Source of the DNA: Dioscorea cayenensis subsp. rotundata
Lineage: Eukaryota > Streptophyta > Magnoliopsida > Dioscoreales > Dioscoreaceae
Length of the DNA stretch: 64,000 nt
Direction of reading: 5' to 3'
Assembly: GCF_009730915.1 (NCBI RefSeq)
Contig: NC_052480.1
Coordinates: forward strand, 3,348,001 to 3,412,000
Shown here: in pieces, positions 1 through 64,000 of the stretch
How positions within the stretch are numbered: position 1 is the stretch's first letter
Layout of the letters: each line of letters opens with the position of its first letter
The notes under the pieces: model-generated
Seen by the model: only the letters and a program-made list of their open reading frames with translations
Told to the model about the DNA's origin: nothing
Databases searched by the model: none
Translations under genes and position numbers: made by a program

Positions 1-12
1 GTTTTTCTCGAC

Positions 13-582
13 TTGCAGCGGGATCTATTTGAGGTCATCATTGAGGTTAATACAGATACAAACCTGTTGAAGCACCTACCGACGATGCATGACTGGTCAT
101 GCCCGCAACAAGCTCCCGACAGTGTAGACTACCTCATTTTCCTTATGCGTTTCATGGAGCAAATCCTGGACAACAAAATGCTTGATGTTTCGCTAGTGGA
201 AGTCCCATTCCTACGGCTTCAATACGTTGCGCGGATACTGGCGGACGATATTCGAAAGAAGGTCATTGCAACGGCAGATATAGCGAAGGACATTACTCTT
301 GAATAGAACCCCTAAGATGATGCCGTAGTGAATGACCAAGGGGATGACGACCCGGCTGGTGGCCCAAATAACGTTGACGTTGTCCACAAGACCGAAACAC
401 GGATTGATTTTGCGGAATGTGAAGCCCAAGTAGATGACAAACCTGTAGGGGTGGAAGAGACCGGCACTACCGAGACTGAAGGGTTGAAGGAAGCCGAGGG
501 AGACACAGAGAAGCCGGAAGATGTAGTCAACGCCGTGCAATCGAAAGACGAGGTTACGCCTGATGTTGCTGTACCCCAATGA
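13..582 (+). pseudogene. Ulp1-like (C48) protease C-terminal remnant of MULE-0
   Basis: The reading frame contains the C-terminal part of a Ulp1/SENP-type cysteine protease fold, recognisable by the block DSVDYLIFLMRFMEQIL, then an acidic tail rich in Glu, Asp and Val. In active family members the block reads D-C-G/A-V-F with the catalytic cysteine. Here that cysteine is replaced by tyrosine, whereas MULE-A keeps DCAV. The acidic tail (328-582) is in the same frame but separated by two in-frame stops at about 304 and 316. The 5' part is outside the window. Family members cleave SUMO or SUMO-like isopeptide bonds; the version carried by MULEs has no settled role. Loss of the cysteine and the stops make this a dead copy. 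Confidence 0.7.
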
Positions 583-589
583 TACGTGT

Positions 590-1060
590 GTCTTGTCCAA
601 CTTTAAGTATATTGGATTTACTTGTGTACTGTCAAATTTTAACTTGTTTGGATTTACTTGTGTTCTGTCAAACTTCTCGGATATTTATAGGATTTTGAAA
701 ATGCGAATGTGAAGTTGGCTTCTTTCTTACATAATGTATTACACAGAAACAAAACTAAAAAAACAAAAATGTATAATACACAAATACACACATATAATGC
801 ACAAAAACGTCTAACAACACACATAAACCTAATATATTACACATGTACGTATGTATAATAAACACTAAACTATGATCGACGATTATGGCCAATCTGCTAT
901 GATTGAGTCACATGATCGACTGTTATAGCCAGTTTCGTGGCACCGACTATAATGTAACTCGCGGACTTCGAATCCTCGTGGCTTCATTCTCTTCTTTCTT
1001 GGATAGCCGGGTCATTTTTTGGTGATCGGTGGCCGAATTCGTAGTTCACGGTGATCATCG
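590..1060. repeat. spacer between the convergent MULE-0 genes with TAATACAC-type repeats
   Basis: No gene is visible. The stretch holds a short direct repeat (GGATTTACTTGTGT twice near 612-665) and a run of degenerate units with a TAATACAC-like core (about 730-870), oriented like those in the transposase introns of the same element. Confidence 0.5.
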
Positions 1061-1061
1061 C

Positions 1062-3468
1062 TTAGTTTGTCGGTGTCAAGGATTGGATATATAGGTTTAG
1101 CATACACACGGTAGTACCATTCCAATGTGAAGTAATCGGCCATGTAACTATGCACGTTCGTATCTGTTTGCATGATCGCCGCATATGCATGCTTGCATGG
1201 GAACCCACGGATTTCCCATTTTCTGTAAAAAAACGCTTCTGATTTCGTAGAATGACAGCATTAGTGTCATTGTCAACTATTTCATAAGTGTCAGTCGTTG
1301 AACGACACACCCTTAAGAGCTTACTATCTTCAATAATTAGTTCAACCTTTTTGTGTATCTCTGGACAAAGATGTATATCCCACATGTTTGCTAGTGCGCA
1401 TCTATCGACCATCATATTTATAAGTTTGAAACTGTAAACATATACTCTCACTTTGTAAAATCCATGTGGGAAGAAATACGTATACTACACAGTTCTTGCA
1501 TGATTTTACACACAAATCAAGTATATTACACAAAAAGAAAGAATAATACCCAGTAAAAAATGGTATTATACTGTTATTGAAACTTAATACACATAAATGC
1601 CATGATTTTACAAACAAAACATACCTTATTGGGTTAACCAGCATTGTCACTGGTAGATGCCACACATCTTTGATCTAGATGTTGAATGACTCTGCAATGT
1701 TGGAGTACACCTCACACTAACGCATACCCTTAAATAAATAATTAGCCCAGTGATCGACGTTTGACTTATATAGCAACCAATTATGTGCCTCTGGTGATGT
1801 CATCGCAAGTTCGGTAATGGGATTCAGAACTCTTTGCCTGTGTAAGCATATGCAATTCTTACAATTTAATTATAGCCTAACATTGCTCGCGCAATGTTTT
1901 GCCAAGTTTAGCGTTCGCTTTCATGAAGTTTGCCTCCAAATGTCGAAGGCAATAACCATGCGGCGATGACAGGAATATTCTCGCGACTAAGTTTATAAGG
2001 CCCTTTGACCGATCCGAGACGAAAGTAATAATTTTGCGATAGTCGTCTTCACTGTTTATTGTCTCACCAAGTGTGGAAGAAACCAGGTCTAATTATCGTC
2101 AATTTCATTGTCAACAATAGCAAATGCCACATGGAAGATACCCTTGTTCCTATCTTTGTCGGCTGCTCCCAATAGAATCCCGCCGTACTTGCCGAGCAAA
2201 TGAGTTCCGTCAACAAATAGCAATGGTCTGCACACTTTTTTGAAACCAACCAAAGACACGTGGAAAAAGAAGAAAGCACATTTGAATCGCTCACCATTCT
2301 TCTCAACTTCCACAATGTTTCTGGGATTCGTCTTTGCCACCTTATCGGTGTACCACAACAACAAATCGTAGATGCTCACCTCACTTTCGTGAATAGCGGA
2401 CCGAGCGACCACCCTACCCATCCATGCACGCTTGTATGGTAAGCATATGTCGTGTTCTCAAATGATGTCTTTCTGTATATTGATGGCTCGATACAATTGT
2501 CGCTTCCTCAGTCTCTGCATAATACGATCGACGATCCATTTCTTGCTGGCTTTTCGGGTAGGCTGTTGTACCTATGCCTCCGCCAAAAGTGTGCATCGCT
2601 TGCATTGTCTTCACTCGAAACGTCTTATCGTTCCTCTCTTTAGATGTGTGGACACACCACTGGCAATCCAAAGAAACACACCTCACAATCTAGCAAAGTC
2701 TGTAATTTTTTATGAATGTGATATCGAAATTGTACCATAACGTGGCTGTACAAGACATCTTTGAACTTATCCACACTCTCAAACTGTTGTTTTACTTGCA
2801 ATATTGGTCCATTAGATGTTTATGAACATGAAACAATACTAAGCGCACCTGCACGAGGATGTTCGGACAGAAACAATCCCATGTCTGCATTCAGGCTTTT
2901 TGAGATTGACTCTTTATGGATGCCAACGCATATGATAGGAAATAAGTCACGAATAATACACAAGAAACACAAATAAATACACACGAAATCAATATATTAC
3001 ACAAAACACTCGTATAATACACATGACATGCATATAATACACATGAAATGCATATAATACATATGAAAGATACTGTAATACACAAAAATATATACAACTA
3101 CACGGAAAATTAGAAATAATACACAATGACATAATAAGTGTGGTGTATGTCGCTGAATTACAATGTTGGTAAGGAGCTGTTAATGGTTATTTCCGGCGCT
3201 CGAATGACTTCTTCAACGATGATGTCCACCACACTCTTTTTGTAAGTGTGGTGTATGTGGCACATACGTTGGAAATCAGCATCTGACTTGTGGGCATACC
3301 GTGCCATATGAGTCAGGTGCCACAAACTTCACAATGACTCGAGAAGCCTGAAGTGACCAACGCTCACATATCTCAGCCACGATAACCTCCCATGCAGTAA
3401 GGATCATGAATTGGAGTAGCCGTCCCTCACCTTTGAAATGAGCTACATCACAAAATATCTCTATGATG
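1062..3468 (-). pseudogene. MuDR/MULE transposase remnant of MULE-0
   Basis: Read leftwards, pieces occur in the family order. First comes an N-terminal PB1-like exon (about 3276-3468; GEGR then AEICERW). Then the MuDR DNA-binding zinc domain (about 2500-2690; CQWCVHTSK and HTFGGG). Then the MULE catalytic domain around the first acidic residue (FVDGTHLLGKYGG, about 2190-2230) and VAFAIVDNE. C-terminal SWIM-like material lies near 1140-1450. The pieces are in different frames and separated by stops, and the starting Met of the PB1-like exon is Ile. The homologous exon in MULE-B starts MESFCGIARF. It would have bound the element's inverted repeats and catalysed cut-and-paste transposition. It is clearly non-functional. 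Confidence 0.75.
2940..3130 (-). repeat. intron array of 20-nt units, TGTATTAT core (MULE-0)
   Basis: Between the PB1-like exon and the zinc-domain exon the intron is made of head-to-tail units almost exactly 20 nt long, six or more in a row. On the transposase sense strand each contains GTG followed by TATTAT. For example TATTATATGCATTTCATGTG is followed by TATTATATGCATGTCATGTG. The homologous introns of MULE-A and MULE-B have the same period but a CGTTTAAA-like core. Confidence 0.8.
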
Positions 3469-3884
3469 ACTAACACCTGCGTAAACATTGGACAAACCCA
3501 TAGCTTAAAAAAAGCCTCGAAGGATAAACTATGCAAAACTGAATGAAGACATTGCTTACGTGAACAACAGAAACAAGGCCGCAAAGAAGAAGAACACGAA
3601 CATGGAGAAGAAGAACACCAGCAAGGAGAAGAGGGGCAAGACACATAGATTTGAGATGAAAAAGAAGACGAAGTACACCTACCATTATCTACCCAAAATG
3701 GTGATGTGATTGGGCGAGACAAGGGCATTTCTGGTATTTCAGAAAATACTGACAAACGACTGTAACGCCAAGGACTTATAAGGAATATGTTTAAAAGGAG
3801 GGACTTCATGGGAAGTGCAAATGTCAGAGGGACTGCGGAGAAAAAATGAAACTTTACAGGGATTTTTAAATAATTTTCCCTTGT

Positions 3885-4381
3885 TTTCATATGTATCTAT
3901 TTTTGTATAAGAATTTCCAAATATAGGAACTATAACAAAATCACTATGCCCACTTCACAAAATCTATAAATAATAAAAGGCACATGAGATTTACAATTTG
4001 AAAAGGTCATGTTCATGGGTGACATGTAAAACTTTGTAAAAATACTGATATATTCACTGTTGTTGATGCATATGTATAGATGATATTTAAAAGAAGTCCC
4101 CCTTTGATTGATTATTTGAATAATTGAATATATAATTTAGAGTTTAGATCGTTTATATACAGTTTTACATTTTATTTATTGTAATTTTTATTGTTAATTT
4201 TTTTATTTATTATACTAAATTGAATTGTTTAATATATCATTTAAAATATTCAAATTGATTTGACATTGAACTAAAAAAACCCGATGGTTAAAGGCTCAGT
4301 ACAAATTAAAAACAACCATAGAATGAGCATCTAGGTTTACTATAAAATCAGATATTTATTAATGTTATTATTAATTTGATA

Positions 4382-4421
<40 letters not shown>

Positions 4422-4455
4422 CGTACTGCAAATTCTATCTAAATTTATTTTATTA
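3885..4455. other. tail of an upstream SANT-gene unit, A+T-rich
   Basis: 3885-3970 aligns with 32890-33010, the DNA downstream of SANT copy 2 (shared TGTATAAGAATTTC-type stretch and CACTATGCC). The rest is A+T-rich with no gene. An (AAT)n microsatellite lies at about 4380-4420 and another at 4711-4760. Confidence 0.6.
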
Positions 4456-4716
4456 CAATTATTTGTTATTAAACTATTTGGATTTATTAAATTAAATTAA
4501 ATTAAATTATTAAAATTTTATTTAAAATATTTAAATAGATTCAATATCAACCTAGTGGTTAAACCAATATATTGATGGTCCGATACCTTGAACGTTCTTA
4601 TCTCTCCAAGACACATGAGATTTTTTTGTGACTAGATGCTATTGCCGACTTATGTAAAAGATTTCAACGTTTCCATTGCGAATATCATTAATAGATGTAT
4701 CCTTATTTTCCAATAA

Positions 4717-4764
<48 letters not shown>

Positions 4765-5071
4765 TTATAAAATTAGATAATTCATGATTTTATTTTAAAA
4801 AAAAAGAAAAATTACTGTTCACCCCTCATGATATTAAAAAAATCCCTAAAAACCCCTTCCAACTTTTACACACCCCGGACAACCCTTCTGTTATAGTTTA
4901 AATTCCATTTACCCCCTATCTGTCACTTGAAGTGAGTCCATGTTATGAAATTCCATTTTTGCCCTTGCAAATGGTGAAAAAAAAACAACCCAATCACATC
5001 ATGTCCGACTTTTTATGCATACAATTGTGCATTTTTTTCCTTCCTGCTTGCTTTTTGTCAAACAAACTTTA

Positions 5072-5150
5072 GAAGACTCATTACATCTTCTTCTTCTTCT
5101 TCTTCATCTTCTTCTTGTTCTTCTACTTCTTATTCTTCTTCTTCTTCACC
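5072..5150 (+). repeat. TTC-rich pyrimidine tract upstream of the MULE-A transposase
   Basis: An imperfect (CTT)n run precedes the first transposase exon. The equivalent purine-rich tract on the opposite strand occurs before the start in MULE-B (about 23935-23960) and in MULE-0 (3585-3680). It therefore looks like a conserved 5' leader feature of the family. Confidence 0.6.
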
Positions 5151-5275
5151 TCATTTGGTTTGTTCGATTTGAGTTCTGTCGGTTTCCCGATAAGGTGAGA
5201 ATTTATCCGTTACTCTCAGTTTGATTATTCTGCGAGAAAAAATGATTAGCGACTTATAAAAATGCAGGGCTGTTA

Positions 5276-5877
5276 TGGAGAGTTTTTATGCTATTGCTAG
5301 ATACAACGAGGAGGGAACGGGTGATAATGTTCACGGCGTTGACTTCCAGCGCATGTGTCACGTGTACTCCATCTTCAAATAGGTTGTAGTAGATCTTATT
5401 GTTGAGACAGATGATGTGCCATTGTCGTATCCTACTGAAAACGATTTCTTCTCGTTGTAAAGTTCTTCTCTTTTATGTTTATGTAGTCATAGAAGTTAAT
5501 TATTGTTTAATTATCCCATTTACCTTTCAAATATATTACGTTACCATTTACATGTTGCTTTCTCCGCTTAAATTATTTTGTTTCTGTTTAAATATTTGCT
5601 TTACTATTTAAATATTTTTGTTACCGTTTAAAACATGTTTAGTTATCGTTTAAACATTTTATGTTTCAGTTTAAAACATTAACCTTTTTCGTTTAAACTG
5701 AAGTGTTGGCAGGAATTCGGATTTTGCGAGCACTCCCATTCCAACTCATAGCAACCATGATGGTGTGGCATGCCTTCCTTCCTCGTCAAATCAATCTGAA
5801 GTGTTGTCGTTAGATATTGAACAACGTTTTCAAGGCATTTTCAACCGTAGTTCTTGCAATGAAACTGTCGCCGACTA
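5276..5877 (+). pseudogene. MULE-A transposase, internally deleted
   Basis: Exon 1 encodes MESFYAIARYNEEG, then skips most of the PB1-like domain to reach GVDFQRMCHVYSIFK. An in-frame stop follows, and the exon ends at a donor near 5455. Exon 2 starts after the acceptor near 5711 (NSDFAS then SNQSEVLSLDIEQRF). It then jumps straight to the extreme C-terminal SCNET block that MULE-B has near 21345. The zinc domain, the catalytic domain and the SWIM domain are therefore all deleted. The element cannot supply transposase. Confidence 0.75.
5540..5710 (+). repeat. intron array of 20-nt units, CGTTTAAA core (MULE-A)
   Basis: Before the acceptor at about 5711 the transposase intron consists of about eight head-to-tail units of 20 nt (two are 22). 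Each has TTTAAA or CTTAAA at the same place, for example GTTTCTGTTTAAATATTTGC. Orientation is sense to the transposase. Confidence 0.85.
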
Positions 5878-5939
5878 GGCATTGTAAATAAACAATTATT
5901 TACAAAGAAAATAACTTACATGAGTGTCAACTTTTGATA

Positions 5940-6240
5940 TTTAAACAGAGATATTGCCGTTTAAACATTTTACTTAAACATTTTGAGAATTAAAAATGGT
6001 ATTGTAAATAAATAAAAAGTTATACAGAAACTGTAATAATTTACACAGTGACAATGATATTTAAACAATAACAAAGATATTTAAACAAAAACAAGGATTT
6101 TTTAAACATGGAGACACTTTTATTTAAACGTTAACTTCGAAAAATAAACATAAAACTAAGAATTTAAACAGAGACAAAGATATGTAAACAAAAACTATGA
6201 TATGTAAATGATATACAATGTTATTTACACGGTAAATCTA
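5940..6240 (-). repeat. spacer array with TTTAAACA core, antisense orientation (MULE-A)
   Basis: Units spaced about 20 nt carry TTTAAACA on the plus strand, which is the sense orientation of the minus-strand Ulp1 remnant that follows. There is no coding content. Confidence 0.7.
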
Positions 6241-6249
6241 TTGTATAAT

Positions 6250-7260
6250 ATTATATATCAATCTTTTTTCTCCCCCGTCGACGAATCCCCTTTTTCAGTG
6301 ATGTCGGCTGCAGTCCCTTTCTTAAATATACGGGTAACATACTTTAAGCGCAAGTAAGGGACGTTCGATTGTGGTAGCTGTAGTTTTTCATCTTCGAGCA
6401 GCTGTTCGATAAATCGCATGATGTAGACGGCACAGTCGACACTTCCTCGTTTCTGCCTTGGGGTGTTAGTGTCGTGAACAAGGGGTAGGCTAGAGTCGTC
6501 GGTTCGCCAAGGTCCTTCGAGATTTAAAATTTGATGTTAGAATCCCGACTAAAAGAGCACTATTTATAAAACTCCAGTTATCAAAGCACTTACTATCTCT
6601 CAGGCGTCTCTGTAGCATCACCCATTAACTAGGTTGACCGCCATAATCACAAGCCTACGACAATAACTATATATTAAACAGTATTCAGACAAATTTAAGC
6701 AGAAAGTAAACTTTTTTAAACGGTAAACTAAATTCTTAAACAGAGACATAAATATTTAAACAGAAAACTCACATTTTAAACAGAAACAACAATTGTTAAC
6801 ACAGATATATCAAATGTTTAAATACAATCCCATTACTTAAGCGGAAACCTCATTTTAAAACTGTAACCATATCAACACAAAGGGAAAGCCTACATTGTAA
6901 ACATTACACAGCATAACAATCGAAAAATCTCTTTCGATCGTGTACACAGACGAAAATGAAAACCAAAACAAAACCCTAGCCGATGAATCTCTCTACAGAC
7001 TTCAATATCATTCAATAAAAATAGAACTACAAAACAACACCGAAAAATCTCTTTTTCTAACAGAATTGTTTTAAAAAAAAAACCATAAGCACAACTTCTT
7101 CAACGGCGTCCACCTCGGCTCAATTCCTTAGACTGCGAGTTGATGAAATACCGAATACTTTAGTTGGAATTTTTCTCCGAACAATGGCGGAACGCGAAAT
7201 TCTTCTTCGAGACAAGGATGCCTAGGCAGAGACAATTTTGGAAATAGAAAAGTTGAAGAG
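6250..7260 (-). pseudogene. MULE-A Ulp1-like protease, internally deleted
   Basis: Read leftwards, 6250-6540 encodes the C-terminal part of a Ulp1-type protease. It includes SVDCAVYIMRFIEQL with the catalytic-type cysteine retained, then LRLKYVTRIFK. 6590-6660 matches the start of the MULE-B protease gene (GTCAACCTAGTTAATGGGTG in both), so the middle of the gene, including its DUF1985-like region, is deleted. 6670-6860 is a spacer array of 20-nt repeats. 6950-7260 holds leader-like sequence for this gene with no clear reading frame. Confidence 0.65.
6670..6860 (-). repeat. intron array of 20-nt units in the MULE-A Ulp1 remnant
   Basis: Eight or so consecutive units of 20-21 nt carry TTTAAACAGA or CTTAAGCGG-like cores. 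Examples are CTTAAACAGAGACATAAATA and TTTAAACAGAAAACTCACAT. The orientation is reversed relative to the transposase intron, matching the minus-strand gene. Confidence 0.85.
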
Positions 7261-7457
7261 GCAAAAAGAGAAAAAAAAAGTATAACCGGCGCCATTAATG
7301 GTTGTCTCTAGGGATTACCTAAAACAATAACCCCACACTCCCTCTTAAACCGGACACATAATTGCACTGCCACAACTTCCTATGAGAGGGGCAATTTCGT
7401 TCATAAAATTCAAAAGTAACTCTATTATAGCCGGTTACAACTTCTGGGGGTTTGAAG

Positions 7458-8351
7458 CAAGGTTGTCAGACCCGGACCGGCCCGGCCAGTTCATCCGGAA
7501 AAACCGAGAACCGGCCATGTGGCCGGCCCGGGTATACCCCATTGACCCGGGTATTAAAAAACCCGGTGTTAACCCGGTGATCAGGGCGGTTCAACCGGGA
7601 ACCGGTTGACTCGGCCCGGTCAATCAGGTCATAATGTTTATTTTTTTTTATAATATTTAATAATTTATTATTATTTTCTCATTAGAAACCACAAAATCGT
7701 ATATATTTATTAATATTAATTTATCATTCATAATCAATAAATAGAATTATATATATATATATATATCATAAACATACCAACAAAAATTAACATTTAAAAA
7801 TAAAATATATTAATGTGTTATGTAAATATTTTCTAAAAATTTAATTTATTAAGAATATAAAACAATAAATGAGTGTAATTTTATTATAAAAATATAAAAT
7901 TAAAGTATTCTAATTAAATAAAAAATATAAGAAAATTTAAAACAAAATAAAAACTAAATTGAGATATAAGAATTAGTGAATTAAATTTCTTATTTTTTTT
8001 AACAAATCAACCAATAAACAAACAAATAAATAAATAACACCGATAGAAGTTCGATAATTATATATTAATATATAAAATTTATAAATATTTAAAAAAATGT
8101 AAAAATAAATGACATAATTAGAAAACTCTATTGTATATAAGGTCATTTATCAATTTAAATATCAAATTTGAGTAGGTTTTTATAATATAATTATGGGTTT
8201 AATATTATATTTGCTCATTATTAATTATTATAATATTTTTTATATTTAATTATTGACCCCGGTTCAACCCCGGTTCAACCCGGTCGAACCCATTGATCCT
8301 TGACCCCTGGGCTTAGCCGGGTCATTGCTCGGGCTGGGTCTGACAATCTTG
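7458..8351. mobile_element. non-autonomous hAT-like element in the MULE-A terminus
   Basis: The ends are CAAGGTTGTCAGACCCGG and, inverted, CAAGATTGTCAGACCCAGC. The 8-bp flanks GTTTGAAG and ATTTGAAG (7 of 8 match) are the expected hAT target duplication. Removing the element restores the MULE inverted repeat. The outer 100-170 bp on each side are GC-rich with repeated AACCCGG and CCGGTT motifs, while the core is over 80% A+T. There is no coding capacity. Confidence 0.85.
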
Positions 8352-8432
8352 ATTTGAAGGGTGTTTTTAGGGATTGCCAAGGGGGGTGTTTTTGGCAATA
8401 TTGTAAAGTTATGGGTTTTTGGTAATTTTCAC

Positions 8433-8946
8433 TTAAAAAAATACAAGCTATTGAAAAAGTTAACAATAGTCTCTAACTAAAAGAGTAAAAGTGAGTAAAA
8501 AGAAAAAAGGAAAAACTGGGTCGGCAAAAATTATTATTTGATAATAAAAACCGTTTCCGAGAGAGAAGAGGAGTAGAAAATTATATTATTATAAAAATAT
8601 ATTACCATTAATATGATAAATGAAAAGATAAATTAAAAATTATTTATTTTAAGTTTTTGATTGATCGACAGAACCACCTAAGTATCTTACTGACTTACTC
8701 TAAAATCTATATATTGAATAAGGTATAAAATATTATTATGAATATGGATTTCATGTATCGCTCCAAAGGGTGTAAGTCTAGTTATTTATAAGACTATACT
8801 ATAAGATTATAAAAATAAAATCTTGATCTTTATTAATCTTATCATTAATGATATATTTAAATCTTTAAGATAAGATTATATATCTTTGTATAAAAATTAA
8901 AAATGATATTAAATTTTTAAAAATTTAAAATAAAAATGATTATTAA
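8433..8946. other. right flank of MULE-A, unit 1
   Basis: No gene seen. It aligns with 26188-26521 plus 27566-28112 of unit 2. It carries the empty sites for three later unit 2 insertions (at about 8700 for two of them and at about 8785). Confidence 0.7.
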
Positions 8947-9592
8947 GGGGTCGTATTGTGTTTGTTATTCTATTTTTTTTTAACAATTTTTTGGAAACAA
9001 AATTGGAAAATTTTGTATTATTTTCTTAAATTATATTAATATAATTTTAATAATTTTTTATATTAGTAATATATTTTTATAAAAAATATGAAAATAATGA
9101 GATGTAAAATTTTTTTATAAATTTATATTAATGACAAAAACATGAACACATCATATATATATATATATAGATTTTTTTTTTGTGAAAATTAGGAATAAAA
9201 AAAATGAAAGGAGATTTCAGAAGAAAAATCTCAAATCACTAACCATCTTTATTTTAAATTTCCTAACTATCTTAAAAATATTACAAATAAATCTAAAATA
9301 ATGGAGAAAATAAATTTTGAGATAGGAAAAAACAAGAAAAAAATTATGAAGAAAAAAAAAAGTTGAAAATCTTGGAACATTTGTTTAAACTATGCTTATA
9401 AGAAAAGGATAGTAATTAATGTCTTTAATGTGTTAGGTTAATGTTTTGAAAACGTTTTCAAAATAGTGGAAAACATAAAAAAATTGTGTTTTTTTTTTTA
9501 AACATAGATGTTTTCAAAATTTTTGAAAACAAAAATAGTTTGTCAAACTTGGCAACAAATCTATAGATTTGGTAATAATGCCAAACCAACCC
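8947..9592. mobile_element. PIF/Harbinger-type MITE with TAA target site (unit 1 only)
   Basis: The left end reads GGGGTCGTATTGTGTTTG and the right end, inverted, GGGTTGGTTTGGCATT. TAA flanks both sides (8944-8946 and 9593-9595). Unit 2 has a single TAA at the homologous place (near 28122-28124), so this insertion postdates the duplication. The interior is A+T-rich with an imperfect GTTTTCAAAA palindrome and no transposase. Confidence 0.75.
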
Positions 9593-9794
9593 TAAACTAC
9601 CAATTTTACAAAATATATTTTTTGGGTGTTGGGATTATTGATATAACTCTTTTCGTTTATATAATTTACAAAATTAAAAATGAGTAAAATTTAAAATAAA
9701 ATAAAATAAAAATAAATGCCACAGATAAAATGATAATAAATTGAGAAAAGAGGGGAGAACTTTCTTATTTTCTGTGTTTTGAGCGTGGAAAATG

Positions 9795-12700
9795 ATGGCT
9801 ACGGGCGGTGATCCATCGAGACCTCAACCTGGAACCGCCGCTGGAGGTGGTGGTGTTGGCACACGGAGTAGTGTGGACGGCCGAGGAGGATAAGATCTTG
9901 ATGATAGGGTTCAAAAAGTAATTGTTTTTTCTTTCTTCCTTTTTGATGTGAATGTTTTCTTGTTTGTTTCTTAATAGACTTGAATTGTTTTTAGATGTGG
10001 AGTGATTAGTAATCAAGATGTTGGCAAGTTGATGTTTGGTACTGGTTTTATTGTAATGAAAGGGGTGATGAGGTTTATGAGTCGTGTAAATTGTTAGAAC
10101 CGAACCATGGTTTTGTGATTTATGATTCTTGACTGGTGCTGGCTGTAGTTGGTACATTAATGAACAATTTACATTAAGTGTTGTTTCCTCGTGATTTTGT
10201 GAAAATGGATGTCTTTTCTGGTCATGCTACTTGAATTTAATAAGCTTTGATGAGCAATATGTGGAATCTATTTTGATGATCTTATAAATTCTAGGTACAA
10301 CCAGAAGGCCACTTTTGCCGCATGTGAGGAAATTGCTGCAGCATTGCCTGGAAAGACAATCCTCGATGTGGGCCTGAGGTGTGAATGGTTGTTGGTGGCA
10401 GTAAGTATTGATGACTTGCTAGCTCTGCTTTTAGCCTATGCTAATTCATGCTCACTGTACTCATGGCTGCATATATGCAAATATTTCATCAAGCATTCAC
10501 AAATTTGACATAAATGACTTCCATTCTATGAGCCTACCGATTTAATATTTGAGCATGGGGGAATGTCAACTGTAAAGACATTTAGGAACAATCCCACTGA
10601 TTTATTTGCATAACCATGTCAGTTGACTTAGCATATGCCCAAATATGCTAATGCTGGAGTTTAAGGAAAAAACTGTATAATTCAAAAGATTTATTTCCCT
10701 TTTTCCTCCATTCCTGTGTATAAGTTGTTTTGAAAATTCCTCTTTCCCAAAGAGTATCTACATTAACGCTGAACTTTGAATTTTGAAGGCCAATAGTTTG
10801 TTGTTCTTTTTATGCATCAAGTAGCAATTACTTTTTATTTTTTATTTTTTTTGTTTAATGGATGCTTGTAGATAACCTAGCACGATGAGGTTAATTCCTG
10901 TAGAGCTAAGAGAGATTTTCTGTAAACTGAACTAAGAATGGCCTACCATGGTTATAGTGTTGGACCATGTTTGTATGTTACTTGAATACGTTTAGTGTAA
11001 ACAATTTTTGAGAAACCACCTTTTTCTCTCAATTGCACTAACTTGTCTTGCTTTTGTTTTGTTTACTAACAAAAGAAAGCAAAAAGAGAACTAGAGATGG
11101 CCATTGCATTTCAATAATAAATTGTGTCAAAAAGGTTGGTTGATCATATTTTGGATGCACACATTTCTATTTGTAAAGATTTTTGTGTTTCTGCGTGCTA
11201 TATATTTAAAACTGCCCAGTGTAGTTGAGTCTCATGGTGTAATGTTCATTTCAAAATTTGATAATTTGATGGGGAATCAAATAGAGAAAACTTAACTTGA
11301 GTTTGTTTCTTCGATATTTTGACAACTCCTAAATATTAAAGTTCTGGATATCTTAGTGACTTATACAGGTCTTTAGTAGGGAGAAAAAAAAAGAAAAAAA
11401 AAGAAAATCAAAGACCAATAGATGTCTGTAAATATGGACCTTTGCTTTAAAATGTCTTTATCTTTGGTATCCTCGTCACAGATATTTGTCAACTCTTCCA
11501 TGCATATATGTATATATATTTCTCTGTCTCTACATAAGCTATAAGTTTCATTAGGTAAAATATTATGGCCTTGGCAATTGAAGTCTGAATTGTGTGCACA
11601 AGTTACTGGCTTGCTGCTATGCTTAAAACCATGCTTGGGATGAGTCACTTCGATGTTTCAAACAAAATTTTGTCAACTGGGCAACCCAATTTGAAGAGAT
11701 GGGAGCACTGGTAATGAAGAAGTTTGAAACCAAATCATTGGCTTCTATTGTCCATCATGTGCAAAATGCTACCACCTTTGAAATTAACATGGCAACAGAC
11801 CTTTCAATTTGTTACGTCAGCTAGAAACATTTATTTTGTGGAAACCATGCGCCTGACTGGGAAAATTGAATATTCTCAAAGAAAATGATAGTTAATTATT
11901 TTTTTTTTTGTAAAAAAACATACTTGAAGTGATTTCAAAATCTTGCATGCATTTATGACGTAATAATATTGTTGTTTTTCTTCTCAGAAATGTCAGCCAA
12001 CTCTATAAAGTAATGAGGATTTGTTCTTCTTGTTGCAGAAAAAAATAAAAACTCTCTCAAATTATCATATGGTGCGGCCATTAGCACACATGTCTAGCGA
12101 AGGTATTAATATAGATAGAGGTTTGATGGTTTTCTTCTTCCTTCCATCCATTATATTCCAATATAATCAAGTGAACCATTCATATTTTTCATAATTAAAA
12201 TAATGTCATATTTATCTGGCAGAAAATTTTCTTTTCTCATGTCAGACATGGGTCTTAGATTTGATGAGGTTATTGATGCGGCCAAAAAAGATAAAGGGTT
12301 TTTTTTTTATGTAGGGTATCATTATTTTGATAATCAAACAGCACATCTACAAGACAGTCTCTTGTATAAAGAAAGAAATATAGTGAAGCTTAATTAAACT
12401 TTTCTCTTATAACTTAAATAGCTAAAAGCTATTAGTTCTAGTTCATGAAATAACTAATTCCTCATTTTAATAGATTAGTAGTCTGTAAAACCGCTCCATA
12501 AATTCACTTAATGGAGAAGAACTAAACAATAGCATCAACTAAGTTAATTTATGTATGTGGTAGGTAAATCAGAACAATGAAATTCGAAGATGGGGCCGAT
12601 ATATGATTAGTTTCAATCTGAAAAGTATACTAAAGCATAGGTGTTAAGCATCACTAAATTGATATGCACGTTTGTGAAGCATAGCTGAAGGCAGTGGGAT

Positions 12701-13901
12701 CCTATTTTTCTGTTAAAATTGAGTAATACAAGGATTGTATACAAGGATTGTCTGGATAATGTTGGAAGACACTTGTACATCACATTTCCCTAGCGATGCA
12801 TATACTGATTATTTTGTGTTTGGAAGGGGATGGATCCATAACAATCATTGTCCATCCTAGACTAGGAAACATTGCTTTTACTACAAATGTGCTTTATTAT
12901 TCACTTTTATTTGTTTTCAGATAATTGTGAGGCGAGAAGAAACCTCCTTGACTCAACTGAAGATATTCTGAAGAAAGTTCGTGAAAATCCCCAGGTATTC
13001 ATCAATCAAATGTTTTCATAACATCTTTTAATATGCTTTATTTACTAACAGAAATCAGGTTTAAATGTGTTTTATAGTTCTGAAAGTTACAATCATGTCT
13101 GGGAATTAAATTGAAATCTTTTGAGATCGTTTTTTACTTTAATCGTACTGAATTGTGTCATTATACTTGTGTGTTTTTGGATATGGACTTTCTGGCAAGA
13201 TAATGCACATATCATGGTCATAGATGGCTTTGTGATGATTTTTTATTTTTTTTATTTTTATTTTTTTTTGCAGACAAACGAAAACATGGAACTTCTCTAC
13301 AGTGCATTGAAGAATATTGTCAAATTTATGGAGTATTACTGGTAAATTATTCTTTATCATTGAATAAAGGAACCTCATTGAATTGCATATGCTCATGATT
13401 GAATGTCTGTCGTGTGCTTCTTTTTCATGTTAACACTCGTCTTGGTCTGTTCCATTTAAATGATTCAATTGTATCTTCCATCTTGTAGTGTTGGATTAAT
13501 ACCTCTATTCAGATCCCTTTCATTTGACCATGCTGACATATTTTGACTACCTGCAATTATAATTTCCAAACAAGACAGAAATTCTGCTTTTTTCTCAAAC
13601 TAAAATGAAATTAACTTGATGGCGCTTCACTTATTTCTGCTAACAGAAAAAAAAAAAAACAAATTTACTTGTAAGAGAAGTTTTGTACCAAGGCTTCAAT
13701 ATATTTAGAAATCTAGAAATCGATTAGGAGATGTGCTCTCTTGCCAATATTGATGTGCATCCTTAGTGATTATACTTTCAACATTGTTCATGTTGGTAAG
13801 AAAAACTTTTGTTTGATACATTAATTTTTTTCTGATAAATTTCACATGAATTCTGAACATGGTTGGAATTTCGCTGCAGGACTAATGGTGCCCAAAAGTG
13901 A
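9795..13901 (+). pseudogene. SANT/DUF3755-like gene, copy 1 (frameshifted)
   Basis: Exons align with those of copies 2 and 4: 9795-9917, 10295-10400, 11087-11134 (shifted acceptor), 12039-12102, 12921-12994, 13274-13341, 13880-13901. Exon 1 has lost 2 nt near 9856, giving a stop at 9891 just inside the SANT-like segment. The other exons remain open and similar to copy 2 (EEIAAALPGKTILDVGLRCEWLL; ENMELLYSALKNIVKF). The last exon ends at an early TGA that copy 2 shares, losing the MPPLPV tail of copy 4. Decay looks recent because splice borders are intact apart from the ancestral exon 3 acceptor change. A downstream start could still give a short product, but I treat it as a pseudogene. Confidence 0.8.
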
Positions 13902-14108
13902 GCGGAGAAAAATGCCACTTCATGTGAAGTTGAATAAGTGACTTGCGTAGTTTATGTTGGCCAGAGTTCCAATTCATCTTATGGTGCATTATCACAGTAG
14001 GGATTACTTGTTCAAATTCTCTTGCAGATATACATTAGTTTTTTTTTTCGAATTTCCAATAAAAAACAAGTCTTTTATTGTCCAATGTTCTCATGGAATG
14101 GTTGAAAA

Positions 14109-14370
14109 TTTATGAAGCATTAATTCAAATTTAAAGTATTTCTACAACTTCCAACTAATCATATTCAAATATGTATTTTATTAAATCATATTTTAAAAAA
14201 AGATAATTTTTAAAAATTAATAATTTTTTTATAAATTATAAATTATCAATTATTATAACAAATTTTTTTTATCCAACTAAATTAATTAAAAACATTGAAG
14301 GGAGTATTTTAAATAAGGTTAATTTAAAAAAATAATATACATATATAAATAAGGTTAATTTAAAAAAATA

Positions 14371-14431
<61 letters not shown>

Positions 14432-15754
14432 TATTAACTGAATTTTTTTGGTTGAAAAAGTAACTCTAACTGATTTCATTAATCTAGTTAAAATAGATAA
14501 ATAAAAAAGATGGAGTATTTTTTTAAGAAGAGGGTAAGTATGTAAAATCATTTGTCTTGAAGGGTATTGCAGTCTTTTCATTTTGGCAATCCCTAATTCT
14601 GAGATTTAGGGTTTTCCTATAAATCTCTGAAGTTGGCCGCCCAAAGGTGAGGAAGAAAAGGCAAAGTTGAGAAGGTCTCAAGTCGTTCTCTTGATTTCAT
14701 TTGATCTCTTGTTTGTTTGATCTTTTTTTATGATTGTTTTTGATGAAAAAAAAAAAAGAAAGCCAATTTGCAGAGCAAAGGCGCCTGATCAAAGTGGTGA
14801 TAATCTTTGCATTGAAGGTTGGCGATATCAAAATCGATCTGCAATTCTCCGTGCCTCTCAAACTCTTTCTATTTTGATGATGGCCTCGAACAAATTGCTA
14901 CACCATTCTTTTATTTTATTTAAATTTTTCCTTTTTTTTTTTTTTGATCTTTTTTCTTTTCTCTGGAGGTATTGTTTCTTGTTTTTCTTAATGTGGTTGT
15001 GTTTGTGAGATTGATTATGATTTTGGCAGCAAAAACGTAGCTATTGAGAGATTTTTATCCTTATTTATTTATTTTTGGTTTAATGTTATTTTTATTTATT
15101 TCGTCTCAGCGTTTGTTTCAGTTCTATTGTTTTCAATTTTTGTTTTTTTATTTTTTATTTTTAGTTTTATTTTTTTTTTCGGTGCAAAGGTGCTAATTTA
15201 AGTGTTTGGATCTGGAATTTTTTTGAATGAATTGGTGTGTTTTTGTGGTTTTGATTTATTAATAAATATTATTGGTTTAATTAATGTGGTTATGTTTGTG
15301 AGATTGATTATGATATCGGGAGCAAAAACATAGTTTTTGAGAGATTTTTATTGTTATTTTTTGGTTTAATATTATATTTATTTATTTATTTCGTCTCTAT
15401 TTGTTTCACTTCTATTGCTTTCCATTTCTGTCGTTACTTGTAATTTTTACTTTACTTTTTTTTGGGTACAAAGTTGCTAATTTAAGTGTTTGGATCTGAA
15501 TTTTTTTTTTTGAATGAATTGGTGTATTTTTGTGGTTTTGATTTATTAATACTGATTAAAACAAATAATATTGGTTTAATTAATGGCTAAATTGATATTA
15601 AGAAAAAAAAGAAAATTAAAAGTTAAAACACAATATTATTTGTACCGAAAAAAATTATTTGTATCAATTTTTTTTTTCTGGTGAGAGACTATTATCAATT
15701 TTTTGTATGCCGTTTTTTTTGGCTTGACAGGGCATGAGTTTGGCTGGAATTAAA
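14109..15754. other. interval between duplication units; promoter-like box and a tandem repeat
   Basis: The interval is absent from the end of unit 2. A (TA)n tract lies at about 14371-14427. At 14605-14625 a telo-box-like TTAGGGTTTT is followed by CCTATAAATCTC, resembling a plant housekeeping promoter. A T-rich leader-like sequence follows, then two direct copies of about 290 bp (14988-15280 and 15281-15551). I cannot identify a gene here. Confidence 0.5.
14988..15551 (+). repeat. direct tandem duplication, about 290 bp, two copies
   Basis: Both copies begin TTAATGTGGTT, continue GTTTGTGAGATTGATTATGA and share AATTTAAGTGTTTGGATCTG later on. They are T-rich and diverged by scattered substitutions. 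Confidence 0.85.
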
Positions 15755-15866
15755 AATTTTATTAGTTATACTATTTGAATTTATTAAATTAAATTAATTA
15801 TTAAAATATTATTTAAAATAGTTAAATAGATTCAAATCTAGTGGTTAAATCAATATAGTGATGGTC

Positions 15867-16320
15867 GGGTATATATCTTGAGTGGGTACTGTACTATGGT
15901 CAATTTTCACTTTGAGCATCAAACTTTAATTTGTATCATTTCGGTTATCCAATTTCAATTTGGTTTCATTGAGCCGGTACTAAGAGATTTTTTAGAGAAA
16001 TTTAATGGCGATGCTACGAGAATTGCATTGTCAACGATGTCAATATAGTCACCTATTATGCAATTCAATGATGTCCTCGTGTACATAATAGGTGGTAACA
16101 TGGACATTGTTGATGATGTGGCATACACACATTAGTAGATGACTTCGTTAATTGCTATGGACAAGGCAATTCTGGCAACAAGATCATCAAATTCCTCCCA
16201 GAAACCTCTTGGTACTCGTCCAGTGAAACCAAAGTTTGATAACTGAAATGATACAAATTGAAGTTTGATGTTCAAAGTGAAATTTAACTATAGTATAGTA
16301 CCCACTCAAAATATTTACGA
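15867..16320. mobile_element. Mutator-like MITE with 10-bp target duplication (unit 2 only)
   Basis: AGTGATGGTC flanks both ends (15857-15866 and 16321-16330). Unit 1 has the undisturbed single site near 4570. Terminal inverted repeats of about 80 bp include TTGAGTGGGTACT and CACTTTGA..CATCAAACTT. The interior has no transposase. A related palindromic element lies at about 38362-38710. Confidence 0.85.
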
Positions 16321-17284
16321 AGTGATGGTCTGATATCTTGAACGATCTAATCTCTTAAGACATTAGGTTTTTTTTTGTGACTAGATGCTATTGCCGACTT
16401 GTGTAAAAGATTTCAACGTTTCTATTGTGAATATCACTAATAGCTGCAACCTGATTTCCCAATGCCGGTATTATTATTACTATTATTACTATTATTATTA
16501 TTATTTATAAAATAGATAAATCATGATTTTATTTAAAAAAAGTGGAAATTGCCAAAAAAACCCTTTAAGTTTGTAAAATTGCCAAAAACACCCCGTTAGT
16601 TTTGCAATCCCCAAAAACCCCCTCCTTTTAAAGTCTATGTTTTTCAAACCCCCAAACCCTGTAACGGATGTGAACGGAGTGAGTTTCAAATTTTTTGGAC
16701 GAAAATGCCCTTGCATGGGGAGTCGTGGCTGCAGCCATCTCGGCGATTTGAGAGGAAGTGGGGGGTTTTCCGTAGGGTAACCCCAAGAGACGAATTTATT
16801 GGAGCCGTTTAATTGCTTTTTCTCAACTCACGTCTTCGACTTTTTCCATTTCAGTCGTCTCCGAAGTTGTCTCTCCGCGAAGCCTCCGTAATTAGCATTT
16901 CATCGCCTTTTCCCTTTCCACCGGTATCTCGAAGGAGAAGTCCCCATGCAACTAGTTGGCATTTCATCGCTTGCAATCTAAGGTATTGAGTATGGTTTTT
17001 ATGTTAGCTGCTACATTCTAAAGAAAGATTTTTTTCGGTTTTTGCTTTTGTGCTCTGCTTTTTTGTTGGAAGATATTGAAGTCCGCAGGGGATTTCTACT
17101 GGGGTTTTTGTTAGTCTGCAGGGAGATTTCTCGGCTAGGGTTTTGTTTTGTTTTGCATTTTCAGATGATATCACCTATCGAAATAGTTTTTTTCGATTAT
17201 TATGATTTGTGTAATATTTATAATGTACATTTCCCGCTTCGTTTGATATGGTTGCTGCTTTTACAAATGAGGGTTGACGTTTAA

Positions 17285-17456
17285 GAAATGAGATGTTACT
17301 GAGTTTAACATTTGTTGTCTCTGTTTAAGTATTCTCGTCTCTGTTTAACAAAATGGGTCTCTGCTTAACATTTTATATCTCCGTTTGATAACCGAGAGTT
17401 TACCGTTTAAAAACCTTATATTTCCGCTTAAACTTTTTGTCAATACTGCAGGGCTT
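17285..17456 (+). repeat. intron array of about 20-nt units in the MULE-B protease gene (first)
   Basis: Units such as CGTCTCTGTTTAACAAAATG and GGTCTCTGCTTAACATTTTA follow each other at 20 nt (one of 24), up to an acceptor CTGCAG at 17451-17456. Confidence 0.85.
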
Positions 17457-18269
17457 GTGATTACTAGCGGTCAACCTAGTTAATGGGTGTTGCTATTTGA
17501 CACCGGTTGTGGAGACCTTAGTGAATTGAAAGTTAACACGACCCCTACATCTGGGAGATTATTCGAAGGACACCGTCTTGCGGCGTTCATCGAGCTGGAA
17601 GCCATATACCAAGAGAGGGCCCTTCTTGATTCTCTTTTTGCAAAAGTACGATGGTCGCACTAATAAATTCGGGATCGGGGAAAGCTCGCCGAGTTTCGAG
17701 ACCTCAAGATGTGGCCTCGTTCTTGGTCTCAGCGCTGATGACGGCGACGCGAGTGGTCTTCGTAAGAAGAAAACCAGGTCCGCGTCGAAGGCCGTGATCT
17801 ATCAAAGACCCACGAGAGCACGGAGACTCCATCAAGAGCACCTCGGTGCAACTTGTTCGGCATGAGGGAGAAGAAGATAATTTTGTCAAACTCCCGATGG
17901 TGTACCTCACGGGGACAGTCCCTCTTCCCAAATACATCATGCTCGGTTCGAACTCGGATCGTTGATTACGTCGATGATCTACCAGCCCATGGGGCGATCA
18001 CGCATGGGCGCAGCGACGCATCAAGTGGCTTATGGAGGATATTCCAGCGGCCGCCCGGAGTGCAAGATAGATCGCTACGGGAAGAAGACTAACACATGGT
18101 ACATTAAGGGTTGCTCGGTCGGCTTAACGTCCCTGGTTTTTACGAGATGACCGGAACGGGAAGAAAGTCCGCTTTCGAAGATCCCAAGGATGCTGTGTCT
18201 ACGGTGAAAGTACTTACCCGAAGCAAGCGACGGTAGAAAACGAGCTTGTCATCGCTCGATGGAAAAAGA

Positions 18270-18475
18270 GGTAATAAATCATGGACAATGTCTCAACATA
18301 AGTCTTTAATGTTTAAACATTTTTATTTAGCGTTTAACTTTAGTATTTACCGCTTTAACTATTATTCATAACCGCTTTAAATATTTTTGTTCTCCGCTTT
18401 AATTATATTCTATAACGCTTTAAATATATAGTTTTTTTATAGTTTAAAATGAATGATCTCATCTGAAATTGTTTG
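18270..18475 (+). repeat. intron array of 21-nt units in the MULE-B protease gene (second)
   Basis: Five consecutive units of exactly 21 nt carry the core CGTTTAA or CGCTTTAA (for example TAACCGCTTTAAATATTTTTG). The extra T in the CGCTTTAA core accounts for the 21-nt rather than 20-nt spacing. Confidence 0.85.
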
Positions 18476-19719
18476 GTTTACATATGTTAGTTTCTGAAAT
18501 GGTTCCCGTGAATCGTCGAAGAAGAAATATTTGTTGGCGCCCAACCGAGCGGATGGATGCCATTGCTCCCGAACCACTTGCTCGAAGGCGGGATGAGAGG
18601 CGACCTCTATCGCTGCGCTGGACGCCCGTTCTCCCTACTTCCACCCCACCACGCCAAGACGCATTCATCGACGCCGAGAAGCCCTCCCCTACCCCGGCAG
18701 ATTGCAACAACCCCCTACCACGACAACGATGCCCCCCGACCACTGGCAGCCCTCCGACCGTGGCAGATGCACCACGTAACATTAGGGCGAAGATGTCACC
18801 AGCAACTCTTACGCAGTCATGCGAGATATTGACGATCGAAGTTTCCTCGGCTTGCCGCTCGTGGAGGCGCTGGAAGGGACGTTTCACAAATCGGTCGCGC
18901 CATCCCTCGAAAAGAACCGAAAGCACCCGGACGAACGAGGCGTCGGAATTTAGCGACGACGACATCATCGGAAGGTCGTTCCAAAGGCGGCCACATTCGA
19001 AGAGACTTGCGAAAAAGAGGAGAACAATCGCCTCGTCTCCACCGCGTGCCGACGATGAAACAATAGCAACACCATCGGCGGTCGATCGTCATATCGAGTC
19101 TGCGCCGTTGATGACATGGCTACGACGGCTGGAGGACATCAGAGATGATGTGGCCGCTGCGCAGGTTGAGAAGGTCGCTGACTCTCTTCTCGATGAAATC
19201 GCCGACCCGGTGGAACCTGTGCCGAGATCATGGCGATCAAAGATGGACACAATCCCCAAGGTCAAGAACAAGTTAAGGGTGTGTCTCCCAATGATCGTCG
19301 TTGTCATGGCCACGGTTGAGAAGATCGTCGAATCCGTTGCGTGGCGTGGCCGGCATGACGCAGCCCAAGCAGGACACAATCCCACCACAACAAGAACCAT
19401 GTAAGGAAGTGTCTGCGGTTGATGCTCGTCGCCGTCGTCCCTCAAGATCGAGCCGGGACACAATCCCACAACAAGAACAACAATGTAAGGACGTGTTCTG
19501 CAGCTGATGCTTGCCGCCATCGCTCCCCGCGATCGAAGGAAGATGTCGATGAAGACCCCGACCGAAAGCAACGAGAGATGATCAAGGCCAATCAAAAAAA
19601 TTGGACCGACTGCTCGGAAAGCTTTTTATTCAAGAAGAAGAAATGGGTTGGCTCGAGTCGTTTTAACAAATACGAGCAGGAGTTGATGAGGATCTTCCTC
19701 AACCGCTCTACTGGACGGG

Positions 19720-19920
19720 TAAGTGTAACGCTTTTTATGATATTGTTTAAAGAGTTTCTCATAGTGTTTAACTATTACCTAATAGTGTTTAATACCATTA
19801 TGTTATCATTTAAGTTTTCGCCTTACCGCTTTAATTATATATAATATCATGTAACAATTGATAATATCATTTAAATATTTACAATATGGTCTTCTAATAT
19901 CCAGTTATCGTTTAACCTCA
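19720..19920 (+). repeat. intron array of 20-21-nt units in the MULE-B protease gene (third)
   Basis: Nine or so units from a GTAAGT donor onward have TTTAA cores at 20-21 nt spacing (for example CATAGTGTTTAACTATTACC). Coding similarity resumes after about 19925. Confidence 0.85.
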
Positions 19921-20737
19921 AGACCGCATCGTGTGGAAGAACGACGTCGCAGACCACACGCTGACGAGGTTATACACTGCGCTGAGGGGAAGGAGATGGT
20001 CATCGATGATGTGATGGACGCCTGTATGCATAATACAAAAGTCGCCGAGCAAAGAGCCATATCCTTACAAGAAGCGCGCTCCATCATCGGATCAGCTTGC
20101 TGCTTTATGTCAAAGCGGGGACGACGACATGACACATGATTATGGCTATGATCGGGGATGCCGTGCAGACTCGCATGAAGTTCAAATTGTCATCCTCCGA
20201 TAATCATGAATGGCCACTTCCATGTCGGTCGTCCCCGGACAATGATAAACAAGAGTATATGCATTATTCTTCATGTCCGGGGTACGATAAGGACGCGTTG
20301 GACATGGTAAGTTCTTTAATTATGTCCTATTAATATCTGCTTTGGTATTTAAATCGGTATTCTAATCTCGACTTGCATATCTCGACAGATGAATCTATTC
20401 GACCTTTCGTGCCGATATGGAGTTTGGCGAGTCGGCTGCACGAAAGTACCCGCTCGTGCACGACACGAAACCCCACGCCAAAAACAAGGAAGCGCCAATT
20501 GCGCCGCCTACGCTCATGCGGTTTATCGAGCAATTACCGTGGGGTGAGAAGTTACGGCCACCGCAGACAGGGACGTTCCTTACCTCGGGATTACGGTATG
20601 TTACCCGCGATACTTAAGGAGGGAGAGCGTAAGGCGTCCATGACAAAGGGGGTCGTCACAAGCTGGGTTAAATTGTTTTGAATAACATGTCTTAGTATAT
20701 CCGATCGTCAATTTTGTTTTCAAATGTAAATCTGGAC

Positions 20738-21300
20738 AAATTCAATTCATTGTTTTCGTGTTCAAGAACATGACTTGTATATCTTAATGTAAATTTTGTT
20801 TGTTTTTGAATTGTAAAAGCGGGTTAAATTCCATTCGGTTTTTATTTCATTGTTTAATTTACGTTGTGATTGTGTACATTTCACTTTCATTGTATAAATA
20901 TAGTATATATCGTTTAAACATCAGTTTTAAATATTTCAAATTACGGTGTACCCGTTTAAAATAACACTTTCTCTGTTTAAATGAATGCACTTATTGTTTA
21001 ACTAAATACGGAAAGTTGCCCATCAATACACAATTCAATTCATTGTTTTTTTGTTTTCGAAAGAACATGACTTGTATATCTCAATGTAAATTTTGTTTGT
21101 TTTTCAATTGTAAGGCGAGGTTAAATTTCATTCGAGCTTTCATTTCATTGTTTAATTTACGTTGTAGTTGTGTACATTTCCGTTTCATTGTTTAAATATA
21201 CCATATATCGTTTAAACATCAGCTTGAAATATTTCAAATTACAGATGTATCCGTTTAAAAATAACAATGTCTCCGTGTAAATACATTCAATTCGTTATAA
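20738..21300 (+). repeat. direct duplication, about 290 bp, between the convergent MULE-B genes
   Basis: Copy 1 starts near 20740 and copy 2 near 21027. Both contain AACATGACTTGTATATCT, then AATTTACGTTGT and ATATATCGTTTAAACATCAG. This is the shared 3' region of the two convergent genes. Confidence 0.85.
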
Positions 21301-21894
21301 ATACACAATGTTTCCCTGTCATCGCTCGGTTTATTAACAATGCCTAGTCGGCGACGTTTCATTACAAGATCGCTCGATCGTGACCGGATCCTCGGCGGCA
21401 CTGCAATGTAACTCGTGGACATCAAACGCTCGCGACTCGATCCTCTTTCGCTCTAGGCCGCCCAGTCGCCTTCTAGTCAGCAGTGCGTCAGAACGAAGCT
21501 CACGATTTCCGTCTCGAAGGCCTGTCATCGTCGGGTATGGGGAATATAGCTTCCTTGTATGCCAGTTTGTAATTGTCGACGGTGAAGTACCCGCTCATAA
21601 ATCGATGTACGTTGGTGTCTGTCTGCATTATTGCTGCGCAAGCATGTTTGCAAGGGATACCATAAACTTGCCACCTTCGACGCGAACAAGTTCTCGATGG
21701 CGAGATCCACGGAGTTGCTGCGATTGGTCGATCACTCGTAACGATCATCGACACAACGACCAACACGAAGATTTCGGGTACGTCCCTCAACAATGATCTC
21801 TAACTTCGAATGTATGTCGGGCATAAGTAGGGTCTCCCATTTGGTCGCTTGCTCACGCCGGGTTACATAACATGCGCATCAACTCGAACTCGCA

Positions 21895-22065
21895 AATAAG
21901 GTTAAACAAAGACGGTGATGGTTAAATAATTCATCAACATGTTTAAACATTATTGTAATTAAATAAACGAAATTATTAATATTTAAAGTCGGAAAAAGTG
22001 TAATTAAACAAAGATTGAGAATGTTTAAAGGGTAATACTAAATGTTAAGTGTAAATCAACATTCG
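21895..22065 (-). repeat. intron array with TTTAAACA core in the MULE-B transposase
   Basis: Units with GTTAAACAAAGA, ATGTTTAAACA and similar cores lie about 20 nt apart, between the SWIM exon and the catalytic exon, in transposase-sense orientation. Confidence 0.7.
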
Positions 22066-23384
22066 CAGACCTTATGGAGTCGACCATTTTTCGTCACCGG
22101 GTAAATGACGAGCTTCCTTGATCCAAGCATTGAACGACTCCACGACGTTCGAATACATCTCACCCCAACGATCACCTCCGAACAGATAATTCGACCAATG
22201 TGCCATATCCGATTTATTAATCAACCAATGATGAGCTTCGGGTGATATGGCCTGCAGTTCATTCACGGTATCATCGAAATCTTTAGCCGTGGATGCCCAC
22301 GCAATGCGGAAGCATATAGACCGAAAGCACTCCTCCCTCAATGCCTTCCCAAGTCCGACATTGGCTTTTCATAAAATTGGCCTCCAAATGTCGAAGGCAG
22401 ATGACGCATGTGGCGAAGAAGGGAAGACTCTCGCAATTGCGCTCACAAGGCCCTTGGACTCGTCCGACACGAAGGTAATTATCTCATGATAATCTCCACC
22501 CTCGTATAAGGCATCGCCCAACTTAGATATGAACCAAGTCCAATTGGCATCGGTCTCGTTGTCGACTATACCGAAGGCGACGTGGAAAAAAACCATTGTT
22601 ACCATCTTTCCCCTGCTGGCACCCGATGAGTGTACCCCGATATTTTTCCAAGGAGGTGGGTACCATCGAGAAAGCAAAGACGGCCCGCAAGCCCTCTTGA
22701 ATCCCACAATACACGCTGCCGAAAGAAAAGAATGCACGCTTTAAAACGATCACCGTCTCTCTCCACGATCGCAACGCCGCGGGATTTGTCTCGACCCACC
22801 TTTATCCACATACCAAAGCAAACAGATCATAGCTGGAGATGTCATCGCTGCGTCGAGGACCACCCGGGCATGCTCTTTTTCCCAACCAAGCCTCGCTTGT
22901 ATGGTATGTGGACACCATGTTCCCGCAACATGTCCTTCCCGAATGTCGATGGCCTTGTACAAGGGACGGTCCTTGAGCTTCTGAATCACTCGTGCGCTAA
23001 CCCATTTTTTGGACGCTTTCGGATGTGACGCCGAACCTATGCCACCACCGCAAGTGTGTGACGGGTTGATTGTCTTGATTCTGAAAGTATTTTTGTTATA
23101 CTCTTTTGATGCATGAAGGCGCCAACGACAACCATCGGCAGCGCATTCCACAGTCACCCGATGTTTTTCGTTCTTTATGAATTTGAAGTCAAAATTCCTT
23201 TTGATTGCATGATTTCGAAGTACATCCCTGAAATGTTTGACACCGTCAAAACGTTGACCAATATCCAACGACAACACTTCAGAATGATCTGACGAGGAAG
23301 GAAGACATCCCACACCGTCAGGGTCACCATGGGGATGAATGGGAGCACTCGCAGAATCTGAATTCCTGCCAACACTTCAGTCAA

Positions 23385-23571
23385 ATGAAAAGATCAATAT
23401 GTTAAGCGGAGAATATAATGTTTAAGCGATAATGACAATAGTTAAACGTTAAATTAAATACTTAAACAATTAACTAATAACGTAAAGGACTAGTACAATA
23501 TGTTAACCAGTGACGGACATATTTAAACAATAATGACCCCAGACAACTGAAATAATTAAAAGAAAAGGAAC
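23385..23571 (-). repeat. intron array of eight 20-nt units in the MULE-B transposase
   Basis: On the minus strand, after a GTAAGT donor, eight successive units are each exactly 20 nt. They include TTATTGTTTAAATATGTCCG, TTTAACGTTTAACTATTGTC, ATTATCGCTTAAACATTATA and TTCTCCGCTTAACATATTGA. The last unit leads into the acceptor TTGGCAG. This is the clearest example of the periodic intron. Confidence 0.9.
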
Positions 23572-24099
23572 TTACAACGAGTAAACCTCGTTTTCATTAG
23601 GATTCGGCAATGGCACATTTTCTGTCTCGACGACAAGATCAACTACAGCACATTTGAAGATGGAGTGGACGTGACACATCCGATGGAAGTCAACATCGTT
23701 TTCTATTGGGCAAACCGTTTTATATCCATCTGGTGTGATGAACTTAACCCTGACAAGAGAAACTTCGAGACCCCATCGCTCACATATCTCAGCTAACACC
23801 AATTCCCAAGAAGTCTGAGCCGTGAACATTAGCACTCTTCCCTCCCCGTTGAATCTAGCAATACCACAAAAACTCTCCATAATATATCGGTCGAAAACCA
23901 AATCGATACAAAACCAAATGAAATGAAGAACAAAACGAAGACGACGAAGAAGAAGTAGAAGATGTAAAAGTACAAACAAAGCAGTCGAATCGCAAACAAA
24001 AAAGTGCACAGTTGTATGCATAGAAGTTAGATTAGACGTGATGTGATTGGGCGGTATTTTTCCCTCCATCCCAAGGGCAAAAAGGGAAATATATGTCAT

Positions 24100-25965
24100 T
24101 GTCGCGAGGAAGACATGTTGTCATCGTTCGAATGAAAGTTCTCAACTCAACATGAGTCTCTGTGTAAACGTCAAGCTTTTTATGTTTAAACAGATACATA
24201 TAGTGTTTAAAATAACGGTTAACCTGCTTTAACTAAAAGTCTATATCATGTAAATAATATGTTATTGTTTAAATTGAATGCTTTTCATCGACAACGCTGC
24301 TGCTAGATGGGTACCTCCCGGGTCACTGCTTTAAACATATTTACGTATTTTTCTTAAACACCGTTGTCGTTGTTTAAAGAGTAACTCGAGTATTGTTTAA
24401 CTTTTTCTATTGTTTACAATGACGCCTTTTTGTTTCCCACATTGTTTTTTTACTAGGTCTCCTGTTTAAATTTCGAAGTTCACATACAACACGATTGTTT
24501 CGCTTTTATTTATAAAAGATTTACAACATTTTACAACATTTACAAAGATTTACAACATTTACAACATTTACAAAGATTTACAACATTTACAACATTTACA
24601 ACGTCCGCTCGGACTTTTGGACACTCACGACTCGACCCTCGTGATAATCGAAACAAGTGTCTCAGACATTCGAATGCTCACGGCGTCAGATAACAAGCGC
24701 ATCAACTTGAACCCGCAAAACGCATACAACATTAAAAAGGTTAAACAACACACATTCATGAAAAACGACTATTAATCAATGTGTCAGTGGTAGGACTTAA
24801 ACGATCGATCCCGATAGTTAAACACGTAACGTAATAGCTAGTACACCCGACGCCATTTTTCTTAAACGTTAACGTAAAAGTCTCAGTGGTAAATGTCAAC
24901 CCTCGTCTTAAAAGGATGTTTCACGATCTCCTCCTCTAGAGAATCCTCCGCAATCACGCAATACGTGAAAACTTTCTTTTTCATACCCAAGTCGAAATGC
25001 TCTCTTAATTGCTTTCCCGTCATCCATCACTGGAGAATCCTCCGTGATTCGTGCATTATGAGAGGACTTCGGCTCAGGTGAGAAAAAGATAGTTTAACTA
25101 GTTCGGTGATTACGGCTAATCGATTCTCAAGATAAGGAAGAAGGCTCACGAAACATCCTTTCGGGATAGAGTGGTTGTCCATGGGAAGAGGAGGAAGAGG
25201 AGGAGGAGGAGGAGGAGGAGGATGATGAGGACGACGAGGAGTGGTCAGTCCATGGGGAGGGTTCTTCCCGGTTATTTATGGTGTGAAGTCCACAAGCGGT
25301 CGACTCTTCAGATCCGAGAAAAAAGTTAAACGCACAGTCGCCGACATCGATCGATGAGAACGAACGGGTGTTCGGGAATGTATATTACGCGCATAAGAAT
25401 TAATGCCGCCATTAATTCTACGCACGGGATACCATAACCTCGCCACCGCCACGCGCCACATGCCAACAATTCAGATCAAACGAAAAAGATCACCGCTTTT
25501 ACGCAGAGACTTTGAGAATTTACACGCTTTATGAATAGTTATACATGTAAAGATAATGTTAAACGGAGATGGGAAGTATTAAACGGATATGACAATTATT
25601 AAACATATTAGTAAAAATATTTAAACGGATAATAGCAAATAGTTAAACATTATTTAAAAATATACAAATAGATAACCATAAACGAGAAGAACTTTACAAC
25701 GAAATGAACTCGTCGTAATCATCGCTCTTCTCGTCAGTAATACAACTTTACAACCATAAACGAGAAGACGACAATGGCACATGCTCGCCTCGACAATAAA
25801 AATCGACTACGACTCATTTCGAAGATGAAGTGCACTCGACCAATCCGATGGAAATCAATTTCATTTTCTGCTCGAGAAACCGATTTATATATTTCGGGTA
25901 TGATAATGAGGAGAATAACAAGATGTAATGTAACTCCTTGGCATTGTCTATCAGAAACCAAGCGA
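24100..25965 (-). pseudogene. second, deleted MULE of the same family fused to MULE-B
   Basis: The stretch contains plus-oriented TTTAAA repeat units (24140-24480), the tail of a protease gene side. It also has a C-terminal transposase stretch with SWIM-like similarity (about 25240-25480, matching 21560-21700), and a second PB1-like exon remnant (about 25690-25960, matching 23572-23760). The stretch is followed directly by the right terminal repeat. It is best read as a separate element that lost its left half and middle, joined at about 24095. Confidence 0.6.
24515..24604 (+). repeat. TTTACAACA minisatellite
   Basis: The 9-10-bp units TTTACAACA and TTTACAAAGA alternate about nine times inside the second MULE remnant. 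Confidence 0.9.
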
Positions 25966-26524
25966 AAAGCCCTTCAAAAGGTTGAACACGATGTGATTTG
26001 GCGCTTTCCTTTCCCACCATTTTTCGGGGCCAAAAATGGGATTTCACAACATGGACCCATTTGAAGTGAACGGTAGGGGGTAAAAGGGAAGTTAAACACT
26101 AACGGAAGGGCTGTCCGTGGTGTGTAAAAGTAGGAGGGGGTTTTTGGGAAGTTTTGAAAATTACGAGGGGTGAACAGTAATTTTCCCTTAAAAAAAATAA
26201 AGAAAAACAGTACAAGTTAAAAAACTGCATAGAAAAAATTGATAATAGTCTCGCAAAAAATGAATTAAAAAAAAAAACAAAAATAACAGGAGCCGGAGGA
26301 AGAAAAAGCAGAGTCGATAAAAATTACCATATGATAATAAAAGCCTTTTCGAGCAGAGAAAAAGAGCCTTTTCAAGTCGAGAAGAAAAAGAGCATAAAAC
26401 TATGTTATTATAAAAATATATTACCATTAATATGATAAATGAAAAGATAAATTAAAAGTTGTTTATTTTAAAGTTTTTTTATTGATCGGCAAAACCATCC
26501 AAGTATCTTACTGACTTACTTTAA

Positions 26525-27236
26525 GATTGTGTTTGATTGCCAACATGGAAAATGACTGGAAAAAAAAAATTCCATGGAATATTTTTCCATAGAAAAATTT
26601 TATATGGAAAATAAAAAAAAGTCGTTTGATTAGGATTATTTTCTAGCTAGAAAATAAAAAAAAAAAAATCAGATTTTGTTGTTTGATTGCTCTTATCTCT
26701 CCATGGAAAAAACCTCGTATGATTGCATCAGTTTTCCCTCGAAAAAATTCACATTTTTCATGGAAATTTTTTTAAAAACTATTAAAATTAATCATCAAAA
26801 CGTCGCGAGATCTGTTATAAATTTATTTAAAATATTATCAACTTATATAATTTATTTTTTTAAAAAAATTAAAAAGAAAAGAAAAAACTTTTCTTTTAAT
26901 TTTTTTTAAAAAGTTATTTTAAAATTATAAAGTGGAATTGAATCTTACCATCAAAACGTTGCGAGATCTGTTCACTGATTTGGATAAATTTATTTAAAAT
27001 ATTATCAAGATATATAATTTATTTTTTTAAAAAAAATTTTTAAAAAAAAAGAAAAAAAATTTCTTTTAAATTTTAAAAGAAAATTTATTTTAAATATTTC
27101 AATTGTATGTTATTTTTTCACATAACCTTACGTTTTTCCTGGAAAAGTGAAAAAAAAAATTTTGGCAAACAGACTATTTAGCTAGAAAATGACCGTGGAA
27201 AATTTTTCTAGAAAAAAAAGATAATCAAATACAGCC
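26525..27236. mobile_element. PIF/Harbinger-type MITE with TAA target site (unit 2 only)
   Basis: The ends GATTGTGTTTGATT and, inverted, GGCTGTATTTGATT are bounded by TAA on both sides (26522-26524 and 27237-27239). Unit 1 has the empty site CTCTAAAATC near 8699-8708. The interior holds direct repeats (ATCAAAACGT..GCGAGATCTGTT twice near 26790 and 26950) and no transposase. Confidence 0.85.
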
Positions 27237-27245
27237 TAAAATCTA

Positions 27246-27565
27246 TCTACAAAATAGTCCCTGTACTTTTCTTTTTCTTCTCTTTTGGTCCCTCTATTAA
27301 AAAATACTTCCGACTAGTCCCTCTACTTTTGAAAATGTGCTCACTTAGTTAAAAATGCTCCCAACCAGTCCCTCTACTTTTAGAAATGTGCCCACTTAGT
27401 CCCTCTAAGTGGGCACATTTCTAAAAGTAGAGGGACTGGTTGGGAGCATTTTTAACTAAGTGTGCACATTTTCAAAAGTAGAGGGACTAGTCGGGAGCAT
27501 TTCTGAGTAGAGGGACCAAAAGGGAAGAGAGAGAAAAGTAGAGGGACCAACTAGGGTATTATATC
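27246..27565. mobile_element. near-perfect palindromic Mutator-like MITE, copy a
   Basis: The two halves are inverted copies meeting near 27400. The central arms of 33 bp around GTGCCCACTTAG are perfectly paired with a 5-nt centre. The flanks TAAAATCTA and TAAAATATA fit a 9-bp target duplication, single in unit 1. The left end has diverged from copies b and c. Confidence 0.8.
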
Positions 27566-27630
27566 TAAAATATAGTTATGAATATGCCTTTAATGTATCG
27601 CTCCCACGGGTGTAAGACTAGTTATTTATA

Positions 27631-27956
27631 GGTATAATCACCAAAATAGTCCCTGTACTTTTCTCTCTCTTCACTTTTGGTCCCTCTATTCAAAAATGCT
27701 CCCGACTAGTCCCTCTATTTTTTAAAATGTGCTACTTAGTTAAAAATGCTCCCAATCAGTCCCTCTACTTTTAAAAATGTGTCCACTTAGAAGGACTAAG
27801 TGGGCACATTTCTAAAAGTAGAGGAACTGGTTGGGAGCAATTTTAACTAAGTGGGCACATTTTCAAAAGTAGAGGGACTAATCGGGAGTATTTCTGAGTA
27901 GAGGGACCAAAAGGAAAGAGAGAGAAGAGTAGAGGAACCAACTAGGGTATTATACC
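27631..27956. mobile_element. palindromic Mutator-like MITE, copy b
   Basis: The ends are GGTATAATCACC and, inverted, GGTATAATACCC. TTATTTATA is duplicated exactly on both sides (27622-27630 and 27957-27965). Unit 1 has one TTATTTATA near 8785. The body is the same palindromic family as copy a. Confidence 0.9.
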
Positions 27957-28324
27957 TTATTTATAAGACTATAACATAAGATTATAAAAATAAAATCTTG
28001 ATCTTTATTAATCTTATCATTAATGACATATTTGAATCTATACGATAAGGTTATAAATCTTTGTATAAAAATTATAAATGACATTAAATTTTTAAAAATA
28101 TATAATAAAAATGAGTATTAAACTGCCAATTTTATAAAAATATATTTTTTTGGGTATTGGGATTATTTATTTAGCTCTTTTCGTTTATTTGATTTATAAA
28201 ATTAAAAATAAGTAAAATTATAAATAAATAAATAAATGCCATAATAGTTATTTTGGAATAATTTTTTTTTCTCACTTTATAGTAGAGAATAGAGGAAAGA
28301 ACTTTCTTATTTTCTGTGTTTTGA

Positions 28325-28334
28325 GCGGGGAAAA
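28325..28334 (+). promoter_or_regulatory. E2F-like site before SANT copy 2
   Basis: GCGGGGAAAA just upstream of the start codon fits the degenerate E2F pattern on the opposite strand. Copy 4 has the canonical GCGGGAAA at the same place, and copy 1 has lost it (GCGTGGAAAA). Function is inferred only. Confidence 0.35.
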
Positions 28335-28336
28335 TA

Positions 28337-31300
28337 ATGGCGACGAGCGGTGATCCATCGAGACCTCAACCTGGAACCGCCGCTGGAGGTGGTGGTATTC
28401 CGGCACACGGAGTAGTGTGGACGACCGAGGAGGATGAGATCTTGAGGGAAGGTCTCGAAAAGTGATTGTTTTTTCTTTCTCCCTTTTGGATTTGAATGTT
28501 TTCTTGTTTGTTTCTTAATAGACTACTTGTTTTTAGATGTGGAGTGATTAAAAATCAAGATGTTGGCAAGTTGATGTTTGTGTGATGATTGGTACTGGTT
28601 TTATTGTAATGATTTAAGGGGTGATGAGGTTTATGAGTGTTAGAACCGAACCATGGTTTTGTGATTTATGATTCATGACTGGTGCTGGCTGTGGTTGATA
28701 CATTAATGAACAATTTACATTAACTGTTGTTTCCTCATGATTTTGCGAAAACGGATGTCTTTTCTGGTCATGCTACTTGAATTTAATAAGCTTTGATGAG
28801 CAATATGTGAAATCTATTTTGATGATCTTATAAATTTCTAGGCACTACCAGAATCCCACTCTTGCCGCATGTGAGGAAATTGCAGCAGCATTGCCTAGAA
28901 AGACAATCCTCGATGTGGGCCTGAGGTGTGAATGGTTGTTGGTGGCAGTAAGTATTGATGACTTGCTAGCTCTGCTTTTAGCCTATGCTAATTCATGCTC
29001 ACTGTACTCATGGCTGCATATGTGCAAATAGTTCATCAAGCATTCACAAATTTGACATAGATGACTTCCATTCTATGAGCCTACCGATTTAATATTTGAG
29101 CATGGGGGAATGTCAACTGTAAAGACATTTTGGAAAAATCCCACTGATTTGCTAACTATGTTAAGTTGACTTAGCATGCCCAAATATGCTAATGATGGAG
29201 TTTATGGAGAAAACTGTATAATTCAAAAGATTTATTTCCCTTTTTCCTCCATTCTTGTGTATAGGTTGTTTTGAAGGTCAATAGTTTGTTGCTCTTTTTA
29301 TGTATTGAGTAACAATTACTTTTTATTTTTTAATATTTGTTTAATGGATGCTTGTAGATAACATAGCATCCTGTATAGCTAAGTGAGATTTTATGTAAAC
29401 TGAACTAAGAATAGCCTACCATTGTTGTAGTGTTGGACCATGTTACTTGAATATGTTTAGCGTAAACAATTTTTGAGAAACCACCTTTTTCTCTCAATTG
29501 CACTAACTTGTCTTGCTTTTGTTTTGTTTACTAACAAAAGAAAGCAAAAAGAAAACTAGAGATGGCCATTGCATTTCAATAATAAATTGTGTCAAAAAGG
29601 TTAGTTGATCATATTTTGGATGCACACATTTCTATTTGTAAAGATTTTGTGTTTCTGCGTGCTATATATCTAAAACTGCCCAGTGTAGTTGAGTCACATG
29701 GTGTAATGTTCATTTCAAACTTTGATAGTTTGATGGGGAAAGAAAGAAAACTTAACTTGAGTTTGTTTCTTCGATATTTTGGCAACTCCTAAATATTAAG
29801 TTCTGGATATCTTAGTGACTTATACAGGTCTTTAGTAGAGAGAAAAATAAAATAAAATAAAATAAAGACCAATAGATGTCTGTAAATATGGACCTTGCTT
29901 TAAAATGTCTTTATCTTTGGTATCCTCATCACAGATATTTGTCAACTCTTTCATGCATATATGTATATATATTTCTCATATTCTTTTTCTCTACGTAAGG
30001 TATAAGATTCATTAGGTAAAATATTATGGCCTTGGCAATTGAAGTCTGAATTGTGTGCACAAGTTACTGGCTTACTGCTATGCTTAAAACCATTCTTGGG
30101 ATGAGTCACTTGGATGTTTCAAACAAAATTTTGTCAACTGGGCAACCCAATTTGAAGAGATGGGAGCACTGGTAATGAAGAAGTTTGAAACCAAATCAAT
30201 GGCATCTATTGTTCATCATGTGCAAAATGCTACCACGTTTGAAGTTAACATGGCAACAGACCTTTCAAACTGTTATGTCAGCTAGAAACATTTATTTTGT
30301 GGAAACCATGCACCTGACTGGGAAAATTGGATATTCTCAAAGAAAATGATAGTTAACTGTTTTTTTTTTTGTAAAAAAAAATATACTTGAAGTGATTTCA
30401 AAATCTTGCATGCATTTATGATGTTATAATATTGTTGTTTTTCTTCTCAGAAATGTCAGCCAACTATAAAGTGATGAGAATTTGATCTTCTTGTTGCAGG
30501 AAAAAATCACAGATCTCTCAAATTATCACATGTTGCGGCCATTAGCAATGTCTAGTGAAGGTATTAATGCAGATAGAGGTTTGATGGTTTTCTTCTTCCT
30601 TCCATCCATTATATTCCAATATAATCAAGTGAACCATTCATATTTTTCATAATTAAAATAATATCATATTTATTTGGCAGAAAATTTTCTTTTCTCGTCT
30701 CAGACATGGGTCTTAGATTTGATGAGGTTATTGATGCGGGCAAAAAAGGTAAACGGGTATTTTTGATGTAGGGTATCATTATTTTGATAATCAAACAACA
30801 CATCTGCAAGAGAGTCTCTTGTATAAAGAAAGAAATATAGTGAAGCTCAATTAAATTTTTCTCTTATAACTTAAATAGCTAAAAGCTATTAGTTCTAGTT
30901 CATAAAATACTTAATTCCTCATTATAATAGATTAGTAGTTTGTCAAACCGCTCCATAAATTCACTTGAAGAACTAAACAATAGCATCAACTAATATAATT
31001 TATGTATGCAGTAGGTAAATCAGAACAATGAAATTCGAAGATGGGCTGATATATGATTAGTTTCAATCTGAAAAGTATACTAAAACATAGGTGTCAAGCA
31101 TCACTAAATTGATATGCACGTTTGTGAAGCATAGCTGAAGGCAGTGGGATCCTATTTTTCTGTTAAAAATGAGTAATACAAGGCTTGTCTGGATAATGTT
31201 GGAAGACACGCTTATACATCACATTTCCCAGCGATGCATATACTGAGTATTTTGTGTTTGGAAGGGGATGGATCCATAACAATAATTGTCCATCTTATTT

Positions 31301-32514
31301 TAGGAAACATTGCTTTTGCTACAAATTTGCTTTATTATTCACTTTTATTTGTTTTCAGACAATGGTGAGGCGAGAAGAAACCTCCTTGACTCAACTGAAG
31401 ATATTCTGAAGAAAGTTCGTGAAAATCCCCAGGTAATCATCAATCAAATGTTTTCATAACATCTTTTAATATGCTTTATTTACTAACAGAAATCAGGCTT
31501 AAATGTTTGTATTAGTTCTGTAAGTTACAATCATGTCTAGGAATTAAATTGAAATCCTTTAAGATCTTTTTTGACTTTAATCATATTGAATTGTGTCATT
31601 ATATTTGTGTGTTTTTGGATATGGACTTTCTGGCGAGATAATGCACATAGCATGGTCATAGATGTCTTTGTGATGTTTTTGCAGACAAACGAAAACATGG
31701 AACTTCTCTACTGTGCATTGAAGAATATTGTCAAATTTATGGAGTATTACTGGTAGATTATTCTTTATCATTGAATAAAGGAACCTCATTGATTTGCATA
31801 TGCTCATGATTGAATGTCTGTCTTGTGCTTCTTTTTCATGTTAACACCCATCTTATAGTCTGTTCCATTTAAATGATTCAATGGTATCTTCTATCTAGAT
31901 CCCTTTCATTTGACCATGCTGACATATTTTTGGGAAAGAGGAGCGGGGCGAACCCACTAAAGACCCAGTGACGCGCATGCCCTCGCTGGAATAAATGGGG
32001 ATGGGGCCGCGCTCACATGGGCGCTGGAATCACCCATACACAACCACTATTCACAACTCCCAGAAATGTGCCCTCAGCCGAGAATCGAACTCTCACCACT
32101 CGGTGAGAGCTCTATCGTCGACCCGTGTACCAATAGACCCAAAGGTCGTTGGTACCATGCTGACATATTTTGACTACCTGCAATTATAATTTCCAAACAA
32201 GACAGAAATTCTGCTTTTTTTTTCTCAAACTAAAATGAAATTAACTTGATGGCGCTTCACTTACTTCTGCTAACAGGGAAAAAAAAAAACAATTTACTTG
32301 TAAGAGAAGTTTTGTACCAAGGCTTCAATATATTTAGAAATCTAGAAATCGATAAGGAGATGTGCTCTCTTGCCAATAGTGATTATACTTTCAACATTGT
32401 TCATGTTGATAAGGAAAAATTTTGTTTGATGCATTAATTTTTTTCTGATAGATTTCACATGAATTCTGAACATGGTTGGAATTTCACTGCAGGACTAATG
32501 GTGCCCAAAAGTGA
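28337..32514 (+). CDS. SANT/Myb-like, DUF3755-type protein, copy 2 (short form)
   Basis: Exons 28337-28461, 28842-28947, 29552-29599, 30500-30560, 31359-31432, 31685-31752 and 32493-32514 join in frame to about 167 codons. The product has a Gly-rich N-terminus, a SANT-like segment (VVWTTEEDEILREGLEK, then AALPRKTILDVGLRCEW) and a helical segment (ENMELLYCALKNIVKF). This matches plant DUF3755 proteins such as Arabidopsis At3g07565, an assignment made from memory. Compared with copy 4, the normal exon 3 acceptor is lost; the in-frame AG at 29550-29551 would restore splicing, or exon 3 could be skipped in frame. A 2-nt shift in the last exon brings an early stop, removing the MPPLPV tail. It may be an expressed shortened paralogue or an early pseudogene. 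A SINE sits in intron 6. Confidence 0.55.
31931..32153 (-). mobile_element. tRNA-derived SINE in intron 6 of SANT copy 2
   Basis: An 18-bp target duplication (ACCATGCTGACATATTTT) flanks the element exactly. Copy 1 has the uninterrupted site near 13527. On the minus strand a B-box-like GAGTTCGATTCTC and an upstream A-box-like region are visible. The 223-bp body is GC-rich, unlike the surrounding intron. A worn relative lies at 61395-61480. Confidence 0.85.
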
Positions 32515-33479
32515 GCAGAGAAAAATGCCACCACGTCATGTGAATTTGAATAAGTGACTTGCGCAGTTTACGTAGGCCGGAGTTCCAATTGATCTTATGG
32601 TGCATTATCACAATAGGGATTACTTGTTCAAATCCACTTGTAGATATACGTTGTTGTTGTTTTTGCCAATTTCCAAAAAAAAAACAAGTCTTTTATTGTC
32701 CAATGTTCTCATGGCATGGTTGAAAATTGACGATGAAGATAACAAATCTTTCTCAATAATGTTCTCTTTTTATTTTTTAATTCTTACTTAACTTAAGTTT
32801 GTCTTGTATTTTTAGTAAAAATTGTTTTAGGATTATCAAAATAATCATGAAAACACAGGGAGATTAAATTAAAATTTAGATATGCATGTTATTGTTTTTA
32901 TTTGTATGTATTTTTGTATATGAATTTCTAAATTTAGGGAGTAAAACAAAATCAGTTTCGAATCCTTGAATTGTAATTGTCACCAGCTGATTAATTCACT
33001 ATGCCTACCTCATCTAAATCAAGAAAGGCTCTCATGGATGCACTAAATATTTTTCCATAAATTAAAACTTTTAATTGAAAAAAATAGTTGCAACTAAATA
33101 GGACAAAAATAAGGCTATGATAGTAATTTCATTTTCTTTTTAATCTCTGGCTTTCAACTAAAAATTGTTTATTAAGCATGACTATATAATTTAAAAAATC
33201 TAAAATTTTACTCGTGTAATTTAAATGCCTCAATGGATAAATGTTTGATTTTTGACTAATCTCTTTATACTTATCAATTCTCATGTTAATAATAATAATT
33301 CTAATTTCAAATAATTTTTTTTATTTTAATAATAATTTTTTTAAAATATTGGGTTAAAAAAGATATTTAAATAATTATAAAAGAGATGAGGGTTAAACTA
33401 AAAAAATATTTTAAAATACCCAGTCAGTCAGCACGCATATGCTGACTGGCCATTGATGTGATAGTCATCTTATGGACGG
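32515..33479. other. tail downstream of SANT copy 2
   Basis: No gene is seen. Parts recur after MULE-0 (3885-3970) and after the fragment at 41860 (42270-42420), marking the right edge of the ancestral unit. A 9-bp hairpin CAGTCAGCA/TGCTGACTG lies near 33426-33450. Confidence 0.6.
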
Positions 33480-36230
33480 CCAAAGATGATAAGATCTTGG
33501 AAAGTTTTTTTTTTATTGGTTCCATGGAGAGTGATTGGGCTTTTCTTGCATAAGAGTTCTTCTGATTTTACCTAGATTGGTTAGTGGTTATGTTGTTAGC
33601 AAGTTGTTTGTGATAGATTATTATGGTTCTTGTTGGTTATTGTGTGATTGGAGGACTTCTTGTTGTGATTTTAGAAGCAATGAGGTTCATGAGTTCTGTA
33701 GTTTTCTAGAACCGATGCATAGTTTTGTGCTTTATGATTTTTGCTTAGTATTGACAGTGGATACATTGATGAACATCATTAACTATTGGTTTCTTGTGAT
33801 TTTGCAAAAGATGGACACTATCTGGTCATGATACATGGATTTTTGTTATGATAAGCAACATATGAAATATGTTTTGATTTTCTTATAAATTTCTAAGTAT
33901 CACATGATCCTGATATTCAGAAATATTGAAAAATTGCAGCATTATTGCTGCAAAAACAATACAAAATGTGGTATTGATGACTTACAAGCCTATATATACA
34001 AATAATTCATCATGCATTCATAAATTTTATATAAATTGACTCCATTCCATGAGTCTACCATTATAATATTAATTTGAGCATGGGTCATCATATAACTATA
34101 ATGACTTTTTTGAAACTGCTATTCCTAACCATAACAAAATTGATTTAGCATGTATTAATATGCCCACCATTGTTTTGGACTGATGGATCTCATTACTTGA
34201 ATCTGTTTAGCATAAACAGTTTTTGAGAGAGCACCTCTTTCTATTAAGTGCATTTTATATTTTGTCACTTCCATTTCTAGTGTAACATATTGTTGTCTTC
34301 CTTTTTAATAATGTTAACTAATTGTATGAAACCTTGATGAGGGTTTTTTTCTAATAATGTTTGCTAACATGGGAATACTTCTTTTTTTTTTCTTTTTTTT
34401 TTCTCTTCAGATGATGCTGAGGTGAGAAGAAACCTCATTAACTCGACTAAAGTTATCTTTGAGAAAGTTGGTGAAAATCATCAAGTGATCATCAATAATT
34501 CAAATGTTTTCTTTACATCATTCAATGTGCTTTATTTACTAATAAAAATGAAAGAATCAGGTGTGTTAAATTTCTAAATTTAATTTCATAAAAAGTTTAT
34601 CTATTTTTCCAAACTTATCTTTTTAGTTTTTATATTTGAAAGACTTCCGAGTAGGAAACATCGCTTTTGCTACAAGTTTGCTTTATTAGTATTCACTTTT
34701 AATTTTTATTTTTTCTAAATGATGCTGAGGTGAGAAGAAAGCACATTAATTCAAATGTTTTCTTTACATCATTCAATGTGCTTTATTTACTAATAAAAAT
34801 GAAAGAATCAGGTGTGTTAAATTTCTAAATTTAATTTCATAAAAAGTTTATCTATTTTTCCAAACTTATCTTTTTAGTTTTTATATTTGAAAGACTTCCG
34901 AGTAGGAAACATCGCTTTTGCTACAAGTTTGCTTTATGAGTATTTACTTTTACTTTTTATTTTTTCCAGATGATGCTGAGGTGAGAAGAAAGCACATTAA
35001 CTCGACTAAAGTTATTCTTGAAAAAGTTGGTGAAAATCATCAAGTGATCATCTATAATTCAAATGTTTTCTTAACATCTTCCAATGTGCTTTATTTACTA
35101 ATGTAAATAAAAGAATCAAGTTTAACTTGTGTGTTAAATTTTTAGATATAATTTCTTGTCTGTCTACTTTGCCAAACTTACTTTTTTAGTCTATATACTT
35201 TAAATTGTAATTTTTTAGTATGTTTACTTTATTAATTTAATCACATTAGTCCCCCTAATCCCTAAAACTTAACCCTAAACCCTCAAGATGGGGACAGATT
35301 GACTTAAAAATAGTAAGAGACTTGAAAGTTAAAATTTAAAACAAGGTATTAAAAGGGTAAGTTTGAAAAAAATAGCTATCTAAAAAATTATAACTAAATT
35401 TCTTAATGTTACAATTATATTTTGAATATGTGTGTTTTTGGATATGGACCTTGTGGCAAGAGAATGCACAAAGCATGACTACAAATGGCTGAGGGACAGA
35501 CTGACTTAAAAACAGTAAGGGACTTGATAGTTAAAATTTAAAACAAAGAACTAAAAAGGTAAGTTTTAAAAAAAATAACTTTCTAAAAAATTATAACTCA
35601 ATTTCTTAATGTTACAATTATATTTTGAATATGTGTGTTTTTGGATATGGATTTTGCGGTGAGAGAATTCACAAAGCATGGCTACAAATGGCTTGGTGAT
35701 GATTTTATTTGATTTTTGCAAATAAAGGAAAACATCGAACTTCTCTGTCATATATAGAAGAATGTTGCTAAACTTTCAAAGTCCTTTCTCACTGATAGAT
35801 TCTTTCTTTGTCAAGAAACCTCGTTGAATTTCATATGTTCATAATCAAAAGTTTGTCTTTTCATGTTAATATGCCCTTGGTCACACTTATGAATCTGTTT
35901 CCGTTATAGTTATATGATTCAATTGCATTGCATTGTAAAATATTTTGCAGTGTTGGATTAATTTCTCTAGATCCCTTTCATTTGACTAGATTTTTTAGAA
36001 TAGTAATTTTTTTGGAACGGCACTAGCATTCTTTGAAGACCTACAATTACAATTTCTAATCAGACAAAAACTTTGCTCTCTTATCAAATTATATTGAAAT
36101 TAACTTGAAGGTATTGCACGGGCGTTGTATGGTAATAGAAAAACAATTTAATTCAATAGAAATTTTGTAACAAACCAAACCTTTAATATATTATATTGTA
36201 TAATTAAAAAATGTTAAAGTTATATCTATT
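33480..36230 (+). pseudogene. SANT/DUF3755-like gene, copy 3 (heavily decayed)
   Basis: Similarity to copies 1, 2 and 4 runs through introns and exons. A worn exon 1 end lies near 33490, and exon 2 near 33893-33975 has lost its frame. Exon 5 is present as a 34411-34484 copy, a truncated copy near 34719-34750 and an intact 74-nt copy at 34970-35043. Exon 6 near 35725-35770 has lost its acceptor and gained a stop. A second internal repeat covers the intron before exon 6 (35430-35490 and 35630-35690). Intron 6 sequence continues to 36230, where a hAT element interrupts it, and a second fragment of intron 6 recurs at 38145-38360. No functional product is possible. Confidence 0.75.
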
Positions 36231-36240
36231 TACAATCAAG

Positions 36241-37536
36241 TAGAGGTAGAGGTGGGCACCCGCTGGGTTTTTGTAAATAACAAAAAAATATTGTTATGGA
36301 TGGGGTGACCTCTCACATGGAAAATAACATTAACCAATTGGCCTACAAATTTTTCTTGTTTTAGTTTAAAACATAAATAAATATAAAGAAGTTGCAAAAT
36401 ATTTTTAAAATTTAATCCCAAACAACAAAAAATTTAAAATAATTTATAATAACTTAAAATTTTTTTAAGACATATCAAAATAATTTTAAAAGGATAAAAA
36501 AAACTACATTTTAAATTTATTTATTTATCAAATTAAATTATTAGCACATCTTTTTAAATGCAACAAAATGTATATATCAAGTAGTATTCTTATTTTAAAT
36601 AGAAGTTATCATCAACTTATTTATTTATTATAATTAGGGTTGGCTCTAGATTTTACTTTGGTCTCTAACAATAGAGTTATTATTGTGCTTATCATGTTGT
36701 CATTGAAAAAAAGTTACAAATCAAAATAATATGGTGTGAACTATTATTCAAATATATTCTTTTTTTTACTAATATGTTTTTTTATAAATTGATATACATA
36801 ATTTAAAAACAATTTTTTGTAATTTTATTTTTTATTTTATAAATTGAAACAAAATAATCTAATATATATGTGACAAATAAGAGTGCGCTATTTAAGAGAA
36901 TTTAAGAGTGTGCATATGCAGGGACTTAATTAGTGCTTATGAGCCAAAAGACGATTAACAAAATAATAATTTTAAAAAAAAATATTTATGAAAATTTATT
37001 GTTTGATACTTTGATATTTTACTAATTGATTTGTATAATTTTTTAATTTATTATATGGAATCTTAATTTTTTATAAATTAAATATATATGTAAAATATTT
37101 TGATCCATATCTTACATCTATCTATATATAATTCTTTCAAATAAATATTAGAAACAAATTGTAGCTCAAGTAGTTGGGTTTTTGCTATCCAAGTTCAAGA
37201 TCATGGGTTCAAACGGTGACGAGTTGGGGTTATCCTGACCCGTGACCCGGCGGGTCAGCCGCGGGGTCAAAACCCGGTTTGGAACCTGGTTGGGCCCGGC
37301 GGGCCGTGTCAAACCCGGTTCCAAACCAGTTTAATATTATTGTTTGTTTTTTTTAATACTAAGTAAATGTTGGTCATAGGATTTGAACACATGATCTTGA
37401 ACTTGGATAGCAAAAACCCAACCACTTGAGCTACAATTTGTTGTTACGGGTCAATGAACCGGCCGTTGCCGGGTCATTGAACCGGTGGGCCGGGGACGGG
37501 CCGGGCCGGTTTTCCGGACGCCCGTGCCCACCTCTA
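36241..37536. mobile_element. non-autonomous hAT-like element with tRNA-like inverted pair
   Basis: The ends are TAGAGGTAGAGGTGGGCACC and, inverted, TAGAGGTGGGCACGGGC. CAATCAAG is duplicated exactly on both sides (36233-36240 and 37537-37544), the 8-bp signature of hAT elements. The right subterminal region is rich in CCGG motifs. No transposase is present. 37155-37213 and 37382-37440 form a 59-bp inverted repeat resembling a tRNA D-arm to T-arm stretch. Confidence 0.88.
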
Positions 37537-37544
37537 CAATCAAG

Positions 37545-38361
37545 CAAGGCACAGATATATTTATGGGCAAGAGTACAAAGACATAAATAGGTTTGATATA
37601 TAACTGCATAGAAGAAACCATTGTTTTTTTACAAAAGTTCACCATGCTTTACACATGGGAATTGCATTGATATTCAAGGACAACTGATGCATTGAATCTT
37701 TTACTTGCCCTGAAATTTAAATTTACTTTATGAATATTGGTTATTTACTGATATCTAACAGAAAGATAAATGAGCACTATTGGTTCTTGTTGCCCTTCTT
37801 TGAATATAAGATATTGAATTTTCAATGTACTCAAAATTTTCTATTACCTGCGTGAAGTGTTATTAATGTTTTAGTTGGGTGTTAATTAGGTGGAAGTTTG
37901 GATGATGATGCATCTCTTTCCAATAGCTTTCAAGTGCCCTCTGGCCATTTTTATTAATCTTAACTATGAAAACTCATCACAATAAGTTTCTTATAATTAT
38001 AAATTTAGTCATTTTGACATAGTTTTGTGAGTAAGGATTCCAATAGTTTATTTCCAAAAAAAAAAAAAAAAGATTCCAATAGTTGAACCACTCACTACCA
38101 AGAAAGATACAAAATTAGATTTTGGCTATTTCACTGACATATAGATTATTCTTTGTCAAGAAACCTCATTGAATTTTATATGTTCATGATCGAAAGTTTG
38201 TTTTTTCATATTAATATGCCCTGGTCACACTTATTAGTCTATTTTTGTTAAATTATTCAATTGCATTGCATCTTTTATCTTATAGATTGTAATACCTCTA
38301 GATACCTTTCATTTAATTAAATTTCTTTAGAACAACCAAACTTTCAATATATTTAGAAATT
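37545..38361. other. remainder of decayed SANT unit right of the hAT
   Basis: No gene is seen. 38145-38360 is a second partial copy of SANT intron 6 (GAAACCTCATTGAATTT, TTCAATATATTTAGAAAT). Confidence 0.5.
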
Positions 38362-38710
38362 TATTTTTTAGGTCACTAGACTTTGTGTCATTTTTACTTT
38401 AATCACCGAACTTCAATTTGCATTAATTTAGTCACTCAACTTTAATTTGATTTCAAAACACAATAAATTAAGGATTTCAACCCCCAATTGATTACATAGC
38501 TGTCTTAAAATTTAAACCAGTCATCCCATAATACATTATTAAGTCTATTAGAGGTGTCCATATCATCGAAAAAGAGTTACAACATTCATTTGTGGGTCAA
38601 AATCTCTTGATTTATTACTCAATAAAATTAAATTAATATTGTATAACCAAATTAATATAAATTAAAATTTAGTGACTAAAGTAAAATCAACCAAAGTTTT
38701 ATGATATATT
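38362..38710. mobile_element. palindromic MITE upstream of the chitinase
   Basis: Inverted ends share TTTACTTTAATCACC and TTTACTTTAGTCACT, with AATTTG..TTAATTT further in. The family resembles the element at 15867-16320. A 9-bp target duplication is not clear, so the borders are approximate. Confidence 0.55.
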
Positions 38711-38848
38711 AAAAATTTACCATACAGTTATCACTACCTTTTAGTTCGAGCAAAACAACCCAAACCTGTAGGTCACCCTCGCCTTTCCCGAACTTAATTT
38801 CTTCACAAGAAAGAAACTAACGAAGAAACTTCGCCCATTCTAATCAGC

Positions 38849-38925
38849 AAGTCAAGAGTCATGAGTCACGAGTCACGAGTCAACGTAATAATCACAACCT
38901 CCAATATATTCATCCATAAAAACCC
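38849..38925 (+). promoter_or_regulatory. chitinase promoter: 7-bp GAGTCAC repeat, W-box cores and TATA
   Basis: Five 7-bp steps of AAGTCAA/GAGTCAT/GAGTCAC run from 38849 to 38884. They contain TGAGTCA motifs, and TTGACT (W-box core) on the opposite strand at both ends. A TATA-like CCATAAAAAC follows near 38915, about 55 bp before the start codon. W-boxes suit a WRKY-responsive defence gene; this is inference. Confidence 0.5.
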
Positions 38926-38969
38926 CTCCTCACAATAAGAAGATCATATCAAAGCCAAGGAATTAAGCA

Positions 38970-39835
38970 ATGGCACCATCCATCCAAACCTTCATGCAAG
39001 CTCTCCTAATATTAATGGCCGGAGCTCTGGTCACCGTCACAGCCCAGAACTGCGGCTGTGCGAGCAACGAGTGCTGCAGCCAGTACGGCTATTGCGGCAC
39101 AGGAGAGGCCTACTGCGGCTATAAGTGCCAACGAGGGCCATGCTACACCCCCACCGGCAACATAGGTGACATTGTCACTGACTCATTCTTTAATGGCATC
39201 GCTCAGTGCAAACAGTTCTACACTCGCTCTGCCTTCCTTCAAGCTGCTGCTAAATACCCCTACTTCGGTCGTAGTGGGACCATTGATGACAAGAAAAGGG
39301 AGATCGCTGCTTATTTCGCTCATGTCACCCAAGAAACTGGGCGTAAGTTGATTATATACATATATGTATATATAAATACTGAAAAGATGAATATTTATAT
39401 GGTTGAACTGTATTCACAGACATGTGTCTCATTGAAGAATCAAACGGTGCAAGCAAAGACTACTGCAACAGAACAGAGACGCAGTACCCATGCAATCCAA
39501 ACAAGAAGTATTACGGACGTGGGCCACTTCAATTGACGTGGAACTACAACTATGGTCCCGCCGGAGGAGACATCGGATTTGATGGCCTGAACCAGCCGGA
39601 GACGGTGGCCAATGATGTGGTGGTCTCTTTCAAGAGCTCACTTTGGTATTGGATGACTAACAACGCTCACAGGCATATGGTCGTCGACCAAGATTTTGGA
39701 GCCACCATCCGAGCCATCAATGGCAAATATGAGTGTGATGGTGGGAACACGGCCGCCGTTAATTCTCGGGTTGGGTACTATAAAGACTATTGCAACAGGC
39801 TTGGTGTGGATCCAGGAAACCGTCTTACTTGTTAG
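38970..39835 (+). CDS. class IV chitinase (GH19, hevein domain)
   Basis: Two exons (38970-39342 and 39420-39835) with a 77-bp GT-AG intron encode 262 residues. Residues 1-25 form a signal peptide. Residues 26-58 are a hevein-type chitin-binding domain with eight cysteines (C28, C30, C35, C36, C42, C49, C53, C58). A short linker and a GH19 catalytic domain of the deleted class IV type follow. The catalytic pair is E122 in VTQETG and E131 in CLIEES, nine residues apart as expected. YYGRGPLQLTWNYNYGPAG is the family substrate-cleft motif. The enzyme hydrolyses beta-1,4-N-acetylglucosamine polymers of fungal walls and should be secreted to the apoplast, with no vacuolar tail visible. Length and residues are normal, so I regard it as functional. 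Its 5' end is duplicated at 40276-41279. Confidence 0.95.
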
Positions 39836-40275
39836 ACGTGATTGAGCGTCCCTATAATTAGTAAGTGTGTCTTGTGTTATGGTTGTGGTTTTAATTTAAT
39901 AAGTTGACGCTTTAGTCCTCTTCATATATATATATATATATACTTGTTTTGAGTGGAAATTAATAAAGCATATTTTAATAAACTATGTATTTTTGTGTTG
40001 ATTTTTTTATTTTATTAGTTAGGCCTTTGGTCCATTTCAATAGGTATATTGTAATGGATACCATTACAATATGCCATCGGTTTAATTAAGAAACAAGTAT
40101 CTCTCTCACACACACAGATTAAAAGTATACCATTGGTTTAATTAAGAAACAAAATTTATATATAGTGATCAGAGCAGTGTGTGAAAAGAAGAATGTACAA
40201 CATGAAATGATCATGTATGAGCAAAACTTCTTCAATTATCTGCTTAATTGTGATCATGCATCCACCCTGTAAGTT
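39836..40275. other. chitinase 3' region
   Basis: The 3' untranslated region is followed by a (TA)n tract at 39926-39942. A TTTAATTAAGAAACAA direct repeat lies near 40081 and 40137. No other gene is seen. Confidence 0.5.
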
Positions 40276-40302
40276 CTGGCAAAACAACCCTAACGTGTAA
40301 AG

Positions 40303-41154
40303 TGTTAGAATTGATTGAAGTTGGGGGAATTTCAGAGATAATGAAACAGAGAAGCAAGGTTGCCGTAATTCAGTGTTCTGGTGGAATTAGTTAGAAGCAG
40401 AAGGGTAGCTGAGTCTTTTCAAGCATTCAAATGGTAGTTGAAGTCGTTAGATGCTTGGAGGGAGAGATCGGACGGTCAGGATTGGAAGATCAAGGAGAAT
40501 ACATAAGTTGAGGCAGGAGAACATATCTAGCATCAGGTTTGGTCTCGTGATTGTGGTCCAGATTTCATCAATCAAATATGGATGTTTACATTCGAGGCAA
40601 CAAAAAAAAAAAAGGCAACTCATCTCCCTTGGTTCTGAAATCAGGGAATACTCTAGTTTCAGCCTATTAAAATTTAACACGTGTCCCCAATCACAATAGA
40701 AAAAATATAATAACATCACATGTGACACATGTTAGAATATAAAAAATATAATAACATCACATGTGACACATGTTAGAATATAATAGGAAACCAGTATATT
40801 TTCTGGTTCCAGAATTAGAGAGATTGAACTCAACAAAAAGAGCCATGGATTGTGTTTGTAGTGAACGGCTGTGATTTGATGATCAAGACGTTTGTCGTAA
40901 GTTCGAGGCATGAAAGCTGGTTAAGCGGTGAGGTTAAGAAGAGTCTGACGTGTGTTTGTGTGACTAAGCTAGTCCATTTCGTTTCAGTTACTGAACTTTG
41001 ACAGTATATAAGATGTTCTTTCTTATGATGTTTAATAATATATGATAGATATGTACTTGTGTGAATTTTCCAGAAAAATTGAGAGTGTTTTAGCTTATTC
41101 TTTGAATACGAAAGTTGTTCCTTTCGATCTCTAGTTTCTATATAGTGTTTATCA
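40303..41154. mobile_element. solo LTR with 5-bp target duplication
   Basis: The 852-bp element starts TGTTAGAATT and ends GTTTATCA, with the TG..CA ends typical of LTRs. TAAAG lies on both sides (40298-40302 and 41155-41159). Removing it restores alignment with the intact chitinase promoter. No internal retroelement genes are present, so it is a recombined solo LTR. A 41-bp tandem duplication lies inside at 40700-40781. Confidence 0.9.
40700..40781 (+). repeat. 41-bp tandem duplication inside the solo LTR
   Basis: Two identical adjacent copies contain ATAACATCACATGTGACACA. Their identity suggests a very recent duplication. Confidence 0.9.
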
Positions 41155-41279
41155 TAAAGGGCTCTCGCCTTTCCTTTACTGTCTTCACAAGAGAAAGAAA
41201 CAATGAAACCATCCATCCAAACCTTCATGCAATGCAAGCTCGATCTCCTAATTATGGCCGGAGCTATGGTCACCGTATT

Positions 41280-41855
41280 TAATAGATCTGAGCAAATGTA
41301 ATAGATATACTCTAGATCTACTACCAAATTCACAAGAGAAGCTCCACTGTAATGCTTGCATTGAAAATTCAACAGAGAATAGGGGAGGAAAAAAAAAACA
41401 ACTTCATTACTAGGAAGGTCATTTACAATACGGCAAATAGAATGAGTTTCTCATCAAAGGTCTGAATCAACAATGAGATCTAATCTTATTAAAAAAACCA
41501 ACTACTAGTGATAAGACAAACTCCATCATAAAGAGAAATAGACAACTAATAAGATTGTAAAACTAAGTTCACCCACAGAAATTAAGCACAACCTCCAGAG
41601 AAGAGAGAGAACTCTTCCTGGCCACCTCCGAGCTCAATGAGCCGGCCTCTGTTCTCAAGAAACTTTCCCTTCTTTTTCTACCCTGTCTTCCTTGCCTTCA
41701 ATTTTATACCAATAACGAAATCCTTGTATTGTCTACCCTTCTCCTTTGGCTCCGGCATATAACAGACTGCACGTGCTCCTCAGCTGCCTCTGCTGGGCTT
41801 AACATGCAGCAATCACGTGCTTCCCGCCAGTACAGCAGGATGAGTTATGTACTTA
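41280..41855. other. unassigned repeat-like DNA after the chitinase fragment
   Basis: No gene is seen. The composition and the two CACGTG-like stretches near 41770-41820 resemble a retroelement LTR on the minus strand, but I could not find its borders. Confidence 0.25.
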
Positions 41856-42420
41856 TGTGCAATGAGTTACCAAAGAAAATGCACCAGTTTTTGTGAATTT
41901 GAATGATGAACCAGTGCAGTTCTTAGCCCGGAGTTCAGATGCACTTGTAAGTGGATCTTCTTTTTTGACAAAGACACTAGCTAATGGATCTTCTGTGTGT
42001 TAGTTTGTGTGTGTGGGTATATGTTCAGAAAGGTGTTTTCTTGCCAAATTTGTTCAGTATTGTACAAGTAATATATACACTGTATTAGTGCATCAGGATG
42101 AGTTAAAGAACTCGAATGAGTAATGAGTCTAATGACTAATAATGTCTGGGTGCACTTGAACCATGAAAGTGATTTACAATATTGTGTTGCTTTCATTCTG
42201 CACGAACAACTTTTGCCTAGATTTTGAAAATGTGTGCTGTGTTTGTGTGTGTTTTTAAAAAAGAATGGCTAGAATGAATTATGGTGACACCAAATATTTT
42301 TCTATAAAATAAAACTTTTAACTAAAAAAATACTTGCCTGCAAACAGGAAAGTTTTGAAAATTTTTCTATTTTCTCTGACTTTTGCTCTTAATTGCACGC
42401 AAGAAATTTTGGAAGGAAAA
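41856..42420 (+). pseudogene. last-exon fragment and tail of another SANT copy
   Basis: 41867-41935 aligns with the final exon of copy 4 (GTGAATTTGAATG, then GTGCAGTTC), without an open frame. 42270-42420 aligns with the tail after copy 2 (AAATATTTTTC..TAAAACTTTTAA). The earlier exons are absent. It may be the displaced 3' end of copy 3. Confidence 0.6.
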
Positions 42421-43152
42421 TTAGAACTAAAATTTTTTCTATTTACATTATATAAGTAAATGAACAAGTAGTTTTTAAAATGAGCAGGAATATATAAGTA
42501 AAGAAATATTTCAAATTATACTCGTCAGTAGAGTTTAATACGGACTGTTAATATATTATATAGGGTCCATTTAATACACAAGATTATCAGAACAACTTAT
42601 ATTGTTATTTGTTTGATTTACAAAAAAAACAATGTGATTACATTATTTATTTATTTGTTTTTTTAGATTAGGATTTTAATGGGAGTTCGGTGGTTGTGGA
42701 TTGAAAGTATTTTTAAATTATGTTTTGTTTGGATCAAATCTTTGGATTTTTAAAAATATTGTGTTGAACGTTCTTATATTGTAAAACTAATATAGAACAA
42801 AGGTATTAAAATAAAATTATAAATTTTAGCTCTATAATTTTGCAAATCAAACACTAAATAACAAAAAAAATTTGTGTTGTCCAACAAACATTAAACATAG
42901 AATAGCACAAGCATTTATATTGTACTTCAACAATTTGTCCTGTACTGTACCGCTTGTAATGTTCTTATGAATAAATCAAACACCCATAGTATTTTCTTAT
43001 AAATATAATTTTAAAAATATTATTTATAAATAGGATTAAAATGCACGGCTAAATGTGTAACATTTTTTTTTCTTTTATAATGATTTATTCCAAATAAAAA
43101 CAGTATTTTTTTTATTTCACTAAACTTTTATGCTAACATAGAACACCATAAG

Positions 43153-43187
<35 letters not shown>
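42421..43187. other. A+T-rich intergenic DNA
   Basis: No gene seen. It ends in an (ATT)n microsatellite at 43156-43187. Confidence 0.5.
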
Positions 43188-43502
43188 GGTATAATCACGA
43201 AAATAGTCTATGTACTTTTCTCTCTCTTTCTCTCTCATCTGCAAAATGCTCTCGATCGGGCCTCCCTACTTTGAAAATGCTCATTTAATTAAAAATCGTC
43301 CCCAACGGGTCTTTTTATTTTTTTAAAACGTCCCCACCCTAGAGGGACTAAGTGGGCACATTTCTAAAAAAATAGAGACCCAGTGGAGAGATTTTTTTAA
43401 CTACATTTTCAAAAGTAGGGACGACTAATCGAGCGATTCGAAAGTAGAGGGACCAAAAGGGAAGAGAGAGAAAAGTATAGGGACCAATTAGGATATTATA
43501 TC
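43188..43502. mobile_element. palindromic Mutator-like MITE, copy c
   Basis: It starts GGTATAATCACG and ends with the inverted partner. TTATTATTA is duplicated on both sides (43179-43187 and 43503-43511). It is the same family as the elements at 27246 and 27631 but more diverged. Confidence 0.85.
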
Positions 43503-43677
43503 TTATTATTATGATGTAAAAAAAAATATATTTATTTTTGATAACGCACAAGTGCTGTGTTAATGATTTTGTATAGATAAATCGATACACTTTTTTTTTT
43601 TTTTTAAAGATTGGAATTGGAAAAGGAATGACACTGTCAATATAATTGAATTAAAAATTTAATAGCGTAAGCGCACT

Positions 43678-44373
43678 GGCCTCCACTACCATCTCGACCA
43701 GGCAAAGACCGGGATTCGTCGGCGTATCTCGACATCACCAGTGTGAAAGACCGATCTAAGATTGTGTTGTTGGAGGATTCCACCGCTCAGTCAAACGTTT
43801 CCTTGCGATGCACAGGAGTGCGAGGATGGAAAAGGCCGCTAAGTCTATCTCCCATATCAGTTTTGAAGTCGACAAGCTTGCCCATCAAATGCTTGTTGTA
43901 ATGTCTGTTTGATTTTTCAGGTCTCAGCTTTAGACGCGGCTGTGAGTAAAGGAGTGAAGGTTGGGGAGAATGACGTGCTGAATTTGATTGAGCTTTTGAT
44001 GGTTCAGCTTATCAAGCTTGATGGCATCACCGCTGATGGAGAAGCCAAGCAGCAGAGAGGAATGCAGGTTGAATTCACAACTCTTTCTTTGATTTGGATT
44101 TCAATGTTCTGAAACACCGTGTTATTTGCATGTGAGAGAAGAGTTCAGAAGTATGCTGAAAGACTTGATGTTCTTAAGATCAATAGCAATGCAGAGCAAC
44201 AAAAGAAGCAGCAGCAGCAGCAGCAGCAATTGCAAATCCAGCAGCAGCAAACAGCAACCTTGGATTTCTTAGACCGGCTGTTTTCACCGCCAACACCGAC
44301 GGTGAGCACTGTCACAACGGTGTCTTCGGCCTCTTCTGCGCCAACTCCAAGGTTTGATTGGGAGATATTCTAG
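43678..44373 (+). pseudogene. BAG-domain chaperone regulator, 5'-truncated
   Basis: 43678-43780 encodes the end of a ubiquitin-like domain (SSAYLDI, then VKDRSKIVLLED). A frameshift near 43795 precedes the first BAG helix (ARMEKAAKSISHISFEVDKLAHQ). The next intron lacks a donor. Then 43921-44067 encodes VSALDAAVSKGVKV and NLIELLMVQLIKLDGI. After a 69-bp intron, 44137-44373 gives RRVQKYAERLDVLK, a glutamine tract (about 12 Q in two runs) and the end FDWEIF. This order is that of plant BAG1-4 proteins, which bind the Hsp70 ATPase domain. The start and most of the ubiquitin-like domain are missing, and at least one more frame break lies near 43710. I call it a pseudogene although the last two exons are intact. 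Confidence 0.75.
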
Positions 44374-44468
44374 TATTCTGTCAATGAATTCTGTTTTTAG
44401 TCCACATTGTTGCTTGCTAGTCATTGCTTCTGCTATTCATTTTCTGTGTGCATAGGCATAGCTACATC

Positions 44469-44641
44469 ATCCTAATCCTAATCCTAATCCTAATCCCAAT
44501 CCTAATCCTTTTAAGATTATTAATTTAAGATTTTTATTAATATAACAAAATTAATTTTTTTTTCAAATAAAAACATTTTGAGAAGGATTAGGATAAGTAT
44601 TAATGGATAATCACTTCCTGCTTATCCTAATCCTTCTCAAA
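44469..44641. repeat. CCTAAT tandem repeat and 21-bp perfect hairpin
   Basis: 44469-44510 is a run of CCTAAT units. 44577-44597 and 44621-44641 are perfect 21-nt inverted copies containing AGAAGGATTAGGAT, with a 23-nt loop. Both carry the same TTAGGAT word and may be the ends of one small inverted-repeat element. Confidence 0.6.
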
Positions 44642-44903
44642 CTGTTTTTTTTCCTTAAAAAGAAAACACTAAGCATGTATGTGTCTACATGTACAGACAC
44701 AAAGAACATTAATAATCTCTTTCCTTATTTGGTATATTAAGTACTTTTGGGGGATGGTTTTGCAAAAAAATAACAAATACTACAGCTATATTTACACAAT
44801 TATGAATGTTTGCAGGGGTATATAAATATAAAAAACAGTATATAATATATTGGAGTGTGAGGTTTATAAAAGCAGGAATTTTCCGTTTGCTTTGTGTTTT
44901 TGA

Positions 44904-44911
44904 GCGGGAAA
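44904..44911 (+). promoter_or_regulatory. canonical E2F-type site before SANT copy 4
   Basis: GCGGGAAA (TTTCCCGC on the other strand) lies 22 bp before the start codon, in a block conserved among the SANT copies. The match to the E2F consensus is exact; use of the site is inference. Confidence 0.45.
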
Positions 44912-44932
44912 AGAACGCCGGAGCTCAGATCG

Positions 44933-47900
44933 ATGGCAACGGGCGGCTACCCATGCAGACCTCAGGGGATCATCACCGGCGGTGGGGATATTCCGGTGAA
45001 CGGAGTATATGGCTATGCGTCCATGGGAAACGTTTATAATGGCGTGGCGATCGCAGGGAGCAGCGAGGGCGGGCGGCAAGGCTTGCAGCATCTGCCCCAG
45101 CAGTTCACGGTGTGGACGCCAGACGAGCATAGGATCTTCATGGAAGGTCTCCAAAAGTGAGTATCTTTTTTGTTTTCCTTTTGATTTGATTGTTTCTTGA
45201 TGGACTTAGATTGTTTTTAGTTGGGGGAGTGATTAGGGTTTGCTTGGAAGTGAATTCTTTTGATACTGAATTAATTAATCAGTGGCCAAGCTTTTGGAAA
45301 GTTGTTTGTGATGAATTATTACATTTGTTATCGCTTTTTTGTAAGATTGGATGATTGGTGATTTTTGTTGTGGTGATTTAAGGTGTTATTGAGGTTTCAT
45401 GAGTTCTTTAGATTGCTAGAACCGGTTCATGGTTTTGTGATTTACGGTTCTTTCCTAGTACTGACAGTGGATTGACATTAATGCACAATATTAATGTTTG
45501 GTTCCTTGTGATTTTGCAAAAATCTATGTTTTTTCTATTCATGATACTTGAATTTCTATTTTGATAAGCAATATGGTGAAAATTCTATTTTAATGATCCT
45601 ATGCACTTTTAGGTACTGCACAGATCCAATTGTTGATAAATATGCCAAAATTGCGGCAGCATTGCCTCGAAAGACAATTCGAGATGTGGCCTTGAGGCTC
45701 AAATGGTTGATGGCTGTAAGTATTGATGACTTGTTAGCTCTACCTGTAAAATATGCTAATTCATGCTTTCTGTACTAAGAATGCCTTACCATTGTTGGAG
45801 TGGTGGAAATTACTTGAATCTGTTTAGTATAATCAGTTGTTGAGGAAGCACCTCTTTCTTTTAATTGTGCATTTGCTAATTTGTCTTACTTCTGTTTACA
45901 GAGAAAAGAAAGGAGAAAGAGAATTAGAGATGGCTGCCATAATTCAATAATAAACAATAATAAAAAGGTGAGTTGATTATATTTTGGATTCACAAGTTTC
46001 TGTGTTGTTGTTTCTGAAGATTTTTGTGTTTCTGCATGCATTATATCTAAAACTGCCGAGTGAAGTTGAGTTTCATGGTGTGAGGATCATTTTGAACTTT
46101 GATAATTTGATGGAGAAAGAAATAGAGATAACTTTGTCTAGTTTGTTTCTTTGATATTTTGGCAACTCATAAATTCTAAGTTCAAGATATCTTAATGGCT
46201 TATATGGATCTTTGCTAGATATAGTATTTATTACCCACAGATGTGTGTAAATTTAAAGTTTGCTCTTAAATGTCTCTATCTTTGGTATGTTCATCAGAGA
46301 TATTTGTTAACTCCTTCAAAAAATATATATATATATATATATATATATCTGTATGTAAGTATGTATGAATGTATATATTGTCATTTGGCTTTTTCTCCCT
46401 GTAAGCTATAAGTTTCATTAGGGAAAAATATTATGGCTTTGGTAATTTGGAGTCTTTCAGCACTGTGTGCACAAGTTACTGATATGCCTAAAACCATGCT
46501 TGGGATGAGTCTGTTGGACATTTCAAACAAAATTGTCAGCTGGCCAGGCCAATTTGAAAAGAGATGGGAGCACTGGTAATGCAGAAGTTTGAAGCAAAAT
46601 CAATGGCATCTATTGTTCATCACGTGTAAAATTGACGCAGCGGATACACCGATCACTAGAATGAGAAAACTTAGATTTTTTATGGAAAATTTTTCGATCC
46701 CTTCCTAGTTTCAAAGTACAAGCATTTATAATAATGGAAACCCTAAAAAACCCAAAAATGCAAAGAGACCCCTAAGATTAAACAAAATTAAAATAAATAA
46801 AATAAAACATTAATAAAACTAATTAAAAGGCTATAAAAGTAAAGATCTGGTTTCAGTCTGCATAAAAAATGCTACCACATTTCAATTAACATGGCAATAG
46901 ACATTTCATGCGTTAAATCTACTTCAACTAGAATCATTTTTTTTTTTTGTGAAATCCATGCTCCTGAATGAATCAACTGAGGAAGTGTTTGATATTCTTG
47001 AAGAAAATGATAGTTCACTACTATTTATGTATTTATTCTTCAAATGATTTCATAATCTTTAATTTCTAGTGTGACAAGATTATTGTTTTCCTTTTTAATA
47101 TTGTTAGTCAACTCTATGAAAGCTTGACTATAATTTAATTTTTTTGTTGCAGGAAAGGATCATATATCCGTCAAATTCTCATGCATTGCAAATGCCACAC
47201 ATGCCCGGCGATGGTAATGTTATACGTGGAGGTTTGATAGTTTTATTTGTCCTATCATCCATTATATCCAAGTATAGTCGAGTGAACCATGCATATTTTT
47301 TCATAATTGAAATAATGCCATATTTACCTTGTAGAAAATTTCCTTATCTCATCTCAATTCCCCTCCTAATCTTCTGGGCATAATTTTTGTTTAGTTTGTA
47401 TCATTAGTCTCAGACATTGTCTGGGTTTTAGATTTGATGAAGTTATTGATGTGGCCAAAAAATTAAAGAGGGTACTTCTAATATATGGGACCATTGATTT
47501 TGATATCTCACATCTTGTATTGAGCATTCTGATTAGCAAAAAGACACATCTATTAGTCAGTCTCTTGTGTGAAGAAAGATATATGGTATATGGTGAAGCT
47601 TAATTAAAATTTTCTTTTGCAACTTAAATCAGCTAAAAGCTATGAGTTCTAATTCATGAAACAATTAATGTCTCATTATAATGGATTAGTAGTCTGTAAA
47701 ATCACCCTGGAAGTTCATTTAATGAAGGACAAAACAATAGCATCAACAAAGATAATTTGTGTATGCCTTATGTAAACCAAAACAATGAAATTTGAAGATA
47801 GAACTAATATATGATTAGTTTCAATCTGAAAAATATATTAAAGTTTAAGTGTCAAACATCACTAAATTGATATGCAGTGGGATCCTATTTTTCAGTTGAA

Positions 47901-49181
47901 AATGAGTAATTTACTGATTGTGTAAATAATGTTGTAAGTCACACTTACCTCACTCACCCATCGATGAACATTCATTATATATCTTAGGCAGGGAGACTGC
48001 TTTTGCTACAAGTTCGCTTTTCTTGTATTCACTTTTATTTGGTTTTTTTTTTTTTTCCAGATAATGGTGATATCAGAAGAACGCTCTTTGACTTGAATAA
48101 AGATATTTTCAAGAAAGTCAGTGAAAATTCTCAGGTGACCATCAATCAAATGTTTTCTTAACATCTTTCAATGTGTTTTATTTACTAATAAAAATGTAGA
48201 AATCATGCTTAAATGTGTGTTAAATTTCTGAAAATTAGAATTATCTGTAATTAAATTGAATTTGGAGATCTTACTTCAGTTATATTGAACCATGTTATTA
48301 TATTTATGTGTTTTTGGATATGGACTTTCTGGTCAGAAAATGCACATAGTATGGTCATGGATGGCTTAGTGATGATTTTATTTCTTTGCAGGCAAGCGAA
48401 AACATCGAACTTCTCTACCATGCATTGAACAATCTTTTCGAAATTTTGAGGTAATTAGGCCTTTTTCACCGGTAGATTTTTCCTTGTTGTCATGTACAAA
48501 GAAACCTCATTGAATTGCATATGTTTGTGATTGAAAATCTGTCTTGTGTGTCTTGTTCATGTTAGTATGCCTCTGGTCCCACTTACCTGTCACAGTTAAA
48601 TGATTCAATTGTATCTTTCATCTTATAGATTGTAAAATATCTTGCAGTGTTAGATTAAGACCTCTAGCTCCCTTTTACTTGACCACATTTTCTCTAGAAT
48701 AGTTCCGGCATTCTTTGACTACCTACAGTTATAATTTCTATACAATACCGAAATCCTGTTTTCTTCTCAAAACTAAATTGAAATTTAATTTGAGAGTGTT
48801 GTACTTACTTTTGCTAACAGAAAAACAATTTGCTTGTAAGAGAAACTTTGTAACAAGCCAAACCTTCAATATATCTAGAAATCAAGAAGATGAGTAGATG
48901 TGCTTGTTCAACAATTGTTATCTACATCCTCAGTTATTATAGTTATAATATTGTTCATGTTGCTAAGAATTAGCGATCAAATCTTTTCATCTATACATTA
49001 ATCTCTCTTTGATGGATTTCATAAAAATTCTAAACCTGGTTGGAATTTCACCTGCAGGATCAATGTTATCCCGGACAAAGAAAATAAAATGCCACCACTT
49101 CCTGTGAATTTGAATGCCCAGCTTGTGCAGTTCATACTCCAGTGTTTAAATAAACCTCACGGTGAAAAATTACACAAGTGA
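44933..49181 (+). CDS. SANT/Myb-like, DUF3755-type nuclear protein, copy 4 (intact)
   Basis: Seven exons (44933-45156, 45613-45715, 45902-45967, 47153-47213, 48061-48134, 48392-48450, 49058-49181) join in frame to 236 residues, with GT-AG borders throughout. Residues 1-57 are rich in Gly, Pro and Gln. 58-109 form a SANT/Myb-like region (FTVWTPDEHRIFMEGLQKY; AALPRKTIRDVALRLKW). 110-118 is a basic, likely nuclear-targeting stretch (RKERRKRIR). 179-196 is a helix (ENIELLYHALNNLFEILR) followed by MPPLPVNLN. The C-terminal block fits the plant DUF3755 family (Arabidopsis At3g07565-like, from memory). The function is unknown; a nuclear DNA- or chromatin-associated role is inferred. I chose the ATG at 44933 over 44894 because copies 1 and 2 start there. 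Copy 4 looks like the functional parent of the array. Confidence 0.85.
46632..46862. mobile_element. about 230-bp insertion in intron 3 of SANT copy 4
   Basis: Copies 1 and 2 read continuously across this point (CATGTGCAAAATGCTACCAC near 11757 and 30216). The insert starts near TGACGCAGCGG and ends near TTCAGTCTGCA, with TAAAA on both sides. It could be a small LTR-type fragment; the family is not recognised. Confidence 0.55.
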
Positions 49182-50232
49182 TTGAAAGTGTGTGTATGGG
49201 AAAAAAACAAAGAAAAGAATGTGTATGTGTTGGACCATTATGTAGATAAACTTTTCTTATTTTTTTTGGTAAAATATGTTTATTTAGTTTGTTATGAACA
49301 TGAAAATATGTGTTGGACTGTGTGCAGCTTGTCCACACGTCAGGTATTGATTAGTATCAAATTTAGTGATCAAAGATTTTCTTTATTTGTATATTTAATA
49401 TGTTTTAATAACATCTTGAGAATAAAATTAAAGAAAATAAAGTAATACCTTGTGGCGTTGGTCCGATGGAAAAGATGGCCGTTTAACTTTTTACTTGTAT
49501 TTTAGATATTATTTTTATTAAAAATTTGAATAACTTATTTCATTGTTTAGTATTTAATAAATAATATTTATAAAAGCAACTATACCGAAATTTTTTTTTA
49601 TAAAGCAAATGTTGATTATTTCATCCACCAAAATTTGGAACCAAGATTTAATAAAATTGTGACACCATGTAAGATTATATCGCTTCAAATTAGAAATTAC
49701 CATGTCATAAATTTTTTATTTTTATTTTTTTAAATTTAATTTCTTTTTATCATCTAAACCCTCTAAACGGTGAACTGGAAATCCCTTTTTCTTAACTCAT
49801 TGGTATTTTACTATTGAAGGTTTAGAGTTTAAAATTTAGGATTTAGGGTTTAAGTTTTTAGAATTTTGGGTATAAGAGGTTTGTAATTTAAAATTTAGGC
49901 TTTATGATTTAAGATTTAGGGTTCGGATTCTAGGAATTTTGGGTAAAAGATTTTATCGTATTTGAGTTTAAGATTTTAAGATTTTAAATAGTGTTTTATA
50001 ATGGTTTATAATTTTTAAATTTTAAAAATTTATACAATTTGAATTTAAAATTTATAAAAAATAACAAATGGTATGAATGATAACCCGATGCCATCCACGT
50101 CATTCAAATACCTAATCGATTTAATGTGGTGATCTCTAATTGAAAAGGGATATAATTTGAGATGATGTCACTAGTTTATATAATCCTTCCTCCCAAAATT
50201 TATTACAATGCAAGCATAAATACATATTTTTA

Positions 50233-50278
<46 letters not shown>

Positions 50279-50989
50279 TCTAAAAATACTAAATTTAGAT
50301 TTAAAACAATATTGAAAAATCCAACTCAAAACATGGATTTGTGTTTTTTTACATAATGTTGAATATTATTGAAATATTTTTATATTGATTTTTCCAAATA
50401 TAATTTGTTTTATAATTTATTATCATTTTGGGTTGAGAATGAAATATTTTGTTCAATATTATTATTCTAATATTTTCTTGTTATGAAAATATAACAAGAA
50501 AAAAAAATTAAATTAAATTAAATTCGAATGCAAATTTATTGATTTTTTTTAGTTTTATTTAATGTTGAGATCAAAGCATTTTATTCCGTACTTATATTAT
50601 ATATATTATTTTGTAAATGCATAGATAATATTTGTATCGATACAAATACATAATTTTTATTTCTCATACGTATTGACAATATATTTTATATTCTAAAAGA
50701 ACACAAGGCTAAATACATATTTTTATCTTTAAATTCTAATAAAATGTTTCCAATGTCAACTTGAAATAATATTTAAAAAATCTAATCACCTCAATTGTTC
50801 TGATATTTTTATTTTTCCTTCTTATTTTTTATTTCTTTTTTTATTTTACATTGCATCAAAGTGTGGCAAATCCCTTCATATTGATATTTTTAAATTTTAA
50901 TATAACAGCAATTTATCCCATTCTATTTTTATTATATTTTTAATATTTTAAATTTTATTTTATTTTCCTCTTCTTTACTTGACAAACAA
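49182..50989. other. A+T-rich intergenic DNA with degenerate telomere-like words
   Basis: No gene seen. 49755-49990 holds scattered TTTAGGGTTT-like words without a regular array. (TA)n lies at 50238-50276. Confidence 0.5.
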
Positions 50990-51515
50990 GGACAAAATTG
51001 TATAGTATGAATTCTGTAAATATATAATTTGATATTTATCTATACAAATGACAGTAAAAATTATATCATATAAGTTCGTGCAAACATATAATTTGATATT
51101 TATCTATATAAATGGTGTCAAATTATGACAAAATGTTGTCATATGAATTTGTGCAAACATATAATTTGGCATTTATCTATATAAAATGTGACAAAATTTT
51201 ATCATATGAATTCATGTAAATATATGATTTAATATTTATCTATTCAATAGGTGACAAAATTGTATCGTATGGTGTTCTTCTTATTTTTAAATAAACAGAT
51301 GATTTATCCACCTTTTTCAAAAAATTGTATCGTATGAATTTATGTAAACATATAATTTGATATTTGTTTATACATATGGAGACAATTTTGTTGTATGAAT
51401 CTGTGTAAACATATAGTTTGATATTTATTTATATAAAAGGCAACAAAATCTTATCGTATGAGTTCATGCAAGCATATAATTTGATATTTATCTATACAAA
51501 ATGTGATAGTTTGGG
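50990..51515 (+). repeat. minisatellite, 60-75-bp unit, about eight copies
   Basis: Each unit contains AACATATAATTTGATATTT, then ATCTATA, then a variable GTGACAAAATTTTATC and ATATGAATTC-like end. Units are diverged and one is interrupted near 51275-51315. Confidence 0.8.
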
Positions 51516-51658
51516 GAGAGAAAAAAACTTGATCAAACTCTTCTTTTTCTTAATTTGTTTTTATATATATCAATAACCTTGAAAATGGTGTATATATACA
51601 TCATTGTATGAAAATCTTAATTTTATCAATAATGATTAGTTAATTGATAGAGGTTAAT

Positions 51659-51851
51659 GGTATGACATCAAAGTGTAAGGGAAGGTCATGGGTTCAAATC
51701 TCTCCCCCAACAGTACTGTTCCCCGTACTGTTCATACACTGTTTATCCGAGATTTCTATATTATTTTCCTACTGTACATCCGGGTTCCAGTACTGTTTAG
51801 TACTGTTTCTATTCATAAAAAAAGGCGCTTGTTGTCTATTATTCAAAAAAA
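51659..51851 (+). mobile_element. tRNA-derived SINE with poly(A) tail
   Basis: A 17-bp duplication (AATTGATAGAGGTTAAT) lies at 51642-51658 and 51852-51868. The body begins with an A-box-like GGTATGACATCAAAGTG and a B-box GGGTTCAAATCTC, and ends in a run of A. It is about 190 bp long. Confidence 0.88.
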
Positions 51852-52369
51852 AATTGATAGAGGTTAATTTAAATATTAAATATGTGGTTTTAAATTCAAA
51901 TCTTTATATATATATATAATAAAAACACTGGTGAGAGAGATCTATTTTTATATAGGATTTTTAATATTTTGTTAAAATAGTTTAGAGTTAATAGCTCTCA
52001 GGAAATAGGTGAATTAAAGAAAAAATAACACTATTTTTAAGGGTATATATTTACCTTAGAATTTCACAATGTATATATGTAGTCTCAAATTTGTCTAAGG
52101 GCATATTTGTCAAATTCATGTCTTGTCCAATGCTTCCAAACTGGGATCATACATTAATCTAATCTTTGGAAATTCTAAAAAAATCTCTCACACTTTGGCC
52201 AAAGATTGAATTCACTGTGTTAACATTTTAGTGTATAACTCAAGATTAACATCAAATAATATTGTATCATGACCCATAATAATAAAAAATAAATACAATT
52301 AATACAATACAATAAACAATATTTAAGCTAAAAAATAATATATAAATAATATTATAAAGAGTATTATTA

Positions 52370-52446
52370 GTGCCGGGTTTTGAACCCATGCCTAACCCTT
52401 ACACAAGCAATTAAATGCCTTTACCACTTGCACTGAGCTAAGCCAG
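52370..52446 (-). repeat. tRNA-like sequence, probable SINE head
   Basis: The minus strand reads TTAGCTCAGTGCAAGTGG (A-box-like) and later GGGTTCAAAACCCGGC (T-arm-like). There is no good acceptor stem and the D-arm to T-arm spacing is long, so it is not a working tRNA gene. Confidence 0.5.
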
Positions 52447-52619
52447 CTTTTCTCTAATTTTGTGTTCAATATTTCTTCTTATAATTATGGATCCATTGTT
52501 CTCACATTATTAATTTGGTGGTGGCCTAGTTTACTCTGTTAAGCAACATTTAATGTCTACAAAAAGAAGACATCAATAGCATTATCAAGAAGATCTGTGA
52601 TAATGTCCAATCTTGTGGG

Positions 52620-52663
<44 letters not shown>

Positions 52664-55600
52664 GTACCAAATTAAATATGAGAATATTGATTATCATACC
52701 ATTGCTTTGAGTGAAATATAAAATTAAAACTAGTAAATTGAAGTGTATTTCTACTTTATAATCATAAAGTGATAATTATAATATATCTAATCTTTTATGA
52801 ATCCCCTATAAACCTTTTTATGATTATTTTTTATAAAATACATATATATGACCTTGTATATTAGAGTTTTATTTGTTAAAATTCAACTTTTTTATTAACC
52901 AATAGGGGAATAATTATACATAGTAACAAACCAAATTTGACATTTAAATTTATTAAATCAATAGATACGCGTGTACATACCATCATAAAGTTGTCCTTCC
53001 TTCAACATATATAATGAAGTTATATACATAACTGAATATTATAATAATTATTGATTCAATCAAGAATAATGCCTTCTGAATAGTAAAAAAAAGTGAGATC
53101 CACGCATGAGAGATGACAATGGAACAATGTAATGCATCATGCAACGGCAAAATTATTACTAATAATAATTAAAAAAACACCACCACCAACATGTTACTGG
53201 TGATCCAAATAATAATGCAAAAAAGACCATGAATTTGTGTTGAAAGAGTTTTGATTGCTATGGTGATCTATATATGTATATATATATATATATATTGATA
53301 TTGTTCTAGAGTGTTGCCTTTGCTAGAATGCATGTGCATCTTTATTTGCTTATTTAAGTTAATTTCTCTATATATATTTATATATATACGGGTTTTGTTT
53401 GGATTGGTTTCTCAAAAAAGAGTTTATTTTTCAATTTAATAGAAAGGCTTTTAGAAAAAAGTGCTTATCTAAAGTAAGTTAAGTATTTTTTTTATATTTT
53501 GTGTTTGTATTAGTTTTTTTTAGACCAGCTTTTGAAAAAAAGCTGTTTTTAGTTTTTTTTACAACTTCTGTTTTTATAGAAAAGTCAATACAAATAATTT
53601 TTTTTGAACCTAAAAATACTTAAGTTATATAAAAGCGTTCCTAGGTTTTTTTAAAAACTAATTCAAACAATAATATCATTATTATCATAAGTTGCGATGG
53701 AAGCAATAGTATTACTCTTCTAAACCATCATGATTATAAACAGTTTATAAGTGCTTTTAGGAACAGTAGATGTTGGAGATAAAATGCATGGATGCATGAT
53801 GTATCTGTGCACATATTCTTCTTTCATTTAATTATAAGCTCCTTTTTCATAAAGTTTATCAAAACTATAGCTGTTAAGCACCTTTCATGCAAAGGTGTGA
53901 AGGAAAAAATTTTGATTAGATGCCTTTCTTGTTCTTTGTTCCCAAAGTGCTTTCACTGTTTTTTCTTTTATGTTTTTTTGGAAAGCTAACCATTGTATCT
54001 TTTATATACATCATTTGTGTATGTATATGATGTAATATCTTGTATTTTCAAAATATTTAACATATAATTTCTATGATTGGCTGGAATTGTTTATTATCAT
54101 CCATATAAAGCCTTTATAATTTTTTAAAATGTGACACTTTATATAGCTCACACCTTCACATGGTATTTTTTTTATGCAATATCATCTGCCACATTTATTT
54201 TTTATTAAATTAATGATATGTTATTAGATATTACCAAATTTATTGTATCAACAATAAATATCTCATAAAATGCCACATCAACCAACAACATTGGTAGGCA
54301 ATATATTTATATATATACTGAAAAAAAATATGTACACCAGCTCAATTATATGACAATAACATTAATTCTATCTAAACACAATCACCATATTTGAACTCTA
54401 AAAGTATATATATATATATATATATAAAGCACAAATAAATGCCTCATGGTTTATTGTAAAATATAGCTAGCTAGCAATCTAAAGGTTCATGTTTTATATT
54501 TTATAGAATAGCTAGCAATCTAAAGATGGAGAAGTGCACACCTACATGCAAAGGAAACCACAAGATGGCAAGCTTTTTCTTTAGCCGGGGCCAGACTTTC
54601 ATGAAATCCAACACTCCAAATCTCATCATACATGTCTGAAAAATTGAGCATGCCTCTTTGGAACTAGTACTAACATGTCTTGTTAGCTTTTAAGTTCCCT
54701 CTCAGTACTCTCATGCATAAAAGGCTAGCTAGCCTGGTGTAGGAACAGACACCAACATCCTTGCTTTATTTGCCAGCTCTTGATCATTCCTTGAATTCAT
54801 CCATCATAGATGTATATGTTTCAATCATGATGCATGCATGCATGCTTTAATGTCTAATCCAACAGAATAAAGATCAACTGCATTGGTTCAAATGTGCAAG
54901 ATATTCTTTGGCAGGTCTTTTATTTCTTCTGCAGATGATCAGTATAGTGTACTCAACTTGATTTTATGCATAGTTTTGTATATAAAAAGTCATTTATTTA
55001 GTAATTAAAGTTGCCTTCTTTTTCTTTTTTTTTTTTGGGAGGAATGGAGAGAGAGAGAATTTGGTACTTGAAAGGTTTTTGATCATTATGTTATAAATCT
55101 GTAGATGAATGAAAAGGAATCAATGAAAGCTCAAGGAGCTTCTGCTTTTCCTTACATTAGTGGGGCTTTGGCATGACATTTATCTCCAATGATTGGGAGA
55201 AGCTAGCTAAAGAGCTTGCAGCCTCTTGTCCTCTTCTAATTAAATCATCACTAGAAGGATAATAAGAAATCTTCTTTCTAATATATATCACCCTTTGATT
55301 GTTTTGTTGCCTTCTTCTTCTATAATTAATTAACATTTTTAAAGTCCTCTGCTTAAACTATTTCTTTGTATTAATTTGAGGTTGCTAAGTATATATTCAG
55401 ATGATTCCAAGAATGATATGGTTTGTGTTTGTCTCTTGTTTTGGCTATGGCTATCTACCTCTATCATTGAGAAAAGAAAACTAATAAGGAAGCCATAGGA
55501 TCAACATATAATCTTTAGCTTGATTACTGTTTTTGTCCTAATTAATGTTTTAATAAAAAAGAAGTAGAAATATTCTAACCAGTTGAAATGGAACAAAAAG

Positions 55601-56028
55601 TTGTTACCTTGCGTGATAATTTGGTGTTACCTATATATATATATATAGACCTCCTTAATTATAATTGGATTACTCTTCATGGGTTACCAGTGTTTTAAGT
55701 ATGTACATCACTGATAGTTTAATTGTTAGATAGTGATTTTTATATGTTAATTACTCAGTGTTAGAGTGAATACTTAATTAACACGTATATATATATATAT
55801 ATATATATATGGTTACTTTGCTTATGAAAACTATATGGATTATATTAATGAAGAAAAAGCCGGCAAGGGTGTGGAATGATGAAGATGATGTTGATATATC
55901 CCATTAAGTATTAATTTGATAGTACTTTCCAACTGTAATTGATAAGCTTAGGCAATATTAGATCATTAGCATGAGACAAACTTTGTTTAGTTTAGGGTTT
56001 TGCTCCATAAAGTCTGGTTTGCACTTCA
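52447..56028. other. A+T-rich intergenic DNA upstream of the SHR-like gene
   Basis: No gene is seen in about 3.6 kb. (TA)n tracts lie at 52624-52661, 53277-53296, 54408-54426, 55628-55648 and 55786-55811. A direct repeat of GCTAGCAATCTAAAG lies at 54470-54484 and 54511-54525. This length may hold regulatory sequence for the GRAS gene. Confidence 0.5.
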
Positions 56029-56060
56029 TTTCTTTCTCTCTCTTTCTCTTTCCTTCTCTC
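56029..56060 (+). promoter_or_regulatory. CT-rich leader before the SHR-like start codon
   Basis: A run of TTTCTTTCTCTCTCTTTCTC-type sequence directly precedes the ATG at 56076. Such CT tracts are common in plant 5' leaders. Confidence 0.5.
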
Positions 56061-56075
56061 ATGTAAAACATTTAC

Positions 56076-57371
56076 ATGGACATCACTCTCCAAGCACAAG
56101 AACTACACTACCTCACCCTCTCACAAAGACAATATTCTCATGAGCAAGAAAGCATGCAAAACCCTAATCATCACCATCAACAACACCAAATAACAACAAG
56201 CCAAACACTGGAGTCCATTGATCCAAGTGCAAGTGGGAAATGGGCTGAAAAGCTACTGAAAGAGTGTGCAAAAGCTATCTCAGAGAAGGACTCTGGTAAG
56301 ATCCATCACTTCCTTTGGATGTTGAATGAGCTTGCTTCCCCTTATGGTGACTGTGACCAAAAGCTAGCCTACTATTTCTTGCAAGCTTTCTTTTGCAAAG
56401 CCACTGAATCAGGAGAACGCTGTTACAAGACTTTGATTTCAGTTGCTGAGAAAAGCCATAGTTTTGAGTCTGCAAGGAAGGTAATACTTAAGTTCCAGGA
56501 AGTTAGTCCATGGACAACCTTTGGCCATGTTGCTTCTAATGGTGCCATCTTGGAAGCCATGGATGGAGAGGCCAAGCTTCATATTATAGATATAAGTAGT
56601 ACTTATTGCACTCAGTGGCCGACGTTGCTCGAAGCCTTGGCGACGAGGAATGATGACACGCCGCACTTGAGACTAACCGTGGTGGTCACCGCCGGCACCG
56701 GAGGATCAGTGATGAAGGAAATTGGACAAAGGATGGAGAAGTTTGCTAGGTTAATGGGTGTGCCATTTGAGTTCAATGTGGTGAGTGGGTTCTCAAGGTT
56801 AGGGGAACTCAAAGAGGAAGATTTCGGTGTTAGAGACGACGAGGCAGTGGCCGTGAACTGCATCGGAGCTCTTCGGAAAGTTAGTGTGATTGAGAGGAGT
56901 CCGTTTATCCGAATGCTTCACCATCTTCGGCCGAAGGTGGTGACTGTGGTGGAAGAGGAGGCAGACTTCACTAGCAACTTGGATGAATTCATGGCTTGCT
57001 CTGAAGAATGCTTGAGGTTTTATAGTATCTTTTTTGAGATGTTGGAAGAGAGCTTTGTGCCAACAAGCAATGAAAGGCTAATGTTAGAAAGAGAGAGTTC
57101 TAGGAGCATACTAAGTGTATTGGCATGTGAAGGAGAAGGAGGAGGAGAGTGTGAGAGGAGGGAGAAAGGGAGTCAATGGTGTGAAAGGCTCACCGGAGAC
57201 TTCTCTCCGATGAGCTTCAATGACGATGGAGTGGATGATGTTAAGGCTCTCTTACGGAGATACCGTGCAGGGTGGGCACTCTTGCCGGCTCAAGGTACTG
57301 ATGCCACTGGTCTCTACTTGACATGGAAGGATGAACCTGTTGTCTGGGCTTCAGCTTGGAAACCCTCATGA
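56076..57371 (+). CDS. SHR: GRAS transcription regulator, SHORT-ROOT subfamily
   Basis: A single exon of 431 codons. Residues 1-54 are a variable N-terminus with a His/Gln stretch (31-39). The GRAS domain fills 55-430. The first leucine-rich part is [18 protein letters not shown]-specific block [19 protein letters not shown] (88-106) and [18 protein letters not shown] (144-161) follow. The VHIID-type motif is LHIIDIS (168-174), then [14 protein letters not shown] (178-191). The end is VVWASAWKP with the SAW motif (426-428). These blocks match SHR rather than SCR, DELLA or PAT1 proteins. SHR-type proteins act in the nucleus with SCR to control radial patterning and asymmetric division. It is shorter than Arabidopsis SHR (about 530 residues), mainly at the N-terminus, so it may be a second SHR-like paralogue. 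Confidence 0.9.
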
Positions 57372-58770
57372 ATTCTAAAAAAGAAAATTTCAGCTACTGT
57401 ATATGTTTTTGAATCTAGATTCTAGTTTTGTCAGGTATAGGATTTGTTTTGCTTCTTGCTCTTAATTCCCTAAGTGTTTTGTTTGTCTTTCTCTTCATTA
57501 ATCTCTATGCATGATGATCAGTTTAATTTTGCATGCAATGCAATGCAATTTGTTAACTTCTTCAGTATTTATCATCAATGAATTTTTTAACTTCATCTAA
57601 ACTCATATGATGGGACATATATATATATATATATATAAACTGCATGAATGTATATTGGAAATGGATAAAGGAATAGATTAACAGGAATGAAAAGTTCCAC
57701 TGATCTGACACAAAGAAATGGGCATAGTAGTAGTGTGTCTTGACTGAACATGGCCCACATTTTAGTGGGGAACAACACTCTGGTTTTCTTAGAGATTTGA
57801 TTAAAGCAGAGCCATTACTTCTTGTTGTTTGTCTGTCCATTAAATGGCAAATGGCAAGCTCTTCTTCTTGTTATAAGATTAATAACAGTTTCTAGGGATT
57901 TCTGAAAATGTAGAAGCAAAGCAGTGAGGTCTTTATCTCAGATGTCACATAGCTTTATATTTGAATAAAAATTTATGAGTAATTCCCTAGTCTTAAAGAC
58001 AAGCACAAAAGAACAAGAAGATAAGCTTGTGTATAGTTTGAGTGAGTGATTAAGTTCTTACTTAAAATTATAAAAATACTGCATGGGATTTCAAAGAACT
58101 CCAAACACTATTTCTAAACCTGCATTTGTGAATTATTAGAATGCTTTTTCCAACTTTTTTCTTGTTGATCAATCGCTTTTGTAGCCCACTAGGGAAGCCT
58201 TGATATGATATCAAGTGTTCAGAAAAGAGAGAGAGAGATTTGCTTGTAGGACAGGATATATCACTGAAGAAATAACAGAAAAAAGAGAAACATGTATAAC
58301 TCTTGATCACAGGTTCATGTTTCCTAACATGATCTTCCATCCATGTTCCAACAAATTGTGATATCATGAGCATTATACACAAATATTTGATGAAGTGAAT
58401 ATCCTGAGATTTCATTGATCAAAATATATATACAAAATATATATATACATCTAGATGTTAATTAAAAGCATACGAATGCACAAAATATACGGACTTAATC
58501 ACTCCTTGGTGGAAATTAAGGAAATTTCACAAATGGTGGTATCATTCTTCTTACGTTGTGAATGTTCTATATAGATATAATTAAGTTGTTAAATACAAAT
58601 CAATCATATTATTTTGACTCAATTCAATCGAAAGACTTAAAATACTATATTAGATATATGGAAGCTAATTATATTATTTGTATTCTATTTAATCTAATAG
58701 ACATAAGTTGATGATAGAAATTCCCCGGCTTTAATGTTCTAGTTCATATTTATAAAATTATCCAACATGA
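57372..58770. other. SHR-like 3' region and intergenic DNA
   Basis: No further gene seen. (TA)n lies at 57619-57637. The rest is ordinary A+T-rich DNA. Confidence 0.5.
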
Positions 58771-59012
58771 GTAGACTTTGTCACCTTTAGGCGGACTTCG
58801 TCTTCTCATCTGATGTTAGCATTCTTCTGCACTATGTGTTCCCCGTTTGCTTGAATTTTTATATTTGCATAACCAATGGTGATGAATCTCTGTTTTTACT
58901 TTGAGAGTTGCCTGTTTTTCCCCTCTTTTTCTTGTTTGTCTTATTTTCCTTGTTGGTTCTTTGTACTTTTTTTTTCAATAAATTTTGATTTATTTATTTT
59001 TATTAAAAAAAA
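58771..59012 (+). mobile_element. 5'-truncated non-LTR (LINE-like) retroposon end
   Basis: ATTATCCAACATGA at 58757-58770 recurs as ATTATTGAACATGA at 59013-59026 (12 of 14). Between them is a T-rich 3'-end-like sequence finishing in a run of A. It is short and non-coding. Confidence 0.6.
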
Positions 59013-61394
59013 ATTATTGAACATGAAACTATTGGTTACTTTAATAAAAATAAACTACATTTAATGACAAAATGATTTTGCCTAACATTAATTGTATAAG
59101 GAGTTTTTGCCACATCTAGGTATCAAAATAAAAACTTCGCCAAACTAGATGCATGGATCATCTAATTTTATCTTCTTCCCTTCTCATTTGTTCAATGTTT
59201 TATGTACGAATAAGACTACTTTTTGATGCGTCATCTAATTCATTGTCCTCCCTTCTCATAAGTTCAACTTTCTGAATACAAATAAAACATATTATATTTG
59301 TAGATCAAATTCAAATCAAAATTAATTAAATTAATTGATAGAATGAAAAATCCAAAATAATTTATTATTTTCCAAATGAATCCAATGTTAGATTAAAGTA
59401 AACTGAAAACAATACAAGCTGGAACAAAACAGAACAACAAAAACGCACCAGACAGAAACAAGGAACATAGAAAATTAGCAACCATAAAAAAAAAATAAAT
59501 AAGAGAAAACAAAACACATAGCCGAATTGGCAAAATCTATCAAACGGAGACAAAGGTCTACTCGTGCTGTCAGGTGGAGGAATCACTCCTGAGGTGGTTG
59601 TTGTGATGTGGTACGACTGAAATGCTCAACTGGTCGCTCCTTCAGGAATTATCAGCTAAGTCTGTAATATATACATCTTAAGGGTGTATATATGCATATA
59701 TATTTTTGGGAATTTATAATGCAAATTTGTCATCAATTTTCAATTGTTTTCCAATTTCTACATGTCCCTCTCAACATCTTGTCCTCTTGTTCTCCTACAC
59801 ATTCACGTCCGTATTGTTCTTCAAAGCTCTTTAATCAAGTGAATTCTCTAATTGATGAGTGGGACATGACATTGAAACTTATTTGCTTGGCTTTATGACC
59901 TTTCATTGGTATGTTTCTATCATCATTATCTCAAATTGTTGAGCATCAAACATTAAATCTATTGATGTCTTTGAGATATCTAACTTTGAATCTAGCTTAC
60001 GTATCTCTAAATATCTTATCAGAGATTGGTTTTTTTCCATAGAGGATTTCTTACTTCTATAACATCTTTCCATTTGGTGTCTCTACATCATGTGAACAAC
60101 TAGTGTTTATATTTTTTTATTGATATAACCATCTTTACTTGCAGAAAAAAAAAAGAAAAACTTATTTATAATTCAATCAAAACATTGAAAATCTTACATG
60201 TAGTTGTCTTATTTGTGTTAAAAACTTCATTTAGGATGAAATGGATAGTCTGCAAAACCATTTCAGGAACATTTCTATATATAAATATAGTTTTTTCTTT
60301 GATGTGGTAGTACTGAAATTCAGAATCTTGAAGCATACTTTTCATAGTACCACACACACACACAAAAAAAAAAAAAATATAATTAATGCATTTTTATTGT
60401 AGTTTAGTAATTATATAATATTCCATCATTATCCCAAAATGATATATTATCTTCATAAGGCTACCCTCATATAATTCAAATTATTAAGATAAGAATAATT
60501 TAATATACAGATAGGAGAAAAGAAATTGGATGACATAAGTTAACATAATAAAGAATAGGACTAAATATGTATATTTAATAGTACCAAAGATTATAACTTT
60601 TAGAATTATAGCCAGTTTGCTCACAATTAAAAATAATTTATAAAATATATTTTAATAAATCAAATATATTATCAAAGTAAATAATACGTTTTAAACTTTG
60701 CTAAATGACAACATTTCTTCTATGAATTAAGTGAGTTAGCTTCGTTTTTTTATTAATGTACAGCCTTTTTTTTTTGCCACCATTTTGTACCACTCAAATA
60801 TAGGTCTAAAACCTTCCAAAATAGGCGGAAAAAATTGGCAAATCAATATTTTAATTTGAAAAACTTATTTATTAGTCAGTCTCTCTAACATTTTAATTTC
60901 AATTTTCTCTATAGTCTCTTTTTTTTTCAGTTTACTTATTTTTCAGTCCGTGCATTAATTTATTTTATTTATAAATCTAATTTTATCATATTTACAAAAT
61001 GTACTTTCCGTTTATTTATTATATTTTTTTATTTAACATTATGTGTTTACGTGTAACTATACAAGTTTTTAATTAAAATGTAACATTTTTATTTAATATT
61101 TGTTGTTGATCTCTTAGTTTGTTGTTTATTATTTTGTGTTTTCTATTAAAATCGCTGAGGGCATTTCTAACAAAAGTATTAGAAAATAAACAAGGAAATG
61201 GTGTCAGAAAAAGAAAGGACTTTTTGGTGATATAAAATAGTTCAGGGATTTTTTTGATCAAGTGATAAAATTGGAGGGATGATATGGACAAATTTTCTTT
61301 TAATTTTGATTTTATATTGTTTTACATATTTAAAAAGAATTTAAAAAAAAATCATAATTTATTTTTTTTAATAAAACCGAACTTCACACACATG
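59013..61394. other. A+T-rich intergenic DNA
   Basis: No gene seen. 59360-59640 read on the minus strand resembles another LINE 3' region but lacks clear borders. Confidence 0.4.
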
Positions 61395-61480
61395 TGCCCT
61401 CACTCTACGTGAGCTGAGATTCGAACTCGCTTTTCACAGGGGTAATGCCAATAAATCAAGAGATCATTAGCTTTGTAAAC
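61395..61480 (-). repeat. SINE remnant related to the element at 31931
   Basis: The minus strand has GAGTTCGAATCTCAGC (B-box-like), and the plus strand shares ATGTGCCCTCA with the SINE in SANT copy 2. Borders are not clear. Confidence 0.5.
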
Positions 61481-61605
61481 CTTTTTTATATTAAAAATAA
61501 TGGCTAGTTTTCTTAAAAAATAATTATAAATTAGCAATTATTAATATTTTTAGCCCACTAACATCACCATCTGATTTTGTAAGCTGTCCTTTAAGTGAGC
61601 CAAAG

Positions 61606-61733
61606 TGGGCCGAGCCTAGACTTTCAAAGGCCCATCACAAAATCTAAATATATTATTTTAATAAAATAGAAGGGCTTGTATGCATAATCTCTCTTAGGTA
61701 TAAAAGAGCAGCAACATTCCAAGGTTAGGGTTT
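61606..61733 (+). promoter_or_regulatory. RPL38 promoter: site II pair, TATA and telo-box
   Basis: TGGGCC (61606-61611) and GGCCCA (61629-61634) are site II type elements. TATAAAAG lies at 61699-61706 and a telo-box TTAGGGTTT at 61725-61733 in the leader. This combination is characteristic of plant ribosomal protein genes. Confidence 0.75.
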
Positions 61734-61781
61734 TGCAGAGCGGCGTTGCATCGAGAACTCGGGCCAAAGAAATCCGCCGAA

Positions 61782-63277
<1,496 letters not shown>

Positions 63278-63919
63278 ACAAGATCACCTCTCCTGCAGTT
63301 TGTTTCATGAGAATTTTTAAGCAGCTTTTGTTTTTCTTGAGTATGTGAGTTTTTGTAATAGATTGAATTATCTTATTTGGAAGACATTTCTATTCTGGTT
63401 GTTTCTCTTGATGTATGAGCACATCCATGAATTTTGATGATTATTAGGTTTTCCAGCCATTTAATTGCCACCTTAAATAGAAACTTGTGTTGGTATTTAT
63501 TTAACCTCATTCATATATTGATGTTCAAAAGGTTGCAATTTTAACAAAGTCAGGATGATTTATGCAGAAGTGGCAAATACCCTCAGAAAAATAAAATCAA
63601 TTTTAAAAATTATTGGGTTTTCTACAAAAATTACATTCTCTCACAGATGCCAAGAATCAGTCCATTCTTGTCAAAAATATCACTTCAAATTGTGTTACGC
63701 ATACATTCAGATCAATCATTCAAATGGATAACTTGGAAATGTACAATTACCAGAGTCATGTGATACATATATTATTGATCCTCAGATGCTAACCTGTAGG
63801 TAATAACTTGGTGTTTTAAGCTGCCAATAATAGTCTGAAAATAAATTGAAACAAAGCTGAACCTTCTAAATTCCACAAGAAGAGTTCAATATGAGTACTT
63901 GAGCAGTTACACAGTCGAA
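63278..63919. other. intergenic DNA between RPL38 and the next gene
   Basis: This is the RPL38 3' region, then probably the 3' untranslated region of the minus-strand gene that follows. No other feature seen. Confidence 0.5.
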
Positions 63920-64000
63920 CTAAGTCGATTTCTTTTTCTGACCAAAGAACAACTTCCAGCTATACATATTACCCTTGGCTGCCGCTGCATCCAAACGATT
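63920..64000 (-). CDS. C-terminal end of an unidentified minus-strand gene (partial)
   Basis: Read leftwards from the window edge, 26 codons end at a TAG at 63920-63922. They encode RLDAAAAKGNMYSWKLFFG, followed by a basic end QKKKST. The rest of the gene lies beyond 64000. Codon composition and the Lys-rich end look like a real protein terminus, but I do not recognise the family. Confidence 0.45.
   Translation of the reverse strand, partial: NRLDAAAAKGNMYSWKLFFGQKKKST

Follow-up and report, generated by a model that had tools for sequence, protein, structure and literature searches.

MULE-B, an element in the genome of the yam Dioscorea cayenensis subsp. rotundata, is a member of a group of MULEs that pair a transposase with a convergent gene of the DUF1985 (VANC) type. 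Judged from sequence, the 20-nt blocks repeated through its non-coding DNA probably serve a VANC-type anti-silencing system as its targets in DNA; the arrays are spaced at two turns of the helix and built on a word private to each family. The window, i.e., the whole stretch of 64,000 nucleotides that was analysed (C10:3348001-3412000, within a searched genome of 584 Mb), contains three related MULEs, MULE-A, MULE-B, and MULE-C, whose features are collected in Table 1. A sequence-only reading had divided one intron of the MULE-B transposase into eight successive 20-nt blocks with a TTTAA-type core, and had suggested a class of introns made of such modules.

Table 1. Features of the three MULEs in the window (PWM, position weight matrix of the MULE-B unit)
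Feature	Position	Strand	Evidence or remark
MULE-C transposase intron, 20-nt array, core TGTGTA(A/T)TAT	2905-3141	-	z 6.7
MULE-A transposase-intron array	5559-5703	+	PWM/autocorrelation (training array)
MULE-A intergenic array, nine minus and two plus hits over score 7	5934-6237	-	PWM
MULE-A Ulp1 (Peptidase_C48) C-terminal exon	6258-6536	-	PF02902 E 1.9e-5, 25 bits, cut-off 20.7
MULE-A gene-2 intron array	6667-6849	-	PWM (part is training array)
Left 9-bp target-site duplication TTAAAAAAA	16533-16541	.	
MULE-B, whole element, 9,646 bp	16542-26187	.	Ends common to unlinked copies; identical 9-bp flanks
Gene-2 intron 1 array, six units	17296-17438	+	PWM (training array)
Gene 2: DUF1985 (PMD-like) region, variable region, Ulp1-like C-terminal region	17550-20617	+	tblastn from L036
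Gene-2 intron 2 array, seven units	18304-18454	+	PWM (training array)
Gene-2 intron 3 array, eight units	19738-19922	+	PWM (training array)
Two intergenic runs: 20845-21008 (six units), 21143-21287 (five units)	20845-21287	+	PWM
Transposase gene, MuDR DNA-binding domain (23077-23268), MULE domain, SWIM	21334-24120	-	Ends inferred from open frames
Weaker array, second transposase intron	21895-22037	-	3 sites, 0/300 shuffles
Transposase intron, GTAAGT..TTGGCAG, 210 nt, predicted	23366-23575	-	GT..AG and two open frames joined in phase
Phased array in that intron, six units	23395-23535	-	Held-out PWM
Array upstream of transposase frame, mostly antisense to transposase	24177-24476	+	PWM
Run of four units beside decayed second first-exon copy, near right end	25552-25655	-	PWM
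Right 9-bp target-site duplication TTAAAAAAA	26188-26196	.	

The 20-nt repeat in the interval 23385-23571 is real by two measures, autocorrelation against shuffles and a held-out motif model. The best autocorrelation lag among lags 5-60 is 20 (49% matches, z 4.9), a peak that none of 500 dinucleotide shuffles reaches; the next best lag is 33 (z 3.7), and after it comes 40 (z 3.5). A 20-column PWM, built from five other arrays with the intron at 23366-23575 held out, places six sense sites in that intron at spacings of 20, 41, 20, 20, and 20 nt, and no site on the antisense strand; none of 300 shuffles gives six. Of the eight blocks originally described, the repeating units stand, but their number falls to about seven recognisable phases, one of them degenerate and six scoring. 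The proposed GTAAGT/TTGGCAG intron itself is supported by GT..AG and by the reading frame, with predicted bounds from 23575 down to 23366. The consensus of the unit is TTTTACTG-TTTAA-ATATTTT; it is directional and has the core YGTTTAA.

A similar pattern had been claimed for four further intervals, and is borne out in each. No shuffle among 500 matches the signal at lags 19-22 in 5540-5710 (z 5.4), 17285-17456 (z 4.6), or 18270-18475 (z 4.2, at lag 21). The weakest is 19720-19920, where z is 2.85 and the signal is reached by 0.4% of shuffles for lags 19-22 and by 12.8% when all lags compete; the eight phased motif units found in it belong to an array of the PWM training set. Both the comparison with shuffled controls and the presence of the pattern in other copies of the family had been named beforehand as points on which the claim could fail; the former favours the pattern, and the latter was found. 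Autocorrelation alone also flags simple repeats (e.g., L071 2039-2247 and window 5056-5211), and motif and phase were therefore relied on together.

The shift to a 21-nt spacing, which had been ascribed to a T gained by the core, is likewise real, with core pairs at 20 nt (13), 21 nt (12), and 22 nt (5); in one aligned array, other copies are without the additional base before TTTAA. Among 89 core pairs separated by at most 65 nt, the distance is 20-24 nt in 34, 40-45 nt in 29, and 60-65 nt in 22, with four elsewhere and none at 10 or 30 nt. In B-DNA, distances of 20-24, 40-45, and 60-65 nt correspond roughly to two, four, and six helical turns. With one unit every 20-21 bp, i.e., two turns, the sites would therefore face one side of the helix, and this phasing without pairs at 10 or 30 suits a helical arrangement. 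Units inside one array differ from one another, while core and phase persist.

MULE-B is one of many copies. At least 40 places in the genome, the window's own among them, match the intron with an identity of 95% or higher, among the best 40 of 1,047 candidates. End pairs were sought for 11 elements, five of which gave none; of the six elements with both ends, among them the one in the window, five have a perfect 9-bp duplication when slight offsets of the ends are tolerated. The two ends of MULE-B are alike over about 10 bases, and are not paired by any inverted repeat of at least 25 nt. A decayed second copy of the first (PB1-like) transposase exon lies at 25734-26100, inside the right end. 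Outside the element, short tandem-repeat units occur in the same order to its left (8250-14400) and right (26430-33000), with repeated pairs at, e.g., 8615/26434, 12147/30605, and 13706/32335, suggesting two copies of another element. Further tandem duplications are found at 27250-27954, 34496-35000, and 35291-35693, with units of 391, 251, and 203 bp.

As for the genes, the transposase frame is broken in places, and matches PF03108 (E 2.1e-23) and PF10551 (E 4.1e-9), both over cut-off. Gene 2 is frameshifted in the window, and 17550-20617 is presumed to be a single gene. Open frames of locus L036 align with it by tblastn across the frameshifts, with E 1.7e-22 over the DUF1985 part and 7e-35 over the variable part, and the L036 protein is over cut-off for both PMD (PF10536, 9.5e-14) and DUF1985 (PF09331, 4.5e-10). 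Pfam gives no match on gene 2 of MULE-B or on two sister copies (L023, L011); the DUF1985 assignment is made because of DUF1985 loci elsewhere, and the partner gene is thus established for the family, not by a Pfam match of the window copy. Peptidase_C48 passes the cut-off only in the MULE-A copy; it is below cut-off in the MULE-B counterpart, and no match was found in the DUF1985 elements L069 (3901-6000) and L071 (4801-6000). From their order and strand, DUF1985 and C48 would form one protein. A comparison by sequence with the PDB gave no relevant match. The match of the L036 protein to the plant mobile domain (PMD) lies at L036 1378-2124; PMD occurs in the Arabidopsis silencing factor MAIL1 and is related to proteins of Gypsy-type elements, according to the excerpted source (PMC6419827).

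Of 56 sites at score 9 in MULE-B, none falls in 4,444 bp of exon, as set from open frames and tblastn. All 56 belong to the non-coding DNA, which measures 5,202 bp, and three training arrays account for 21 of them. They form eight separate runs of at least three units, in both orientations and with one directional core. The 37.8 kb to the right of the element hold 78 scattered sites with one run, and 8400-16541 to the left holds 19 with none. The two intergenic runs lie beyond the inferred ends of both convergent genes, in a region (20640-21250) with 11 plus-strand sites against 1.06 in shuffles and no PWM site on the minus strand. Upstream of the transposase, 24121-24600 contains five plus-strand sites at score 9 against 0.75 in shuffles (0/300) and two minus-strand sites, a number that 12 of 300 shuffles reach; the sole run of three, 24198-24279, is antisense to the transposase, and some of the cores here are palindromic and score on both strands. 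Because units lie beyond the gene ends and upstream, the arrays are not an intron class, and that interpretation is rejected. The sequence-only reading had missed the arrays outside introns, and also that an intron of MULE-C has the same period with another core.

The same locations weigh against arrays that act in RNA, either as splice enhancers or as small-RNA templates for methylation of the element by the host, which we consider very unlikely. Such a role fits poorly with arrays beyond both gene ends and with those, mostly antisense, upstream of the transposase; the phasing suits a helical arrangement, and 24-nt siRNAs are not known to need a 20-nt unit. All eight intronic arrays listed for the window are nonetheless in sense orientation, which an RNA-level role would also predict, and VANC targets overlap RdDM targets in Arabidopsis (PMC10398659, as excerpted), so that an siRNA contribution is conceivable. 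The binding-site arrays envisaged by the earlier reading were right in spirit, while sites in RNA that define splicing are weakened.

The two other MULEs in the window extend the comparison. MULE-A is a truncated relative at about 4800-7000, with borders that were not found. MULE-C has its transposase on the minus strand and runs off the left end of the window, directly beyond which its partner DUF1985 gene is located (in L069). Its layout resembles that of MULE-B, with the same 20-nt period on both genes and a core of its own: the intron at 2905-3141 has TGTGTA seven times on the minus strand, and L069 has two further arrays with the TGTGTA(A/T)TAT core downstream of the DUF1985 exon, in stretches that are presumably introns. 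MULE-C contains 32 TGTGTA against 6.4 in shuffles, 16 TGTGTA(A/T)TAT against 0.1, and 6 GTTTAA against 7.8, whereas MULE-B contains 56 GTTTAA against 9.1 and 7 TGTGTA against 3.8. By element, GTTTAA and TGTGTA(A/T)TAT are thus private motifs of their families, with two classes in all.

A common transposon family in whose non-coding DNA a functionless 20-nt unit chanced to expand would offer a neutral account of the arrays, and has in our view only a slender chance of being correct. Slippage does create tandem arrays, and a comparison of copies shows no significant excess of conservation overall in the A/T core columns (2.9% against 3.7%, p 0.094). Core conservation is mixed, and positions 9, 11, and 12 vary little between copies; gain or loss of whole units between close copies is weak (17, 21, 21, and 42 among seven gaps of at least 10). 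Neutral expansion fits poorly with eight separated runs that share one directional core in both orientations, with a sister family that has the same period and another core on both its genes, and with units that diverge inside an array while core and phase persist.

Genome-wide, a triple of GTTTAA at 19-21 nt spacing has 12,560 matches against 23 for the reversed motif (overlapping triples counted), and at 24-26 nt spacing it has 11, several of them in simple repeats; for TGTGTA at 19-21 nt the numbers are 1,475 and 81. Among the first 100 GTTTAA places listed, all on C1, 14 of 18 clusters have at least two separate arrays, as expected because elements carry several. A search for DUF1985 found at least 150 places. 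Among the best 150 of these matches and the best 150 to MuDR, 25 DUF1985-MuDR pairs lie within 12 kb, where 0.9 would be expected at random placement, a model that ignores the clustering of transposons; 20 of the 25, among the matches listed, are convergent and 2.5-9.8 kb apart, as in MULE-B. A further stretch of 7 kb, L072, has dense GTTTAA arrays at 2906-4210 with 29 plus-strand GTTTAA, and none of the queries for transposase, DUF1985, and C48 matched it; L072 may represent a non-autonomous derivative that uses the GTTTAA word.

For 28 DUF1985 loci (8 from the search output, 20 picked from ranks 9-61), an alignment and tree gave four clades, which we named I-IV. In clade I, a 20-nt array precedes DUF1985 at all 12 loci (z 4.9-8.7, 0/200 shuffles each), and GTTTAA occurs 2-7 times in 11 of them, the twelfth (L068) having TTTAAA-type units. 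Clade II, with which the MULE-C DUF1985 groups at a support of 0.997, comprises seven loci; the 540 bp analysed at each contain one to four copies of TGTGTA but lack GTTTAA. TGTGTA is also present 0-2 times per clade-I stretch, and the contrast near DUF1985 therefore rests on GTTTAA, which is private by clade as well. Clade II shows only weak periodicity beside DUF1985 (z 2.0-3.3, reached by 6 to 77 of 200 shuffles), and clear TGTGTA arrays appear further along in the two loci covered by a longer stretch, L030 and L032. The L071/L030 element, with a convergent transposase, has TGTGTA arrays on the DUF1985 side only, and its transposase intron has none. In the clade-II loci L051, L055, and L060, the first 540 bases in gene orientation give a weak signal at a lag of 25 nt (z 3.9-4.2). 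At the five clade-III loci and at L059, DUF1985 is present while the stretch covered has no 20-nt array, and the DUF1985 domain alone is therefore no predictor of such arrays. The three clade-IV loci have a short 27-nt unit instead, at 2.4-2.7 copies (TRF) in two and with z 4.3 in the third; in gene orientation, tandem 27-nt units lie at L063 1-66 and L062 21-93.

Arrays that serve as binding sites of the MULE transposase, for strand transfer or self-regulation and not for anti-silencing, are also unlikely in our judgement. Subterminal repeats bind the transposase in other plant transposons. In MULE-B, sites that are directional, dense, and contained in the element would fit, as would the MuDR DNA-binding domain of the transposase. 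The runs are, however, spread over 17296-25655 across internal introns and intergenic DNA and not gathered at the ends, as subterminal transposase-binding repeats would be. The private cores follow the DUF1985 clades, although transposase and DUF1985 gene may have had a common history. The 12 MuDR loci examined divide evenly: six have a 20-nt array (L041-L043, L045, L047, and L048), as transposase binding would have it, and six (L037-L040, L044, and L046) have none at z 4.5 within 3.2 kb, which speaks against it. Five of the latter six have open frames of 596-747 aa, and L037 has a lag-24 signal instead, its periodicity being strong at 24 and 48 nt (z 9.2 and 8.7).

The VANC-type interpretation draws on Arabidopsis, where sequence-specific anti-silencing by transposons is known from the VANDAL elements. 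VANC has DUF1985, and its targets are short motifs, tandemly repeated in one orientation, that lie in introns, intergenic DNA, and terminal non-coding regions and differ between VANDAL families, as the excerpted source describes (PMC5735166); VANC binds its motif and induces loss of methylation (PMC5735166 and PMC10398659, as excerpted). As for VANDAL21 (Hiun) with VANC21 and VANDAL6 with VANC6, MULE-B combines a transposase with a DUF1985 gene, and has a short directional motif in tandem repeats in non-coding DNA that differs between sister families. The orientation of its arrays is also as in VANDAL, yet the upstream array and the intergenic array of MULE-A hold a few opposite sites. The VANDAL words, YAGTATTAY and AGTTGTCC/AC, differ from the MULE-B and MULE-C cores. 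Identity with the VANC21 or VANC6 word is rejected, since neither is enriched (2 against 3.6 expected, and 2 against 2.65), which private words would predict. Unlike VANDAL with VANA, VANB, and VANC, two convergent genes were found in MULE-B, where no third gene was noticed, and its gene 2, unlike VANC, also matches PMD and continues into an Ulp1-like region. The strict 20-21 bp phasing of MULE-B has no counterpart described for VANDAL in the excerpted source (PMC5735166). MULE-B and MULE-C are likened to VANDAL from sequence, whereas the function of VANC was shown in Arabidopsis. Two meeting reports refer to unpublished structural work on VANC21 that points to co-evolution of the protein and its target (PMC8756742 and PMC12859917, as excerpted).

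Other plant MULEs share parts of this layout. Kaonashi elements are Ulp1-carrying MULEs, and resemble MULE-B by description only, in having an Ulp1-type protease gene. MULE-Solanaceae_1 and MUDR-type plant MULE clades have, like MULE-B, a 9-bp duplication and a SWIM domain, and a PMD gene antisense to the transposase; some are, as MULE-B, without terminal repeats, and the excerpted source reports no arrays or motif for them (PMC6446971). In the parts of the open-licence PMC literature consulted, no report of such arrays was found outside the genus Arabidopsis. A broader proposal, which we put forward only tentatively and regard as unlikely, is that a large non-Arabidopsis clade of plant MULEs uses helically phased, family-private DNA addresses, with thousands of array matches per genome, and readers in which DUF1985/PMD is joined to an Ulp1-type SUMO protease. 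Here the array would tether the protease, removal of SUMO from silencing factors would constitute the anti-silencing, and host PMD proteins would be relatives of the reader.

For the VANC-type system itself, the arrays, their spacing, their absence from the exons as set, the private cores, and the linkage to DUF1985 are the observations from which we infer a course of four steps, with the DUF1985 protein as the presumed reader of the word. The DUF1985 protein would recognise the private core of its family, and the phased array would then allow cooperative, density-dependent occupancy that makes a short word specific. The bound protein would strip silencing marks over the element, as VANC21 does in Arabidopsis. 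The arrays would expand through slippage or unequal exchange and would drift in step with the protein, which would finally give each family a word of its own.

The specificity of a short word may come down to phased spacing. The yam genome has sister families with the same layout and two-turn spacing and with different private words, and its at least 150 DUF1985 places and over ten thousand phased-triple matches would amount to a natural experiment on the joint change of a protein and its DNA word. The families would also supply pairs of address and reader with which chromatin state could be directed.
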